A DNA stretch of 64,000 nucleotides, from positions 1 through 64,000 of the forward strand of contig JAUIDR010000006.1 in NCBI GenBank assembly GCA_030428565.1. Reading direction: 5' to 3'. Positions 1 through 64,000 of the stretch are shown here, one piece after another (position 1 is the first letter of the stretch; every line of letters begins with the position of its first letter). The stretch is from Alphaproteobacteria bacterium (lineage in GTDB: Bacteria > Pseudomonadota > Alphaproteobacteria > UBA7985 > JAUIBT01). A program made the position numbers and the translations under genes. The notes under the pieces are model-generated. The model saw nothing but the letters and a program-made list of their open reading frames with translations, searched no databases and was not told the origin of the DNA.

Positions 1-98
1 GCGCACGAACTTTCACTGATATGTTCCACGCCCTCACAGAAATCTGTGACCTCTTCTCACCGGAGGAGTGTTGGAATTACTTCAAAGCTGCTGGATAG
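1..98 (+). mobile_element. 3' end of an IS630-family-like transposase gene (truncated by window edge)
   Basis: Frame from base 3 reads ARTFTDMFHALTEICDLFSPEECWNYFKAAG* (stop TAG 96-98), resembling IS630-type transposase C-termini (..DLF..EEC.NYFK.AG). Absent from the ORF track because it runs off the left edge. Confidence 0.65.
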
Positions 99-122
99 GT
101 CTCAGGTTAATGGCCGGAGGCT

Positions 123-665
123 CTAGCGCGGCTGCGGTCTAAAGATCGCCTGAAAGCGCCCGTCACGATCCCAAAGCAAATGCTTGAGCGCGCCCAGCAC
201 GTGCAGGACCAACAGCGGAATCCAGGCGTGTGCGGCGACCTCGTGCAGCTCCTCCATAATTTCGTGTAGGCCTCGGTCGCGACCAATCGGCGAGGACAGG
301 CTCATGAAGCCAAGATCGATGGCATTACCGGTTGACCAGACGGTCAGCAGTCCCGAGATGACCGCAACGGCCATGCTCGCCAACAGACCCCACATGACGA
401 CTTTTTGGATGAGCGTGAGCACGAATGGCTGTTCGCCGACGGGCGCAAAACCGAGAACCGACCGCCAGACGATGCGCAGCAAAATCGGTGCGGCCATCAG
501 CGTCGCCCAGAAGACGTGGTTATCGAGCGCGAGCCGCTCAACCGCGCGTGGCGCATCTTCGGTTAGCTGTCCGGTGATAAAGGAAACAAGCAAGCCCAGC
601 ACGCCGAGCCAATGCAACGTGATGGAGATCCAGCCGTATTCTCGTGCAGGATTGGGGGATGGCAT
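123..665 (-). CDS. Cytochrome b561 family protein
   Basis: 180 aa, four hydrophobic helices with spaced His (HWLG, NHVFW, HEVAAHAWIPLLVLHVLGALKH). Confidence 0.85.
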   Translation of the reverse strand: MPSPNPAREYGWISITLHWLGVLGLLVSFITGQLTEDAPRAVERLALDNHVFWATLMAAPILLRIVWRSVLGFAPVGEQPFVLTLIQKVVMWGLLASMAVAVISGLLTVWSTGNAIDLGFMSLSSPIGRDRGLHEIMEELHEVAAHAWIPLLVLHVLGALKHLLWDRDGRFQAIFRPQPR

Positions 666-794
666 AGCAAACTCCGGATCAAAGAAACTGGCGGCAGCCT
701 AGAGCCCGGTAGTAACGCTGGTATGTCGCGATTGTTTCACGCGTGTAACAACAGCTAGCGATTATAGAGATGCGGCATAGCGTGCCTGCTCTAA

Positions 795-867
795 GGTGCT
801 ATTCTTGGCGGTACTATTCTTGCTGGCGTTTTTTTGTGGCGTTATTTTTGGTGGCGCTCTTTGAGGC
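795..867. repeat. Degenerate ~15-bp tandem repeat spanning the hisIE stop codon
   Basis: ggtgctattcttggc / ggtactattcttgct / ggcgtttttttgt / ggcgttatttttggt / ggcgctctttgagg; stop codon at 842-844 lies inside the fourth unit. Confidence 0.6.
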
Positions 868-1462
868 AGGCCACGACGTCATCCAAGCTGAGCCCGGCGT
901 CGTACAGAAGCACCGTCAGGTGATAGAGCAGGTCGGCGGCCTCGTTGGTCAGCTCCTCACGGTCTTGTGCCATGGCGGCCAGTGCCGATTCGACGCCCTC
1001 CTCGCCGACCTTTTGGGCGATGCGCTTGGTGCCTTTGGCCATGAGCCGCGCGGTGTAGGATTCTTCAACCGGCGCTTTGGCGCGTTCTTGGATAATGGCT
1101 TCCAGTTGGCTCAGCCAGCCCGCGTGGGCCGCCGGCTGCTCGGCCCAGCAGGTGTAATTGCCGGTATGGCAAGTGGGACCTTGCGGTTCGGCCTTGACCA
1201 ACAGCGTATCTTGATCGCAGTCCAAGCGGATTTCCTGGACCAGCAAGAAGTTGTCGCTGGTCTCGCCCTTGGTCCAAAGCCGTTGCTTGGAGCGCGAGAA
1301 AAAGGTCGCCTTGCCGCTGGTCACTGTGGCTTCCAGTGACTCGCGGGACATGTAGCCCAGCATCAGGGCTTGTCCGGTCTCGGCGTCTTGAATGATCGCG
1401 GGAATCAGGCCGTCAGCGGCTTTGTCCCAAGCGACTTGGTCGGGCGTAAAATCGATCAGCAT
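842..1462 (-). CDS. hisIE: Bifunctional phosphoribosyl-AMP cyclohydrolase / phosphoribosyl-ATP pyrophosphohydrolase
   Basis: N-terminal HisI motifs ([50 protein letters not shown]) fused to HisE ([27 protein letters not shown]). Confidence 0.93.
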
Positions 1463-1519
1463 GGCAGCGGTTTAGGCGAGGCGCGCGGGCCGGTCAATGC
1501 GCGAAATGGCGAAGGGGCC

Positions 1520-1993
1520 TCAACGCTTCAATATGCGCGAGCGGATCGACTGTTCGATACGCGCTAACGCTGCCTTGCGGCTGGCGGCGCTGGAGCCGAC
1601 AAAGGCGCTGCAAATGGCCTTCATGTCTGCGGCTTTGATTGCTTTATCGCCTGCCAATCGGTCCAAGACGGGGCGTGTCCTTTCAAAATCGCCGCTGGTC
1701 ACAGCCGCCTCCAGCGCTCCGACGTATTGATTGATGAGGGCCTGGTCCAGGGGCACTGCACTGCGTGACTTACGGGAGGTTGCCGAGGCCTTGCGGGACT
1801 TGGCTTTGTTGGCCGTCTCAAGCGCTGCTATGGCGTCCTCAATGCGGAGGTCTGCAAAGGGCTCCAGCGCAGCAACGGCTTTGTCGAACACGCCCTTCTG
1901 GCCGGTAAAGCCACCGTTTCGCGCTGGATTGCCTTTGGCTTTTTCGCGAAATTGTTCCAGGGCAGAGATGAGGGCTTTGGTTTGCATGGCCAC
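1520..1993 (-). CDS. Hypothetical protein, probably co-transcribed with ParA-like ATPase
   Basis: 157 aa ORF 14 bp downstream of the ParA-like gene on the same strand; no recognised domain. Confidence 0.6.
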   Translation of the reverse strand: MAMQTKALISALEQFREKAKGNPARNGGFTGQKGVFDKAVAALEPFADLRIEDAIAALETANKAKSRKASATSRKSRSAVPLDQALINQYVGALEAAVTSGDFERTRPVLDRLAGDKAIKAADMKAICSAFVGSSAASRKAALARIEQSIRSRILKR

Positions 1994-2007
1994 CTTCCTT
2001 TGTAAGC

Positions 2008-3165
2008 TTAAGACAGCTCAAGATCGTCAAGCAAGTCTTTGGCGAGCTGATCGTAGACTTGCTGAACGCGATCCGCATTTGCTCCCTGCGCGCAATAAGC
2101 GGCGGGCACCCCGTTAGCCGGCGCGCCAATCGCCGTTAGAAGCGGGATGTGATGGTCCCAGATCTTACGTTCGATTGTGCTGTTGCCAAAGCGAAACAGG
2201 CGCGCTTCAGCCCTGGCGTTCTCTGCCAAATTGGTTGCGGCGCCGGGAATTTGGCTGAAGACGACTTTAGCCAGGCGAATGTTGGTGCCCAACTGTCGCT
2301 GCAGAGCGTGAAAACGGTTGAGCAACTGCTGCAAGCCTTCCATGGATAATAGCTCAGCGCGCACGGGCACGAGCAAGTGGGAGGCGGCCTTCATAGCGTT
2401 GGCGGTTGCCAGGCTTAGGCGGGGCGGCGCATCGAATATGACCAGATCAAAGCGGCTCTCGGGCGGGGCGCTGCTTTGGTGCTCGCTGATGGCCAACGCC
2501 AGCTTGTTGAGCGCGTCTACTATGTTGCGGTCTGCCAGCGCTTTATAGGTCAGACGTTCTTCGTCGTCCGAGAGATTGGGGTCGCTTGGCAACAGACCGA
2601 CGCCAGCAAGGCTCGGGTGACGAAAGCCAAGATTGGCGACCAAAGGCCCAAGCTTGAGGCTCCTTGCATTCGGCTCAAGACCAGCGGTCAAGAGGGCACC
2701 GACGGCGTTGATGCCCGGGCGGTCCGTCGCGTTTTCAAGCTGCTTGGGATAGCTTTCGGGCACCAAAGGACTCGACAGGCTGCCTTGATAGTCTAAATCG
2801 ACGAGCAAGACCTTCTTGCCGAAGCTGTGGGCCATAGCAGCCGCCAGGTTGGCAGCGGTCGTGGTTTTGCCAACGCCGCCCTTCAAGTTCATGATGAGAA
2901 GGCCAGGCGGCAGGTTGGCAAAGTGCTGGTTGCTGTTGAGTTCTTGCCAGAGGCTACTTTTATCCGAAGCAACTTTGGCTAGGCGATCATAGGCCTGCAC
3001 GGCCGCTTCTGCGCGTTTGGCGCGTTCGCGCCAGCGTCGCCAAAGATAAGCAAGCCGCCCCAAAGCCAGCGTTAGCAGGGCCCCGACAATGGGTTGTATG
3101 AGGCGAATAGGATCATCAAATAGTCCTTGCACATAGGCCAGAGCCCAGTCGATCCAGTCCGCCAT
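2008..3165 (-). CDS. ParA/MinD-family P-loop ATPase with N-terminal transmembrane segment
   Basis: Deviant Walker A (LKGGVGKTTTAANLAAAMA), VLLVDLDYQGSLS, FDLVIFDAPP; N-terminal hydrophobic helix PIVGALLTLALGRLAYLWRRW. Confidence 0.85.
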   Translation of the reverse strand: MADWIDWALAYVQGLFDDPIRLIQPIVGALLTLALGRLAYLWRRWRERAKRAEAAVQAYDRLAKVASDKSSLWQELNSNQHFANLPPGLLIMNLKGGVGKTTTAANLAAAMAHSFGKKVLLVDLDYQGSLSSPLVPESYPKQLENATDRPGINAVGALLTAGLEPNARSLKLGPLVANLGFRHPSLAGVGLLPSDPNLSDDEERLTYKALADRNIVDALNKLALAISEHQSSAPPESRFDLVIFDAPPRLSLATANAMKAASHLLVPVRAELLSMEGLQQLLNRFHALQRQLGTNIRLAKVVFSQIPGAATNLAENARAEARLFRFGNSTIERKIWDHHIPLLTAIGAPANGVPAAYCAQGANADRVQQVYDQLAKDLLDDLELS

Positions 3166-3211
3166 ACTATCCCCATTTATTAGTGTGCTTTATGCCTTTG
3201 CTAACCAGGGT

Positions 3212-3895
3212 TTAGGCGGCTTGGCAAGCGCCTTTCACGGCCTGCAAAACATCGCTGGCGATGGCTTCGATGGGGCGGTAGCCGCCGGCATCCGCCATGA
3301 CATCGATTTGTGCCCAAGGGCCGCCCAACTGCCAGGCGGCCAGGCGCGCGTAACGCCCGGCGACCGCCGCTTGCAAGTCGCGGTTGGCCTCATAGGCATC
3401 CAGCTCGGCGCGGGCTTCAGCCATGCTGCGCGAAGCCTCAGGCGCGGCATTTAAGAATATGGTTAGGTCGGGTTTGGGCAGAATTTTGAGTTCAAATTCA
3501 AAGACCATGCGCGCGAAAGGCTCGAAGTCGCTCTCAGGCAGCAAGGCGCCTTGGTAGACCGCGTTCGAGCCGACGTAGCGGTCAATGACCACGACATCGT
3601 TTTCGGCAAGGGCGCGCTGTATCAGCGGCAGGGTCTCAAAGCGATCCGCGGCGAACATGAGCATGCGAATTTCGGGGGCTAGTGCGCCTACGCTGCCAAA
3701 TTCACCGCGCAGCAATCGAGCAATAATGCTGCCCGCTATATTGTTTTCATACCTGGGAAAAGCGACGCGCGCGGCGCGGCGGCCTTGGTCTTGCAAGCGC
3801 TGAACCAAGGCTTGCGATTGGGTCTGCTTGCCCGCGCCATCACCGCCTTCGATGACGATGAGCTTGGCGGCGGCTGGGGGCGGCGCTTGGGTCAT
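3212..3895 (-). CDS. tmk: dTMP (thymidylate) kinase
   Basis: P-loop VIEGGDGAGKQTQ, DRYVGSNAVYQGALL; 227 aa. Confidence 0.85.
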   Translation of the reverse strand: MTQAPPPAAAKLIVIEGGDGAGKQTQSQALVQRLQDQGRRAARVAFPRYENNIAGSIIARLLRGEFGSVGALAPEIRMLMFAADRFETLPLIQRALAENDVVVIDRYVGSNAVYQGALLPESDFEPFARMVFEFELKILPKPDLTIFLNAAPEASRSMAEARAELDAYEANRDLQAAVAGRYARLAAWQLGGPWAQIDVMADAGGYRPIEAIASDVLQAVKGACQAA

Positions 3896-3910
3896 GATCG
3901 GCGGGCCTCC

Positions 3911-5845
3911 TTAGGCGGCTTCTTGGGCGAGTTCTTGGGCCGCCTCATAGGCTTCCAAGGCCTCCATCCAGATCATTTCGGCTTCTTCCAAGCTCTCGGA
4001 CAGTTCGCCGAGTTCGCGCTGTAGCGCGATGGTCTTGGACTGATCGGCCTGCTCGTAGAGGGCCGGGTCGTGCAGTTTGCTCTCCAGGGCGCTCCGCTGT
4101 TTGCTGAGTTTATCAACTAGTTTTTCACAGCGCTCGACCTCCTTTTTCAACGGCGCTAGGGCTTTGCGTTGTTCGGCGGCGGCGCGGCGTTGGGCCTGGC
4201 GATCGGCGGCGCTGTTGGCCGCATCGCTCTCGTTCTTGTCCTTGGCCGGGCGGCGGGCAGCGGACTTGGCGCGCTGTTCGTCGCGGCGCTGGGTGGTCAA
4301 GAACTTGCGATAGTCGTCCATGTCGCCATCAAAGGGCTGGGCGCGACCAGCATGCACCAGCCATAGGCGGTCGGCGGTGGCCTCGATCAAGTGCGGGTCG
4401 TGCGAGACGATTACCACCGCCCCGTCATAGGCGTTGAGCGCCTGCACCAGCGCTTGACGACCGTCAATGTCCAAGTGGTTGGTCGGCTCGTCGAGCAGCA
4501 AGATATGCGGCGCATCTCTTGAGATAACAGCGAACAGCAAGCGGGCCTTTTCGCCGCCCGAAAGCTGGCCGATCTTGGTCTCGGCACGGTCAGCATCAAA
4601 GCCAAAGCCCGCCAGATGGCTACGCAGCTTCTCTTCGACATCGCGCGGGCAGAGCCGCTTCATCTGCTCCAGAGCCGTGATGTTAAGATCAAGCGCATCG
4701 CCTTGGTGCTGGGCGAAATAGCCGACCTTCAGTTTCTTGGACTTCTGCAACAGGCCGTCCATGGCGCGCAGCTCTGCGGCCAAAAGCTTGATCAACGTTG
4801 ACTTGCCGTTGCCATTGGCCCCCAACAACGCAATGCGATCGTCGCTATCCAAGCGCAGGTTCAGTTTGCGCAAAATCGGCGTTTGATCATAGCCCACCGC
4901 CACGTCATCCATGGTGATCAGGGGCGGGGACAGGCTGTCTGGCGTTGGAAAAATGAAAGTCGAGCTGCTGTCTTGGCTGACGGCAGCGATAGGCTCCATG
5001 CGCTCGAGCATCTTGACTCGCGACTGCGCTTGGCGGGCTTTGGAAGCCTTGGCGCGAAAGCGTGTAATAAAGGCCTGGATGCGCTCGCGTTCGGCCAATT
5101 GCTTCTCACGCGCTTTGGCTTGCAGGACCATGCGCTCGCGGCGGACTCGCTCGAAGCGATCATAGTTGCCCTGGTAGGCGTTGAGACGCAAGTTCTCGAC
5201 GTGCAGGATTTCGCCCACCGTTCGGTTGAGCAGGCCGCGATCGTGGGAGATGAGCAGCACCGTGCCCGGATACTTGCGAATGTATTGCTCAAGCCACAGT
5301 GCGGCTTCCAAGTCCAAGTGGTTGGTGGGCTCGTCCAACAGCAGCAAATCGGGTTGGGTGAACAGCAGAGCCGCCAGCGCAACGCGCATCCGCCAGCCGC
5401 CGGAATAATCCGAACAAGGCCGCTGTTGGGCTTCTTCATCAAAGCCCAAGCCCGCCAGGATTTGCGCCGCTCTGGCGGGCGCCGAATGGGCGTCGATATC
5501 GGTCAGGCGGGCGTGGATTTCAGCCAGGCGCTCGGGTTCTTGGCAGGTCTCTTCTTCAGCCAACAGGGCGGCGCGTTCTTTATCAGCCGCCAGTACAACG
5601 CTCACCAGGCTCGCGGGCCCGCCGGGGGCTTCCTGGCTGGTGACGCCGATGCGCCAACGCGGCGGCACAAAGATCTCACCACCGTCCAGCAGGTCGGGAT
5701 TAAGAATCAAGCGAAACAGCGTGGACTTTCCAATACCATTGCGGCCGACCAGGCCCACCTTGTGGCCAGCGTTGACTGAGGCCGAAGCGTCCTTGAAGAT
5801 CGGTCTGCCCGAGATATTGTAGGCGATGGAAGAAATCTGCAGCAT
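3911..5845 (-). CDS. ABC-F family ATP-binding protein (Uup/YheS-like)
   Basis: Two ABC domains (GRNGIGKST, GANGNGKST; YSGGWRMR, LSGGEKAR; LLLLDEPTNHLD twice) without transmembrane domain; C-terminal coiled coil. Confidence 0.93.
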   Translation of the reverse strand: MLQISSIAYNISGRPIFKDASASVNAGHKVGLVGRNGIGKSTLFRLILNPDLLDGGEIFVPPRWRIGVTSQEAPGGPASLVSVVLAADKERAALLAEEETCQEPERLAEIHARLTDIDAHSAPARAAQILAGLGFDEEAQQRPCSDYSGGWRMRVALAALLFTQPDLLLLDEPTNHLDLEAALWLEQYIRKYPGTVLLISHDRGLLNRTVGEILHVENLRLNAYQGNYDRFERVRRERMVLQAKAREKQLAERERIQAFITRFRAKASKARQAQSRVKMLERMEPIAAVSQDSSSTFIFPTPDSLSPPLITMDDVAVGYDQTPILRKLNLRLDSDDRIALLGANGNGKSTLIKLLAAELRAMDGLLQKSKKLKVGYFAQHQGDALDLNITALEQMKRLCPRDVEEKLRSHLAGFGFDADRAETKIGQLSGGEKARLLFAVISRDAPHILLLDEPTNHLDIDGRQALVQALNAYDGAVVIVSHDPHLIEATADRLWLVHAGRAQPFDGDMDDYRKFLTTQRRDEQRAKSAARRPAKDKNESDAANSAADRQAQRRAAAEQRKALAPLKKEVERCEKLVDKLSKQRSALESKLHDPALYEQADQSKTIALQRELGELSESLEEAEMIWMEALEAYEAAQELAQEAA

Positions 5846-6078
5846 GGCCAGGCTTTAGCAGGCCCAGCGCTCTGGCTCAATTGTTTAGCGGCGCAATTGG
5901 CGACAAGGCTAGCCTAAATGTTGGGGCGCCCGAATGATGGGGCACCCTGTAGCGACAGCTTGCACACCTGCCATGCAGATAAAGGCGTTGAACCCTTGCG
6001 CGCTTAATGCTAGCGCTCGCGGCGAAATACGAAAAGGGCGCGTTGTGCCCTTGAACCCAGCATACAGGAAGAACAGAC

Positions 6079-6501
6079 ATGGCTATCCAGCGCACGTTTT
6101 CTATCATCAAGCCCGACGCAACCGCTCGCAACTTGACCGGCAAGATCAACGCCGTTTTTGAAGATGCCGGTCTGCGCATCGTTGGTCAGCGCCGCATCCG
6201 CATGACCGAAGAGCAAGCCAAGCGCTTCTACGCGGTCCACGCTGAGCGTCCCTTCTATGGCGAGCTGGTCGAATTCATGACTTCTGGTCCGGTTGTCGTT
6301 CAGGTTCTGGAAGGCGAAGACGCCGTTGCCAAGCACCGTGAAGTAATGGGCGCAACCAACCCTGCAGAAGCCGCTGATGGCACTGTTCGCAAGCTCTACG
6401 CTCAGTCTATCGGAGAGAACTCTGTGCACGGCTCTGACTCGGCTGAAAACGCAGCAATCGAGATCGCTCAGTTCTTCTCAGAAGCCGATATCGCGGGCTA
6501 A
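6079..6501 (+). CDS. ndk: Nucleoside diphosphate kinase
   Basis: [29 protein letters not shown]; 140 aa. Confidence 0.97.
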
Positions 6502-6539
6502 GCCCCGGCGCGCAGGGTTAAACCAGCGTAGCGACATGC

Positions 6540-6573
6540 AAAAAGGCCAGGGCAACTGCTCTGGCCTTTTTTT
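6540..6573 (+). terminator. Rho-independent terminator downstream of ndk
   Basis: AAAAAGGCCAG-ggcaactgct-CTGGCCTTTTTTT. Confidence 0.9.
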
Positions 6574-6598
6574 GCGCTTTGAGGGCGGCCAGCTGCGA

Positions 6599-7057
6599 TC
6601 AATCGTCGTCGAAATAGCCGCGTTCTGCGCCGCGGTGGCAAGCGGCACAGTTGCTCATGGAGCCCGCGCGTTTCTTGGCTGAGCGTGAGACCTCATGATC
6701 GTGCTCGTGCGTGAACCAGCCTAACTCGGTAATGCGCAGCGGTGGAGCGGTCTCCAAATCATATTTGCGAAAGGCGCGGCGGTTCGAGCGCGCGGCGTGC
6801 TTGACCAAATAGCCCTCGATGGCTTTCAGTGCGCCGTCGTCGAGGCTAGCGTCTTCGCCAAAGTGGTCGGGCAGGGTATTCATGATGGCCGACCAGCTCT
6901 CCTTGGGCAGGAAAAAGGCTGGATAGGCGAGGTGGCAGGCCGAACATTCTTCGGTGAACTGGGCTTCAGGGCTGGGCGTTGCGTCCTGCGCGCTGACCAG
7001 TGCCGGGGATAAAAAGCTGATAGCTGCGAAAGCAACAAGGGCCATTAGGCGGTACAT
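6599..7057 (-). CDS. Diheme cytochrome c (DHC family)
   Basis: Signal peptide from MYRLMALVAFAAISFL (ATG 7057 with GGAGGAG upstream); two CxxCH motifs (CSACH, CAACH). ORF-track start at 7180 looks too long. Confidence 0.85.
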   Translation of the reverse strand: MYRLMALVAFAAISFLSPALVSAQDATPSPEAQFTEECSACHLAYPAFFLPKESWSAIMNTLPDHFGEDASLDDGALKAIEGYLVKHAARSNRRAFRKYDLETAPPLRITELGWFTHEHDHEVSRSAKKRAGSMSNCAACHRGAERGYFDDD

Positions 7058-7089
7058 GGGTGTGTCTCCTCCAGTTGGGATTTCGTGGG

Positions 7090-7557
7090 TCAAAGCGAGC
7101 TCAGCCAGGCCAGAACGTCGGCTTTTTCGCCAGGCGTACACTCGCGGCCCAGAACCGAGTTGCAGTTGCGCCGGAACCATTTGGTAATTTTGCCGGAATC
7201 GGTGAAACGAGCGGGGTTAACGCTGCTCGCCATGGGTTCGATCACCTTGCCAGTGCGCGCCTGACCGTTCTTGGTCGGGTCCATGGTGTGGCAGGTGGTG
7301 CAAGAGGGGGTGTCGGGTTTGCCGCCGCTGTGGGTGGCCAAAAAGAAGGCCTGGCCAGCAGTGGCATCGCCAGCGCGACCTGCTTCCAAGCTGAACGTTT
7401 CAATCAGGGCGGCGGGGCTGGTGTCTTGGGCCTGGCTGGCCATAGGCACGATGAAGGCGCCTGCGATCAGCAAGTTGAAAAGCAGCGTCGGTTTTAGCGT
7501 TGGTTTCATGGCAGGGATGTCCTTTGTTGGGGCTTGGTTTTGTTGGGTAAAGGTCAT
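7090..7557 (-). CDS. Monoheme cytochrome c, SHP (sphaeroides heme protein)/DUF1924-like
   Basis: CTTCH motif, WFRRNCNSVLGRECTPGEKADVLAWL C-terminus; start overlaps upstream stop (ATGA); alternative start at 7509. Confidence 0.75.
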   Translation of the reverse strand: MTFTQQNQAPTKDIPAMKPTLKPTLLFNLLIAGAFIVPMASQAQDTSPAALIETFSLEAGRAGDATAGQAFFLATHSGGKPDTPSCTTCHTMDPTKNGQARTGKVIEPMASSVNPARFTDSGKITKWFRRNCNSVLGRECTPGEKADVLAWLSSL

Positions 7558-8702
7558 TTCTTTGGCGAAGGGATTGACAGGGCGAGCGGGCTAAAGCGGC
7601 CGCCTTCGGCGTCTTTGTGACAGGCCTGGCAATTGCCTTGGCTGAAAATGGGCGCGCGTTTAAAGGTCTCCGCGACAATGTCGTGGTGCAGCGCCTTCCA
7701 GCCTGGCGTTGCGGTGATCTGACCCAACGCCATTGGGTCGGGGTTGGAAAAGACATGAGCGGGCAGGGTATCGGCGCTCTCGGCGGCATTGGCGGCGAGC
7801 CATTGGCTGATCGCAACCGTTGTCTCTGGGGCCAGGCTCGCATCTTCGCCAAAGTGATCGTCCAGACCGGCCATCAAGTGCTGCCAGGCTTGTTTGGGCA
7901 AAAGGCTGGCGGGGTAGGCCATGTGGCAGGCGCCGCACTCGTCGGCGACTAAGGATGATGTCACCACCGGCAAGCCATCGACCGGGCGCTTTGCCAGCTT
8001 CACCAGGGCGAGCGTGCCGCCAACAAGCAGGATCAGGCCCAAAGCCAAGCTCATAGCCATGCGCGCCTGACGTTCCATTGGGGCGTGGTCGCCAGGGCGA
8101 CCGACCTTCTGGCCTGTGACCATGGCGCGAGCGAGGTTTTCTTTGCCCCGTAGGCTCTCAAACAGCACGCCACCCAGATGAGCTGCGATAAGGGCTAGGA
8201 TCAGAAATCCAAAAATCTCGTGGGCCTCGCGTGCTACAGAACCCAAGGCGAAACCGTCGGCGGCAAACGGGCCAATTTTGTAGAGTCCCCCCAGGCTAAG
8301 CGCTCCGCTGATGGCCAAAGCAAGGACGCTGCCAAGAAGCGCAAAGACCATCAGCGCCCCCAAAGGATTGTGTCCTAGGTGGCGACCGTCGCGACCTGCT
8401 AGGTGGGCCATGATGGCGCGGGGCGAGGGCCAAAAATCGGCAAAGCGCGCGCTGCCGGGACCGGTGAAGCCCCATGTCAGCCGCAAAACCACGACTACCA
8501 GCGCTGTAATTCCGACGATGAGATGTAGCCATAGCTTCGGCAGTCCGCCAAAAAAGCCGCTCAGCAATGCGATGGTCACGCTGAGCGCGAGCAGCCAATG
8601 GGAAAATCGCAAGAAGAGATCCCAAACACGGATTTTGGGTTCAGGAGATAGGGCCGCGGCGGATGTGGGCCTTGCTGGTTTGGGTTGGGGAGGCTGGGCC
8701 AT
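7554..8702 (-). CDS. Cytochrome b561-type membrane domain fused to C-terminal diheme cytochrome c domain
   Basis: N-terminal b-type domain (WDLFLRFSHWLLALSV..) followed by DHC-like segment with CGACH and CQACH and HFGEDASL, as in the standalone DHC at 6599-7057. Confidence 0.85.
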   Translation of the reverse strand: MAQPPQPKPARPTSAAALSPEPKIRVWDLFLRFSHWLLALSVTIALLSGFFGGLPKLWLHLIVGITALVVVVLRLTWGFTGPGSARFADFWPSPRAIMAHLAGRDGRHLGHNPLGALMVFALLGSVLALAISGALSLGGLYKIGPFAADGFALGSVAREAHEIFGFLILALIAAHLGGVLFESLRGKENLARAMVTGQKVGRPGDHAPMERQARMAMSLALGLILLVGGTLALVKLAKRPVDGLPVVTSSLVADECGACHMAYPASLLPKQAWQHLMAGLDDHFGEDASLAPETTVAISQWLAANAAESADTLPAHVFSNPDPMALGQITATPGWKALHHDIVAETFKRAPIFSQGNCQACHKDAEGGRFSPLALSIPSPKK

Positions 8703-8994
8703 GGGGCACCTTTAGGGGAGAACAGAATCGCCTGCTAAAGGTCGCCACGACTAGCGCAGTCAACAATGGGGTAGAGGTCATTGTACTGCCGCTTAGGCTG
8801 TAAGTTTAGTGCGGTGCAAAGCCGGTTTAATAGGGAGTTTCAGCGCTCTAATCCAAAGTTTAGGGCCTGTCGTCTGCCTGCAATCGCCTGCGACGCTGCA
8901 ATTTGGAGCGAGGCAATAGGGCGGTGCCTTCGCCTCTGCACTGGCTGCCTCTTGGGATGATGGGATGCGAACCGACTAACTGTGACCACAGGCC

Positions 8995-9138
8995 TTGGCC
9001 GCCAGCCAAACCCCGAACGAGCTCAACCCCGAACGAGCCCAATCCAGCGCGACCCAATTTAGCGCCAAGCAGATTTGGCGCTAGGCAGATTTGGCGCCAA
9101 GCAGATTTGGTGCCAAGCAGATTTGGTGCTAGGCAAAG
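8995..9138. repeat. 16-bp-period tandem repeat array running into the thiolase stop codon
   Basis: Units in constant 16-bp phase: ttggccgccagccaaa, ccccgaacgagctcaa, ccccgaacgagcccaa, tccagcgcgacccaat, ttagcgccaagcagat, ttggcgctaggcagat, ttggcgccaagcagat, ttggtgccaagcagat, ttggtgctaggcaaag. Last five clearly homologous; earlier ones diverged. Stop codon at 9129-9131 is inside the last unit. Confidence 0.9.
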
Positions 9139-10307
9139 ACCTCGAACAGGCCCGCCGCACCCTGGCCGCCGCCGATACACATGCTGACCACCACATAACG
9201 CGCGCCGCGCCGCCGGCCTTCGATCAGCGCGTGTCCGGCCATACGCGCACCCGACATGCCGTAGGGGTGGCCGATAGAGATGGCGCCGCCATTGACGTTC
9301 AATAGCTCGTCTGGAATGCCCAGCTTGTCCCGGCAATAGAGGAGCTGCGATGCGAAGGCTTCGTTGATCTCCCAAAGGCCAATATCGTCTATGCTGAGCC
9401 CCTGGCGTTTCAGCAAGCGTGGGATGGCAAAGACGGGGCCTATGCCCATTTCTTCGGGTCCGCAACCGGCCACGGCAAAGCCGCGAAAGGCCCCCAAAGG
9501 TGCCAAGCCGCGCTTTTCTGCGGTCTTGGCTTCCATCAGCACGCTGAGCGAAGCGCCGTCGGAGAGCTGGCTGGCATTGCCCGCCGTGATGCATCCCGTC
9601 TCGCTTAGGACCGGCTTGAGGCTCGCCAGGCCTTCCAGTGTGGTCGAAGGGCGGTTGCCCTCGTCTTTAGCCAGACGAACGGCTTCTGCGTGGGTCTCAC
9701 CGGTCTCCTTGTTGGTGACCAGCTTGGTCGTCTCGACGGGGATTACTTCTTGATCCAGACGCCCAGCGGCTTGTGCGTCAGCGGTGCGTTGTTGGCTCTG
9801 TAGGGCGTAGGCGTCTTGGGCCTCGCGCGAGACCCCATAGCGTTCGGCGACGATTTCGGCGGTCTCGATCATGCTGAGGTAATAGTTGTCGTGAACGCCA
9901 GGGCTGCGATAGCGGTGCCCGTTCCAGTACTTGTTTTGCACTAAAGAAATGCTCTCAAGCCCGCCGCCCATGACGACATCCGCGCCCTCGGCCATGACCA
10001 TGTGTGCCGCGTTGGCGATAGCGTTGAGGCCAGAGGCGCACTGCCTGTCTACGGTCGAGGCCGCGACGCTGTCGGGAAGGCCTGCGCCTTGAGCAACGTG
10101 GCGAGCGCCGTTGGCCGCCATGGTGCCTTGGGTCAAAGCCGAGCCCAAGCATAGCTCTTCGATCTCGCCGCCCTCGATTTTGGCGCGTTCCAGCGCCGCT
10201 TTGATCGCAGGCGTCGCCAAATGCGGGGCGTCGGTGTCGTTGAAGGCGCCGCGGTATGCGCGGCCGATCGGGGTTCGGGCGGTGGCAACAATGACGGCTT
10301 CGCGCAT
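9129..10307 (-). CDS. Acetyl-CoA C-acyltransferase (thiolase)
   Basis: [13 protein letters not shown] active-site Cys, [33 protein letters not shown]. Confidence 0.95.
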
Positions 10308-10359
10308 GGGGTTTCTCCTGGCAGATTGGGGGCGGCTGGTTTTGGGGCGATGCTGGGGG

Positions 10360-11652
10360 CTAGAGGGCCTCTAGGCCACACCAGCTAGCGATAAACAGCG
10401 CGGTGGTCTGGGTGACACGGCGCAGGCTCTCCAGCTCTACGCGCTCGTTGAAGCCGTGGATGGCTTCGGCCTTGGGGCCATAGACCAGCGCGGGCGTGTC
10501 CGCGTAGAGCCCGAAAAAGCGCGCGTCGGTGGTTGCGGTGATCGCCAAGCGGTCGAGGGTTTTATCATTGACGCGGGTGTGGGCGTCCTCCAGCGCGTCG
10601 ATGGCGGCCATGGTGGTGGGGCGGTGGTCATCGGCCAGGGCGTAGCCTTCGGCCTGGAAGCCGTGGTAGACGATCTCGGGCGCGTTGTTGCGCAAGAAGG
10701 CGTTGTCCTGCGCCGCCACGCGCAAGCAGGCTTCGATCTCGGCGCGGGCGGCTTCCAGATCCTGCCCCGGATAGACGCCCATGCGCACGTCAAAGACGCA
10801 CCATGCAGGCACCGAGCTGGTCCAATCCCCGCCTTGGATCTTGCCAACGTTCAAGTTCAGGGGATGGGCGTGCCCTGCGTAGTGCGGGTTCTTGCGCTCC
10901 TCACCATTCCAGCGCGCTTCGAGTTCGTGCAAGGCAGCGATCAGCGGTATGCTGGCCTCAATGGCATTGGCGCCGTCGCCTGCGTAGGCGACATGGGTTG
11001 GCAGGCCGCGCAGGTGGACTTGGAACCAAATGACGCCAACTTGCGCGGTGACGAGCTGCTCGCTGAAGGGTTCGGGGATCAGGACGGCATCGCCCTTATA
11101 GCCGCGCTGCAAGCAGGCCAACGCGCCATTGCCGGTGCATTCTTCTTCGACGACCGACTGAAAGTGCAGATCAGCGCCAGGCGCCCAGCCGCAGCGTCGC
11201 AAAGCGTCCAGCGCATAGAGGTTGGCCGCAATACCAGCCTTCATGTCGCCCGCGCCTCGGCCATACATCCAGCCATCGGCGATGTGGGGCGCATAGGGGG
11301 GCTGGTCCCACATGTCCAACGGGCCTTCGGGCACGACATCGATGTGACCATTGAGAATAAGGCTGCGGCCTTTATTGCTGCTGCTGCTGTGGCTGGCCAC
11401 CACATTGAGCGCGTTCTCGTAATCGCCAATGACCGGGGAGAAGCCGGGCAGGTGTTGAATGTCCTCAACTTTGACCTGCCAGCGATCCACGCCATAGCCC
11501 CGAGCGCCGAGTTGTTCGGCCAGAAAATCCTGAGCGGTTTGCTCTTGGCCCCGCGTTGAAGGGAAGGCCACCAGCTCTTGCAAGAAGCTCAGCTCTTCGT
11601 CGAATTGGGCATCAACCGCGTCTAGAATTTGGGTCTGCAACGAGGCGTCCAT
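10360..11652 (-). CDS. M20 family metallopeptidase/deacylase (ArgE/DapE-like)
   Basis: [45 protein letters not shown]. Confidence 0.9.
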
Positions 11653-11659
11653 AGGATGT

Positions 11660-11704
11660 CCTTTCTTTGGGCCAGGTGGCTTTGGGGTGGGTGGCTTTGG
11701 GTTG
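11660..11704. repeat. 15-bp tandem repeat between CoA-transferase B and M20 hydrolase genes
   Basis: ggtggctttggggtg (11675-11689) ggtggctttgggttg (11690-11704), preceded by a diverged copy cctttctttgggcca. Confidence 0.6.
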
Positions 11705-11724
11705 GGCGGAATATAAAGGCAAGG

Positions 11725-12375
11725 TCAAAAACGCGGGATCTCGCCCAGCGGCAGTGCGAGCTCAGCCCCGGTGGCGGCTTGCACCGCCGCAAGGCTGCTG
11801 GCCTCGGCCAGCTCACGCAGGGCATAGCCGTCGGGGGTCACATCAATAACCGCAAGATCGGTGATGATACGGCTAACGCAGCCTGCGGCGGTCAGTGGCA
11901 AGCTGCACCGCTCCAGCAGTTTGGGGCGACCCTTGCGATCTGTGTGCGTAGACAGCACCACAACGCGCCGCGCCTTTTGCGCCAGCTCGATGCCGCCACC
12001 GACGCCGGGGGAAAAGCGGCCTGGTATTCGCCAATTGGCAAGATCGCCGTTTTCGGCGACCTCGAAGGCGCCCAAAACCGTTAGGTCCAGGCGGCCGCCG
12101 CGCACCATGGCGAAGGAGGTGAGGCTATCAAAAAAAGCCGCGCCGGGCAGGGTGGAGACGTAAGCACCGCCCGCATCGATCAGATTTCTGTCAGCCTGAT
12201 CATAGCCCAGTACTGGACCGGTGCCTGCTAGGCCGTTTTCGCTGTGTAAGCAGACCGAAAAGCCCGCGGGCAGATGGCCGACGATCTGGGTCGGCAAGCC
12301 GATGCCCAAGTTGACGACCATGCCAGCCTTCACCTCGCGGGCCGCACGTGCCACCATGCGGGTTCTGGGGTCCAT
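11725..12375 (-). CDS. 3-oxoacid CoA-transferase subunit B
   Basis: MDPRTRMVARAAREVKAGMVVNLGIGLPTQI, SENGLAGTGP. ATG at 12375 chosen; a longer TTG start overlapping subunit A is possible. Confidence 0.88.
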   Translation of the reverse strand: MDPRTRMVARAAREVKAGMVVNLGIGLPTQIVGHLPAGFSVCLHSENGLAGTGPVLGYDQADRNLIDAGGAYVSTLPGAAFFDSLTSFAMVRGGRLDLTVLGAFEVAENGDLANWRIPGRFSPGVGGGIELAQKARRVVVLSTHTDRKGRPKLLERCSLPLTAAGCVSRIITDLAVIDVTPDGYALRELAEASSLAAVQAATGAELALPLGEIPRF

Positions 12376-12400
12376 TGCGGTGGCGGCTGCCTGGGGGGAA

Positions 12401-13093
12401 TTAGCGTCTGACAATGCCGTACTCCTGGCTGAGTTCGCCCAGCTCAACAAGGTGATCAACAAAGGGGCCGGGCGTGTGTACGTCGTCGCTAGCCAGCGCA
12501 CCCAGTTCTACCAGGTGCTCGGCCTCGACCACCACGCAATCGGCGGCCATTGCCATGATGGGGTTAAAGTTCCGCGCCGTCGCCTTGTAGCGCAAATTGC
12601 CAAAGCGGTCGGCTGTGTCGGCGTGGATCAGTGCGAAATCGGCGCGCAGAGCGGTCTCTAGAACCAGCGTCTCGCCGTTTAGTTCGTGTTGGGGCTTGCC
12701 GCGGGTCAGCTCGGTTCCCACCCCGATATCGGTCAAAAAGCCCTTGAGGCCTGCGCCGCCCGCGTGCAGGCGTTCGGCCAAGATGCCTTGCCCGCAGAAC
12801 TCCACGTCAAGGCTGCCTGCGTTCATCATCTCAATGGCGCGTGGATTGAGGCCAATGTGGGTGGTAATCAGACGCGCGACTTGCCCGCTGGCCAGCAAAT
12901 GGTCGATCCCCATGCCGGTCTCATTGGCATCGTTCTTGACCAAGGTCAGGTTCTTTTGGCCTTGGCGTACCAGCTCATGGATCAGCGTGAAGGGGGTGCC
13001 CGGCACACCAAAGCCACCGATCAGCACTCGGGCACCATCGGGGATGCGCGCGACGGCTTCTTCGATGCTGGTGGACTTATCATTAAGACTCAT
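12401..13093 (-). CDS. 3-oxoacid CoA-transferase subunit A
   Basis: IPDGARVLIGGFGVPGTPFTLIHELV, HIGLNPRAIEMMNAG; 230 aa. Confidence 0.9.
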   Translation of the reverse strand: MSLNDKSTSIEEAVARIPDGARVLIGGFGVPGTPFTLIHELVRQGQKNLTLVKNDANETGMGIDHLLASGQVARLITTHIGLNPRAIEMMNAGSLDVEFCGQGILAERLHAGGAGLKGFLTDIGVGTELTRGKPQHELNGETLVLETALRADFALIHADTADRFGNLRYKATARNFNPIMAMAADCVVVEAEHLVELGALASDDVHTPGPFVDHLVELGELSQEYGIVRR

Positions 13094-13107
13094 GCCGTCT
13101 TTCCTGT

Positions 13108-13171
13108 CTATTGAGCCCGGTAGCTATTGCGCCCGGCACCTAGTGATCCCCGTCTTTATTGCGTCCTGTGT
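13108..13171. repeat. Four 16-bp degenerate tandem repeats spanning the GNAT gene stop codon
   Basis: ctattgagcccggtag / ctattgcgcccggcac / ctagtgatccccgtct / ttattgcgtcctgtgt; stop codon (cta) 13140-13142 starts unit 3. Confidence 0.75.
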
Positions 13172-13664
13172 ATCGCGCCAAGTCATCAAAGGCCATACCG
13201 GTAAGCGAAAGCCCCGTCATGCCATCGCCGGTTTCAAAGCCCAAGCGCCGATAGAATCGCGCTGCGCCCCCATTGGAGGCGTGAACGCTGAGCGCCAGAT
13301 AAGCGGCTTGCCAATCCTTCGCGGCGAAACGCGCCACTTCAGATAACAAGGCCTGCCCTAGGTTTTGCCCGCGCGTCGAAGGGGCGACCCACAGGTCTTG
13401 CACATAGGCGCCAGGGCAGCCGCGCGTTGTCGAAAAGTGCGGAAAAAACAGAGCCATGCTGGTCGGCTCTGCGCGTGGTCCGCTGAGCAGGCAAAAGAAT
13501 AAGGGGCGCGTACCAAAGCCGTGCTGGGCGATGGCCTCGGGGGTCGAGGCAAAAACCTCGCCGTCTCCCAGGTCGTGCGCCAATTGCGCCAAGCAGTGCG
13601 TTACCGCAGGTGCATCGCTTGCTTCAGCGAGCCAAAACGGGCCAGCGCCCGAGGCGTGCGTCAT
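13140..13664 (-). CDS. GNAT family N-acetyltransferase
   Basis: VQDLWVAPSTRGQNLGQALLSEVARFA ... NGGAARFYRRLGFETGD. Confidence 0.85.
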   Translation of the reverse strand: MTHASGAGPFWLAEASDAPAVTHCLAQLAHDLGDGEVFASTPEAIAQHGFGTRPLFFCLLSGPRAEPTSMALFFPHFSTTRGCPGAYVQDLWVAPSTRGQNLGQALLSEVARFAAKDWQAAYLALSVHASNGGAARFYRRLGFETGDGMTGLSLTGMAFDDLARYTGRNKDGDH

Positions 13665-15004
13665 GCGGCGCTCTCCATGTCCAGGCCGCTCTCGCGCGCA
13701 AAATCGGCCAGGCTTGCGTCCAATTTGTCCATGATCTCTTCAAGGCCGCTGTCGTCCACAATCATCGGGGGGCAGACCATAAAGTGGTCGCCAGACAAGC
13801 CGCCGCGTGTGCGCCGTGAGTAGATGATGAGCCCTTTGTCATAAGCGATATCCACCAGCCGATTGAAGGCGTACAGCGCCTTGGGCAGCGGCTCCATGCT
13901 GATACGGTCAGCGACCAGCTCGAAGGCCAGCAGCAAGCCCTTGCCGCGCACATCGCCGATAAAGGGGTAGCGGTTCATTAGGCTCGCCAGGCGCGCTTTG
14001 AGCTTGTCGCCCATCTGGCCTGCGTTTTCGATCAACTGGTTGCGCTCGATCTCTTCAAGTACCGCGAGGCCCGCCGCACAGGCCAGTGGATTGCCGGCGT
14101 AGGTGTGGCCGTGCGCGAAGCCACCTTTGTCGAGAACCGCCTCAACAATATCGTCGCGTGCCACCATAGCGCCCAGCGGCACATAACCACCGCCAAAGCC
14201 TTTTGATATTGAGATCAAGTCCGGTTCGGTCTGCCAGTGCTCGGCTCCCCAGAACTTGCCTGTACGCCCACCGCCCGACATGACCTCATCGTGGATCAAC
14301 AAGATGCCGTATTGGTCGCAGATCTCGCGGATACGCGGCATGTAGCCAGCGGGCGGCTCCAGGGCACCGGTCGATGCACCGCCTACCGGTTCGACAATGA
14401 AGGCCAAGATGGTTGCCGGGCCTTCGTCGAGAATTTTTTGTTCCAGCATATTGGCGTAGTGCAGCCCGGTCGCCGGATCATTCAAATCCAAGCCGTCCAG
14501 ATATGCGCGCGGGGCGGGAATCTTGGGCATGGGACGCATCATGGGATCAAAGGGCACTGACAGCGGCGCGTAGCCAGTGACAGCCAGGGCGCCAAGGGTG
14601 GAGCCGTGGTAAGACGGCATGCGCGAGATCACTTTGTAGCGCTGGGCCTCGCCTTTGGTCAGCGCGTATTGGCGGGCCAGCTTGATGCAGCTTTCAACGG
14701 CCTCCGAGCCGCCAGAGACAAAAAAGACTCGATTGAGACCCTCGGGGCTGAGCGCCGCGGTCTTGGCTGCTAGCGCCTCTGAAGCTTCGGTCTGGAAGTG
14801 GAGGCGGTAGCCGAAGGTCGATTTTTCCATCTGCGCGCGCATGGCTTCCAAGACCGCTGGGTTAGAGTGGCCGATGTTGGAGACCATGGCGCCCGACGAG
14901 CCGTCCAAATAGCGTTTGCCCGCTTTGTCCCACATGTAGATGCCTTCAGCGTAATCGAGCTCAGGGCGGGGCAGGCGGCTTTGATAGAACAGGTGGCTGG
15001 ACAT
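13661..15004 (-). CDS. Class III PLP-dependent aminotransferase
   Basis: YLDGSSGAMVSNIGHSNPAV, VFFVSGGSEAVESCIKLAR, LIHDEVMSGGGRTGKFWG, SISKGFGGGYVPLGAM. Start moved to ATG 15004. Confidence 0.93.
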   Translation of the reverse strand: MSSHLFYQSRLPRPELDYAEGIYMWDKAGKRYLDGSSGAMVSNIGHSNPAVLEAMRAQMEKSTFGYRLHFQTEASEALAAKTAALSPEGLNRVFFVSGGSEAVESCIKLARQYALTKGEAQRYKVISRMPSYHGSTLGALAVTGYAPLSVPFDPMMRPMPKIPAPRAYLDGLDLNDPATGLHYANMLEQKILDEGPATILAFIVEPVGGASTGALEPPAGYMPRIREICDQYGILLIHDEVMSGGGRTGKFWGAEHWQTEPDLISISKGFGGGYVPLGAMVARDDIVEAVLDKGGFAHGHTYAGNPLACAAGLAVLEEIERNQLIENAGQMGDKLKARLASLMNRYPFIGDVRGKGLLLAFELVADRISMEPLPKALYAFNRLVDIAYDKGLIIYSRRTRGGLSGDHFMVCPPMIVDDSGLEEIMDKLDASLADFARESGLDMESAA

Positions 15005-15098
15005 GGGCGGTGGCTCCAAAAAAGGCGAACGCAAAAACAAAGCGGTTGGTTGGAAATTACTTGCATAGCCTGGAGTTTTGGCCAAATTCATAATTATT

Positions 15099-16112
15099 AT
15101 GGTCAGCATTAATCAAAACAATGGGCGGCAACCAGTCAGTCGTTTTGCCGACAAACTGGATTGGAACCTGCTGCGCAGCTTTTTGGCTATTGCTGAAGCG
15201 GGCAGCATCACCCGCGCCGCTCATCGATTGGGGCGCGGGCAGCCTGCGGTCAGTTTGGCGCTACAACGCCTGGAGAGCGAATTGGGCGAGCGGCTGGTCG
15301 AGCGCGGGCGTGGCGGTTTTGCTCTGACGCCTGCCGGACGCTTGCTGCAACGCGAATGCAGCGATCTTTATGCCAGTATCGGCGGGCTGAAGGATTTGGC
15401 GCTGCAAGCCAGCGAAGAAATTTCCGGCCAAGTCGCTATCCATTTGGCCAGTAACGTCATGACGCCCCTGCTGGATGAAATCTTGCAACAAGCGCACAAG
15501 GACCATCCAAAAATAGTGTTTCGCTTGCGCTCGGAGGCCAGTGCCATCGTCGCCCAGGCGGTCCAGGAAAAGAGCGCGAGTTTTGGCATTTGCTTGGTCA
15601 GCCGACGTTTGGCAGGGCTGACCTATGAGCTGCTATATCGGGAGTTCTTCGGCTTCTTTTGTGGGCCCGGACACGCCTACTTCGGCAAGAGCAACTTACC
15701 TTTGGAACAATTGAACGACCAAGACGCGGTTGCCTTCGAGACCGAGGATATGAACGATGCCCTGAGGCCGGTTGCGGCGCTGCGGCGCGATCTGGGGCTG
15801 GATCATCGCATCGTCGGTCGCTCGTCGAACCTAGAAGAGGTGCGGCGGATGATCCTGTGCGGGCTTGGGATCGGCGCGCTGCCGCTCCACGTCGCCGAGC
15901 GCGATTTGCGCGACGGCCAGCTTTGGCGCTTGCCGCCCTATGACGAGCCGCCAGCCGTGGATATTTACCTGGTCAGCAACCCCGATAAGCGCCTCAATCG
16001 CGCCGAGACGCTGGTGTTGACCCAACTGCGCACCGCGATTGCCGACTTGCCGTTGGATCAAAGAACCTATCTGCCAGGCCCACAACAAGAAAGAGACCCA
16101 CAACAGGGGTAG
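15099..16112 (+). CDS. LysR family transcriptional regulator
   Basis: LDWNLLRSFLAIAEAGSITRAAHRLGRGQPAVSLALQRLESELGERL HTH; divergent from aminotransferase. ORF also open from 15078. Confidence 0.92.
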   Translation: MVSINQNNGRQPVSRFADKLDWNLLRSFLAIAEAGSITRAAHRLGRGQPAVSLALQRLESELGERLVERGRGGFALTPAGRLLQRECSDLYASIGGLKDLALQASEEISGQVAIHLASNVMTPLLDEILQQAHKDHPKIVFRLRSEASAIVAQAVQEKSASFGICLVSRRLAGLTYELLYREFFGFFCGPGHAYFGKSNLPLEQLNDQDAVAFETEDMNDALRPVAALRRDLGLDHRIVGRSSNLEEVRRMILCGLGIGALPLHVAERDLRDGQLWRLPPYDEPPAVDIYLVSNPDKRLNRAETLVLTQLRTAIADLPLDQRTYLPGPQQERDPQQG

Positions 16113-16121
16113 TCCTGCAAC

Positions 16122-17273
16122 TTAGACCGCCAGGCGACTGGGAGCCAGATCGGCGGGTGCCAAGCCGTGCTCCAGGATGTCGGCGGGCGGGTCTTCATGC
16201 AACGCAAGCGCGGCGGCGTAGCGCGACAGCGCGGGGCTGGTCTGGATGCCGTAGCCGCCCTGGCCCGCGAGCCAAAAGAAGCCCTCGACCTGTTCTGACC
16301 AACCGACCACAGGCGATTTGTCGGCAACGAAGCTGCGAAGCCCAGCCCATTTGTTGGCAATGCGCTTAATGGGCAGATCAAAGGCGGTCTGTACGCGATC
16401 AATGCAAATGGCGATGTCCAGCTCATCGGGCTGCACGTCGCAGGGCACGTCTGGGTCTTCGTTGGCGGGCGAGAGCATGAGTCGACCGGCATCGGGCCTG
16501 ATGTAGAAATCTTCATCCATGTCAACGACAAGGGGCAGGCTATCAATGTCTTGTCCTTCGGGAGGATCAACCAGCAAGGCGCTACGCCGCTTGGGCTGCA
16601 GTCCGATGGTCTCGGCCCCGGCCTTTGCGCCCAATGCATCGGCCCAGGCACCTGCCGCGTTGACGATGGTACGCGCGAAAATCGGCTCGGCGTCCTTTTC
16701 GGCGCTGTCGATACGCCAGATATCGACCTCGCGAGTCAGGCCCGTAACTTCGGTGTTGGCGCGCAGTTCAACGCCGCGTGCGCGCGCTTGGCTCAAAAAG
16801 CCCGTCAGCAAGCCGTGGACATCAATATCGCAGCCGCTTTCATCCAAAGCCCCAGCGACCGCGTAGCCGGGCTTTAAGAAGGGCACCCGCTGCTGAAGCT
16901 CGTCTGCGGATAGGCGCGTTAGGACCAGACTGTCGCCCATCTCCTCAAAAAAGGCTTCAAGCTGGGGAAGTTGTTCGGGGCGGGCAATCATCAACTCACC
17001 GCGAGGCGACAGCAGTGGGTTTTTGCTAAACTCCTCGGGGGGCGCGTGAAAGAAAGCGGTCGAAGCGCGGGTTAGGGCGCGAATCGGCACGGGGCCATAG
17101 AAAGGGGCGAACATGGCGGCTGAGCGGCCCGTCGCATGATAGCCCGGCTGGCTCTCTTGCTCCACGACAAGGATTTTGGCGGCCGGTGATCGCTCGCTAA
17201 GCGCACTGGCAAATGAGATGCCCGCAATGCCAGCGCCAAGAATAGCAAAGTCGTATAGGTGTGAAGAGGTCAA
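16122..17273 (-). CDS. FAD-dependent oxidoreductase (DadA/glycine oxidase-like)
   Basis: DFAILGAGIAGISFASALSE Rossmann, VVEQESQPGYHATGRSA, TIVNAAGAWADALG. Confidence 0.88.
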   Translation of the reverse strand: MTSSHLYDFAILGAGIAGISFASALSERSPAAKILVVEQESQPGYHATGRSAAMFAPFYGPVPIRALTRASTAFFHAPPEEFSKNPLLSPRGELMIARPEQLPQLEAFFEEMGDSLVLTRLSADELQQRVPFLKPGYAVAGALDESGCDIDVHGLLTGFLSQARARGVELRANTEVTGLTREVDIWRIDSAEKDAEPIFARTIVNAAGAWADALGAKAGAETIGLQPKRRSALLVDPPEGQDIDSLPLVVDMDEDFYIRPDAGRLMLSPANEDPDVPCDVQPDELDIAICIDRVQTAFDLPIKRIANKWAGLRSFVADKSPVVGWSEQVEGFFWLAGQGGYGIQTSPALSRYAAALALHEDPPADILEHGLAPADLAPSRLAV

Positions 17274-17330
17274 GGTCTGGCGCTCCTGTGCTTGGGGTCT
17301 TGCGGCTGCAGGTCTGCAGGCCGTCCCAAC

Positions 17331-17837
17331 CTAGGACGCGTCGCTTTCGGTTGGCAAGGCTTGCGGTGTGCCGTTGATAACCTTGCGTGCCAAACGCAGA
17401 AAAACAGCGCGTTCCTCGCCGCTCAGCTCGGTCAATATTTCATCCTGCGAGTCCAACACAATGGGCATGAGGGCGTCTAAGAATTGCGTGCCCCTGGCCG
17501 ATAGCCGGACTTCTCGCGCGCGGCGATCGCGGGCGCTGACGCTGCGCTCAATCAGCCCTTTTTGCTCCAGGCGATCGATGACCCCACCGATGGTCGCGCG
17601 GTCGTAGGCGATCATGGCGGCCACCCCAGCTTGATCGATACCGGGGCGATTGGCGATGGCATCCAGGGCTGCGAATTGCACCGGTGTTAGGTCAAAACCA
17701 GCACCTTGGACGTGCTTGGCGAAGGTCTGGGTCGAAATCTGATTCAGGCGGCGAATCAGGTGCCCAGCCATTCTGTATGTCTGCATTTTTGTCTCTGTTG
17801 GGCCTGATCTCTGGACAGAATATTTATTCTTTTTCAT
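17331..17837 (-). CDS. MarR family transcriptional regulator
   Basis: LTPVQFAALDAIANRPGIDQAGVAAMIAYDRATIGGVIDRLEQKGLIERSVSARDRRAREVRLS winged helix. Start uncertain (17786-17954). Confidence 0.9.
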   Translation of the reverse strand: MKKNKYSVQRSGPTETKMQTYRMAGHLIRRLNQISTQTFAKHVQGAGFDLTPVQFAALDAIANRPGIDQAGVAAMIAYDRATIGGVIDRLEQKGLIERSVSARDRRAREVRLSARGTQFLDALMPIVLDSQDEILTELSGEERAVFLRLARKVINGTPQALPTESDAS

Positions 17838-17954
17838 GACCATAGCGTTCTGAACAAAGCTGTTCAATGCCCATGTGGCAACGACCTGGGGACTTCGGGA
17901 CAAACAGGCCAGAGCGCAGCGGGCTAGAAAAAAATTATGGATCATGCATAACAA

Positions 17955-17966
17955 TATGTATACATA
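17955..17966. promoter_or_regulatory. Candidate MarR operator (perfect 12-bp palindrome TATGTATACATA)
   Basis: Perfect palindrome in the divergent intergenic region between the MarR gene and the monooxygenase at 18061. Confidence 0.6.
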
Positions 17967-18060
17967 CTAGTTTAATGGTGCTATGGATTAATCCAAGGAT
18001 AAGGGGCGCTGTGGTTGCGGATTTGCTCAAATTGGCGCCCGACATTCAGGAGACAAGACG

Positions 18061-19986
18061 ATGCAATACTACGTTGATGGCTTTCGCCCCGGTGATCCCG
18101 ATAATCTGCCCGCTGCGCCGGGCTGCCAGCTTGGCACGCCGGATTTGCCCGAGAAAATCGACGTGCTGATCGCGGGCTGCGGACCGGCGGGGCTGTGCTT
18201 GGCGGCTCAGCTTTCGGCCTTTCCAGAAATCACAACCCGCATCGTCGAGCCTAAATTGGGGCCGATCGAAAAGGGGCAGGCAGACGGCGTCAATGTCCGC
18301 TCTATGGAGATGTTTCAGGCCTTCGGATTTGCTGAGACCGTCAAGCGCGAATCCTATTGGGTCAATGAGACGACCTTCTGGACCCCGGATCCAGAAAATC
18401 CGCAGCATATCAATCGCGTAGGCCGGGTTCAGGATGTGGCGGACGATTTGTCAGAGATGCCGCATACGCTGATGAACCAAGCGCGCATCCACGAATTGTT
18501 CTTGACCTTTATGCGTAAGTCACCGACGCGCCTTGAGCCGAACTATGGCCTCATGATCGTTGATCTGACAGTGGATGAAAACAGCGATGATTACCCCGTT
18601 ACCGTCACGCTGGAACACACCGACGAGGCCAAGGCCGGCCAGACCTTCACCGTCCGCGCCAACTATGTTGTGGGCTGCGATGGTGCGCGCTCGAATGTGC
18701 GCCGCGCCATAGGGGGCAAGCTGCACGGCGACGCGGCGCACCAGGCCTGGGGCGTTATGGATATTCTGGCCAACACGGACTTTCCAGACGTGCGCATGAA
18801 GTGCCTGATCCAGTCCGCTAAGGAAGGCAATGTGCTGATTTTGCCGCGCGAGGGCGGGTATCTGTTCCGCATGTACGTTGAATTGGACAAGTTGAACCCC
18901 GATGAGCGCGTGGCCAATCGCAATCTGACCATTGACCACATGGTGGCTGCCGCAAATCGCATAATGAAGCCCTACACGATTGACGTAAAGGAAGTCGTCT
19001 GGTGGTCCATCTATGAAATTGGCCACCGCTTGACCGACAAGTTCGACGATGTGCCCGCTGGTCAGACCGCAACGCGCCATCCGCGCGTGTTTACTGCAGG
19101 CGATGCTTGCCATACGCACAGCCCCAAGGCGGGGCAGGGCATGAACGTCTCGATGGGCGATACCTTCAATCTGGGCTGGAAGCTGGCGCAGGTCTTTAAG
19201 GGCCGCTCCAAGCCTGACTTATTGCACTCCTACTCCGCAGAGCGACGCGCGGCGGCCAAAGCACTGGTGGATACCGATCACCAATGGGCACGGATCATGT
19301 CAGCGCCTCCGGGTGAATCTGAATTGGACGGCTCGGACATGCCGCGCTTTCAAAAACAGTTCATCGAAAACGGTGTCTTCACGGCGGGGCTGTCGGTTCG
19401 CTATGAGGAGTCGGCCCTTGTCGGACATGATCGCTACCAAGCGCTGGCAAGTGGGCAGCCTTTGGGTATGCGCTTTCACTCTGCGCCGGTAGTGCGCTTG
19501 GCGGACGCCATGGCGATACAGCTTGGCCATGTTGCCGAAGCCGATGGCCGCTGGCGGCTCTATGCCTTTGCCCCGGAAGTGGACCAGGGCCAGGACGGCG
19601 GCGCAATCGCCAAGCTTTGCGATTACCTGGAGAGCGATCCCAGCTCGCCCGTGCTGCGCCATACGCGCCAGAATGAAGACATCGACGGTCTGATCGATCT
19701 GCGAGCGATCTTCCAGCAAGATTTCACCAGCTTGAATCATGCCGCCATGCCGACGCTGCTGCGCCCGGCAAAGGGCCGCTATGGCCTTCGCGATTATGAA
19801 AAAGTTTTCTGCGTCGATGCCAAATTGGGCCAAGATATCTTCGACATGCGCGGCATTGATCGCAAGCAGGGCTGCATGATCGTGGTGCGTCCGGACCAAT
19901 ATATCGCCCACATCTTGCCCTTGCAGGCAACGGGAGAGCTGGCCGCCTTCTTCGATGGCTTTTTGCTGCCTCAAGAGCGCAGCTAG
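18061..19986 (+). CDS. FAD-dependent aromatic monooxygenase (3-hydroxybenzoate 4-monooxygenase / phenol 2-monooxygenase family)
   Basis: VLIAGCGPAGLCLAAQL, GQADGVNVRSMEMFQAFGF, VGCDGARSNVRRAIG, VFTAGDACHTHSPKAGQGMNVSMGDTFNLGWKLA; full-length resemblance from memory to MobA-type enzymes. Confidence 0.88.
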   Translation: MQYYVDGFRPGDPDNLPAAPGCQLGTPDLPEKIDVLIAGCGPAGLCLAAQLSAFPEITTRIVEPKLGPIEKGQADGVNVRSMEMFQAFGFAETVKRESYWVNETTFWTPDPENPQHINRVGRVQDVADDLSEMPHTLMNQARIHELFLTFMRKSPTRLEPNYGLMIVDLTVDENSDDYPVTVTLEHTDEAKAGQTFTVRANYVVGCDGARSNVRRAIGGKLHGDAAHQAWGVMDILANTDFPDVRMKCLIQSAKEGNVLILPREGGYLFRMYVELDKLNPDERVANRNLTIDHMVAAANRIMKPYTIDVKEVVWWSIYEIGHRLTDKFDDVPAGQTATRHPRVFTAGDACHTHSPKAGQGMNVSMGDTFNLGWKLAQVFKGRSKPDLLHSYSAERRAAAKALVDTDHQWARIMSAPPGESELDGSDMPRFQKQFIENGVFTAGLSVRYEESALVGHDRYQALASGQPLGMRFHSAPVVRLADAMAIQLGHVAEADGRWRLYAFAPEVDQGQDGGAIAKLCDYLESDPSSPVLRHTRQNEDIDGLIDLRAIFQQDFTSLNHAAMPTLLRPAKGRYGLRDYEKVFCVDAKLGQDIFDMRGIDRKQGCMIVVRPDQYIAHILPLQATGELAAFFDGFLLPQERS

Positions 19987-20077
19987 TCCGGCTGGGCGCC
20001 CGCACGGGGTTGCGCCGACGCAAAACCGACCCTTTGACGGCGCAATCCTTGTTTGCGCCGCCACCGATTCTAGCTAG

Positions 20078-21876
<1,799 letters not shown>

Positions 21877-21937
21877 AGAAAAAGGGCCGAGCAGTCGTTT
21901 TAGAAATCGACCGGAACAGGCTTGGGCAGACTGGCTC

Positions 21938-21957
21938 ACTCCTGCTTGAGCAGGTGA
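21938..21957. terminator. Hairpin between convergent genes
   Basis: CCTGCTTGAGCAGG perfect inverted repeat (21941-21954) between the tmpB-like and Gfo/Idh gene ends; no U tract. Confidence 0.4.
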
Positions 21958-21958
21958 C

Positions 21959-23161
21959 TCATCTGACCAGTTCGGTCCAGGCCGAATTGGCCTCCGCAGA
22001 ATCCGCGCAAGCTTCAACGAAACGCACGCCATCCAATCCGGCGGCGTCATCGGCATACTGCACCAGGCCACTCGCCAGGCTGACGCCGCTTCGCCGGGCG
22101 GCGATCGCCACCCCAATTTCAGAGTAGAGATTGGCCCAAGCATCGCTCAGCGCTTCCCCATGCCCACGCGGCAAATGAACCAGGCGTTCGGCTGCAGCCG
22201 TCATGCCGCCGCCGTGACCACGCCAAAAAATCTGCTCGGGTCGGTCTAATAAACGTAACTTGAGTTGTTCTGGAAACTCCTGGTCCCACTCCAGGCCCCC
22301 ACGCTCGCCAAAGATCCGCAGGCGCAGGCCGCAGTGATTGCCGGGGGCGGCTTGTGTCACCCAAATCTGACCGGGGGCGCCGTTATCCATCTGCAGCTTG
22401 ATAAAGGCCGTATCTTCCATGGCACGTGCGCCGCCGCAGCGGTGGAAGTCCGCGCGTACAGCGGTGATGCCCAGTCCGGTGACGGTCTTGAGTAAGTGGT
22501 AAGCATGGGTCGCGATATCGCCGGTGGCCGAGGCGCGGCCGACGCGTTCGGGGTCTCGCCGCCAGGCCGCCGAGGGGGCGTCATCGACCGTCGCAGGCGT
22601 GCCCCACTCTTGCAGGTATTCCACCACGACCTGCCGGATTGTGCCGACCGCGCCTTGTGCGACCAGTCCTTGTGCTTGGCGAATCATTGCGTGATGGGCG
22701 TAAGGATAGGTTAAGGCCAGCAAGCCGTGGCTGGTTTGGGCCAAGCGCGCCAGGGCCTCTGCGTCGGCCAGTTTGCTGGTCATGGGTTTGTCCAAAATGA
22801 CATCAAAGCCCGCCTGCAAGAAGTGCGCCGCCAACTCGTAATGGCTATTGTTGGGCGTGCAGATACAGACCGCTTCCATGCCATCGGCTCTTGCCGCTTC
22901 TAGCTCGGCCATGGCCCTGAAATCGGTGTAGGCGCGGTCGTCGGGAATAATCTGATCGGCGGCGGCCAAGCGCGCCCTTGCAGGATCACGCGACAGCAGG
23001 CCTGCGACCAACTCCCAGTGGTTTGATAAGCGCGCGCCATCGCGATGCCAAGCGCCGACGACCGAGCTCCGACCGCCGCCGATTTGGCCTAGCCGTAAGC
23101 GGCGCCCGAGCGGCGGCACCCTGAGACCGTGTGGCAATGTGAAATCAGGTATTGTGCTCAA
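21959..23161 (-). CDS. Gfo/Idh/MocA family oxidoreductase
   Basis: RLRLGQIGGGRSSVVGAWHRDGARL Rossmann, CICTPNNSHYELAAHFLQAGFDVILDKPMTS. Confidence 0.9.
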   Translation of the reverse strand: MSTIPDFTLPHGLRVPPLGRRLRLGQIGGGRSSVVGAWHRDGARLSNHWELVAGLLSRDPARARLAAADQIIPDDRAYTDFRAMAELEAARADGMEAVCICTPNNSHYELAAHFLQAGFDVILDKPMTSKLADAEALARLAQTSHGLLALTYPYAHHAMIRQAQGLVAQGAVGTIRQVVVEYLQEWGTPATVDDAPSAAWRRDPERVGRASATGDIATHAYHLLKTVTGLGITAVRADFHRCGGARAMEDTAFIKLQMDNGAPGQIWVTQAAPGNHCGLRLRIFGERGGLEWDQEFPEQLKLRLLDRPEQIFWRGHGGGMTAAAERLVHLPRGHGEALSDAWANLYSEIGVAIAARRSGVSLASGLVQYADDAAGLDGVRFVEACADSAEANSAWTELVR

Positions 23162-23247
23162 GGTTAGGGCCTTGTCTGCTATGGGGCGACGGTTTCTCGT
23201 GGCACGTTGTACCAGAACAGACCGGCTCGCAAGGCCGGCAGTCTTGA

Positions 23248-23279
23248 TTGTTGGTTCAGGCCCTTGTTGGTTCTGGCCT
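23248..23279. repeat. Two adjacent 16-bp direct repeats
   Basis: ttgttggttcaggccc / ttgttggttctggcct. Confidence 0.55.
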
Positions 23280-23354
23280 TGTCAAAGCTTTGGTTTGCCG
23301 TCAGCTTAGCGCCGCGCAGTACCTCACCCCCTTCTCTACCAAAGGCGAGCAGTT

Positions 23355-24125
23355 TTGTCCGATCCTATCCTGTTCTGGAGCCTGGCCTTGGTCGCCGCTT
23401 TGTTGACGGGGGCCAGCAAGGGCGGATTGCCCATGGTCGCCATGTTGAGTGTGCCAGCCATGTCGCTGGTCATGCCGACCCTGCAAGCGGCAGCGCTTCT
23501 GTTGCCGGTCTATTTGATTAGTGACGTATACGGTCTTTGGCTTTACCGGCGCTCATTTTCAGCGCGCAATTTGGCAATCCTGGTGCCTGCGGGTCTGCTG
23601 GGCATTCTGGCGGGTTGGCTATTGGCGGAGCAAACCGACGAAGCGGTTGTGCGCCTGGCGGTCGGTCTGGTCGGATTGTTCTTTGTTTTGATGCGCTTGC
23701 ATGGGCGCTTTGGTGGCCCGCAGCCAGCGCGCCGCGCCGACGTGCCGCGAGGGCTTTTTTGGGGCAGCATTGCGGGCTTTACCAGCTTTGTCGCGCACGC
23801 GGGCGGGCCTCCCTACCAGGTCTACACGCTGCCACAGCGCCTGCCAAAGATGACCTTTGCTGGGACATCAACGATTTTGTTCGCCATCATCAACCTGTCA
23901 AAGCTTCCCCCCTATATGGCGCTGGGTCTGATGCATTGGGGCGATTTGGCGGTCGCGGCTTGGTTGGTTCCCGCAGCTCTGTTGGGGGCCTGGGCGGGTT
24001 ATCGCCTAGCATCCATCATGCCCGAACGCCTATTTTTTGCCGTGGTCGAGGTCGCGTTGTTGCTGATTTCCGTCAAACTGCTTTGGGATAGCGTGCCGCT
24101 GGTCTGGAACAGACTCTTGGGCTAG
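23355..24125 (+). CDS. TauE/SafE (TSUP) family membrane permease
   Basis: 256 aa, multiple TM helices; LLTGASKGGLPMVAMLSVPAMSLVM, GFTSFVAHAGGPPYQVYTLPQRLPKMTFAGT; TTG start. Confidence 0.85.
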   Translation: MSDPILFWSLALVAALLTGASKGGLPMVAMLSVPAMSLVMPTLQAAALLLPVYLISDVYGLWLYRRSFSARNLAILVPAGLLGILAGWLLAEQTDEAVVRLAVGLVGLFFVLMRLHGRFGGPQPARRADVPRGLFWGSIAGFTSFVAHAGGPPYQVYTLPQRLPKMTFAGTSTILFAIINLSKLPPYMALGLMHWGDLAVAAWLVPAALLGAWAGYRLASIMPERLFFAVVEVALLLISVKLLWDSVPLVWNRLLG

Positions 24126-24307
24126 CCTCTGCGTCGCGAATAGCAAAGATCGAGTAGCGCTTGTTGGCGCTTCTTACTGGCACAACGGGCGCGCTTTTTC
24201 TGGCGCTGGCGTCGCGACAGCCTCTGCGTCCAGCGCGAACCGAGCCGATAGCGCCAACGGGCCTGCAGGCCTTGTCTACCAACTGTTTGTACCTAGGGAG
24301 AACCTTC

Positions 24308-25741
24308 ATGAGCGAGTTAAAAAAGAACTACATCGGCGGTGAATGGCTGGCCGGTGACGAGGTCAGTGAGAACCGCAATCCGGCGCGCCCCGACGAGGTC
24401 ATAGGGCTGTTCGCCAGAGCCACGAACCAGCAGCTCGACGATGCCGTGGCTGCGGCCAAGTCAGCGCAAAAGGCTTGGGCTGCTGCAACGCCGCAAGTTC
24501 GCTCCGACGTGCTGGGAAAAGCCGCTCAAATTATGATGGCGCGTAGTCAGGAGCTGGGCCGCCTGCTATCGCGCGAAGAGGGTAAGACCCTGGCCGAGGG
24601 TGTGGGCGAAGTGGTGCGTTCGGCGCAGATCTTCCAGTTTTATTGCGGTGAAGCGCTGCGCATTGCGGGCCAGAAATTCGATTCCGTGCGTCCCGGCGTT
24701 GAGGCCGAAATCACCCGCGAGCCTATCGGCGTTGTCGGCTTGGTGACACCTTGGAATTTTCCTACAGCCATTCCGGCTTGGAAGACCGCGCCTGCGCTGG
24801 CCGCGGGCAACGCGGTCGTGCTGAAACCGGCTGAGATTACTCCGGCTTCGGCTCATGCTATGACAGAAATTCTGATCGAAGCGGGTGTTCCCGCCGGTGT
24901 CTTTAACCTGGTCATGGGCTCGGGATCGCGCATCGGCCAGGCGCTGGTCGAACATCCCGACGTGGCCGGCATCTCCTTCACCGGTTCAGTGCCGGTCGGG
25001 CGCGGTATCGCCCGCGCTTGCGCCGAGGGCATGAAGAAGGTGCAAATGGAAATGGGCGGCAAGAACCCGCTGGTCGTTTTGGATGACGCTGACCTGGATA
25101 TTGCAGTCAATTGCGCACTCAACGGGGCCTTCTTTTCGACTGGTCAGAAGTGTACGGCTTCTTCACGTCTGATCGTGCAAGACGGCATTCACGATGCCTT
25201 CGTTGAAAAGCTGAACGCCGCCCGTGCGGCGCTGCGCATCGGCGATCCCCTGGAGGCTGATACGCAACTAGGGCCGGTTGTCTCTGAATCCCAACTCAAC
25301 AGCAATCTGGAATACGTCGGCCTGGCCGCTGAAGAGGGCTGTGAAGTTGTGGGCGGTGAACGTCTCAATCGCGACGGCTATTTCCAGACCCCGGCGCTGT
25401 TCTTGGGTGCTAACAACAATATGCGCACCTCACGCGAAGAGATCTTTGGCCCTTGCGCGAGTGTCATCAAGGTGGGCGACTTCGACGAGGCGCTGGCGGT
25501 GGCCAACGATACCGAATTTGGCTTGTCGTCAGCGATTTGCACTTCATCGCTGAAATCTGCCAATACCTTCCGCCGTCAGAGCGAAGCGGGCATGGCCATG
25601 GTCAATCTGCCCACCGCGGGCGTGGATTATCACGTTCCCTTTGGTGGCCGTAAGGGCTCCAGCTTGGGCAGCCGAGAGCAAGGTGCGCTTGCGATGGAAT
25701 TCTATACGGCTGTCAAAACCTCCTACATTTTTGCGGGCTAA
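24308..25741 (+). CDS. NAD(P)-dependent aldehyde dehydrogenase
   Basis: TPWNFPTAIPAWKTAPALAAGNAVVLKPAE, EMGGKNPLVVLDDADLD, STGQKCTASSRLIV. Start moved to ATG 24308. Confidence 0.93.
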   Translation: MSELKKNYIGGEWLAGDEVSENRNPARPDEVIGLFARATNQQLDDAVAAAKSAQKAWAAATPQVRSDVLGKAAQIMMARSQELGRLLSREEGKTLAEGVGEVVRSAQIFQFYCGEALRIAGQKFDSVRPGVEAEITREPIGVVGLVTPWNFPTAIPAWKTAPALAAGNAVVLKPAEITPASAHAMTEILIEAGVPAGVFNLVMGSGSRIGQALVEHPDVAGISFTGSVPVGRGIARACAEGMKKVQMEMGGKNPLVVLDDADLDIAVNCALNGAFFSTGQKCTASSRLIVQDGIHDAFVEKLNAARAALRIGDPLEADTQLGPVVSESQLNSNLEYVGLAAEEGCEVVGGERLNRDGYFQTPALFLGANNNMRTSREEIFGPCASVIKVGDFDEALAVANDTEFGLSSAICTSSLKSANTFRRQSEAGMAMVNLPTAGVDYHVPFGGRKGSSLGSREQGALAMEFYTAVKTSYIFAG

Positions 25742-25775
25742 GAGCAAGGCTCACCAGCGCTTGAAGAGGCGTAGG

Positions 25776-25822
25776 GCATAGATCAGAAGCTATGCGATAG
25801 GTAAGAAAATCTTGCCTATCGC
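25776..25822. other. Two adjoining hairpins upstream of the TPP enzyme/hyuAB operon
   Basis: GCATAG-atcagaag-CTATGC (25776-25795) and GCGATAGG-t-AAGA-aaa-TCTT-g-CCTATCGC (25794-25822). Confidence 0.6.
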
Positions 25823-25878
25823 TGGTATTTCTTTGTTTCATTGGGATGCATTCTGCGTCAGCATTGAGGTGCGCAGAT

Positions 25879-25890
25879 TTAGGTACCTAA
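25879..25890. promoter_or_regulatory. Perfect 12-bp palindrome TTAGGTACCTAA just upstream of TPP enzyme start (candidate operator)
   Basis: Seen directly; 18 bp upstream of the ATG at 25909. Confidence 0.45.
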
Positions 25891-25908
25891 GGTCTCAAAG
25901 GAATTTAC

Positions 25909-27600
25909 ATGCAACGCAATGGCGGTCAGCTTCTGGTCGAAAGTCTGGTCGCGCTGGGGGCTCGCAAAGCCTTCGGTGTGCCAGGCGAGAGCTATCTAGC
26001 AGTGCTGGATGCGCTGCACGACACACAAGGTCAGCTTGATTTTGTCATGTGCCGCAACGAAGGCGGCGCGGGCTTTATGGCCGCTGCCTATGGCAAGCTG
26101 ACCGGCAGTCCCGGCATTTGCATGGTGACCCGCGGCCCCGGCGTGACCAATGCCTCCATCGGCCTACATACCGCCATGCAGGACAGCGCGCCCATGATTT
26201 TATTTGTGGGCCAGGTCGGCACGGACATGAAGGGGCGCGAGGCCTTTCAGGAAATCGACTATCGCGCGGTATTCGGCACCATGGTCAAGTGGGCGGTCGA
26301 AATTGATCGCGTCGAACGTGTTTCCGAGATATTGGCGCGGGCTTGGAAGACGGCCACTACTGGACGGCCAGGACCCGTGGTGGTGGCGCTGCCCGAAGAC
26401 ATGCTGACCAGCACGACCCAAGCCCCCGCGCTGGTTGGCCCCGCTACGATCAGCGAACCAGCGCCGACCGCTTCGGCCATGGCAGAACTCAAAGCCATCC
26501 TGACCCAAGCCGAGCGCCCGCTTATCCTCTACGGTGGCTGCAATTGGTCGGCTGAGGCTAGCGGCCAGCTTCAAGCCTTCGCTGAGGGCTCGGACATCCC
26601 CGTGGTCTCTGTCTTTCGCTACATCGACCAGTACGACAATTATTCGCCAACCTTCTGTGGCGAGGCAGGGGTCGGCATGGTGGCCTCGGTCAAAAAGCTG
26701 ATGGCGGAGGCTGATGTCATCCTGGCGGTCAATAACCGCTTTGGCGAGAATTCGACCGATGGCTACACACTGCTGGCGGTTCCTTTGCCCAAGCAGCGTT
26801 TGATCCACGTGCATGCTTCGGATCTGGAGATCGGCAAGGTCTATCAGCCCGAGCTGGGCATTCAGGCTGGGCCAAATGAATTTGCAGCCGCCCTGGCCGT
26901 TATGGGGACCGTTACAGGCGATTGGTCGGCCTGGCGCCAAGAAGGACGGGCAGCCTACGAAGCTGGATTTGAGCTGGGCGATCTGCCGTCGCCGGTCGAT
27001 ATGGGTAAGGTCACAGCGCATCTGCGCCATGTCCTGCCGGAAGATGTCATCATCACCAATGGGGCCGGCAACTTTACGGTCTGGCCGAACAAATTCTTTA
27101 AGTTCGGCCCCAAGGCGCGGCTGCTAGCGCCGCAAGCGGGCGCTATGGGCTACGGCCTGCCCGCTGCCATTGCGGCCAGGGTCGCGAGCCCTGAAAAGAC
27201 AGTGGTTTGTTTTGCGGGCGACGGTGACTTTCAAATGAATTGCCAGGAGTTGGCGACTGCCCTGCAAGCAGGCGCGCAGCCGATCATCTTGGTCTTGAAC
27301 AACGGCATCTATGGCACTATTCGCGCCCACCAAGAGCGCAACTATCCGGCCCGCGTTTCGGGCACTACAATGAGCGCCAATCCTGATTTTGCGGCCCTGG
27401 CCCGTGCCTATGGTTTTCACGCCGAGCGCATTGAGGCCACCGAGGACTTTGCGCCCGCTTTTGAGCGCGCGTTGGCATCCAAGACTGGCGCCCTGCTGGA
27501 TCTGGTGATCTCCCCCGAGGCGGTAACACCGCGCCAAACCTTGAAGCAAATGCGCGAAGCCGCCCTGAAATCCGCTCCATCAAATGAGGAATCCGCATGA
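25909..27600 (+). CDS. Thiamine pyrophosphate-dependent enzyme (acetolactate synthase-like large subunit)
   Basis: ARKAFGVPGESYLAVLDAL, CRNEGGAGFMAAAYGKLTG, VTRGPGVTNA, FAGDGDFQMNCQELATALQAGAQPIILVLNNGIYGTI. Confidence 0.9.
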   Translation: MQRNGGQLLVESLVALGARKAFGVPGESYLAVLDALHDTQGQLDFVMCRNEGGAGFMAAAYGKLTGSPGICMVTRGPGVTNASIGLHTAMQDSAPMILFVGQVGTDMKGREAFQEIDYRAVFGTMVKWAVEIDRVERVSEILARAWKTATTGRPGPVVVALPEDMLTSTTQAPALVGPATISEPAPTASAMAELKAILTQAERPLILYGGCNWSAEASGQLQAFAEGSDIPVVSVFRYIDQYDNYSPTFCGEAGVGMVASVKKLMAEADVILAVNNRFGENSTDGYTLLAVPLPKQRLIHVHASDLEIGKVYQPELGIQAGPNEFAAALAVMGTVTGDWSAWRQEGRAAYEAGFELGDLPSPVDMGKVTAHLRHVLPEDVIITNGAGNFTVWPNKFFKFGPKARLLAPQAGAMGYGLPAAIAARVASPEKTVVCFAGDGDFQMNCQELATALQAGAQPIILVLNNGIYGTIRAHQERNYPARVSGTTMSANPDFAALARAYGFHAERIEATEDFAPAFERALASKTGALLDLVISPEAVTPRQTLKQMREAALKSAPSNEESA

Positions 27601-29681
27601 CCAGCCAACAAGACGTGCGCTTGGGCGCTGACATTGGCGGCACTTTCACCGATGTCGTATTGGACCTTCGAGGCCAATTGTTCTCGGCCAAAGTGCTGAC
27701 CAGCTATACCGCGCCTGAGCAGGCGATTTTGGATGGCATTGAGATCGTGATTCAAGAGGCGGACATTTCTGCGTCAGAGATTGATCTGGTGATCCACGGC
27801 ACCACCCTGGCCACCAACGCCCTGATCGAGCGCCGCGGTGCGCGGACAGCCTTGGTCACGACCGAGGGCTTCCGCGATGTCATCGAAATGCGGACTGAGA
27901 GCCGGTTTGAGCAATATGATCTGAACCTCAAGCTGCCCCTGCCATTGATCCCGCGTGAAGACCGCTTTGCGATTGCAGGGCGCATTGGCGCGCAAGGCCA
28001 GGAGCTGCAAGCCCTGGACGAGGAAGCGCTGGAGGCTCTGGCGGACCAGCTCAAGGCGGAAGGTTTTGGCGCGGTGGCCATCGGCTTTATTCATTCTTAT
28101 TTGAACCCCAGCCACGAAGAGCGCGCGCGCGAAATCTTGGCTGCGAAGTTCGATGGGCCGATTTCGATCTCCTCGGAAGTCTCGCCGCAGATGCGCGAAT
28201 TTGAGCGCTTCAACACTGTCTGTGCCAACGCCTATGTGCGCCCGCAGATGGAGGCCTACCTTTACCGCTTGCAGGACCGCTTGAAGGACATGGGCGCGAG
28301 CTGTCCCTTGTTCATGATCCATTCGGGCGGGGGGCTGATTTCGGTTGAGACAGCGGCGGCCTTCCCAGTGCGTTTGGTGGAATCGGGTCCGGCGGGCGGC
28401 GCTATCTTTGCAGCGGATATCGCGCGACGCTTTGGATTAGAGCGCGTGGTCTCCTACGACATGGGCGGCACCACAGCCAAGATCTGCTTAATTGAGGATT
28501 TCCAGCCGCAGACGGCGCGAACCTTTGAGGTGGCGCGCTCTTATCGCTTTTGCAAAGGCTCGGGCATGCCGATCTCTATCCCGGTGATCGAGATGATTGA
28601 GATCGGAGCGGGCGGGGGCTCGCTGGCTTGGGTCGATGCCATGGGGCGCATTCAGACCGGGCCTGAATCGGCGGGCTCGGAGCCTGGCCCTGCCTGCTAT
28701 CAGCGCGGCGGTGACCGCCCTGCCATCACCGATGCGGATTTGGTCTTGGGCAAGCTGGATGCGGATAATTTCGCGGGCGGCAAAATCAAGTTGTCTAGTA
28801 CCAATGCACAGCAAGCCATCGAGGCAGAGATCGGCGGCAAGCTGGCGCTGGAGGCTGAAGCGGCGGCCTTTGGTATCGTCGAAGTGGTGGACGAAAACAT
28901 GGCAAACGCCGCGCGCGTTCATGCGGTCGAGAACGGCAAGAATATCAGCGATAACTTGATGGTGGCCTTCGGTGGTGCGGCCCCGTTGCACGCCGCGCGT
29001 TTGTGCGAAAAGCTGGGCGTTGAGGCTTGCTTGATCCCGCAAGGCGCAGGCGTCGGCTCGGCGATCGGCTTCTTGAAGGCCCCCTTCGGCTATGAAGCCT
29101 TGTCATCGCAAATCACCGCGCTTTCGCGCTTTGACCCGGAGGCGATCAACGTGCTTTTGGAAGAGCTGAAGCAGAGCGCAGAGAGCTTCGTTCGCCTGGG
29201 CACCGATGGCGCGATTACCCGCGAGATCACCGCCTACATGCGCTATGCCGGCCAGGGATGGGAGATCCCGGTCGCTCTGCCCGACCGTGCCTTTACGAGC
29301 GACGATCGGGCCATGATTGAGGCGGCCTTCCGCCAGCGCTATGCCCAGTTCTTTGGCCGCGCGGTTGAAGGACCGGAAATCGAGTTCGTCACCTGGTCGG
29401 TAAAAGCGCAAGATCAGCGCCCGCAGGGTGAGACCTACCCCTTCGATACGCAGGGCAGCGCGACAGCCGCCGCAGCACCGGTGTCGCGCGCTGTCTTTGA
29501 TGCCGCCAGCGGTAGCGCCCAACAGACAGCGATCCATGAACGCAAGAACCTGGCGCCCGGCGCGCGCTTGTCCGGGCCTGCGGTCATCGTGGAAGACGAG
29601 ACCTCGACCATCGTCACATCGCCCTTCGATGCCGTCATGCAAGCCGACGGCAGCATTCTTCTTGTTCGCAAAGGATCTTGA
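27597..29681 (+). CDS. Hydantoinase/oxoprolinase family protein, HyuA-type
   Basis: VRLGADIGGTFTDVVLDLRG, IHGTTLATNALIERRGA, SGGGLISVETAAAFPVRLVESGPAGGA, SYDMGGTTAK; overlaps TPP gene by 4 bp. Confidence 0.93.
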   Translation: MTSQQDVRLGADIGGTFTDVVLDLRGQLFSAKVLTSYTAPEQAILDGIEIVIQEADISASEIDLVIHGTTLATNALIERRGARTALVTTEGFRDVIEMRTESRFEQYDLNLKLPLPLIPREDRFAIAGRIGAQGQELQALDEEALEALADQLKAEGFGAVAIGFIHSYLNPSHEERAREILAAKFDGPISISSEVSPQMREFERFNTVCANAYVRPQMEAYLYRLQDRLKDMGASCPLFMIHSGGGLISVETAAAFPVRLVESGPAGGAIFAADIARRFGLERVVSYDMGGTTAKICLIEDFQPQTARTFEVARSYRFCKGSGMPISIPVIEMIEIGAGGGSLAWVDAMGRIQTGPESAGSEPGPACYQRGGDRPAITDADLVLGKLDADNFAGGKIKLSSTNAQQAIEAEIGGKLALEAEAAAFGIVEVVDENMANAARVHAVENGKNISDNLMVAFGGAAPLHAARLCEKLGVEACLIPQGAGVGSAIGFLKAPFGYEALSSQITALSRFDPEAINVLLEELKQSAESFVRLGTDGAITREITAYMRYAGQGWEIPVALPDRAFTSDDRAMIEAAFRQRYAQFFGRAVEGPEIEFVTWSVKAQDQRPQGETYPFDTQGSATAAAAPVSRAVFDAASGSAQQTAIHERKNLAPGARLSGPAVIVEDETSTIVTSPFDAVMQADGSILLVRKGS

Positions 29682-29684
29682 TCC

Positions 29685-31334
29685 ATGTCAGATTTGAGCA
29701 TGACACATTCCAATCTGAGCCAAGTTGATGAAATCCGCATGCAGGTCATGTGGAACCGCCTGATATCGGTGGTCGAAGAACAGGCCATGACCTTGCTGCG
29801 CACGGCATTTTCTACGTCGGTGCGTGAGGCGGGTGACTTGTCGGCGGGGGTCTATGATCCGCAAGGACGCATGCTGGCGCAGGCCGTGACGGGAACCCCT
29901 GGCCACGTCAATACCATGGCTGAGGCCGTTGGGAACTTCATTGCCGCCATTCCGCGCCAGAACATGTTTCCGGGCGATACCTATGTCACCAACGATCCCT
30001 GGCTGGGCACGGGGCACTTGCACGATATCACGATGGTCACGCCCTCCTTTAAGGGTGAGGAGCTGGTCGGCTTTTTTGCATGTACAGCGCACGTAGTGGA
30101 CGTCGGCGGGCGCGGCTTTGGAGCCGACGGCAAGTCGGTCTATGAAGAGGGGATTCAATTCCCCATCATGAAATTCGCTGAGCGCGGACAGGTCAATGAG
30201 ACGCTGGTAGCCTTGCTGCGCGCCAATGTCCGCGAGCCCAATCAGGTTGTCGGCGATTTCTACTCCTTGGCGGCCTGTAACGATGTTGGCCATGCTCGCT
30301 TGATCGACATGTTGGATGAGGTCGGGCTCGACAATCTGGATAGCCTGGGCGACTTTATTTTGACCCGGACTCACAAGGCGGTAATGGAGCGCATCGCTGC
30401 GCTGCCCAACGGTAGTTGGTACAACGAAATGCTGACCGACGGTTACGACGAGCCGATCAAGTTGGCGGCAACCGTGACCATCGACGATGATAAGGTGCTG
30501 GTAAATTTTGACGGCAGCGATGGTGTCAGCCGTTGGGGCATCAACTGCCCGCTGATCTACACCAAGGCCTACGCTTGCTATGCGATTAAGTGTGTCGTTG
30601 CGCCGGATATTCCGAACAACGCGGCCTCGCTGGCGGCCTTTGACATTGCCTCGCCGGTCAATGTGGTGAATGCCCAGCGACCGTCGCCGGTGTCTTTGCG
30701 GCACGTCATTGGCCACATGGTGCCGGACGTGGTCTTGGGCGCGCTCAGTCAGGCGCTGCCCGGTCAAATCCAGGCCGAAGGCGCGGGCGCTCTGTGGAAT
30801 ATTCACATTTCGGCGCGTCCGGTTGCTGGCCAAGACGGCCGCCGTGCTGAAGTGCTGATGTTCAATTCGGGTGGCGGTGGCGCGCGGCCCGGCCTAGACG
30901 GTCTGTCGGCCACGGCCTTCCCTTCGGGCGTTCACACCATGCCAATTGAGGCCACCGAGCATACTGGGCCGATTGTTATCTGGCGCAAGGAGTTGCGCGA
31001 GGGCTCTGGCGGGGAAGGGCGCTATCGCGGCGGCCTTGGGCAGACCATCGAAATCGCACCCATGGAAGGCCACGAGTTCGAGTTTTCGGCCATGTTTGAT
31101 CGCGTTCACACGCCGCCGCGCGGGCGCGACGGTGGCAAGGCCGGAGCGGCGGGCAGCGTGACCCTGGATGATGGCACGGTTCTGCGCCCCAAAGGCTGGC
31201 AGTTCGTGCCCGCCGGGCGACGCTTGATCCTGAATGCACCTGGCGGTGGCGGCTTTGGCGGTCCAGCTGAGCGGCCAGCCGAACAGCGCGCCGAAGATTT
31301 GCGTGGTGGCTACGTCAATAAGGACAAGGGCTAG
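29685..31334 (+). CDS. Hydantoinase B/oxoprolinase family protein, HyuB-type
   Basis: GDTYVTNDPWLGTGHLHDITMVTP, FNSGGGGARPGLDGLSATAFPSG, C-terminal GGGGFGGP. Confidence 0.93.
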   Translation: MSDLSMTHSNLSQVDEIRMQVMWNRLISVVEEQAMTLLRTAFSTSVREAGDLSAGVYDPQGRMLAQAVTGTPGHVNTMAEAVGNFIAAIPRQNMFPGDTYVTNDPWLGTGHLHDITMVTPSFKGEELVGFFACTAHVVDVGGRGFGADGKSVYEEGIQFPIMKFAERGQVNETLVALLRANVREPNQVVGDFYSLAACNDVGHARLIDMLDEVGLDNLDSLGDFILTRTHKAVMERIAALPNGSWYNEMLTDGYDEPIKLAATVTIDDDKVLVNFDGSDGVSRWGINCPLIYTKAYACYAIKCVVAPDIPNNAASLAAFDIASPVNVVNAQRPSPVSLRHVIGHMVPDVVLGALSQALPGQIQAEGAGALWNIHISARPVAGQDGRRAEVLMFNSGGGGARPGLDGLSATAFPSGVHTMPIEATEHTGPIVIWRKELREGSGGEGRYRGGLGQTIEIAPMEGHEFEFSAMFDRVHTPPRGRDGGKAGAAGSVTLDDGTVLRPKGWQFVPAGRRLILNAPGGGGFGGPAERPAEQRAEDLRGGYVNKDKG

Positions 31335-31406
31335 CAGGCTTGGTGGCCGTGCAGCAGTGCTGCTCTGCCGTTGGTCTATGTGTCTTGCTAAAGGGTTGAC
31401 CTTGTT

Positions 31407-32345
31407 ATGAAACCGCCCAGCTTCCGCTTGCCGCCGCTCAACGCCTTGCGCGTTTTTTGGGTGGTCATGCGCATGGGCAGTTTTCGCAGCGCCGCCGAGG
31501 AGCTGCTTGTCACGCCGCAAGCGGTTAGCCAGCAAATAAAGCTGCTGGAAGATATCCTGGGCGTGCCGCTGTTTTTGCGCAAGGGGCGCATCGCTGAACC
31601 CACCGAGCCCGCGATCGTCTTGTCCCACTTTGTCGAAGCGGGCTTTAGCGAACTGGGCGAAGGCGTGCGCCGTGTCACCAACGCTGCTTTTCGCAATCGT
31701 ATCAATATCAACGTCTCGCCCTACTTCGCCACGCGCTATCTCATGGAGCGTTTGGAGGGCTTTCATAGTCGCTTGCCCGATGTGGATTTGCGGTTGACGA
31801 CCCGGATTGAGACCCCCGATTTCACCGCCGATGAAGTGGATGCCTCGATCCAATGGGGCTATGGCAATTGGGGGGAGCTGGAAGCGACGCGGCTGTTGAA
31901 TGACCACAAGATCGTGTGTTGCACGGCGGCCTTGGCCGATAAGATCAAGCAGCCATCTGATCTTGGTAAATTCCGGCTGCTGCACCCCGTTCAAAACCGG
32001 CAGCTGTGGCAACAGGCGCTCGCGCACTTGGGCATAGATGCGCCCGACGGCGGCGGCGTATTAGAGTTTCATGACGCGGCGACCATGCGCCGTGCGACCC
32101 TCTCCGGTCTTGGCATCGGTCTGCTGTCCCGCATCGACGCACTCAAAGATATTGAAGCGGGCAAGCTGGTGGCGCCCTTGGGGCTGGAGGCGCTGGCCGA
32201 CATGCCCATAGAGCAGGTGCCCGGCTTCTACTTGGTCTTGCCGCGCGCGCATCGCCGCGTGCAGACGGTGGCGGCCTTTTGTGATTGGATCACCAGCCAA
32301 GACTGGCGCAGCGACGAGCCTTTGGGCGACCAAAGCTTGGACTAA
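31407..32345 (+). CDS. LysR family transcriptional regulator (GcvA-like)
   Basis: LPPLNALRVFWVVMRMGSFRSAAEELLVTPQAVSQQIKLLEDILGVPLFLR. Confidence 0.92.
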   Translation: MKPPSFRLPPLNALRVFWVVMRMGSFRSAAEELLVTPQAVSQQIKLLEDILGVPLFLRKGRIAEPTEPAIVLSHFVEAGFSELGEGVRRVTNAAFRNRININVSPYFATRYLMERLEGFHSRLPDVDLRLTTRIETPDFTADEVDASIQWGYGNWGELEATRLLNDHKIVCCTAALADKIKQPSDLGKFRLLHPVQNRQLWQQALAHLGIDAPDGGGVLEFHDAATMRRATLSGLGIGLLSRIDALKDIEAGKLVAPLGLEALADMPIEQVPGFYLVLPRAHRRVQTVAAFCDWITSQDWRSDEPLGDQSLD

Positions 32346-32426
32346 ACACCTCACTTCACCGGCTACGCGCAAGGCAGGCAAGCGGGTAGGGCTTGCGCAG
32401 CCAGGCGACCGCGCTAGTCTGGCGGC

Positions 32427-32948
32427 ATGAAGCGCTATATCGTTTTGCTACGCGGCGTCATGCCGACAGGGCGCACCAAAGTGCCCATGGGCGAAGCCCG
32501 CTCTGTCTTGAGCCAAGCGGGCTACAAACGGGTGCGCAGCTACATTGCCAGTGGCAATTTCCTGGTGGATACGCCCAAGGCACCGGCAGAAGTCGCTGCC
32601 GACATCCGCCGCTTAATCGCTCAACACATCGGGCCCGAGCTGGCGGTTCTGGTGCGCGATGGCGATCAAATGGCTGCCATTTTAGCGGCCAACCCCTTTC
32701 CGGACGGCAAACCCAACCAAGTGCTTGTCACCTTTCTGGCCGATCCGGCGCCCGCCGATTTCATGGCCGCCGTGCAGGCACCCGATGGCGAACAAGTGGT
32801 GATCGCCGGACGCGAGGTCTACTTGCACTACCCCAAGGGGATCGGGCGCAGTAAGCTGAAGCTGCATACTTGCACCAAGCAAGGAACAGCGCGCAATCTA
32901 AACACTTTGCGAAAGCTGGAACAAATGGTCAGATCGGCTGACGCCTAG
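32427..32948 (+). CDS. DUF1697 family protein
   Basis: YIVLLRGVMPTGRTKVPMGEARSVLSQAGYKRVRSYIASGNFLVDT; 173 aa. Confidence 0.8.
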   Translation: MKRYIVLLRGVMPTGRTKVPMGEARSVLSQAGYKRVRSYIASGNFLVDTPKAPAEVAADIRRLIAQHIGPELAVLVRDGDQMAAILAANPFPDGKPNQVLVTFLADPAPADFMAAVQAPDGEQVVIAGREVYLHYPKGIGRSKLKLHTCTKQGTARNLNTLRKLEQMVRSADA

Positions 32949-33061
32949 AGGATTTCGCGCGCAGGCCTAACATTGCGCGCGGTTTGGCTTGCCTGCTGGC
33001 GGTGCTGGCTTATGCTCGCGACCAATTGCCTTCCCCTTCGTTTTCAGGAGCAAGCCCGCCC

Positions 33062-33799
33062 ATGAATATCGCCGTTTGGTCTGGCCCGCGCAATCTATCG
33101 ACCGCCATGATGTACGCCTTCGGCGCGCGCGCCGATTTTGCGGTTTGGGACGAGCCGTTTTACGCCGCTTATTTGTCTATGACGGGCCTGGATCACCCTA
33201 TGCGCGCGGCCATAATCGCGGCAGGGGAGCCTGATCCTGAGCGGGTCGCTGAACGCTGCGCTGCGGCGGCCCCTAGCGGGGCGGCCCACTTCTACCAAAA
33301 GCACATGACCCACCACATGATCGATGGCGTGCCGCGTGATTGGTTTGCTCATGTTCGGCATGTCTTTTTAATTCGCCATCCTGAACGTGTGCTGGCTAGC
33401 TATGCCGCCAAGCGCGAAAACCCCACGCTTGGCGATATTGGATTTGTCCAGCAGGCCGAGATATTTGATGCGGTGCGCGCGAGCGGCCTGCCAGCAATGG
33501 TGATCGACAGTCACGATATTCGCCAAGCGCCGCAAGCCATGCTGACCGCGCTGTGTGGGGCGCTGGGGCTGGCTTTTGATCCGGCCATGTTGGCATGGCC
33601 CGCCGGTGGTCATCCAGATGATGGCGTTTGGGCAGCGCATTGGTACGATGCCGTGCATCGTTCGACGGGCTTTGCTGGCCCTGAAGGCTCCATGCCGACC
33701 GTCCCCGAGGCGCTGCTCCCAGTCTATGAAGCGGCGCTTGAACCCTATCAACGCTTGCGAGACCTCGCGCTGTCTTGCCCTAAGGAGGCCCGGCCATGA
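33062..33799 (+). CDS. Sulfotransferase-like P-loop family protein
   Basis: MNIAVWSGPRNLSTAMMYAFGARADFAVWDEPFYAAYL, FLIRHPERVLASYA. ATG 33062 chosen; overlaps the next gene by 4 bp. Confidence 0.75.
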   Translation: MNIAVWSGPRNLSTAMMYAFGARADFAVWDEPFYAAYLSMTGLDHPMRAAIIAAGEPDPERVAERCAAAAPSGAAHFYQKHMTHHMIDGVPRDWFAHVRHVFLIRHPERVLASYAAKRENPTLGDIGFVQQAEIFDAVRASGLPAMVIDSHDIRQAPQAMLTALCGALGLAFDPAMLAWPAGGHPDDGVWAAHWYDAVHRSTGFAGPEGSMPTVPEALLPVYEAALEPYQRLRDLALSCPKEARP

Positions 33800-34746
33800 C
33801 CCCCGATCTCAGCGATACCCTGACCACGCACAGCGCCGAGCATGACCCGCGCAACGATGATTTGTTGATCTATGTTAATGGCGCGCTGGTGCCCAAGGAT
33901 CAGGCCGTGGTCTCGGTCTATGATTCGGGCTTTATGCTGGGCGATGGCATGTGGGAGGGCATGCGGCTCTATGACGGCCATTGGGCCTTTTTCGATGAGC
34001 ATATGGACCGCCTGTTCGGAAGCTGCAAGGCGATAGATCTTGATATCGGTATGACGCGCGAGCAAGTGCGGGCAGTGCTCAATGAGACCGCTGCCGCCAA
34101 CGGCATGACCGGCGATGCCCACTGCCGCCTGATGATTACGCGCGGACGCAAGGCCAAACCCTTTCAACATCCTTCGCTCAGCCGTTGGGGGCCGACGATC
34201 GTGGCTATCGTCGAGCATTCTAAGCCCGCCGAAGCCCTAGCGGCTGAGGGCATCCGTTTGGCCAGCGTACCGCAAGTGCGGGGCCTGCCGCACAGCCAAG
34301 ACCCCAAATTCAACAGTCATTCCAAGCTGAATTGCGTGATTGCTTGCCTGCAAGCCGAGCAAGCCGGGGCCGATGAGGGGCTGATGCTGGACCCCCACGG
34401 TTTCGTAAACACCACCAACGCCTGCAATTTCTTCATCGTGCGCAAGGGCGAGGTTTGGACCTCGACCGGGGATTACTGCATGAACGGTGTGACCCGCCAA
34501 AAGGTCATCGACATATGTCGCGCTAACGACGTTCCGGTGTTTGAGAAGAACTTTTCGCTCTACGAAGCCTATAGCGCGGATGAGGCTTTTTTGACCGGCA
34601 CTTTTGGGGCGCAAACCCCTGTGGCCGAGATCGATGGTCGGTGTATTGGGGGCAATGAGCGGCCCGTAACGCTGCAAATACGGCAGCTGTATAAAGCGCT
34701 GGTCAAAGGTGACATTGCAAAGCAGAAACTGCACCAGCAAACCTAA
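33796..34746 (+). CDS. Class IV PLP aminotransferase (branched-chain/D-amino acid aminotransferase-like)
   Basis: YVNGALVPKDQAVVSVYDSGFMLGDGMWEGMRLYDG, NTTNACNFFIVRKGEVWTS, EAFLTGTFGAQTPVAEIDGR. Confidence 0.9.
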   Translation: MTPDLSDTLTTHSAEHDPRNDDLLIYVNGALVPKDQAVVSVYDSGFMLGDGMWEGMRLYDGHWAFFDEHMDRLFGSCKAIDLDIGMTREQVRAVLNETAAANGMTGDAHCRLMITRGRKAKPFQHPSLSRWGPTIVAIVEHSKPAEALAAEGIRLASVPQVRGLPHSQDPKFNSHSKLNCVIACLQAEQAGADEGLMLDPHGFVNTTNACNFFIVRKGEVWTSTGDYCMNGVTRQKVIDICRANDVPVFEKNFSLYEAYSADEAFLTGTFGAQTPVAEIDGRCIGGNERPVTLQIRQLYKALVKGDIAKQKLHQQT

Positions 34747-34952
34747 TATGATGTGACAAAATCCATGCATAGGGCTTTGCTTTAAAAAGAATCGTGATAT
34801 TTCATCTGAAATGGTGCCAGACGGTTGACAAAGCGACGGATTAAGCTTTGATCGTGCCATTGACCACCCGCTTACGCAGCGACAGCGGAAGCTGGGTTGG
34901 CAATCCTGGGGGCAGGTTCGCTTCGCCTCCATCCGACAACAGGGAGATAAAT

Positions 34953-36137
34953 ATGAAAAAACTTCTTACTGCGACTGCTGCGTGCGCGCTTTTGGCAGGC
35001 GCGGCTGCCGCTGAAGAGATCAAAATCGGTGTGATTTTGGGCTTCACCGGCCCCATCGAATCGACTGTTGCCCACATGGGCCCGGCGGCTGATCTGGCCA
35101 TCAAAGAAGTATCGGACAGCGGCAAGCTGTTGGGCGGCGCAACCGTCACCCCCGTTCACGGCGATACTGGCTGTATTGACTCGGCTGGCGCGGTTGCCGC
35201 GACCGAGCGTCTGGTCACTGCTGATGGCGTTAAGGGTATCGTCGGTGGCGACTGTTCTGGTGTTACCGGTGCCATGCTGCAAAACGTTGCCCGCCCCAAC
35301 GGCGTCGTGATGATTTCACCCTCAGCGACCTCGCCCGGCCTGACCACGGCTGAAGATGATGGCCTGTTCTTCCGTACCGCACCGTCTGATGCGCGTCAGG
35401 GCAAGATCATGGCTGACATCATGATGGACCAGGGCATCGAATCTGCTGCTGTTACTTACACCAACAACGACTACGGCAAGGGCCTGGCGGACGCCTTCCA
35501 AGCAGCATACGAAGCTGCTGGTGGTACCGTTACTCTCAGCGCTCCGCACGAAGACGGCAAGGCAGACTACTCTGCTGAAATCGGCGCTCTAGCTTCTGCG
35601 GGTGGTGATCGTCTGGTTGTTGCTGGCTACGTTGACCAAGGTGGCTCTGGCATGGTTCGCGCGGCCCTGGATTCAGGTGCCTTCGACACCTTCCAGTTCG
35701 TTGACGGCATGATTTCTGACAAGTTGATCGAAAACTTCGGTGCGGAAATCGACGGTTCTGCTGGTCAGCACCCAAGCCCCTCTCCTGAGCTGGCTGCTCG
35801 CTTCAAAGAGATCGCAGGCGGCAATGGTTTCGAGCCTACTTATGCCTTCGCACCTGAGAGCTACGACGCCGCGGCGCTGATCTTGTTGGCCATGCAGGCT
35901 GCTGGTTCTTCTGAACCTGCGGACTACAAGTCAAAGGTCATGGAAGTCGCAAACGCTCCGGGTGAGCCAATCCAAGCTGGCGAGTTGGCCAAGGCTCTGG
36001 ATATCCTGGCTGCTGGCGGCGACATCGACTACATCGGCGCCACTGGCGTTGAGCTGGTTGGCCCTGGTGAAGCAGCAGGCAACTACCGCGAAATGACCGT
36101 TGAAGGTGGCATGGACAAAACTGTCGGCTTCCGTTAA
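34953..36137 (+). CDS. ABC transporter substrate-binding protein, branched-chain amino acid/amide type (LivK-like)
   Basis: MKKLLTATAACALLAGAAAAEEIKIGVILGFTGPIES signal peptide and type I periplasmic-binding fold. Start moved to ATG 34953 behind AGGGAG. Confidence 0.92.
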   Translation: MKKLLTATAACALLAGAAAAEEIKIGVILGFTGPIESTVAHMGPAADLAIKEVSDSGKLLGGATVTPVHGDTGCIDSAGAVAATERLVTADGVKGIVGGDCSGVTGAMLQNVARPNGVVMISPSATSPGLTTAEDDGLFFRTAPSDARQGKIMADIMMDQGIESAAVTYTNNDYGKGLADAFQAAYEAAGGTVTLSAPHEDGKADYSAEIGALASAGGDRLVVAGYVDQGGSGMVRAALDSGAFDTFQFVDGMISDKLIENFGAEIDGSAGQHPSPSPELAARFKEIAGGNGFEPTYAFAPESYDAAALILLAMQAAGSSEPADYKSKVMEVANAPGEPIQAGELAKALDILAAGGDIDYIGATGVELVGPGEAAGNYREMTVEGGMDKTVGFR

Positions 36138-36155
36138 TCGGTTCGCATGAACAAC

Positions 36156-36193
36156 AAAACAGCCCGGACCCGTACGAGTTCGGGCTGTTTTTG
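36156..36193 (+). terminator. Strong rho-independent terminator/attenuator after the substrate-binding protein gene
   Basis: AAAACAGCCCG-gacccgtacgagtt-CGGGCTGTTTTT, perfect 11-bp stem with U tract. Confidence 0.9.
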
Positions 36194-36385
36194 TATGACC
36201 GGTGGCGAATTGTTGTCCATCCGCTTGCGGACAGGCCATTCGCTCAATAAGAAGGCCAAGCGCGCAACAGGACAAGGGGCAGACCTAGGGCCAAGATACA
36301 CATGCTGGTCCCATCGCCGATTGGCGGCTATCGTTGCACCCCAAATCGCTCGCTTGGATGAAGATCAAACCGGAGGGGAAAACAG

Positions 36386-37168
36386 GTGATCAAAGTTGAG
36401 AACCTGCACAAGCATTTCGGCGGCTTTCATGCTGTCGACGGCGCCAGCTTGGAGATCGCGGAAGGCTCGATCACAGGATTGATCGGCCCGAACGGTGCAG
36501 GAAAAACGACGTTATTTAACGTCATCGCGGGCGTTCACGCCCCGACATCAGGGCGTGTGACCCTGAAAGGCGAAGACATAACTGGTCTGCCGCCGCACGA
36601 GCTTTTCCATAAGGGCGTCTTGCGCACCTTCCAGATTGCGCACGAATTTAGCTCCATGACTTGCCGTGAGAACCTGATGATGGTCCCAGCCGGGCAGTCT
36701 GGCGAAACGCTGTGGAACACCTGGTTTGGTCGCAAGAAAATCGCAGAAGAAGAAGAAGCCCTGCGCGCCAAGGCCGACGAGGTCTTGGAGTTCTTGACGA
36801 TTAGCCACCTGGCCGACCACAAGGCAGGGCAGGTCTCCGGCGGACAGAAAAAGCTGCTTGAGCTGGGCCGCACCATGATGGTCGATGCCAAAATCGTCTT
36901 TTTGGACGAGGTGGGCGCGGGCGTGAACCGCACGCTGCTCAACACCATTGGCGATGCCATTATTCGCCTGAATAAAGAGCGCGGCTATACCTTCGTTGTC
37001 ATTGAACACGACATGGATTTCATCGGGCGCCTATGCGATCCGGTCATATGTATGGCCGAAGGCAAGGTCTTGGCCGAAGGCACCCTGGAAGAGATCAAAG
37101 CCAACGAGCACGTGATCGAAGCCTACTTGGGCACTGGCCTTAAGAACAAACAGAAGGGAGCCGCCTGA
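36386..37168 (+). CDS. ABC transporter ATP-binding protein (LivG-like)
   Basis: GLIGPNGAGKTTLFNVIAG, VSGGQKKLLELGRTMM, FVVIEHDMDFIGRLCDPVICMAEGKVLAEG. Confidence 0.93.
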   Translation: MIKVENLHKHFGGFHAVDGASLEIAEGSITGLIGPNGAGKTTLFNVIAGVHAPTSGRVTLKGEDITGLPPHELFHKGVLRTFQIAHEFSSMTCRENLMMVPAGQSGETLWNTWFGRKKIAEEEEALRAKADEVLEFLTISHLADHKAGQVSGGQKKLLELGRTMMVDAKIVFLDEVGAGVNRTLLNTIGDAIIRLNKERGYTFVVIEHDMDFIGRLCDPVICMAEGKVLAEGTLEEIKANEHVIEAYLGTGLKNKQKGAA

Positions 37169-37881
37169 TGTCTGAACCCTTCCTGATCGGTGACAGCATG
37201 ACCGGCGGCTATGGCAATGGCCCCGACATTCTGCACGACTGTACGGTCGCCGTAGAAAAAGGCGAGATCGCCGTCATCGTTGGTCCCAACGGTGCGGGCA
37301 AATCGACCGCGATGAAAGCCGTGTTCGGCATGTTGGATGTGCGCCAGGGCGCGGTGCGCTTGGATGGTGAGGATATCACCAATCTGAGCCCGCAAGACCG
37401 CGTTCTGAAGGGCATGGGTTTTGTGCCCCAGAACAACAACATCTTCACCTCTATGACGGTTGAAGAAAACCTTGAAATGGGCGCCTTCATCCGAACGGAC
37501 GACTTCAGCGAGACCATGGAGCAGGTCTATCACCTATTCCCTATTCTGCGCGAAAAGCGCCAACAGCAAGCCGGTGAGCTTTCGGGTGGTCAACGCCAAC
37601 AAGTGGCCGTTGGTCGCGCTCTGATGACCCAGCCCAAAGTGTTGATGCTGGACGAGCCAACCGCGGGTGTGAGCCCGATCGTGATGGACGAGCTGTTCGA
37701 CCGCATTATCGAAGTCGCGCGGACCGGCATCCCCATTTTGATGGTGGAACAAAACGCCCGCCAAGCGCTGGAGATCGCTGATAAAGGCTATGTCTTGGTG
37801 CAAGGGCGCAACGCCTACACGGGCACCGGTCAAGAGCTGTTGGCCGATCCTGAAGTGCGCAAATCATTCCTGGGGGGTTAA
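37168..37881 (+). CDS. ABC transporter ATP-binding protein (LivF-like)
   Basis: IVGPNGAGKSTAMKAVFGML, LSGGQRQQVAVGRALMTQPKVLMLDEPTAGVSP. Confidence 0.93.
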   Translation: MSEPFLIGDSMTGGYGNGPDILHDCTVAVEKGEIAVIVGPNGAGKSTAMKAVFGMLDVRQGAVRLDGEDITNLSPQDRVLKGMGFVPQNNNIFTSMTVEENLEMGAFIRTDDFSETMEQVYHLFPILREKRQQQAGELSGGQRQQVAVGRALMTQPKVLMLDEPTAGVSPIVMDELFDRIIEVARTGIPILMVEQNARQALEIADKGYVLVQGRNAYTGTGQELLADPEVRKSFLGG

Positions 37882-37884
37882 GAC

Positions 37885-38895
37885 ATGGACACCTTAAACG
37901 CCCTTGTGGCCTTCAGTAACTTCGTTGCCATTCCGGCTGTGGCCTATGGCAGCCAGCTCGCGCTTGGCGCCCTGGGGGTGACCCTGGTTTACGGCGTGCT
38001 GCGCTTTTCCAACTTTGCCCACGGCGATACCATGGCCTTTGGTGCCATGATCGTCGTGCTGCTGACTTGGTTGTTGCAGAGCTGGGGCGTCAGCCTTGGC
38101 CCGCTTCCGACCGCCTTATTGGCGCTGCCGGTGGGGATCATTGTCACCGCAGGCTTGCTGGTCGCAACCGATCAGCTTGTCTATCGTTTTTACCGAAAGC
38201 ACAAATCGCCGCCGGTTATCTTCTTGATCGTGTCGCTGGGCGTTATGTTTATCATGAACGGCCTGGTGCGTTTTGTCATTGGCCCGGGCGATCAACGCTT
38301 CTTTGACGGCCAACGTTTCATTGTCTCTGTGCGCGAATTCAAGGCCATGACCGGCCTTCGCGAGGGGCTGGCTATCAAGACCACGCAAGGGCTCACCGTT
38401 GTGACCGCGGTCATTGTCGTGGCGGTGTTGTTCTGGTTCCTCAACAAGACGCGGACCGGCAAGTCGATGCGCGCTTATTCGGACAACGAGGATTTGGCGC
38501 TGCTGTCGGGCATCAACCCCGAACGCGTCGTGCTGGTGACATGGCTCATCGTAGCGGCCTTGGCGACGGTGGCGGGCGCGCTCTATGGCTTGGACAAGAG
38601 CTTCAAGCCCTTCGTTTATTTCCAATTGCTGCTGCCAGTGTTTGCGTCAGCCATCGTCGGTGGCCTAGGCAATCCGGTCGGGGCCATTGCAGGCGGCTTC
38701 GTCATCGCTTTTTCTGAGGTGACGGTGACTTACGCATGGAAAAAGGTCTTGGTCTACGCGCTACCCGACCAGTGGGAACCGAGCGGGCTCATGCAGCTGC
38801 TCACCACGGATTATAAATTTGCCGTCAGCTTTGTGATCTTGGTGATCGTCTTGCTGTTCCGACCGACCGGCCTATTCAGGGGGAAAGCGCTATGA
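37885..38895 (+). CDS. ABC transporter permease (LivH-like)
   Basis: GALGVTLVYGVLRFSNFAHGDTMAFGAM; polytopic; in the liv-type operon. Confidence 0.92.
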   Translation: MDTLNALVAFSNFVAIPAVAYGSQLALGALGVTLVYGVLRFSNFAHGDTMAFGAMIVVLLTWLLQSWGVSLGPLPTALLALPVGIIVTAGLLVATDQLVYRFYRKHKSPPVIFLIVSLGVMFIMNGLVRFVIGPGDQRFFDGQRFIVSVREFKAMTGLREGLAIKTTQGLTVVTAVIVVAVLFWFLNKTRTGKSMRAYSDNEDLALLSGINPERVVLVTWLIVAALATVAGALYGLDKSFKPFVYFQLLLPVFASAIVGGLGNPVGAIAGGFVIAFSEVTVTYAWKKVLVYALPDQWEPSGLMQLLTTDYKFAVSFVILVIVLLFRPTGLFRGKAL

Positions 38896-40196
38896 TTGAT
38901 CGTCTTAGAGCACCGATATTCTTCGCATTGGTTGCAGGGGCTTTGCTCTGGACCGGGCTTAACCAAAGTTGGAACACGGCCCTGGTCATCTTCAATATGG
39001 GGCTGATCTCAGCGGTAATGTCGCTGGGGGTCAATCTGCAATGGGGCATTGCTGGCCTGTTGAATGTCGGCATCATGGGCTTCGTCGCCCTGGGTGGTCT
39101 TGCGGCTGTGTTGATTGCTATGCCGCCCGTTAAGGAAGCCTGGAACGCTGGTGGTGGTGCGATCTTGCTGGGCCTGGCTATCGGCGCGGCCAGTATTGCC
39201 ATTGCCGCCACCGCCTACCGGCGCATGCACAAGGGCCTGCTGCGCGGTCTGGCCTTGGTGGTGATTCTGGTCGGCGGCTTCTACCTGACCCGCATCATTG
39301 CAACGCCTGCCATTAAGGCGGTCGAGGCCATTAACCCCGCTTCGACGGGCTATCTGGGCGGCCTGGGCTGGCCGGTGCTGATCGCGTGGCCGGTCGGCGG
39401 ATTGATGGCGGCCGGGGCGGCCTGGGTGATCGGCAAGACCGCTCTTGGCCTGCGTTCGGACTACTTGGCGATCGCCACACTCGGCATTTCAGAGATCATT
39501 ATCGCGGTCCTGAAGAACGAAGACTGGCTATCGCGCGGCGTCAAAAACGTCATCGGTATTCCGCGTCCGCTGCCTTATGAGGTGGATCTGCAAAAAGACG
39601 CCGGCTTTATTGAACAAGCCGCTTCGCTGGGTTTGGATCCCGTCACGGCCTCAACCCTCTACGTCAAGCTGGGTTACGGCATTCTGTTTGCAGTCGTCTT
39701 GCTCATTTTGCTGTGGCTCGCACAGAACGCGCTCAACAGTCCTTGGGGGCGTATGATGCGCGCCATTCGCGACAACGAAGTTGCCGCGCGTGCTATGGGC
39801 AAGAACGTGACCGCGCGTCACTTGCAAATCTTTGTCTTGGGATCAGCGATCTGTGGGATCGCCGGTGCCATGATGACCACGCTCGATGCGCAGTTGACAC
39901 CCAGTTCCTACCAGCCGTTGCGCTATACCTTCCTGATTTGGGTCATGGTGATTGTGGGCGGTTCAGGCAACAACCTGGGCGCTGTTCTGGGTGGTTTCCT
40001 GGTCTGGTTCCTGTGGGTTCAGGTCGAGCCTTTCGGCCAATTCTTGATGGGTGTTATCACCAGCCCCTTGTCCGATGGCTCGTTCTTGAAAGAGCACCTG
40101 CAAGCCGGTGCTGCGCACATGCGACTTTTGACCATGGGTCTGTTCTTGCTGCTGATGCTGCGGTTTAACCCCAAGGGGCTTATCCCAGAAAAGTAG
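38892..40196 (+). CDS. ABC transporter permease (LivM-like)
   Basis: NLQWGIAGLLNVGIMGFVALGGLAA, GRMMRAIRDNEVAARAMGKNVTARHLQIFVLGSAICGIAGAM. Confidence 0.92.
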   Translation: MIDRLRAPIFFALVAGALLWTGLNQSWNTALVIFNMGLISAVMSLGVNLQWGIAGLLNVGIMGFVALGGLAAVLIAMPPVKEAWNAGGGAILLGLAIGAASIAIAATAYRRMHKGLLRGLALVVILVGGFYLTRIIATPAIKAVEAINPASTGYLGGLGWPVLIAWPVGGLMAAGAAWVIGKTALGLRSDYLAIATLGISEIIIAVLKNEDWLSRGVKNVIGIPRPLPYEVDLQKDAGFIEQAASLGLDPVTASTLYVKLGYGILFAVVLLILLWLAQNALNSPWGRMMRAIRDNEVAARAMGKNVTARHLQIFVLGSAICGIAGAMMTTLDAQLTPSSYQPLRYTFLIWVMVIVGGSGNNLGAVLGGFLVWFLWVQVEPFGQFLMGVITSPLSDGSFLKEHLQAGAAHMRLLTMGLFLLLMLRFNPKGLIPEK

Positions 40197-40317
40197 CCAG
40201 GGTTCTGGCAGCGCTGCAGTCGCTGGCGCAAACAAATAAGACAAACGGTTCGATCCTTGCCGGTCGGGCCGTTTTCTTTTGCCCGTTCTTGGCCGGCGCG
40301 CCAACAAAGCTGGGCCT

Positions 40318-40335
40318 AAGTGCTGTCCAGCACTT
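40318..40335. other. Hairpin AAGTGCTG-TC-CAGCACTT upstream of 2-hydroxyacid dehydrogenase
   Basis: Perfect 8-bp inverted repeat; flanking GGCCT/AGGCC may extend it. Confidence 0.5.
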
Positions 40336-40396
40336 TGCAGGCCGAGCGGTTTGGCGCAAGATGGCGGTCAAGTCCAAGTTAAACGGGAGCGCTTTG

Positions 40397-41380
40397 ATGC
40401 AGGTTCACATCCTTGATGATTGGTTCGACACCTTGCGCCGTTTGGCCTGCTTTCAGCGCCTGGCCGAGCACGAGGTCACGGTCTGGACCGATCATCTGGA
40501 CGATGAGGCCGCGCTGGCTGAGCGCCTGCAGGATGCCGAGGCCTTGGTGCTGTTCCGCGAGCGCACCATCATCACGCGCAGTTTGCTGGAGCGTTTGCCC
40601 AAGCTGCGCCTTATCTCACAGCGCGGGGTCTATCCGCACGTTGATGTGCAGGCTTGCAGCGATCTTGGCGTCCTGTTTTGCTCAAACACCAGTGCGGGGG
40701 CGCCCTCATATGCGGCCGCGGAGTTGACGCTCGGCCTTATGCTGGCTGCTTCCCGCCAAATCCCGCAGCAGATGGCCTCTGCGAAATCCGGGCAATGGCA
40801 GATGGGCGTTGGCAAGACCCTGCGTGGGCGACGCTTGGGGCTCTATGGCTATGGCAAGATTGCTAAGGTCGTGGCCGACTATGGCCGGGCGCTCGGAATG
40901 CAAGTGGTCTGGTGGGCCTCTGAGGCGGGGCGAGCCCGCGCGCTGGCAGATGGGCAGGCTGTGGCCGCTAGTCGCCAGGCCTTCTTTGCCGAGAGCGATT
41001 TGGTCTCCTTGCACCTACGCTTGACGCCTGAGACACGGGGCATCGTCAGCCGCCAGGACTTGGGCGCCATGCAGCCGGGGGCGGTTTTGATCAACACCTC
41101 ACGCGCGGGGCTGATTGCGCCAGGGGCTTTGCTGGCTGCGTTGAATGCGGGGCGGCCCTGCATGGCCGCCATCGATGTGTTTGACACAGAGCCCCTAAGC
41201 GATGCCAACGACCCCTTGCTGGCGCACCCCAACCTGATCGCGACGCCGCATATCGGCTTTGTCACCGAAGACGAATTCGACATGCAGTTCGCCGATGCTT
41301 TCGATCAGATCAATGCTTTTGCTGACGGCCAGCCGGTGCATATGGTCAATCCGCGCGTTTGGGGCGCCGCAAACAGCTAG
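40397..41380 (+). CDS. D-2-hydroxyacid dehydrogenase family protein
   Basis: LGLYGYGKIAKVVADYGRALGMQVVWW, SLHLRLTPETRGIVS, LINTSRAGLI. Start moved to ATG 40397. Confidence 0.88.
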   Translation: MQVHILDDWFDTLRRLACFQRLAEHEVTVWTDHLDDEAALAERLQDAEALVLFRERTIITRSLLERLPKLRLISQRGVYPHVDVQACSDLGVLFCSNTSAGAPSYAAAELTLGLMLAASRQIPQQMASAKSGQWQMGVGKTLRGRRLGLYGYGKIAKVVADYGRALGMQVVWWASEAGRARALADGQAVAASRQAFFAESDLVSLHLRLTPETRGIVSRQDLGAMQPGAVLINTSRAGLIAPGALLAALNAGRPCMAAIDVFDTEPLSDANDPLLAHPNLIATPHIGFVTEDEFDMQFADAFDQINAFADGQPVHMVNPRVWGAANS

Positions 41381-41432
41381 AGCCTGCCAGGATCTTGCTA
41401 GGAGCTTGCCAGGAGCTTGCCTGGAGCTTGCC
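41378..41432. repeat. 11-bp tandem repeat (five units) beginning at the stop codon of the 2-hydroxyacid dehydrogenase gene
   Basis: tagagcctgcc / aggatcttgct / aggagcttgcc / aggagcttgcc / tggagcttgcc. Confidence 0.8.
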
Positions 41433-41497
41433 TGGGCGGCCAAACTGGTGCTTGGCGTCGGGAGCCACCGCCGATAGGGCGCTGCCCGCCAGTGCTC

Positions 41498-41558
41498 GCT
41501 TTCGAGAAAAGGCGCGAAAGCTTGCTTTATGCTTTCGAATTATTCTAATATCGAAAGC
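41498..41558. promoter_or_regulatory. Candidate DeoR-type operator: two inverted-repeat pairs of GCTTTCGA half-sites
   Basis: gctttcga (41498-41505)/cgcgaaagc (41513-41521) and gctttcga (41531-41538)/tcgaaagc (41551-41558), just upstream of the deoR-family gene. Confidence 0.6.
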
Positions 41559-41578
41559 TCAGTATCCGAGGAGCGGGC

Positions 41579-42349
41579 ATGAAGCCGAGCCGAAACGCCC
41601 TGGCGCGCCAAACGGCGATCCTAAAGCACTTGCAGACGAGTGGGCGCGCGCTGGTCGATGATCTAGCGGTCATGTTCGACACGACGCCGCAAACCATCCG
41701 TAAAGACCTGACTGTTCTGGAAGAGGGCAACCAGATTTCGCGTTTCCACGGCGGCGCTGCCCTGATGAGCGGCATCGAGTATACCCGCGTGGAAGTGCGG
41801 CGAGAGATCGCCCGCGATGAAAAGGAGCGCATCGGTCAGCTGACAGCGGGCCTAATCCCCAATAATTCTTCGGTGATTATCAATTCTGGCACAACCACCG
41901 CCGCGGTGGCGCGCGCGCTTGAGCATCATGTCGGCCTAAAGCTTGTGACCGATTCGGTCAATTTGGCCGATGAAATACGTGGTTTTGCGGGAATTGAGGT
42001 CATGGTGCCTGCCGGGGTGATCCGCCGATCAGATGGGGCGATTTTGGGCGAATCGGCGGTTGAATTCATTCGTCAGTTTCGGGTCGATGTGGCGGTCATC
42101 GGCGCTGCGGCCATTGCCAAAGATGGGGCCTTGCTGGACTACGACCTGCGTCAAGCCTCGGTTGCGCGAGCGATTATCGACAATGCCCGCACTGTGATTT
42201 TGGCGGCCGACAGCACCAAATTCTCTCACGTCGCGCCGGTTTGCATCGGCAGAATCGGCCAATTGGATACCCTGGTGACAGATGCTGGGCGACCTGACTG
42301 GCTGCGGCAAGCGTGCAGCGATCTGGGGGTCAGGCTGGTCGAGGCCTAA
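41579..42349 (+). CDS. DeoR family transcriptional regulator
   Basis: RQTAILKHLQTSGRALVDDLAVMFDTTPQTIRKDLTVLEEGNQISRFHGGAAL; SorC/DeoR sensor motif INSGTTTAAVARALEHH. Confidence 0.93.
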   Translation: MKPSRNALARQTAILKHLQTSGRALVDDLAVMFDTTPQTIRKDLTVLEEGNQISRFHGGAALMSGIEYTRVEVRREIARDEKERIGQLTAGLIPNNSSVIINSGTTTAAVARALEHHVGLKLVTDSVNLADEIRGFAGIEVMVPAGVIRRSDGAILGESAVEFIRQFRVDVAVIGAAAIAKDGALLDYDLRQASVARAIIDNARTVILAADSTKFSHVAPVCIGRIGQLDTLVTDAGRPDWLRQACSDLGVRLVEA

Positions 42350-42593
42350 TCCGCAAAGACCGACGTTTCGACAAGTCCGCTTGACGCTTGCGTTCGATTA
42401 TGTAAGCTGACGCAAATAAATATGATAAAAACGAAACTCGTTAACAGATGTTGTCCTTTCCGGGATGATTGCGCGAACCCTGACAAGTCGGGTGCCCGAT
42501 TTGGGCCAAATGCACAAGCAGGGCGCGCAAACAGGAAGCAGAAGAGCGGGCCTTGGCTCGCAGGGCTGGGTGACAGCTCAGGAGGTGAACACG

Positions 42594-43178
42594 ATGCTGC
42601 TGATCTTGCGTCCCCTAGTGTGGCTGAACTCGCACGTTCTGGCCCTTGGTAGGCACATTGCCTGGATGGCGTTGGCTCTGATGGTGCTGGTGATCCTGGC
42701 GCAGGTGTTCTTTCGCTATGTCCTCAATAATGCACTGGCCTGGCCGGACGAAGCCGCGCGCTTTCTCATGCTCTGGATGACCGCGCTGATGGCGCCGACA
42801 GCGATGCGCTGGGGTGGTTTCGTGTCGATCGATATGCTGCCTTCTGCGCTTGGCCAACGGGCGGGGCAAATCATGACCTTCATCTTGCTGGCCATGGCGC
42901 TGGTGGTGCTGCTGGTCGCGGTTCAACATGGCTACAAGCACACCTTTGGTTTTGGTGGCAAATTCAACAGTTCGTCATTGCGGCTACCTTTGGACTGGTT
43001 CGGTATGGAGACCGTCAAAGTCAAGCTGCGCTATATGTATGGTTCGCTGTTGGTCTGCGTCGTCCTGTTGATCTCGGTCACGGTTGAGCTGTTGTTGCGT
43101 TCTGCGATTCTCATCATCAACCCCCAAGCAAAATTGCCGAGCGTTGGTGCGCCCAGCGGTCCGATTGGAGGCGAGTGA
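42594..43178 (+). CDS. TRAP transporter small permease (DctQ-like)
   Basis: ILAQVFFRYVLNNALAWPDEAARFLMLWMTALMAPTAMRWGGFVSIDML. ATG 42594 behind CAGGAGGTGA. Confidence 0.92.
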   Translation: MLLILRPLVWLNSHVLALGRHIAWMALALMVLVILAQVFFRYVLNNALAWPDEAARFLMLWMTALMAPTAMRWGGFVSIDMLPSALGQRAGQIMTFILLAMALVVLLVAVQHGYKHTFGFGGKFNSSSLRLPLDWFGMETVKVKLRYMYGSLLVCVVLLISVTVELLLRSAILIINPQAKLPSVGAPSGPIGGE

Positions 43179-44677
43179 TGCTCGCTCTATTCCTGCCGGT
43201 ATTCTTGGTCTTTTTGTTGATTGGTCTGCCGGTCTTTTTCGCGCTGCTGCTCGCGCCGGGGCTCTTGTTGATGCTCAACGGTCAGGAGCGTGACGTCGCC
43301 TTGCTCTATCGCAATGTCTACAACGGCATGGATAGCTTTCCGCTGATGGCGCTGCCCTTTTTTGTTCTGGCCGGCGAATTGATGAACCGCGGCGGGATTA
43401 CCATTCGCTTGGTGGAGTTTAGCCAAGCCCTGATGGGCCATCTGCGCGGCGGGCTGGCGCACGTCAACATCCTAAGCTCGATTTTGTTCGCTGGGCTCTC
43501 GGGCTCGGCCGTGGCCGATACCTCGGCTCTGGGGTCGACGCTCATCCCGGCGATGGAAAAGAACGGCTATTCACGTAAATTTGCGGCGGCGGTGACGGCA
43601 GCCAGTTCGGTCATCGGGCCCATCATCCCACCGTCGGGCATCATGATTATCTATGCCTACGTGATGGGGGAGAGCGTTGCCGCCCTATTTTTGGCCGGAA
43701 TTGTGCCGGGCATTATGGTCGGCCTAGGTCTCATGGTGATGGTACGCTTGTTGGCTGATCGCTATGACCTGCCCAAAGCTGAGCGTATTGTTAGTCCCAA
43801 TCAGACCATCAGCGCGCTTGAATCCTGGGTCTCCTTTGCCTTGATCCGCGTGAATGTAGCGGGCCTTTTGATGCTGCTGGCATCGGGCCTATCTGCGCTG
43901 TTGAGCAGCCTGACCGGCTGGAATGTGAGCTGGAACGGCTGGTTGGTCTTCGTGGTGCTGTTGCCCTTGGCACATGTCCTCATGATGTGGCTGCGCGGCC
44001 AGGTCTCCAACGATTTTCGCATCATTTGCAAGAAGGCCGTCGCGCCCTTGCAGACGCCCATTATCATCTTGGGCGGCATTTTGATTGGGGTCTTCACGCC
44101 GACAGAGGCCTCAGCTATAGCCGTTGCTTACGCCTTGTTAATTGCCTTCGGTGTGCTGCACAGCTTGCGATTATCTGATCTGCCTGCAGTCTTAGCTAAG
44201 GCGGCCTTGTCGTCCGCTAGTGTCCTCTTGTTGGTGGGCGCGGCGGTGGCCTTCAAGACCGTAGTCAGCCTCAGTCACGCCCCAGAACAGCTCACCCACT
44301 TGATCTTGGGTTTGACCGAAAACCCGCTGCTACTGCTGTTCTTGATCAACATCCTGTTGTTCGTGGTGGGGATGTTCTTGGATGCCGGGCCCGCCATCAT
44401 CATTTTGGGTCCAATCTTGGGTCCGATCTTCGTCGATTTGGGCGTTCACCCGGTTCACTTCGCCATCATCATGTCGGTCAATTTGACGGTCGGCTTGGCG
44501 ACCCCGCCGATGGGGCTGGTGCTGTTCGTTGCGTCTTCCGTCTCGGGCGAAAAGGTCGAGACGATTTCCCGGGCAATTCTGCCCTTCTTAGCGGTCGAAG
44601 TCATCGTGATCTTCTTGATCACCTATGTACCGGCCATCTCAATGACAATCCCGCGCTTGACGGGCTTCGTCCAATAA
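43175..44677 (+). CDS. TRAP transporter large permease (DctM-like)
   Basis: LPFFVLAGELMNRGGIT, LSGSAVADTSALGSTLIPAMEKNGYSRKFAAAVTAASSVIGPIIPPSGIMIIYAYV. Confidence 0.95.
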   Translation: MMLALFLPVFLVFLLIGLPVFFALLLAPGLLLMLNGQERDVALLYRNVYNGMDSFPLMALPFFVLAGELMNRGGITIRLVEFSQALMGHLRGGLAHVNILSSILFAGLSGSAVADTSALGSTLIPAMEKNGYSRKFAAAVTAASSVIGPIIPPSGIMIIYAYVMGESVAALFLAGIVPGIMVGLGLMVMVRLLADRYDLPKAERIVSPNQTISALESWVSFALIRVNVAGLLMLLASGLSALLSSLTGWNVSWNGWLVFVVLLPLAHVLMMWLRGQVSNDFRIICKKAVAPLQTPIIILGGILIGVFTPTEASAIAVAYALLIAFGVLHSLRLSDLPAVLAKAALSSASVLLLVGAAVAFKTVVSLSHAPEQLTHLILGLTENPLLLLFLINILLFVVGMFLDAGPAIIILGPILGPIFVDLGVHPVHFAIIMSVNLTVGLATPPMGLVLFVASSVSGEKVETISRAILPFLAVEVIVIFLITYVPAISMTIPRLTGFVQ

Positions 44678-44712
44678 CATCCGCATAAAAGCATCCAATC
44701 AAGGAGGATAAC

Positions 44713-45774
44713 ATGCTTAAATTAACCTTAAAGGCGCTGTTGGCCGCCGCTGTGCTGGTGGGGGCTCCCGTCCTCAGCGCCACGGCTGCGGACTACACTA
44801 TCCGTGCCACCGCAAACTCGAACGAGAATGATGAGGACTATGACGGCCTGGTGGTCTTCAAGAGCTTCGTTGAGAGTGCATCGAACGGTGCGATCGAAGT
44901 CGAGCTGTTCATCGGCACCCAGCTTTGCGCCAACGGCGCCGAGTGTTTGCAGGGCGTGGCTGACGGCTCGATTGATGTCTATATCTCGACATCAGGCGGG
45001 GCTGCGGGCATCTTCCCCTACGTGCAGGTTCTTGATTTGCCCTACCTGATGGCCAACGACCGCGTGGCGGAAGCCGTTCTGTCGGGCGATTTTACCCGCA
45101 AGATGCGCGAAATGGCGCTGGCAGATTCTGACGGCACCATTCGCTTGATGACCATCGGCAACACAGGCGGTTGGCGTAACTTTGCCAACACCAAGCGGGT
45201 CGTTCGCACCCCCGACGACTTGGCGGGACTGAAGATCCGTACCGTTGTTGCGGACCTGCCGCAGGAGCTGGTGCGCGCGCTGGGCGCTTCACCGACTCCC
45301 ATTCCGTGGCCCGAGCTGTTCACTTCGTTCCAAACCGGTGTGGTTGAAGGCTCGAAGAACGGCATCACCGACATCATGGGCATGAAATTCCCCGATGCGG
45401 GCTTGCAGTACGTAACGCTGGACGGTCACGCCTACATGGGCGCCTTGTGGTGGATGAACAATGCTAAGTTCATGGATATGCCCGAAGATCTGCGCCGCGT
45501 CGTCGTCGATGGCTTTGCTGCTCTGCAACAGGCTACCTTCGCCTCGCCAAAGCGTAAGTCGATCCAGGCCTATTCTGATTTCGTCGCTGGCGGTGGCTCG
45601 CTCTATGTGCCGAGCCCGGCAGAAAAGGCCATGTTCCGCGAAGCCGCAGCACCGGTCTATGATTGGTTCAAGTCCAACATTCAAGGCGGCGGTGAAATCT
45701 TTGATGCCTTGGTCGCGGCGGTTGCCGAGGCCGAAGCGGATCTGGAAGCTGGCATGGCCGCCGATCTGAAGTAA
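44713..45774 (+). CDS. TRAP transporter substrate-binding protein (DctP-like)
   Basis: Signal peptide; DLAGLKIRTVVADLPQELVRALGASPTPIPWPELFTSFQTGVVEGSKNGITDI. Confidence 0.93.
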   Translation: MLKLTLKALLAAAVLVGAPVLSATAADYTIRATANSNENDEDYDGLVVFKSFVESASNGAIEVELFIGTQLCANGAECLQGVADGSIDVYISTSGGAAGIFPYVQVLDLPYLMANDRVAEAVLSGDFTRKMREMALADSDGTIRLMTIGNTGGWRNFANTKRVVRTPDDLAGLKIRTVVADLPQELVRALGASPTPIPWPELFTSFQTGVVEGSKNGITDIMGMKFPDAGLQYVTLDGHAYMGALWWMNNAKFMDMPEDLRRVVVDGFAALQQATFASPKRKSIQAYSDFVAGGGSLYVPSPAEKAMFREAAAPVYDWFKSNIQGGGEIFDALVAAVAEAEADLEAGMAADLK

Positions 45775-45804
45775 GGCCCCGGCCGCGCTTCAACCTCCCT
45801 TACC

Positions 45805-45990
45805 AGGGGTCGGTCCACCGCAAAGTATGGTGGTGGATCTGGCCCCTGCAAAGGGCGCCAAATGGTCGATCCCGCGCCGCCAACTGGGCCACGGTCTTGT
45901 GGCTGCATTCGTTGCAAGGGAGACTGTGTTTGCGCGTGTTTTTCGGGTTCATTGCTTCGCCAAGACTGAACTGAAAAACGTGCGCAAACA
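45805..45990. repeat. Two large intergenic inverted repeats between convergent dctP-like and Sel1 genes
   Basis: GGGGTCGGTCCACC...GGTGGTGGATCTGGCCCC (45806-45846) and TGTTTGCGCGTGTTTTTC (45927-45944) / GAAAAACGTGCGCAAACA (45973-45990), with inner GTTCA/TGAAC. Confidence 0.7.
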
Positions 45991-46031
45991 AAGAGCTAGC
46001 AAGAGGGGAGGCGCGAGCGCCTCGCCACCGC

Positions 46032-46544
46032 CTAGCGAAACGGGTAGAGCCAAACCCGGTAGTCTTCGATCAAAATATTGGCTTGTTCGATTTGCTCGCG
46101 TGACATCTTCTTGACCACCTCCTCTTGGGAAATAGCCGCGTCGGGATCGCCCCCGATCGCTGACAGGACGTACCAAGTGTAGGCGCGAACCAGGTCAGGA
46201 GCTGGCATGCCGCGCCCCACTTCATAGTACCAACCAATACCCGATTGAGCCCCAGCATGTCCTTTCAAAGACGCGCGCAAATACCACTCGAAGGCGCGCA
46301 CGTCATCGCGTTCGACGCCCAAGCCCGAAGCGTACATGACACCGATCAGCTCTTCAGCTTCGGCGTTGCCTGCGCGTGCGGCAGGCAGCAGCTCGGCCAT
46401 GGCCGCCTGGTAGTTGCCAGCGTCCATCAGATCGCGCGCTGTCTCTATTTCTGCCGCCGCGGGACTGGCAAAGCTCAGAAGACAAGCCAAGCAGGCCGTC
46501 GCCAAAAAGCCGGGCTGGGGGCGTTTAGACAGGTTGAGCAGCAT
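46032..46544 (-). CDS. Secreted Sel1-repeat (TPR-like) protein
   Basis: Signal peptide MLLNLSKRPQPGFLATACLACLLSFASPAAA; repeats AEAEELIGVMYASGLGVERDDVRAFEWYLRAS / AGAQSGIGWYYEVGRGMPAPDLVRAYTWYVLSA. Start moved to ATG 46544. Confidence 0.8.
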   Translation of the reverse strand: MLLNLSKRPQPGFLATACLACLLSFASPAAAEIETARDLMDAGNYQAAMAELLPAARAGNAEAEELIGVMYASGLGVERDDVRAFEWYLRASLKGHAGAQSGIGWYYEVGRGMPAPDLVRAYTWYVLSAIGGDPDAAISQEEVVKKMSREQIEQANILIEDYRVWLYPFR

Positions 46545-46586
46545 GGTTATTCCTTGCGGTTTTGGGCCCCAAAGGCCGGTGAAAGG

Positions 46587-47972
46587 TTGGCGCGAAGCAG
46601 TGGGCGCCGATCCCAATCCTGGTTCGCGCGCGGGTGGACGATCAAGCAGGCCGCCATTGCGGTTTTGATCGCCTGCGCTGGTCTGGTCGCTTTCGCGCCT
46701 GCCCATGCAAACCCTTTTCCGCCTGCATTGCAATCCTCTGATTTTCTCGATTTCGACGATGATCTCGCCAAGTTGGGACAACTTCTGTTCTTTGATCCGA
46801 TCTTGTCGGGTAACCGCAATATCTCCTGCGCCACCTGCCACAGTCCCGATCACGGCAGCAGCGATGGCCTCAGTTTGGGCATAGGCGAGGGTGGCGTTGG
46901 TCTTGGCCCCAAGCGCAGCCCTGGCCAAGGCGCCAGCCGTATCCGCAAGCGGATTCCGCGCAATGCGCCAGCGCTATGGAACCTTGGCGCTCGCCAGTTC
47001 AAGACCTTGTTCCATGATGGCCGTGTCAGCCATTCTGATATCTACGACAACGGGTTTAGCACGCCCGCGCAAGAATGGCTGCCCGAGGGGCTAGATAACT
47101 TGCTGGCCGTGCAAGCCTTGTTCCCCTTGACCGCTCAGTTTGAGATGGCCGGCGATCCGCTGGAAAACGAGATCGCGGGGGCTGCCTATGATCGCATCGA
47201 CGCGGTATGGCCCATCGTTACAAAGCGGGTGCGGACCAACCCCGAATATGCAGGGATGTTGATCGCGGCCTATGATGACTTGGATGATCCTCTGGACATC
47301 TCGATCGCCCATATCGTCAACGCCATCGCTGCCTTCGAGGCCCTGGAATTCCAGAGTATCGACAGCCCGTTTGACGCCTTTTTGGCCGGTGATTTGGATG
47401 CCTTGAACGACGAGCAACGCGCCGGAGCCGAATTGTTTTACGGCAAAGCTGGTTGTAGCGACTGCCACGCGGGCGCGCTCCAGACCGACCACGAGTTTCA
47501 TGCGCTCATGCTGCCCCATTTTGGGCCCGGTCGAACACGTCGCTGGGATACAATCGTGCGCGATGTCGGGCGCATGGGGGTCTCGGATCGCTTGCAAGAC
47601 GCTTATCGTTTCCGAACGCCTTCTTTGCGCAATGTGGCTTTGACCGCACCCTATGGGCACAACGGTGCCTACATGAGCCTTGAAGCTATGGTGCGTCATC
47701 ACCTGAACCCGCGTGCCAGCTTTGAAGCCTGGTCGCCGGACCAGGCCCGTCTGCCGGCGGTAGCCTGGCTGGCGGCCAGTGATTTCCTGCCCTTTGAAGA
47801 CAAGCGTGAGCGCGCGCGCCTCGCCCGTCGAGCAGACCTAGCGCCGCAGCAGCTGAGCGATGCGGAAATCGAGCAAATCCTGGCTTTTTTGCATGCACTG
47901 ACGGGGCGCGAGTCCATTGAGGGCCGATTGGGCCGCCCCGACCGCGTGCCGAGCGGCCTGGAAATCGACTGA
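46587..47972 (+). CDS. Diheme cytochrome c peroxidase/MauG family protein
   Basis: LAKLGQLLFFDPILSGNRNISCATCHSPDHGSSDG, GKAGCSDCHAGALQTDHEFHAL, FRTPSLRNVALTAPYGHNGAYMSLEAMVRHHLNP; signal-like ACAGLVAFAPAHA. Start approximate (TTG 46587). Confidence 0.88.
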   Translation: MARSSGRRSQSWFARGWTIKQAAIAVLIACAGLVAFAPAHANPFPPALQSSDFLDFDDDLAKLGQLLFFDPILSGNRNISCATCHSPDHGSSDGLSLGIGEGGVGLGPKRSPGQGASRIRKRIPRNAPALWNLGARQFKTLFHDGRVSHSDIYDNGFSTPAQEWLPEGLDNLLAVQALFPLTAQFEMAGDPLENEIAGAAYDRIDAVWPIVTKRVRTNPEYAGMLIAAYDDLDDPLDISIAHIVNAIAAFEALEFQSIDSPFDAFLAGDLDALNDEQRAGAELFYGKAGCSDCHAGALQTDHEFHALMLPHFGPGRTRRWDTIVRDVGRMGVSDRLQDAYRFRTPSLRNVALTAPYGHNGAYMSLEAMVRHHLNPRASFEAWSPDQARLPAVAWLAASDFLPFEDKRERARLARRADLAPQQLSDAEIEQILAFLHALTGRESIEGRLGRPDRVPSGLEID

Positions 47973-48004
47973 TGGGGGCTTTGTATCGTGGCTGAGTTGG
48001 CTCA

Positions 48005-48919
48005 ATGACCCAGGTTTTCGTTATCGGTGTTGCCGTGGTGGATTTTGTGTTTGCGGTTGGCGCGCTGCCGACCCGTGCCGCCAAACATCGCGCCAAGCAG
48101 GCAGAAATTGTCGGCGGCGGTTGTGCGGCTAATGCGGCGGTGGCCATCGCGCGTTTGGGCGGACAGGCGCTGTTGGGCGCGCGGCTGGGCGACGACGCGC
48201 TGGGCGATATCATCGTGGCAGATTTGGAGTTTGAAGGCGTGGATACGGCATTGGTCCAGCGCTTTGCCGCTGCGCGATCTTCGTTCAGCTCGATCTATGT
48301 GGATGACCAGGGCGAACGTCAGATCATGAATTTTCGCGGTTCAGGTCTCGGCCTTGCGACCGATTGGATTGCCAGCGCGCCACCGGTTGATGCGGTCTTG
48401 GTCGATACGCGTTGGAGCGAGGGGGCCGTCGCAGGCCTCCAGCGGGCTAGAGAGCAGGGAGTCCCCGGCATCGTGGACGCCGAAGCGCCGATGGACTTTG
48501 AGGTTCTAACCGCCGCCAGCCACGTCGCCTTTTCGCGCGACGGGCTCTTGTCGCTCTGTGGGCTAGAGACCAGCACCGCGGCTGGCCCTCAGCTTGAAAG
48601 CGCCCTGCGCCAAGCAGGTCAGCGCTTGGCAACTTGGGTCTGCGTTACCGATGGCGCACTCGGCTGTTTCTATTTGGACGCCGGGCGTTTTGTCCACGAG
48701 CCGGTCTTGCCCATCACCGTCAGGGACACCTTGGCCGCTGGTGATGTTTGGCACGGCGCGTTTGCCCTGGCCTTGGGCGAAGGGCAGGGCGAGGGCGATG
48801 CGGTTCGTTTCGCCAATGCCGCCGCCGCGCTCAAGTGCCAGACGTTTGGCGGACGTAAGGGCAGCCCTGACCGCGCTGCCGTCATGACTTTTTTGAAGGA
48901 GAACCAGCAATGCAGTTAA
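48005..48919 (+). CDS. PfkB family sugar kinase, YihV (6-deoxy-6-sulfofructose kinase)-like
   Basis: GGGCAANAAVAIARLGGQALLGARLGDDALGD, RDTLAAGDVWHGAFALALGEG; extended resemblance from memory to E. coli YihV (ALPT..AK, SS.S.I.VD..GERQI.N, VL.DTRW.EGA, AALKC...GGR.G.PD). Confidence 0.85.
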   Translation: MTQVFVIGVAVVDFVFAVGALPTRAAKHRAKQAEIVGGGCAANAAVAIARLGGQALLGARLGDDALGDIIVADLEFEGVDTALVQRFAAARSSFSSIYVDDQGERQIMNFRGSGLGLATDWIASAPPVDAVLVDTRWSEGAVAGLQRAREQGVPGIVDAEAPMDFEVLTAASHVAFSRDGLLSLCGLETSTAAGPQLESALRQAGQRLATWVCVTDGALGCFYLDAGRFVHEPVLPITVRDTLAAGDVWHGAFALALGEGQGEGDAVRFANAAAALKCQTFGGRKGSPDRAAVMTFLKENQQCS

Positions 48920-49935
48920 CCCCCGGTAAGCTTTGGGGCCTGCGCCGCATGGCCGACGCCCATGGCGTGTTCAAAATGACGGCGGTTGACCAGCGCCCTC
49001 CGATCAAGGGGCCGATCGCTGCGCACATGGGCGTTGAGACCGCGCCCTGGGATCAGGTGGCCCGCTTCAAGGCGCTTTTGGTCGAGACTTTGCAGGAGCA
49101 GAGCACCGCAATGCTGTTGGACCCGCACTACGCCATTCCGCTCGCCATGGATACGCTCGCGCCCAGTAAGGGCTTGATCGTGACCCTGGAGGACAGCTTG
49201 TTTGACGAGACCGACGGCGGGCGCTTGTCGTCCAACATCGATGATTGGTCGGTCGCGAAAATCAAGCGCATGGGTGGCGATGCGGTCAAGGTGCTGGCCT
49301 GGTATCGCCCGGACGCCAGCGATAGCGTCAAGCAGGCGCAGCAAGACTACGTCAAACAAATCGGCGAGGATTGCGCGCGTTATGACATTCCTTTCTTGTT
49401 TGAGCTGTTGGTCTATCCCTTGGCCAACGATGCCCATCAGACCAAGGACTACATCGAGATGAAGGGCAAGAAGGCCGACCACGTTCTGGCCTCGGTCGAG
49501 GAGTTCGCCAAGCCCGATTACGGTGTCGATGTTTTTAAGTTGGAGAGCCCGGTCAACGCCTCTGACGCCGACGGTTCGGCGGAGGTGCAGGCGGTGTTTG
49601 ACGAGATGGCGGGGCTGGCGGGACGGCCCTGGGTTATGTTGTCGGCCGGGGCGGGCAAACCCGAGTTTCGTAAGGTGCTGGAGCATGCTTTTGCAGCGGG
49701 GGCTTCGGGCTTCTTGGCGGGGCGGGCGATTTGGCTGGACGCCTTCGGGGCCTATCCTGATTGGCAGGCCATCCGGGCGGGCCTCGAAGGACCGGCGCGC
49801 GACTATCTTATGGATATTGCTGCCCTGGCCGACGACAAGGCCGCGAATTGGTCCAAGCATGCCTGTTATGGCGATGCGGGCGCGGTTTTTCAGCCGGTTA
49901 GTTCAGATTTTCGCCATGAATACAGCGGTTTTTAG
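48910..49935 (+). CDS. LacD/YihT-type class I aldolase (tagatose-bisphosphate / sulfofructose-phosphate aldolase family)
   Basis: FKMTAVDQRPPI, GGDAVKVLAWYRPDAS, DVFKLESPVNASD, GRPWVMLSAGAGKPEFRKVLEHAFAAGASGFLAGRAIW. Confidence 0.85.
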   Translation: MQLTPGKLWGLRRMADAHGVFKMTAVDQRPPIKGPIAAHMGVETAPWDQVARFKALLVETLQEQSTAMLLDPHYAIPLAMDTLAPSKGLIVTLEDSLFDETDGGRLSSNIDDWSVAKIKRMGGDAVKVLAWYRPDASDSVKQAQQDYVKQIGEDCARYDIPFLFELLVYPLANDAHQTKDYIEMKGKKADHVLASVEEFAKPDYGVDVFKLESPVNASDADGSAEVQAVFDEMAGLAGRPWVMLSAGAGKPEFRKVLEHAFAAGASGFLAGRAIWLDAFGAYPDWQAIRAGLEGPARDYLMDIAALADDKAANWSKHACYGDAGAVFQPVSSDFRHEYSGF

Positions 49936-49944
49936 GGGATCGAG

Positions 49945-51327
49945 ATGAAGCTTGGTATTCTTGCCCTGGGGCGTGGCACCTTTGACTTGGACTTCGCGGA
50001 CCAGAACCTAGCCGCCATGTTGGCTGCCCTTGATGCGCAAGGGCACGACTTGGTCGGCCCGCGCCGCCTGCTGCTGGAGGAGGCCGAGACGCGCGCTGCC
50101 ATGGACGAGCTTGAAGCAGCAGCGGTCGATCAGGTCCTAATCTTGCAAGTGACATTCACCGATGCCTCTCTAACCTGCGCTATTTCGAAACGCTTTGCGC
50201 AGCCGCTGTCAATTTGGGCTATTCCTGAACCACGGATCGGCGGGCGGTTGCGGCTCAATTCATTTTGTGGACTGAACTTGGCTTCGCATGCGTTGGGTCT
50301 GCAGGAGCGGGCTTTCTCTTGGCTCTATGCGGCCCCAGATGCTGCGGTTCAATCGCAATTGACTGCTCTGCTGACAGGCGAGCGATTGGCAAAACCAATA
50401 GCCTTGGGTGCTGTACCGCCTGCGAGTGATGAAGGCCTAGCGCTTGCCGAGGCGGTCAAGGGCCAGCGTATCGCCCGCATTGGCGAGCACCCCGCGGGTT
50501 TTGATACCTGTGCTTACGATGCCACGGCGTTAGGCGATCTGGCAGGCGTTGAGGTCGATGCCTTGGAACTCGACGACATGTTCGACGCAGCCAAGGCCGC
50601 TCCAGAGGCGACCTGCCGGTCCTTGCGCGAGGTCGTTGCCGGGCAAGTCCAAGGCCTGGATGAGGTCAACGCAGAAGAATTGGCGCGCTCCTTGCGGCTG
50701 AAACTGGGGCTCGAAGCGCTGCGTGCCAAGGGCAAATATGATGCCTTCGCCATTCGCTGTTGGCCTGAGACCTTTACCGAATACGGCGGCGCGGTCTGCG
50801 GTCCTGCGGGCATGCTGGGTGAGGCGCGGGTTCCCTGCGCTTGCGAAGCCGATGTCTATGGTGCGCTAACGCAGCTGTTTTTGTCAAAGGCAGCCGACGC
50901 ACCGGTGTTTTTGACGGACTTAGTGGATGTGGACGGTCCAGACGATACGGCTGTGGTCTGGCATTGCGGGCAAGCGCCCCTGTCGATGCGCGATCCAGAA
51001 GTTGCGGCCGAAGCCACCATTCACACCAACCGCAAGCAGCCGCTGTTGTATCAGTTTACGCTGCGACCCGGGCCGGTGACCTTGCTGCGCATCTCTCAAG
51101 CACGCAACACGCCGCAAATGATTTTGGGGCTGGCCGATATGCAGGCGCGGCCCATGTCCTTTACTGGAACCTCGGGCGTTCTGCGGTTTCGCCGTCCCGC
51201 CGACCAGGTGTTGAGCGATATCATCGACAGCGGCCTGGAGCACCACCTTGCCCTTGCTTATGGCGATCATCGCGCGGTTTTGCGCGGCCTCGCCGGGGCC
51301 CTCAATCTTCCCATTGTTGAATTGTAA
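49945..51327 (+). CDS. L-fucose/arabinose isomerase-like sugar isomerase
   Basis: 460 aa; AIRCWPETFTEYGGAVCGPAGMLGEARVPCACEADVYGALTQLFL, FLTDLVDVD...WHCGQAPLSM, FTGTSGVLRF. Confidence 0.8.
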   Translation: MKLGILALGRGTFDLDFADQNLAAMLAALDAQGHDLVGPRRLLLEEAETRAAMDELEAAAVDQVLILQVTFTDASLTCAISKRFAQPLSIWAIPEPRIGGRLRLNSFCGLNLASHALGLQERAFSWLYAAPDAAVQSQLTALLTGERLAKPIALGAVPPASDEGLALAEAVKGQRIARIGEHPAGFDTCAYDATALGDLAGVEVDALELDDMFDAAKAAPEATCRSLREVVAGQVQGLDEVNAEELARSLRLKLGLEALRAKGKYDAFAIRCWPETFTEYGGAVCGPAGMLGEARVPCACEADVYGALTQLFLSKAADAPVFLTDLVDVDGPDDTAVVWHCGQAPLSMRDPEVAAEATIHTNRKQPLLYQFTLRPGPVTLLRISQARNTPQMILGLADMQARPMSFTGTSGVLRFRRPADQVLSDIIDSGLEHHLALAYGDHRAVLRGLAGALNLPIVEL

Positions 51328-51344
51328 GTCGCGGAGCTTTCGCC

Positions 51345-52442
51345 ATGATTGTTCGTTACGGTGTGATTGGCTCTGGCATGATGGGCCAGGAGCATATCCG
51401 CAATCTTGCCCTGTTGGAGGGGGCAAAAGTCACCGCAATTGCGGATCAAAACGCTGATATGAGAGCGCAGGCGGGGGCGCTGCTAGAGCCGCAAGCCCAG
51501 GTATTTGCAGACTATAAGCAGCTTGTCGCCTCGGGCGCTTGTGATGCGCTGGTGGTGGCCACGCCAAACGACCTTCATCACGCGATGATGCTGGACTTGC
51601 TGGAATCGCCGCTGCCGATCCTGTGCGAAAAGCCGCTCTGTACTACGGTCAGTGAGTGTCGTGATGTTGTGGCTAAAGCGGAAGGTCGCGCGGCCCCGGT
51701 CTGGGTGGCGATGGAATACCGCTATATGGACCCGGTGCAGCGCTTGCTTGAGGAAGTGGGGGCTGGGCGCATCGGCCAACCACGCATGGTGGCCATCCGT
51801 GAGCACCGCTTTCCTTTCCTAGACAAGGTGGCGGCTTGGAACCGCTTCAACGCGAGCACCGGCGGCACTTTGGTCGAAAAATGCTGTCATTTCTGGGATC
51901 TGATGCGGCTCATTCTGCAATCAAATCCGCGGCGGGTCTATGCTTCTGCCCGGCAGGATGTGAACCACAAGGGTGAAGCCTACGATGGCCGAGCACCGGA
52001 CATCTTAGACAATGCCTTTGTCACGCTCGACTTCGAGAATGGCGCGCGGGCGATGCTGGATCTTTGCATGTTTGCAGAGGGCTCGCGCTGGCAGGAAGTT
52101 GTGTCGGTCACTGGGGATCTGGCGCGAATTGATGCCAAGGTGCCTGGTCCTGCGCGTTTTTCGGCCAACGGGCATCAGCACGCCGCCGAACTGGAGATCT
52201 CTGAGCGCGCCAGCAAAACTGTCACCCGCGAAACGATTACCGGCGACCCGCGCATTTTGGCGGCAGGCGACCATTTTGGCTCGACCTTCTATCAGCATGA
52301 GCGCTTCTTGCGCTTGATCCAGACAGGCGTTGGCAAGCCAGAAGTCGATTTGAAAGACGGCCTCTGGTCGGTTCTGATCGGGCAGGCTGCCGAGCAGAGC
52401 GCTCGCAGCGGCCAAGCTGTTGAACTGGGGGACCTAAAATGA
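51345..52442 (+). CDS. Gfo/Idh/MocA family NAD(P)-dependent protein
   Basis: IVRYGVIGSGMMGQEHIRNLALLEGAKVTAIAD, DALVVATPNDLHHAMMLDLLESPLPILCEKPLCTT, GGTLVEKCCHFWDLMRLIL. Confidence 0.9.
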   Translation: MIVRYGVIGSGMMGQEHIRNLALLEGAKVTAIADQNADMRAQAGALLEPQAQVFADYKQLVASGACDALVVATPNDLHHAMMLDLLESPLPILCEKPLCTTVSECRDVVAKAEGRAAPVWVAMEYRYMDPVQRLLEEVGAGRIGQPRMVAIREHRFPFLDKVAAWNRFNASTGGTLVEKCCHFWDLMRLILQSNPRRVYASARQDVNHKGEAYDGRAPDILDNAFVTLDFENGARAMLDLCMFAEGSRWQEVVSVTGDLARIDAKVPGPARFSANGHQHAAELEISERASKTVTRETITGDPRILAAGDHFGSTFYQHERFLRLIQTGVGKPEVDLKDGLWSVLIGQAAEQSARSGQAVELGDLK

Positions 52443-53431
52443 CTCATTTTGGACAACTGCCGAGCGGCGAGAGCGTCGAACGGGTTGCGATTTCTGGCGG
52501 CGGCCTTCGCGCCCATGTCCTCACTTACGGTGCTGTATTGCAGGATCTTTTCCTGGAAGGACACGCCGCCCCCTTGGTGTTGGGCTTCGATAATCTGGCC
52601 GCCTACCTAAACCATTCTCCCTATTTCGGGGCCACGGCTGGGCGTTGCGCCAATCGCATTCGCGATGGACACTTGGAGCTAGACGGGCAGAGCTATCAGC
52701 TCGACACCAACTTTTTGGGCAAACACTGTCTGCACGGCGGCGTGGCAGGCATGGGCAAGAAGCTTTGGCGCCTTGAGCGCCATGATGCCAGCGCTGTCGT
52801 GCTTCGCCATGAGTCGCCCGATGGTGACATGGGTTTCCCGGGCGACTTGCAGGCACGCTTGCGCATCTGTCTATTGGAGGGCGGTGTGCTGGATATCGTC
52901 ATGGAAGCGACGACCAACGCGCCAACGCTCTGCAACCTGGCCCATCATAGCTATTTCGTGTTGGACGATAGCGGCTCGGTCGCGGACCATCAGCTTCAGA
53001 TCGCCGCGCAGCGCTATACGCCGGTAGACGAGGAACTCATACCCACCGGCGAACTGGCGTCGGTCGTTGGCACGCGGTTTGATTTTCGCCGGCCCGCCGC
53101 TGTGGCGCAGGGCCAACCCTTGCTCGATCACAATTTTTGCCTGTCAAACGAGCGCGAGGCCTTGAGGCCGATGGCTTGGTTGCGGAGCTCGAAATCCGGC
53201 GTCAGCATGGAGCTGCGCACCACCGAGCCGGGGTTGCAGGTTTACGATGGGGCCAAGGTTAACATCGACCCGCCAGGCCTGGATGGACGGCCGATGCGCG
53301 CGAATGCGGGCATTGCCTTGGAGCCTCAGGTCTGGCCTGACGCCAACCATCATCCGCATTTCCCGCAAGCCATCTTGCGGCCTGGCCAGAGCTATCGCCA
53401 GCACACACAGTACATCTTTTCGAAGGGCTAG
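52439..53431 (+). CDS. Aldose 1-epimerase (mutarotase)
   Basis: YFGATAGRCANRIRDGHLELDGQSYQLDTNFLGKHCLHGGVAGMGKKLW, NLAHHSYFVLDD, GIALEPQVWPDANHHPHFP. Confidence 0.93.
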   Translation: MTHFGQLPSGESVERVAISGGGLRAHVLTYGAVLQDLFLEGHAAPLVLGFDNLAAYLNHSPYFGATAGRCANRIRDGHLELDGQSYQLDTNFLGKHCLHGGVAGMGKKLWRLERHDASAVVLRHESPDGDMGFPGDLQARLRICLLEGGVLDIVMEATTNAPTLCNLAHHSYFVLDDSGSVADHQLQIAAQRYTPVDEELIPTGELASVVGTRFDFRRPAAVAQGQPLLDHNFCLSNEREALRPMAWLRSSKSGVSMELRTTEPGLQVYDGAKVNIDPPGLDGRPMRANAGIALEPQVWPDANHHPHFPQAILRPGQSYRQHTQYIFSKG

Positions 53432-53433
53432 AA

Positions 53434-54888
53434 ATGAGCGATTTCAACGGACTAATGATGCAGGCCAACCTGGTCGGCGGAGAGTGGATCGCAGCCGATA
53501 ATGCTCAACAGCTGGCCGTCACCAACCCAGCAACCGGCGCCGTCCTCGGGCAAGTTCCCAACTGCGGCGAAGCCGAGACCCAGCGCGCTATTGCTGCCGC
53601 TGCCGCTGCCTTTGATGACTATTCGCGCAGCGATTTGTCATTTCGCGTGGGTCTGTTGCACGACCTTCACGACGCCTTAATGGACAATCAAGAACCGCTA
53701 GCGCAGCTCTTGACCGCTGAGCAAGGCAAGCCCTTGTTCGAAGCGCGTGGAGAGATTGCCATCGGGGCGGCCTATGTGCGCTGGTTCGCCGAAGAGATCC
53801 GCCGCACTAAGGGCGAAATCGTCCCGGCGCCGGTCTCGGGACGTCGGCTGTTGGTCACCCATCATCCTGTGGGCGTCGTGGGGGCCATCACCCCTTGGAA
53901 CTTCCCGTCTTCCATGCTAGCGCGCAAGCTTGGTCCTGCGCTGGCCGCGGGCTGTACTCTGATCGTGAAGCCTGCCAGCGCCACACCCTATTCCGGCTTG
54001 GCCTGGGGCAAACTCTGCCAGGATGTCGGATTTCCGGCTGGTGTCGTAAATATCGTGACAGGCTCGGCGCGCGCCATCGGTGGGGCCATCATGCAGAGCT
54101 CAGAGGTTCGCAAAGTGACCTTCACCGGCTCGACGGAAGTCGGTAAGACCTTGCTGCGCCAGGCCGCTGATACGGTCAAGAAGGTCTCGATGGAGCTAGG
54201 CGGCAATGCACCTTTCATCGTTTTCGACGATGCCGACCTAGATGCTGCGGTGGCAGGGGCCATGATCGCCAAGTATCGCAACATGGGCCAGACCTGCGTT
54301 TGTACCAACCGCTTCTATGTTCAGGCCGGCATTCACGATGCCTTTGTCGAGCGCCTGACCCAAGCTACTGCTGCGCTTGTTGTCGGCAACGGCGCTGAGG
54401 ACGGCGTACAGCAGGGGCCCCTGATCGACATCGAAGCGGTCGAGAAAGTGGAAGCTCTGATCGCCGATGCCAGGGCCAAGGGCGGCCAAGTCGTGCAGGG
54501 TGGCAACCGCCACGCCAACGCGGGCACCTTCTTTGAGCCCACCGTCATCACGGGCGCGACTGCGGACATGCGCTTTGCCAGCGAAGAGATTTTCGGGCCT
54601 CTTGCGGCGGTGTTCAAATTCGACAGCGAAGAAGACGTCATTGAGGCGGCCAACGCCACCCGCTTTGGCTTGGCAGCCTATGCCTATACGCGCGACCTTG
54701 GCCGTAGCTTCCGACTGAACGCGCGTCTGGACTATGGTCTGATTGGCATCAATACGGGCATGGTGGCCACGGTTGAAGCGCCCTTTGGGGGCGTCAAAGA
54801 AAGTGGCATGGGCAAGGAGGGCGGCAGCCAAGGGCTGGAGGACTATATGGTCGGCAAATACACCTGTCTTGAAGGGCTGGGCGCATGA
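53434..54888 (+). CDS. NAD(P)-dependent aldehyde dehydrogenase (GabD-like; candidate 3-sulfolactaldehyde dehydrogenase)
   Basis: VGVVGAITPWNFPSSMLARKLGPALAAGCTLIVKPAS, MELGGNAPFIVFDDADLDAAV, NMGQTCVCTNRFYV. Confidence 0.92.
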   Translation: MSDFNGLMMQANLVGGEWIAADNAQQLAVTNPATGAVLGQVPNCGEAETQRAIAAAAAAFDDYSRSDLSFRVGLLHDLHDALMDNQEPLAQLLTAEQGKPLFEARGEIAIGAAYVRWFAEEIRRTKGEIVPAPVSGRRLLVTHHPVGVVGAITPWNFPSSMLARKLGPALAAGCTLIVKPASATPYSGLAWGKLCQDVGFPAGVVNIVTGSARAIGGAIMQSSEVRKVTFTGSTEVGKTLLRQAADTVKKVSMELGGNAPFIVFDDADLDAAVAGAMIAKYRNMGQTCVCTNRFYVQAGIHDAFVERLTQATAALVVGNGAEDGVQQGPLIDIEAVEKVEALIADARAKGGQVVQGGNRHANAGTFFEPTVITGATADMRFASEEIFGPLAAVFKFDSEEDVIEAANATRFGLAAYAYTRDLGRSFRLNARLDYGLIGINTGMVATVEAPFGGVKESGMGKEGGSQGLEDYMVGKYTCLEGLGA

Positions 54889-55799
54889 TCCTTGTCACGG
54901 AATTCATGGATCAGGCTGCGGTCGATCGCATGTGCGAACAGCACAGCGTTATTTACGAGCCCGCCTTGGCCGATCGCCAACAGGACATTCCGGCCGCTCT
55001 GACTGACGCGACGGCGCTGATTGTGCGCAATCGCACGCAAGTTACGACGGCGCTGCTGGCATCGGCTCCAAAGCTGAAGGTCGTGGGGCGCCTGGGTGTG
55101 GGGCTGGACAATATCGACCTGGAGGCTTGTGCGGCGCGCGGGGTCGAGGTGATACCCGCCACCGGGGCCAACACCCTGTCCGTCGCCGAGTACGTCGTCA
55201 CCAACGCTTTGGTTTTGTTGCGCAATGCCTACCAGGCGCGGGCACGCATGGAGGCAGGCGAGTGGCCGCGCGCGGATTGCTCGGGCCGCGAGGTGGCCGG
55301 GCGTTGGCTCGGTTTGATCGGCTACGGCGCGATTGCGCGCAAGACGGCAGAGCTGGCAATGGCGCTGGGCATGCAGGTCTGCGCCTATGATCCCGTGCTC
55401 GCGCACGATGATCCGGCTTGGTCGGGCGTCCGTCGCTGCGAGCTTGGCGAACTGCTGGCTTTGAGCGACGCAGTCAGCCTGCACGTGCCTCTGGTCGATG
55501 CGACCCGCCATCTCATCAACGCTGAGACCCTGGCGCAGATGGATAGCGATGCGGTTTTGATCAACGCTGCGCGCGGCGGGGTGGTGGATGAGGCGGCCTT
55601 GGCGGCGGCGATGCGCGATGGGCGGCTTGCCGGTGCCGCGTTGGACGTGTTCGAGACCGAGCCCCTGACTGCCGAGGCTGCGCAGGTCTTTGCCGGTTTG
55701 GACAATCTGATCCTGACCCCCCATATCGCCGGAGTGACCCAGGACAGCAACGAACGGGTCAGCGCGCTGATCGCCGACGCCGTGCTGGCCCGGCTTTAG
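54885..55799 (+). CDS. D-isomer-type 2-hydroxyacid dehydrogenase, SlcC ((S)-sulfolactate dehydrogenase)-like
   Basis: VTEFMDQAAV, ALIVRNRTQVTTALL, LKVVGRLGVGLDNIDLEAC, GLIGYGAIARKTAELAMALGMQV, SLHVPLVDATRHLI, HIAGVTQDSNERVSALI; resembles the Chromohalobacter SlcC pattern as remembered. Confidence 0.85.
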   Translation: MILVTEFMDQAAVDRMCEQHSVIYEPALADRQQDIPAALTDATALIVRNRTQVTTALLASAPKLKVVGRLGVGLDNIDLEACAARGVEVIPATGANTLSVAEYVVTNALVLLRNAYQARARMEAGEWPRADCSGREVAGRWLGLIGYGAIARKTAELAMALGMQVCAYDPVLAHDDPAWSGVRRCELGELLALSDAVSLHVPLVDATRHLINAETLAQMDSDAVLINAARGGVVDEAALAAAMRDGRLAGAALDVFETEPLTAEAAQVFAGLDNLILTPHIAGVTQDSNERVSALIADAVLARL

Positions 55800-55974
55800 G
55801 GCGGGCATTGCCATTCTGCCGCTGTTGGCGGATATTTTGCTGGCGCCGCTTGTCTTTGCAATCGGGTATAAGTGCCTCTGTCCAGAGCGAAGGGCGCTAG
55901 ATTAGCAACAGCCCGTCCGCTCTAGCCGACTGATTTCTAATGCAAGTCCATGCTCACTCGTGTTGCCACTCAAT

Positions 55975-56038
55975 CGCGGCTTGGTGAAAACGCGGCTTGG
56001 TGAAAACGCGGCTTGGTGAAAACGCGGCTTGTTGCGTG
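55975..56038. repeat. Three perfect 16-bp tandem repeats plus a partial fourth
   Basis: cgcggcttggtgaaaa x3 (55975-56022) then cgcggcttgttgcgtg; between convergent genes. Confidence 0.95.
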
Positions 56039-56135
56039 GTTTTTCCAAAAAAACCGGGCATTGTTTTGCAAAAACAAAAGCTTACCCGGTAACTAGTGTA
56101 GCAGTTCAGAATTTGTGGTCCAGCCGCAAAGAGGG

Positions 56136-57071
56136 CTAGCCCGCGAGCGCTAGGCCCTGACGCTGGCTGAAGTCCTGCACCACTTGGCGCACCTGCGCCA
56201 GGGTCAGGCCGTGTTCTTCGCGCAGGTAGGCATAGCTGCCGCAATACTTGGAGTAGCGGTCGGCGATACCAACGCGCTTGATCGGCAACGGTGCTGCCTC
56301 GCTCAGAGCCTCGCAGACTGCCGAGCCCATGCCGGCGAAGACGGAATGCTCTTCCAGCGTCACCACGGCTTGATGCCGCTGGGCTAGTGCGATCAGCGCC
56401 GCCTCGGGCAGGGGCTTTATCAGCGGCAGGCTGTAGGCGGCTATGCTAGCGGGGACCTCGGCCGCCAGATCGCGCGCCAGGGCCACCATGGAGCCCGTCG
56501 CCACCAGCGCCAGAGGCTGGTTCGAAGCGCCTGCCAAAGGGCAAAGCCCAGCGGCGTCTGGGCCCATAGGCTGAGCGTGGACCGCGCCGACATCGGCTTT
56601 GCCGATCCGAATATAGCTGGGGCGTTGACCCGCGTAGGCGCGCTCTAACGCCCAAGCCATCTCAACGTCATCACAGGGTGAATAGACATCCAGGCCCGCA
56701 ATGGCGCGGCTACAGGCGATATCTTCAGCGCACTGGTGGCTGGTTCCCAGCGTTGAATAGACAAAGCCAGCGCCATCACCAAACAGCACCACCGGTAGGC
56801 CATCGTGGGCGATATCTAGCTTGATTTGCTCGACGACGCGGGTCGGGATGAAGGCGGCCAGACCATAGACGAAGGGGCGGTAGCCCCCACGCGCCAAGCC
56901 CGCTGCCACGCCGACCATATTCTGTTCGGCCACCCCGCAATTGAGGTACTGGTCGGGGCACGCGCGACGCAGCTCGTCAAACAGCGCATAGCCGTGATCG
57001 CCGGTCAGCAAAATGAAGCGCTCGTCCTTTTTGGCCAGATCGACCAGGAACTTTGAGAAGACCTCGCGCAC
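56136..57071 (-). CDS. Transketolase C-terminal subunit (split transketolase)
   Basis: FILLTGDHGYALFDELRRACPDQYLNCGVAEQNMVGVAAGLARGGYRPFVYGLAAF; Pyr + C-terminal domains. Confidence 0.9.
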   Translation of the reverse strand: MREVFSKFLVDLAKKDERFILLTGDHGYALFDELRRACPDQYLNCGVAEQNMVGVAAGLARGGYRPFVYGLAAFIPTRVVEQIKLDIAHDGLPVVLFGDGAGFVYSTLGTSHQCAEDIACSRAIAGLDVYSPCDDVEMAWALERAYAGQRPSYIRIGKADVGAVHAQPMGPDAAGLCPLAGASNQPLALVATGSMVALARDLAAEVPASIAAYSLPLIKPLPEAALIALAQRHQAVVTLEEHSVFAGMGSAVCEALSEAAPLPIKRVGIADRYSKYCGSYAYLREEHGLTLAQVRQVVQDFSQRQGLALAG

Positions 57072-57074
57072 GGT

Positions 57075-57902
57075 TCAGTCCTCCAATTCGCGGTTGGCTT
57101 GGGCAAAGGTCTCGTCGGTTAGCCGCGAGTAGTGCCAGGCGTTGTTGTTCTCCATAAAGCTGACGCCCTTGCCTTTGACGGTCTTGGCGATCAGTGCTTT
57201 GGGGCGCGGGTCTTGACCGTCACAAAAGCGGGTCAAAGCGGCGTGCAGCGCCGTCTCGTCGTGGCCGTCCACAACAGCCGCTTCAAAGCCAAAGCTGGCG
57301 AATTTGGCCTCCATCGCGCCCAGGTCCATGATGTCAGCCGTGGAGCCCATGGCTTGCAGACCGTTTTCGTCCACGATGGTGATGAAATTGGCAAGCTTGT
57401 GCTGAGCGGCCAACAGCGCGCCTTCCCAGATGGGCCCCTCGTTGCTCTCGCCGTCGCCGATAATGCAAAATGTTCGCTGCTGGCTGCCGCTGCGTTTGGC
57501 GGCCAGGGCCAGCCCCAAGGCGACGCTGAAACCATGCCCCAGCGAACCCGACGTGACCTCTAGCCCTTGCGTGCGCGAGTCCGACAGGCCCATAAGCGCG
57601 CTGCCGTCGGAAAAATAGCGCGCGACGTGGCTGTCATCCAGCCAGCCGCGCTCCAGCATGCAAGCGTATTGTGCCATGACGCCGTGGCCCTTGCTGAGCG
57701 CCAAGTAGTCGCGCTGCGGGTGGTCGGGATCATTGCCGGGGTAGCGCAGAAAATCGCGGTGTAGGACGGCCAATATTTCGACCAGGGAAAAGCTGCAACC
57801 GATATGAACCGCGTTGCCCGCTTTGGCCATGGCCAGGATGCTACGACGCAATTGCTTTGGATCGAAAGCGCCGGCGAAGTAGTTGGCTTGGGTGCTGCTC
57901 AC
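57075..57902 (-). CDS. Transketolase N-terminal (TPP-binding) subunit
   Basis: SKGHGVMAQYACMLERG, GSLGHGFSVALGLALAAKR, CIIGDGESNEGPIWEGALLAAQHKLANFITIVDENGLQ. Confidence 0.92.
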   Translation of the reverse strand: MSSTQANYFAGAFDPKQLRRSILAMAKAGNAVHIGCSFSLVEILAVLHRDFLRYPGNDPDHPQRDYLALSKGHGVMAQYACMLERGWLDDSHVARYFSDGSALMGLSDSRTQGLEVTSGSLGHGFSVALGLALAAKRSGSQQRTFCIIGDGESNEGPIWEGALLAAQHKLANFITIVDENGLQAMGSTADIMDLGAMEAKFASFGFEAAVVDGHDETALHAALTRFCDGQDPRPKALIAKTVKGKGVSFMENNNAWHYSRLTDETFAQANRELED

Positions 57903-58867
57903 GCGCGCTCTCCCCCTGGCTGATCGGCAAAGTTGATGCGCTCTTTTTCGACGACCAGCGGCTTTTTGCGGACCTGGCTGTGGACCGCCGACAGGTACTC
58001 GCCCAAGACACCCATGAAAAATAGCTGCACACCGCCCAAAAAGAAGATGGCAACGATTATGGTAATGGTGCCTGGCGGGGCCAGCGAGCCCGCCGCTAAA
58101 AGCTGTGCCACAACGCTGTAAAGGGCAAACAGAACGCTCAAAATGCTGACGGTCATGCCGATAAAAATTGCCAGGCGCATGGGGACATTGGTGAAGGAAA
58201 TCAGACCGTTAACCGCTTGGTCGAACAGGCGGTAGGCGTTACCAGAGCTAATGCCGCGCTTGCGGGGCTTCATGTCATAGGTGATGCCGGTGGCTTCAAA
58301 GCCGCAGTTGGCGATGATGCCGCGCATGTAGGGGTAGTAGTCCTCGTGCTGCAAGACGGCCTTCAGCACCTGGCGGTCGATCAGTTGAAATTCGCCCGCA
58401 CCTTGCGGAACGTGGAAGTTGGTCATGCCCGAGACCAACTTATAGAAAATGGCGCGGCACTGGCGCAGCAGCCAGCTCTCTTTGCGGTTGGCACGCACGC
58501 CATAGACCACCTTTGCACCGTCTTCCCATTTTTTGACCATCTGCGGGATGATCTCCACCGGGTCTTGCAGGTCGGCGGCCAACATGACCACGGTGGCATC
58601 GCCGTCAGAGTGGCGATTGCCGTTGAAAAGATTGTGGAAGGGACCGAAATTGCGCGAGTTCAGAACCACTTTTACGCGCTTGTCTTCGGCCGCCAGCTCG
58701 CGAAGGATGGCCTCGCTGCGGTCCAGGGAAGCGTTGTCGCAAAAAATGTGCTCGTACTCATAGCCAGGCAGCGCGCTTGCAAAGGTATCGCGCACGGCTT
58801 CATAACATAGGCGAATGTTGGCCTCCTCGTTATAACAAGGGGTCACAATCGAGATCTTTTTGGTCAT
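57899..58867 (-). CDS. Glycosyltransferase family 2 (GtrB/DPM1-like, two C-terminal TM helices)
   Basis: KISIVTPCYNEEANIRLCYEAVR, MLAADLQDPVEIIPQMVKKWEDGAKVVYGVRANR; C-terminal TM pair; overlaps transketolase-N gene. Confidence 0.92.
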   Translation of the reverse strand: MTKKISIVTPCYNEEANIRLCYEAVRDTFASALPGYEYEHIFCDNASLDRSEAILRELAAEDKRVKVVLNSRNFGPFHNLFNGNRHSDGDATVVMLAADLQDPVEIIPQMVKKWEDGAKVVYGVRANRKESWLLRQCRAIFYKLVSGMTNFHVPQGAGEFQLIDRQVLKAVLQHEDYYPYMRGIIANCGFEATGITYDMKPRKRGISSGNAYRLFDQAVNGLISFTNVPMRLAIFIGMTVSILSVLFALYSVVAQLLAAGSLAPPGTITIIVAIFFLGGVQLFFMGVLGEYLSAVHSQVRKKPLVVEKERINFADQPGGERA

Positions 58868-59315
58868 GTCTAACAGTACCTCGCGCCCAGTTCGCGACTA
58901 GCGAGTCCAAATGATTTTCGTCCTGTCGCATGGCCCGAAGGCCGTGCTGGGCGAATGATTTGCATGACTAGGTACATGGGCCCGGCGTGCGGGTCAATTC
59001 GCGCTTACGACCAGCGCAGACGCTGTCTGTGGCAGGCGGCCAAGCCATTCCGAAAGCAGGTCGATTCGCAGTTCGGGCCTGCGCGCTGGTTCGGCGCCTG
59101 TGCCCGGCGGTAGGCGCGGGCAATTACCGCTCATCAATCAGAGCAATTTCTCGTTGGGTTGGCGTGATAAATATAGCAAAATCAGATAGTAAGCTCAATT
59201 AGCGCGAGCACCAATCGTTTTGTGCGGCCATTCGGCTTTATGCTAAGCCTTGTGTCCTTTGGCCTAGGCCGTCAATAAGTGGGGCTGAAGCAGGACCTGT
59301 CAATCGAGATCAAGA

Positions 59316-60623
59316 ATGAAACGACCCGAAGTACTGGACGCGGCGCGCGCCTTTTACCGCGAGCAACGCAAACCTGAATTCAAGTGGGGCCAGTCCTATA
59401 TCCCGCCGTCTGGCAAGGTGTTGGACGAGGATGATTTGGTCAACATGGTCGATGCCTCTTTGGATATGTGGCTGACGACCGGGCGCTATGGCCACGAGTT
59501 TGAAGAAAAATTCGCCGCGTTCTTTGGCGCGAAGTTTGCCTCGCTAACGGTCTCGGGATCGGCGGCCAACCTGTTGGCATTTTCTTTATTCACCAGCCCC
59601 AAGATGGGCGACGAGCGCATCTTGCCCGGCAGCGAGGTCATAACAGTTGCAGCGGGCTTCCCAACGACGGTCGCGCCGATTGTGCAAAATGGCTGCGTCC
59701 CGGTCTTTGTCGACGTAGATATTGCGACCCACAACGTACTGGTTGAGCGCATCGAGAGCGCTATTACCGACAAGACCCGCGCCGTGATGATCGCCCATGC
59801 CTTGGGCAACCCCTTTGACGTGATCGCGGTCAAAGAGATCTGTGAGCGTCACAACCTGCACCTCATCGAAGATTGCTGCGATGCGCTGGGCGCCACCATT
59901 GGCGGGCAATTGGTGGGCTCTTTTGGCACGGTCTCGACCTGCAGCTTCTATCCGGCCCACCATATCACCATGGGCGAGGGCGGGGCGGTCATGTGCCATC
60001 GCCTCAAGCATCAGCGGATTATCAACAGCTTCCGCGACTGGGGCCGGGACTGTTACTGCGACCCGGGTGTCGATAACACTTGCGGCAACCGCTTCGGTTG
60101 GACCTTGGGCAGCCTGCCCGAAGGCTATGACCACAAGTACACCTATAGCCACTTGGGCTATAATCTGAAGGTCAGCGATATGCAGGCCGCCGTTGGCGTC
60201 AGCCAGCTCAACAAGGCCAATGCCTTTATCGAAAAGCGCCGTCGCAACTTCGACATGCTGCACAGCAAGTTGGTCGCCGCCGGGCTTGATGAGCATTTCA
60301 TTTTGCCCGAGGCGACCCCGGGCTCGAACCCAAGTTGGTTCGGCTTCTTGTTGACCATCAAGGACGGCCAACGCCTGTCACGCCGCCGCTTGACCGAAAT
60401 GCTGGAAAACAAGCGGGTTGGCAGCCGTTTGCTGTTCGGTGGCAACCTGACCCGTCAAGTCGCGTTCGAAGGCGTCAACTACCGCGTTCGTGGCGATCTG
60501 ACCAACACCGACAAGGTTATGAACGACAGCTTCTGGCTGGGCGTCTGGCCCGGGTTGGACGAGCCGCATTTCGACTACATGACCGCTATGCTGACAGAAA
60601 GCGTCAAGGAGCTGGTATCATGA
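59316..60623 (+). CDS. rfbH: CDP-4-keto-6-deoxy-D-glucose-3-dehydrase (DdhC/E1, RfbH)
   Basis: GSEVITVAAGFPTTVAPIVQNGCVPVFVDVD; SFYPAHHITMGEGGAVM with His in place of the PLP Lys, diagnostic of E1-type dehydrases. Confidence 0.92.
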   Translation: MKRPEVLDAARAFYREQRKPEFKWGQSYIPPSGKVLDEDDLVNMVDASLDMWLTTGRYGHEFEEKFAAFFGAKFASLTVSGSAANLLAFSLFTSPKMGDERILPGSEVITVAAGFPTTVAPIVQNGCVPVFVDVDIATHNVLVERIESAITDKTRAVMIAHALGNPFDVIAVKEICERHNLHLIEDCCDALGATIGGQLVGSFGTVSTCSFYPAHHITMGEGGAVMCHRLKHQRIINSFRDWGRDCYCDPGVDNTCGNRFGWTLGSLPEGYDHKYTYSHLGYNLKVSDMQAAVGVSQLNKANAFIEKRRRNFDMLHSKLVAAGLDEHFILPEATPGSNPSWFGFLLTIKDGQRLSRRRLTEMLENKRVGSRLLFGGNLTRQVAFEGVNYRVRGDLTNTDKVMNDSFWLGVWPGLDEPHFDYMTAMLTESVKELVS

Positions 60624-61393
60624 AGGCGGTTATCCTGGCTGGCGGCTTGGGGACGCGGCTTGCTGAAGAAACCCACCTGATCCCTAAGCCCATGGTCGAA
60701 ATCGGCGGGCGACCGATCCTGTGGCATGTGATGAAGATCTACGCCGAACACGGTATCAAGGACTTCATTATTTGCGCGGGCTATAAGTCTGAGGTCATCA
60801 AAAATTACTTCTTGAATTACCGCGCTTTGACCAGTGATCTTAGGGTCGATCTGGGGTCGGGCTCTTTGGAGATTTTCAACAATCGCAGCGAAGATTGGCG
60901 GGTGATGATCGTCGATTCCGGCGCAGATACCATGACCGGAGGCCGCTTGCTGCACGTCGCCAAATACCTGGAAGCAGGGGAGGATTTTTGCTTCACCTAC
61001 GGTGATGGCGTCGGCGACGTGGACATCACATCGCTGGTGGCTTTTCATCGAGAGCACGGTCTAGAAGCCACAATGACCGCCGCGCTGCCGCCCGGGCGTT
61101 TTGGCAATATCAACTTGAGCGGCGATCAAGTCACCTCGTTCCGCGAGAAGCACGCCGATGACACGGGCCATGTCAACGCGGGCTTTTTCGTGCTCAAGCC
61201 GTCGGTCATTTCCCGTATCGACGGGCCCGCGAGCATTTGGGAGCGAGAGCCCTTGGAGAGCCTCGCTGGTGATAACCAACTTAAAGCCTATTTGCATAAC
61301 GGTTTCTGGCAACCTATGGATACCTTGCGCGATAAGCAGCTGCTTGAGGAGCTTGTCGCCGAGGATCGAGCACCCTGGATGACCTGGCGCTAG
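60620..61393 (+). CDS. rfbF: Glucose-1-phosphate cytidylyltransferase
   Basis: MKAVILAGGLGTRLAEETHLIPKPMVEIGGRPILWHVMKIYAEHGIKDFIICAGYKSEVIKNYF. ATG 60620 overlaps rfbH stop. Confidence 0.96.
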   Translation: MKAVILAGGLGTRLAEETHLIPKPMVEIGGRPILWHVMKIYAEHGIKDFIICAGYKSEVIKNYFLNYRALTSDLRVDLGSGSLEIFNNRSEDWRVMIVDSGADTMTGGRLLHVAKYLEAGEDFCFTYGDGVGDVDITSLVAFHREHGLEATMTAALPPGRFGNINLSGDQVTSFREKHADDTGHVNAGFFVLKPSVISRIDGPASIWEREPLESLAGDNQLKAYLHNGFWQPMDTLRDKQLLEELVAEDRAPWMTWR

Positions 61394-61430
61394 CGCCCCA
61401 TTGAGCCTTTGAGAGAAACGCCGACACGCT

Positions 61431-62546
61431 ATGACACCCAACCGCGCATTCTGGGCAGACAAAAAGGTCTTGATAACCGGTCACACCGGTTTCAAAGGGG
61501 CTTGGCTGAGCCTCTGGCTGATAGAGATGGGCGCAGAGGTCAAAGGCTATGCGCTGGAACCCGAGAGCGAGCACGACTTGTTCTGTGCTTTGGGTCTGGA
61601 CCATTCGATGGAGTCTGTCTTCGCGCCGGTGGAAGATGCCGAACGGCTAGCGCGTGAGATCAAAGATTTCGGCCCTGACTTTGTTTTCCACATGGCCGCG
61701 CAGTCTTTGGTTCGACCCTCATACAGCGATCCTTTGGGTACGCTCGCTACCAATGTGATGGGCACGGCCAACGTCCTAAACGCTCTGCGCGATGATGAGC
61801 GCGGCGGCGTTGCTGTCATTGTTACAAGCGACAAATGTTACGAGAACGCCGAGACCGGCAGCCATTTCAAAGAAGACGACCCCATGGGGGGATCGGATCC
61901 CTACAGCATGTCCAAAGGGGCGGCGGAGCTGGTGGTGCGCTCCTTTCGCAAGAGCTATTTCCAAGAGGCGCCGTGGTGCGTGGCTTCTGTGCGTTCGGGC
62001 AACGTCTTCGGCGGTGGCGATTGGGCTAAAGACCGGATTATTCCCGACTATTTTCGTGCCATGGGGGCGGGCGAGGCTCTGATTGTGCGCCGTCCAAGCG
62101 CCGTGCGTCCTTGGCTCTATGTACTGGACACGTTAACCGGCTACCTCATGCTGGCCGAGCGCTGTTTTAAGCAAAAAGCCGGAGGCGAACGCTTTGACGA
62201 AGGCTGGAACTTTGGCCCCGATGCCTCGGCGATCAAGACGGTAAGCGAGCTGATCGACGCCTTCCATGCTCAGCTAAACGATGCGCCTGAAGCTATTATC
62301 CGCAGCGAAGAAGCCCTGAAGGAAGGAGCCCTGAAGGAAGCGCATTTCTTGGCGCTGGATAGCCAGAAAGCGCGCGGGCGTTTGGGCTGGCGGCCGCGCC
62401 TGGATTTCAGCCAGTCGGCGGCGGCCACAGCGCAGTGGTATCAGGCCTATTTGCAGGGCGTGCCGATGCTTGAAGTCTCGCGTCAGCACTTGGCCGCCTA
62501 CAGCGCGCTACCGCTGGCCGCATCGCCGCAGGATGAACGATCGTGA
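61431..62546 (+). CDS. rfbG: CDP-glucose 4,6-dehydratase
   Basis: KKVLITGHTGFKGAWLSLWLIEMGAEVKGYALEPES, SDKCYENAETGSHFKEDDPMGGSDPYSMSKGAAELV. Confidence 0.96.
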   Translation: MTPNRAFWADKKVLITGHTGFKGAWLSLWLIEMGAEVKGYALEPESEHDLFCALGLDHSMESVFAPVEDAERLAREIKDFGPDFVFHMAAQSLVRPSYSDPLGTLATNVMGTANVLNALRDDERGGVAVIVTSDKCYENAETGSHFKEDDPMGGSDPYSMSKGAAELVVRSFRKSYFQEAPWCVASVRSGNVFGGGDWAKDRIIPDYFRAMGAGEALIVRRPSAVRPWLYVLDTLTGYLMLAERCFKQKAGGERFDEGWNFGPDASAIKTVSELIDAFHAQLNDAPEAIIRSEEALKEGALKEAHFLALDSQKARGRLGWRPRLDFSQSAAATAQWYQAYLQGVPMLEVSRQHLAAYSALPLAASPQDERS

Positions 62547-63622
62547 ACGCGCAGGCAACGAAGGCGTTGGAGGCCGGGTGGCAAGCAGATATATCCCAGA
62601 TATTGGCCGCACCGCTGCCCTGGCAGCGCCTCGCGGGTCAGCACCTTGTCGTCACTGGCGCGTCGGGCTTCGTCGGGGGCTATGTTACGCGCGTTTTGCT
62701 CGCATTAAATGATAGCGGCGTTTTAGACAGGCCTCTTCAGGTTACTGCTTTGGTGCGCAACAAAGGGCGACTGCAAGAGGCGCTTGGCGAGGCCTCGAAT
62801 GATCCGCAATTGGCCATTTTGGAATGGGACTTGGGCCGCTTTGAGCTGCCGCCGATCGACCACGTATCTGGTGTCATTCACGCGGCTAGTCCCGCCAGCC
62901 CGGTTCACTGTGAAAAAGACCCTGTGGGCACGCTGTCGCCCAACACGCTCGGCACTGTTGCGTTGCTGGAGTTGTTACGCCGGTGCGATGATCCCTTGGG
63001 CTTTTTGTACATCAGTAGCTCAGAAGTCTATGGCGCTGAGGGCCTGGCCAATCCCTTGCATGAAGAGAGCTTTGGCACCATCGACCCTTTGGTGCCGCGC
63101 AACTTCTACGCGGAAGCCAAGCGCGCGGGGGAAGCGACCTGTGCGGCCTATGGTTTGCAGTACAGCCTGCCGACCTATATCGCGCGCCTATTCCACACTT
63201 ACGGGTTGGGCCTAAGGGAAAACGACGGGCGCGTTTTTGCTGATTTCCTGTTCAATGCGCTGCGACGTGAGCCAATCGTCATGAAGAGCCAAGGCGCGGC
63301 CGTGCGTGCCTTTTGCCATGGCGTTGATGCTGTAACGGGTCTGTTCACCATCTTGCTAACGGGTCAGACCTGCCAGCCCTATAACGTGGCAAATCCTGGC
63401 CAAGCTCTGTCGGTGCGCCAGCTTGCAGACTTGATCGCAGGGCTGTCTGGCGTTGCCATGCAGGCCCCGCCGCTTGAAACAAAGTCCGGCGCGGACAACG
63501 TGCCGGCAACGGCTCCACGCGCAACGGTTCTGCCCGATATCAGCCGGCTTGAAGGCCTCGGCTGGCACCCAACCATCACCGCCGAAGACGGTTTTCGGCG
63601 CCTAATTACGGCAATGTCATGA
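62543..63622 (+). CDS. NAD-dependent epimerase/dehydratase (extended SDR)
   Basis: LVVTGASGFVGGYVTRVLLAL, YISSSEVYGAEGLANPLHEE, YxxxK (YAEAKRAGE). Confidence 0.9.
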   Translation: MNAQATKALEAGWQADISQILAAPLPWQRLAGQHLVVTGASGFVGGYVTRVLLALNDSGVLDRPLQVTALVRNKGRLQEALGEASNDPQLAILEWDLGRFELPPIDHVSGVIHAASPASPVHCEKDPVGTLSPNTLGTVALLELLRRCDDPLGFLYISSSEVYGAEGLANPLHEESFGTIDPLVPRNFYAEAKRAGEATCAAYGLQYSLPTYIARLFHTYGLGLRENDGRVFADFLFNALRREPIVMKSQGAAVRAFCHGVDAVTGLFTILLTGQTCQPYNVANPGQALSVRQLADLIAGLSGVAMQAPPLETKSGADNVPATAPRATVLPDISRLEGLGWHPTITAEDGFRRLITAMS

Positions 63623-64000
63623 GCATTCAAAAACTACAACAGCAATTTTCAAACGGCGATTTGAGCAAGGCCGACTTCATTCAAGCTTGTTATGATGTGC
63701 ATGACGGCCTGTTTGATTATAGCGAGCTGATGCAGCAAGGCGAGGTGGCAGAGATCGCCATTTCTGTGGACGGCGTCGTGTTTACGCTGCGCCCGTTCGG
63801 GCTGAAGTTGGCGGCCCCGCGTTATGAATCGCGCACCACCCCCATCGAGGCCATGAACTTTCAGCGCTATGAGCCCGAGGCTCTGCCGGTCTTTGACGTT
63901 CTGGTCGATCACGCCTCGACCGTTTTGGATGTTGGCGGCAACATCGGCTATTTCTCAGTGCGTTCGGCCGTTCGCAAGCCAAGCTTAGTGTTGCACGCTT
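63619..64000 (+). CDS. FkbM-like SAM-dependent methyltransferase (truncated by window edge)
   Basis: ATG 63619 overlaps previous stop; reads MSIQKLQQQFSNGDLSKADFIQACYDVHDGLFDYSELM...DVLVDHASTVLDVGGNIGYFSVRSAVRKPSLVLHA (SAM motif LDVGGNIGYFS). Not in ORF track because it is open at the edge. Confidence 0.75.
   Translation, partial: MSIQKLQQQFSNGDLSKADFIQACYDVHDGLFDYSELMQQGEVAEIAISVDGVVFTLRPFGLKLAAPRYESRTTPIEAMNFQRYEPEALPVFDVLVDHASTVLDVGGNIGYFSVRSAVRKPSLVLHA

Follow-up and report, generated by a model that had tools for sequence, protein, structure and literature searches.

Sulfoquinovose (SQ) is the sulfur-bearing sugar found in the membranes of plants and algae. The majority of the sulfoglycolytic bacteria described so far release a C3 sulfonate, and other species finish the breakdown. 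An estimated 10 billion tons of SQ are made each year (PMC10755693). The coexistence of both halves of the breakdown in one bacterium has been called unusual (PMC12421959). The biochemistry of the enzyme families concerned is established (PMC12890257, PMC10755693, PMC10599462, PMC9594981, PMC12421959). Hybrid sulfo-EMP pathways, sulfo-TAL extended by SuyAB, GH188 and the SlcC/ComC-SuyAB ending have each already been published singly. The sulfo-EMP pathway of Arthrobacter sp. AK01 has a YihV-type kinase, a class I aldolase, an SLA dehydrogenase and the GH188 enzyme SqgA in common with the locus described here, but it uses YihS and YihT and excretes sulfolactate, with no SlcC, ComDE or SuyAB reported (PMC8873060, PMC10755693). 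A GH188 cluster of Actinobacteria bacterium IMCC26103 has been put forward as potentially encoding a new route of sulfoglycolysis (Backlund and Higgins 2024, PMC11465081).

The window analysed here is a 64,000-nucleotide stretch of DNA from a marine-type alphaproteobacterium, for which gene order, families, residues, synteny and the presence of end modules were computed. In the ORF listing, seven consecutive + strand ORFs occupy 48005-55799, with ends exactly as in the first-pass annotation. Three neighbouring pairs overlap (by 10, 4 and 4 bp) and the remaining gaps are 9, 17 and 2 bp, which bears out its description of seven tightly packed same-strand genes; family searches agreed with the gene class it gave to each of them. 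The same order is kept in another species of this genus (L021), in other families, with Shimia as an example (L022, L052), and across many further genera, and is therefore not due to chance.

While the seven genes stand, the limits drawn around them were too narrow, because the conserved cluster begins at about 41579 and also includes a regulator, a transporter and an exported pair. A DeoR-family regulator (41579..42349, +; PF00455 and PF08220), a probable repressor or sensor of the cluster, lies upstream of the transporter genes in many of the loci with conserved synteny. The TRAP transporter consists of the small membrane subunit DctQ (42465..43178, +; PF04290 and conserved synteny, with the true start probably downstream of 42465), the large membrane subunit DctM (43175..44677, +; an ORF with a syntenic gene in relatives, mostly 64-87% identical) and the solute-binding protein DctP (44713..45774, +; PF03480, TIGR00787), found in 59 of 79 related loci. 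DctP is a predicted importer, presumably of SQ/SQ-glycerol or sulfolactate. A Sel1-repeat exported protein (46032..46544, −; PF08238) is encoded divergently to a di-haem cytochrome c peroxidase/MauG-like exported protein (46638..47972, +, start approximate; PF03150, two CxxCH motifs), the gene of which ends 32 bp upstream of the kinase gene. The sel1 gene was present in 52 of 85 sequences compared and mauG was equally frequent; a mauG-type di-haem gene occurred in 51 of the 63 sequences holding dctP plus kinase/aldolase. In L079, L081 and L084, which have the transporter in inverted orientation, the di-haem gene has moved together with dctP. The literature consulted made no link between a MauG-type/Sel1 pair and SQ.

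The key gene for reading the cluster as a sulfosugar pathway is at 51345..52442 (+). Its product, a Gfo/Idh/MocA-family protein that the first-pass annotation placed in the right family and left without a role, matched three solved GH188 sulfoquinovosidases, PDB entries 8zn9 (402 bits), 8qc3 (376 bits) and 8qc2 (369 bits), with the next structure at 70 bits. Eight SQ-contacting residues were reported for ArSqgA by Kaur et al. (PMC10755693). Lys96, Tyr125, Arg155, Leu159, Lys161, Glu178, His182 and His310 of the window protein align, at the same spacing, with ArSqgA Lys107, Tyr136, Arg166, Leu170, Lys172, Glu189, His193 and His321. The window protein has every one of the eight residues (8/8) reported to contact SQ or to act in catalysis, and none of them varies among the homologues compared (72 of 72). 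The structure matches ruled out an ordinary dehydrogenase. The protein is, to judge from these matches and active-site residues, a GH188 sulfoquinovosidase of the SqgA type, with NAD+-dependent cleavage of SQ-glycerol as its predicted activity.

The first of the seven genes (48005..48919, +) encodes a predicted 6-deoxy-6-sulfofructose 1-kinase. The best PDB match of this PfkB protein was YihV (7ag6, 194 bits). Its identity to the E. coli enzyme is 41%, at 184 bits, while the second-best of the E. coli paralogues tested scored 66. In a tree with the PfkB paralogues of E. coli and of its own genome, it joined E. coli YihV with support 96/93, apart from the others. Residues Lys27, Asn109 and Arg138 of the YihV structure are conserved in the window kinase; among 63 operon kinases, Arg138 was found in all and Asn109 in 54. 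Tree, scores and residues uphold the earlier assignment to the YihV type, and the clustering away from YihV that had been named as counting against the pathway was not seen for the kinase.

For the aldolase the tree gave a different result. This gene (48910..49935, +) encodes a class I protein of the DeoC/LacD family (PF01791), predicted to act on sulfofructose-1-phosphate. It was split from YihT with full support, at 27% identity, and formed a separate clade closer to LacD; the tree ruled out a plain YihT orthologue. Of the LacD/YihT type first proposed, the LacD side remains, and the aldolase clusters away from YihT, an outcome that had been named beforehand as counting against the pathway. 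Lys210 aligns with the LacD active-site motif DVLKVE and would be the Schiff-base lysine. LacD-type enzymes are reportedly lax at C4, so the aldolase does not fix the C4 configuration of the sugar. SqiK (PF00365) and SqiA (PF01116) of sulfo-EMP2 are absent, the operon kinase being PF00294 and the aldolase PF01791.

The third gene (49945..51327, +) encodes a predicted SQ-to-sulfofructose isomerase of the AraA/FucI fold. It had only one NCBIfam match, to the SQ isomerase SftI (NF048012; 245.9 bits, E 6.9e-73, with a cut-off of 700 bits), and a PDB sequence search returned weak spurious matches only. An AlphaFold model (pLDDT 94.3) was matched by Foldseek to AraA (L-arabinose isomerase) and FucI (L-fucose isomerase). 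Glu301, Asp325 and His433/434 are candidate metal ligands; the spacing of Glu301 and Asp325 equals that of Glu337 and Asp361 in FucI. No yihS homologue was found near the operon in the syntenic loci, and a protein of the SftI/AraA/FucI type takes its place. The FucI-like isomerase first proposed in place of YihS is not new in kind, since SftI and SqvD were already known, SqvD as a member of the FucI family (PMC9594981).

The remaining three genes encode an aldose 1-epimerase and two dehydrogenases. The epimerase (52439..53431, +; PF01263, 259 bits) is a predicted SQ mutarotase. The SlaB/GabD-type aldehyde dehydrogenase (53434..54888, +), of the SSADH-like family, is a predicted sulfolactaldehyde dehydrogenase. 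Its Asn156, Arg164, Arg282, Glu254 and Cys288 have the spacing proposed for RlGabD, in which Arg171/Arg289 have been proposed to bind SLA and a Cys/Glu pair is catalytic, although equivalent arginines occur in SSADH (PMC10599462). The last gene (54885..55799, +) encodes a predicted SlcC-type (S)-sulfolactate dehydrogenase of the D-2-hydroxyacid dehydrogenase family, 58-62% identical to the dehydrogenases with which it was compared, those encoded between SuyAB and ComC genes. A homologous dehydrogenase gene was found in clusters of the order suyA-suyB-transporter-hydroxyacid dehydrogenase-Ldh_2 (ComC-type) on Paracoccus and Methylobacterium plasmids, the setting in which Paracoccus SlcC has been described (PMC9594981). 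This identity and conserved context confirm the SlcC-like label given earlier.

When 84,980 genomes were scanned with the isomerase, at least 537 relatives were found. The best 80 were examined and one duplicate was dropped, leaving 79 loci, mainly from Rhodobacterales and Rhizobiales; L026 and L027, which share only a distant isomerase, were not used. Among these 79 loci, the best of at least 537 and many of them incomplete, a kinase and the aldolase were each present in 70, while GH188 was found in 68 and the SlcC-type gene in 52. Genes for sulfopyruvate decarboxylase (comDE) were linked to the cluster in 17 of the 79 and genes for sulfolactate sulfo-lyase (suyAB) in 15, often with comC; none of the 79 had both. 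In L022, comD/comE directly follow the dehydrogenase gene and score above the curated cut-offs of TIGR03845/TIGR03846. The order suyAB-dehydrogenase-comC was seen in Hoeflea, Nitratireductor, Albidovulum and others; Oceanomicrobium is a further genus with linked suyA/suyB. As the families of these linked genes act on sulfopyruvate or sulfolactate, they connect the backbone with a C3 sulfonate as product, and for the predicted sulfosugar substrate this comparative evidence is decisive. Six Silicimonas/Boseongicola loci have kinase and isomerase without adjoining aldolase and GH188. The GH31 proteins of L023 and L024 differ from YihQ in the surroundings of those SQ-binding residues that were inspected.

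We propose, with a probability of roughly 0.84, that these genes specify a sulfo-EMP pathway that is both hybrid and extended and whose desulfonation endings are interchangeable; we infer every catalytic step, the transport substrate and the regulation from the genes. SQ glycosides or SQ would be imported, probably via the TRAP transporter. SqgA would release SQ from SQ-glycerol, the mutarotase would exchange the SQ anomers, and the SftI-like isomerase would convert SQ to sulfofructose. The YihV-clade kinase would then form sulfofructose-1-phosphate, which the LacD-side class I aldolase would cleave to sulfolactaldehyde and DHAP. Oxidation of the sulfolactaldehyde by the SlaB-like enzyme would give (S)-sulfolactate, which the SlcC-type enzyme would oxidise to sulfopyruvate. 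From there one of two endings could follow in the same cell. In one, ComDE would convert sulfopyruvate to sulfoacetaldehyde, from which Xsc would yield acetyl phosphate and sulfite; in the other, ComC would give (R)-sulfolactate, from which SuyAB would yield pyruvate and sulfite. The earlier proposal of a sulfo-EMP route as far as sulfopyruvate is supported by the GH188 active site, the YihV-clade kinase, the SlcC-type enzyme and the linked comDE/suyAB. Sulfopyruvate is probably not its end point; comDE, xsc and suyAB occur in the genome, and comDE or suyAB are linked to the cluster in relatives.

The position of these genes allows another reading, in which the operon's product, sulfolactate or sulfopyruvate, is excreted as it is in Arthrobacter, and the desulfonation genes serve taurine, cysteate or imported sulfolactate. 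The window has no desulfonation genes. Family searches of its own genome (3.5 Mb, 99% complete) found comDE, xsc and suyAB outside the operon: comD-comE on contig C54 (ComE 219.6 bits, just below the 221.5 cut-off), xsc on C93 (Xsc 948 bits), adjoining taurine-transport-like and aminotransferase-like genes, and yeiH-comC-suyB-suyA on C95, with a second TRAP transporter. However, 32 of the 79 relatives link an end module to the same backbone. SlcC would be needless if sulfolactate were exported, and the ComC-SuyAB cluster on C95 lacks SlcC, the only close homologue of the genome being that of the operon (next best 40% identity). We therefore regard excretion as unlikely.

Operon and end modules also tend to occur together when unlinked. 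In 30 operon-bearing genomes, nearly all picked as having no linked ending, SuyB was found at 81% identity or more in 19 and a ComE-like protein above 180 bits in 8; 26 had either and 4 had neither end module. In a sample of the class (n = 190, operon carriers among them), SuyB was present in 16 and ComE in 5. When these 26 of 30 operon genomes were set against the genomes of the class that lack the operon (about 16 of 186), a Fisher test gave p ~1e-18; the test ignores shared ancestry and compares two samples that differ in taxonomy. With the operon and sulfite-releasing genes in this genome and its relatives, one cell could do work usually split between two bacteria.

Another sulfohexose might be the substrate, above all sulfofucose (6-deoxy-6-sulfogalactose), by way of sulfotagatose and sulfotagatose-1-phosphate, with the downstream steps unchanged. 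LacD-side aldolases are related to tagatose-bisphosphate aldolase, both sugars give the same (S)-sulfolactaldehyde, and on a Shinella plasmid the genes for a related aldolase and for a kinase resembling YihV lie next to SDR and mandelate-racemase-family genes similar to the published sulfofucose genes (PMC12421959). We consider this very unlikely, because the operon GH188 keeps the residue that contacts the SQ C4-OH (Glu189, here Glu178), the isomerase's sole model match is an SQ isomerase, the operon has no SfcH/SfcF/SfcD/SfcE genes, and lysate of strain Merri was without sulfofucose isomerase activity. A 6-deoxyhexose (fucose/rhamnose-type) pathway giving lactaldehyde, the main alternative in the first-pass annotation, is compatible by family with the FucI-like isomerase, LacD-like aldolase and aldehyde dehydrogenase but is extremely improbable in view of the GH188 sulfonate-binding residues, the kinase clade, the SlcC type and the linked sulfopyruvate decarboxylase and sulfolactate sulfo-lyase genes.

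If the extended sulfo-EMP reading is right, both halves of SQ breakdown would be carried out, via either of two endings, by many alphaproteobacteria, among them the culturable Shimia, Tropicimonas, Hoeflea and Nitratireductor, and a survey that relies on YihT or SqiA would overlook the LacD-side aldolase. Because the genes are linked, what becomes of the carbon and sulfur of SQ can be tested directly in these strains. It is possible, though somewhat doubtful as a whole, that the cluster represents a third sulfo-EMP enzyme set (SftI-like/YihV-clade/LacD-side) with interchangeable endings, that many marine Rhodobacterales and Rhizobiales fully mineralise SQ in one cell, and that the MauG-Sel1 pair is an integral periplasmic part. 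In the literature consulted, which lacked key work on SQ in Roseobacter, no account was found of a LacD-side SQ aldolase, a comDE ending, either/or endings on one backbone, or the breadth of the alphaproteobacterial pathway in Rhodobacterales/Rhizobiales.

The described systems each share a part of this design. Sulfo-EMP2 and the hybrid sulfo-EMP/EMP2 pathways have the FucI-family SQ isomerase SqvD, and the hybrids mix enzyme sets, but those described use the class II aldolase SqiA, whereas the operon has a LacD-side class I enzyme (PMC9594981, PMC13372026). The extended sulfo-TAL of Thermotogae/Chloroflexi likewise has SuyAB attached to a sulfoglycolytic cluster, but in a transaldolase route and in other phyla (PMC9594981). 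In Paracoccus wurundjeri a single cell both splits a sulfosugar and breaks the C-S bond, via (S)-sulfolactate, sulfopyruvate and (R)-sulfolactate; its SlcC/ComC-SuyAB tandem differs in serving sulfofucose through an Entner-Doudoroff route with no known SLA dehydrogenase (PMC12421959). The operon does differ from E. coli yih, as first claimed, in having neither a YihT-type aldolase nor YihS, but the suggestion that it was undescribed holds only in part, since the actinobacterial cluster is similar. Like the operon, the IMCC26103 cluster has genes for a predicted SLA dehydrogenase, a 3-phosphoglycerate-dehydrogenase-like protein, an SFP aldolase, an SF kinase, a fucose-isomerase-like protein and GH188, and it also has SuyAB (PMC11465081). 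It is actinobacterial, has ABC transporters and a GH188 Tyr at the Leu170 position, and its mechanism was not worked out (PMC11465081), whereas the operon has a TRAP transporter and Leu at that position, and many of its relatives have the comDE ending.

A Sel1-repeat gene lies divergent from a gene for a MauG-type di-haem cytochrome at 46032-47972 of the window, and genes of these two types are kept next to the sulfoquinovose (SQ) cluster across about 50 loci. To our knowledge, the pair has no known role in sulfosugar use. Downstream of the operon, at 56136-57902 (minus strand) with 57899-62546, a split transketolase-like pair adjoins genes for a glycosyltransferase, an aminotransferase resembling DegT/RfbH, a glucose-1-phosphate nucleotidyltransferase and a nucleotide-sugar dehydratase. 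The region 56136-62546 looks like a set of deoxy/branched-sugar surface polysaccharide genes distinct from the SQ operon.

Six loci of Silicimonas and Boseongicola (L051, L053, L054, L056, L058 and L062) had a compact set of kinase, isomerase, aldehyde dehydrogenase and SlcC, with the aldolase and GH188 absent nearby. Five other loci (L088, L095, L103, L110 and L115) held TRAP-mauG-aldolase-isomerase-GH188 clusters; no kinase was recognisable in these clusters, where it may be replaced or encoded elsewhere.

Plasmid pZZM402 of Zymomonas mobilis ZM4, an ethanol-production organism, probably carries an SQ cluster (L128, 128-11361), with a related isomerase (38%) and a GH188-like protein (44%). 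Genes for a class II aldolase, an aldose epimerase, MFS and TonB transporters and an SSADH-like protein are also found there. Loci on a Shinella plasmid (L136, 6081-12246) and an Arthrobacter plasmid (L138, 1090-9158) are possibly mixed ED/EMP sulfosugar clusters. There, sulfofucose-like SDR and mandelate-racemase or galactonate dehydratase genes adjoin those for a kinase, an aldolase of the LacD or YihT side, an SSADH-like protein and a TSUP/TauE transporter.

Another SQ mineralisation cluster is possible on contig C56 of genome G070, where about 4.5 kb separates SuyB (3012-4187) from a GH188-like protein (8698-9789); this genome had no match to the window's isomerase. In L024 (7949-14500) and L023, a GH31 protein unlike YihQ adjoins an isomerase, a LacD-side aldolase and a kinase with about 50% identity to E. 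coli YihV.
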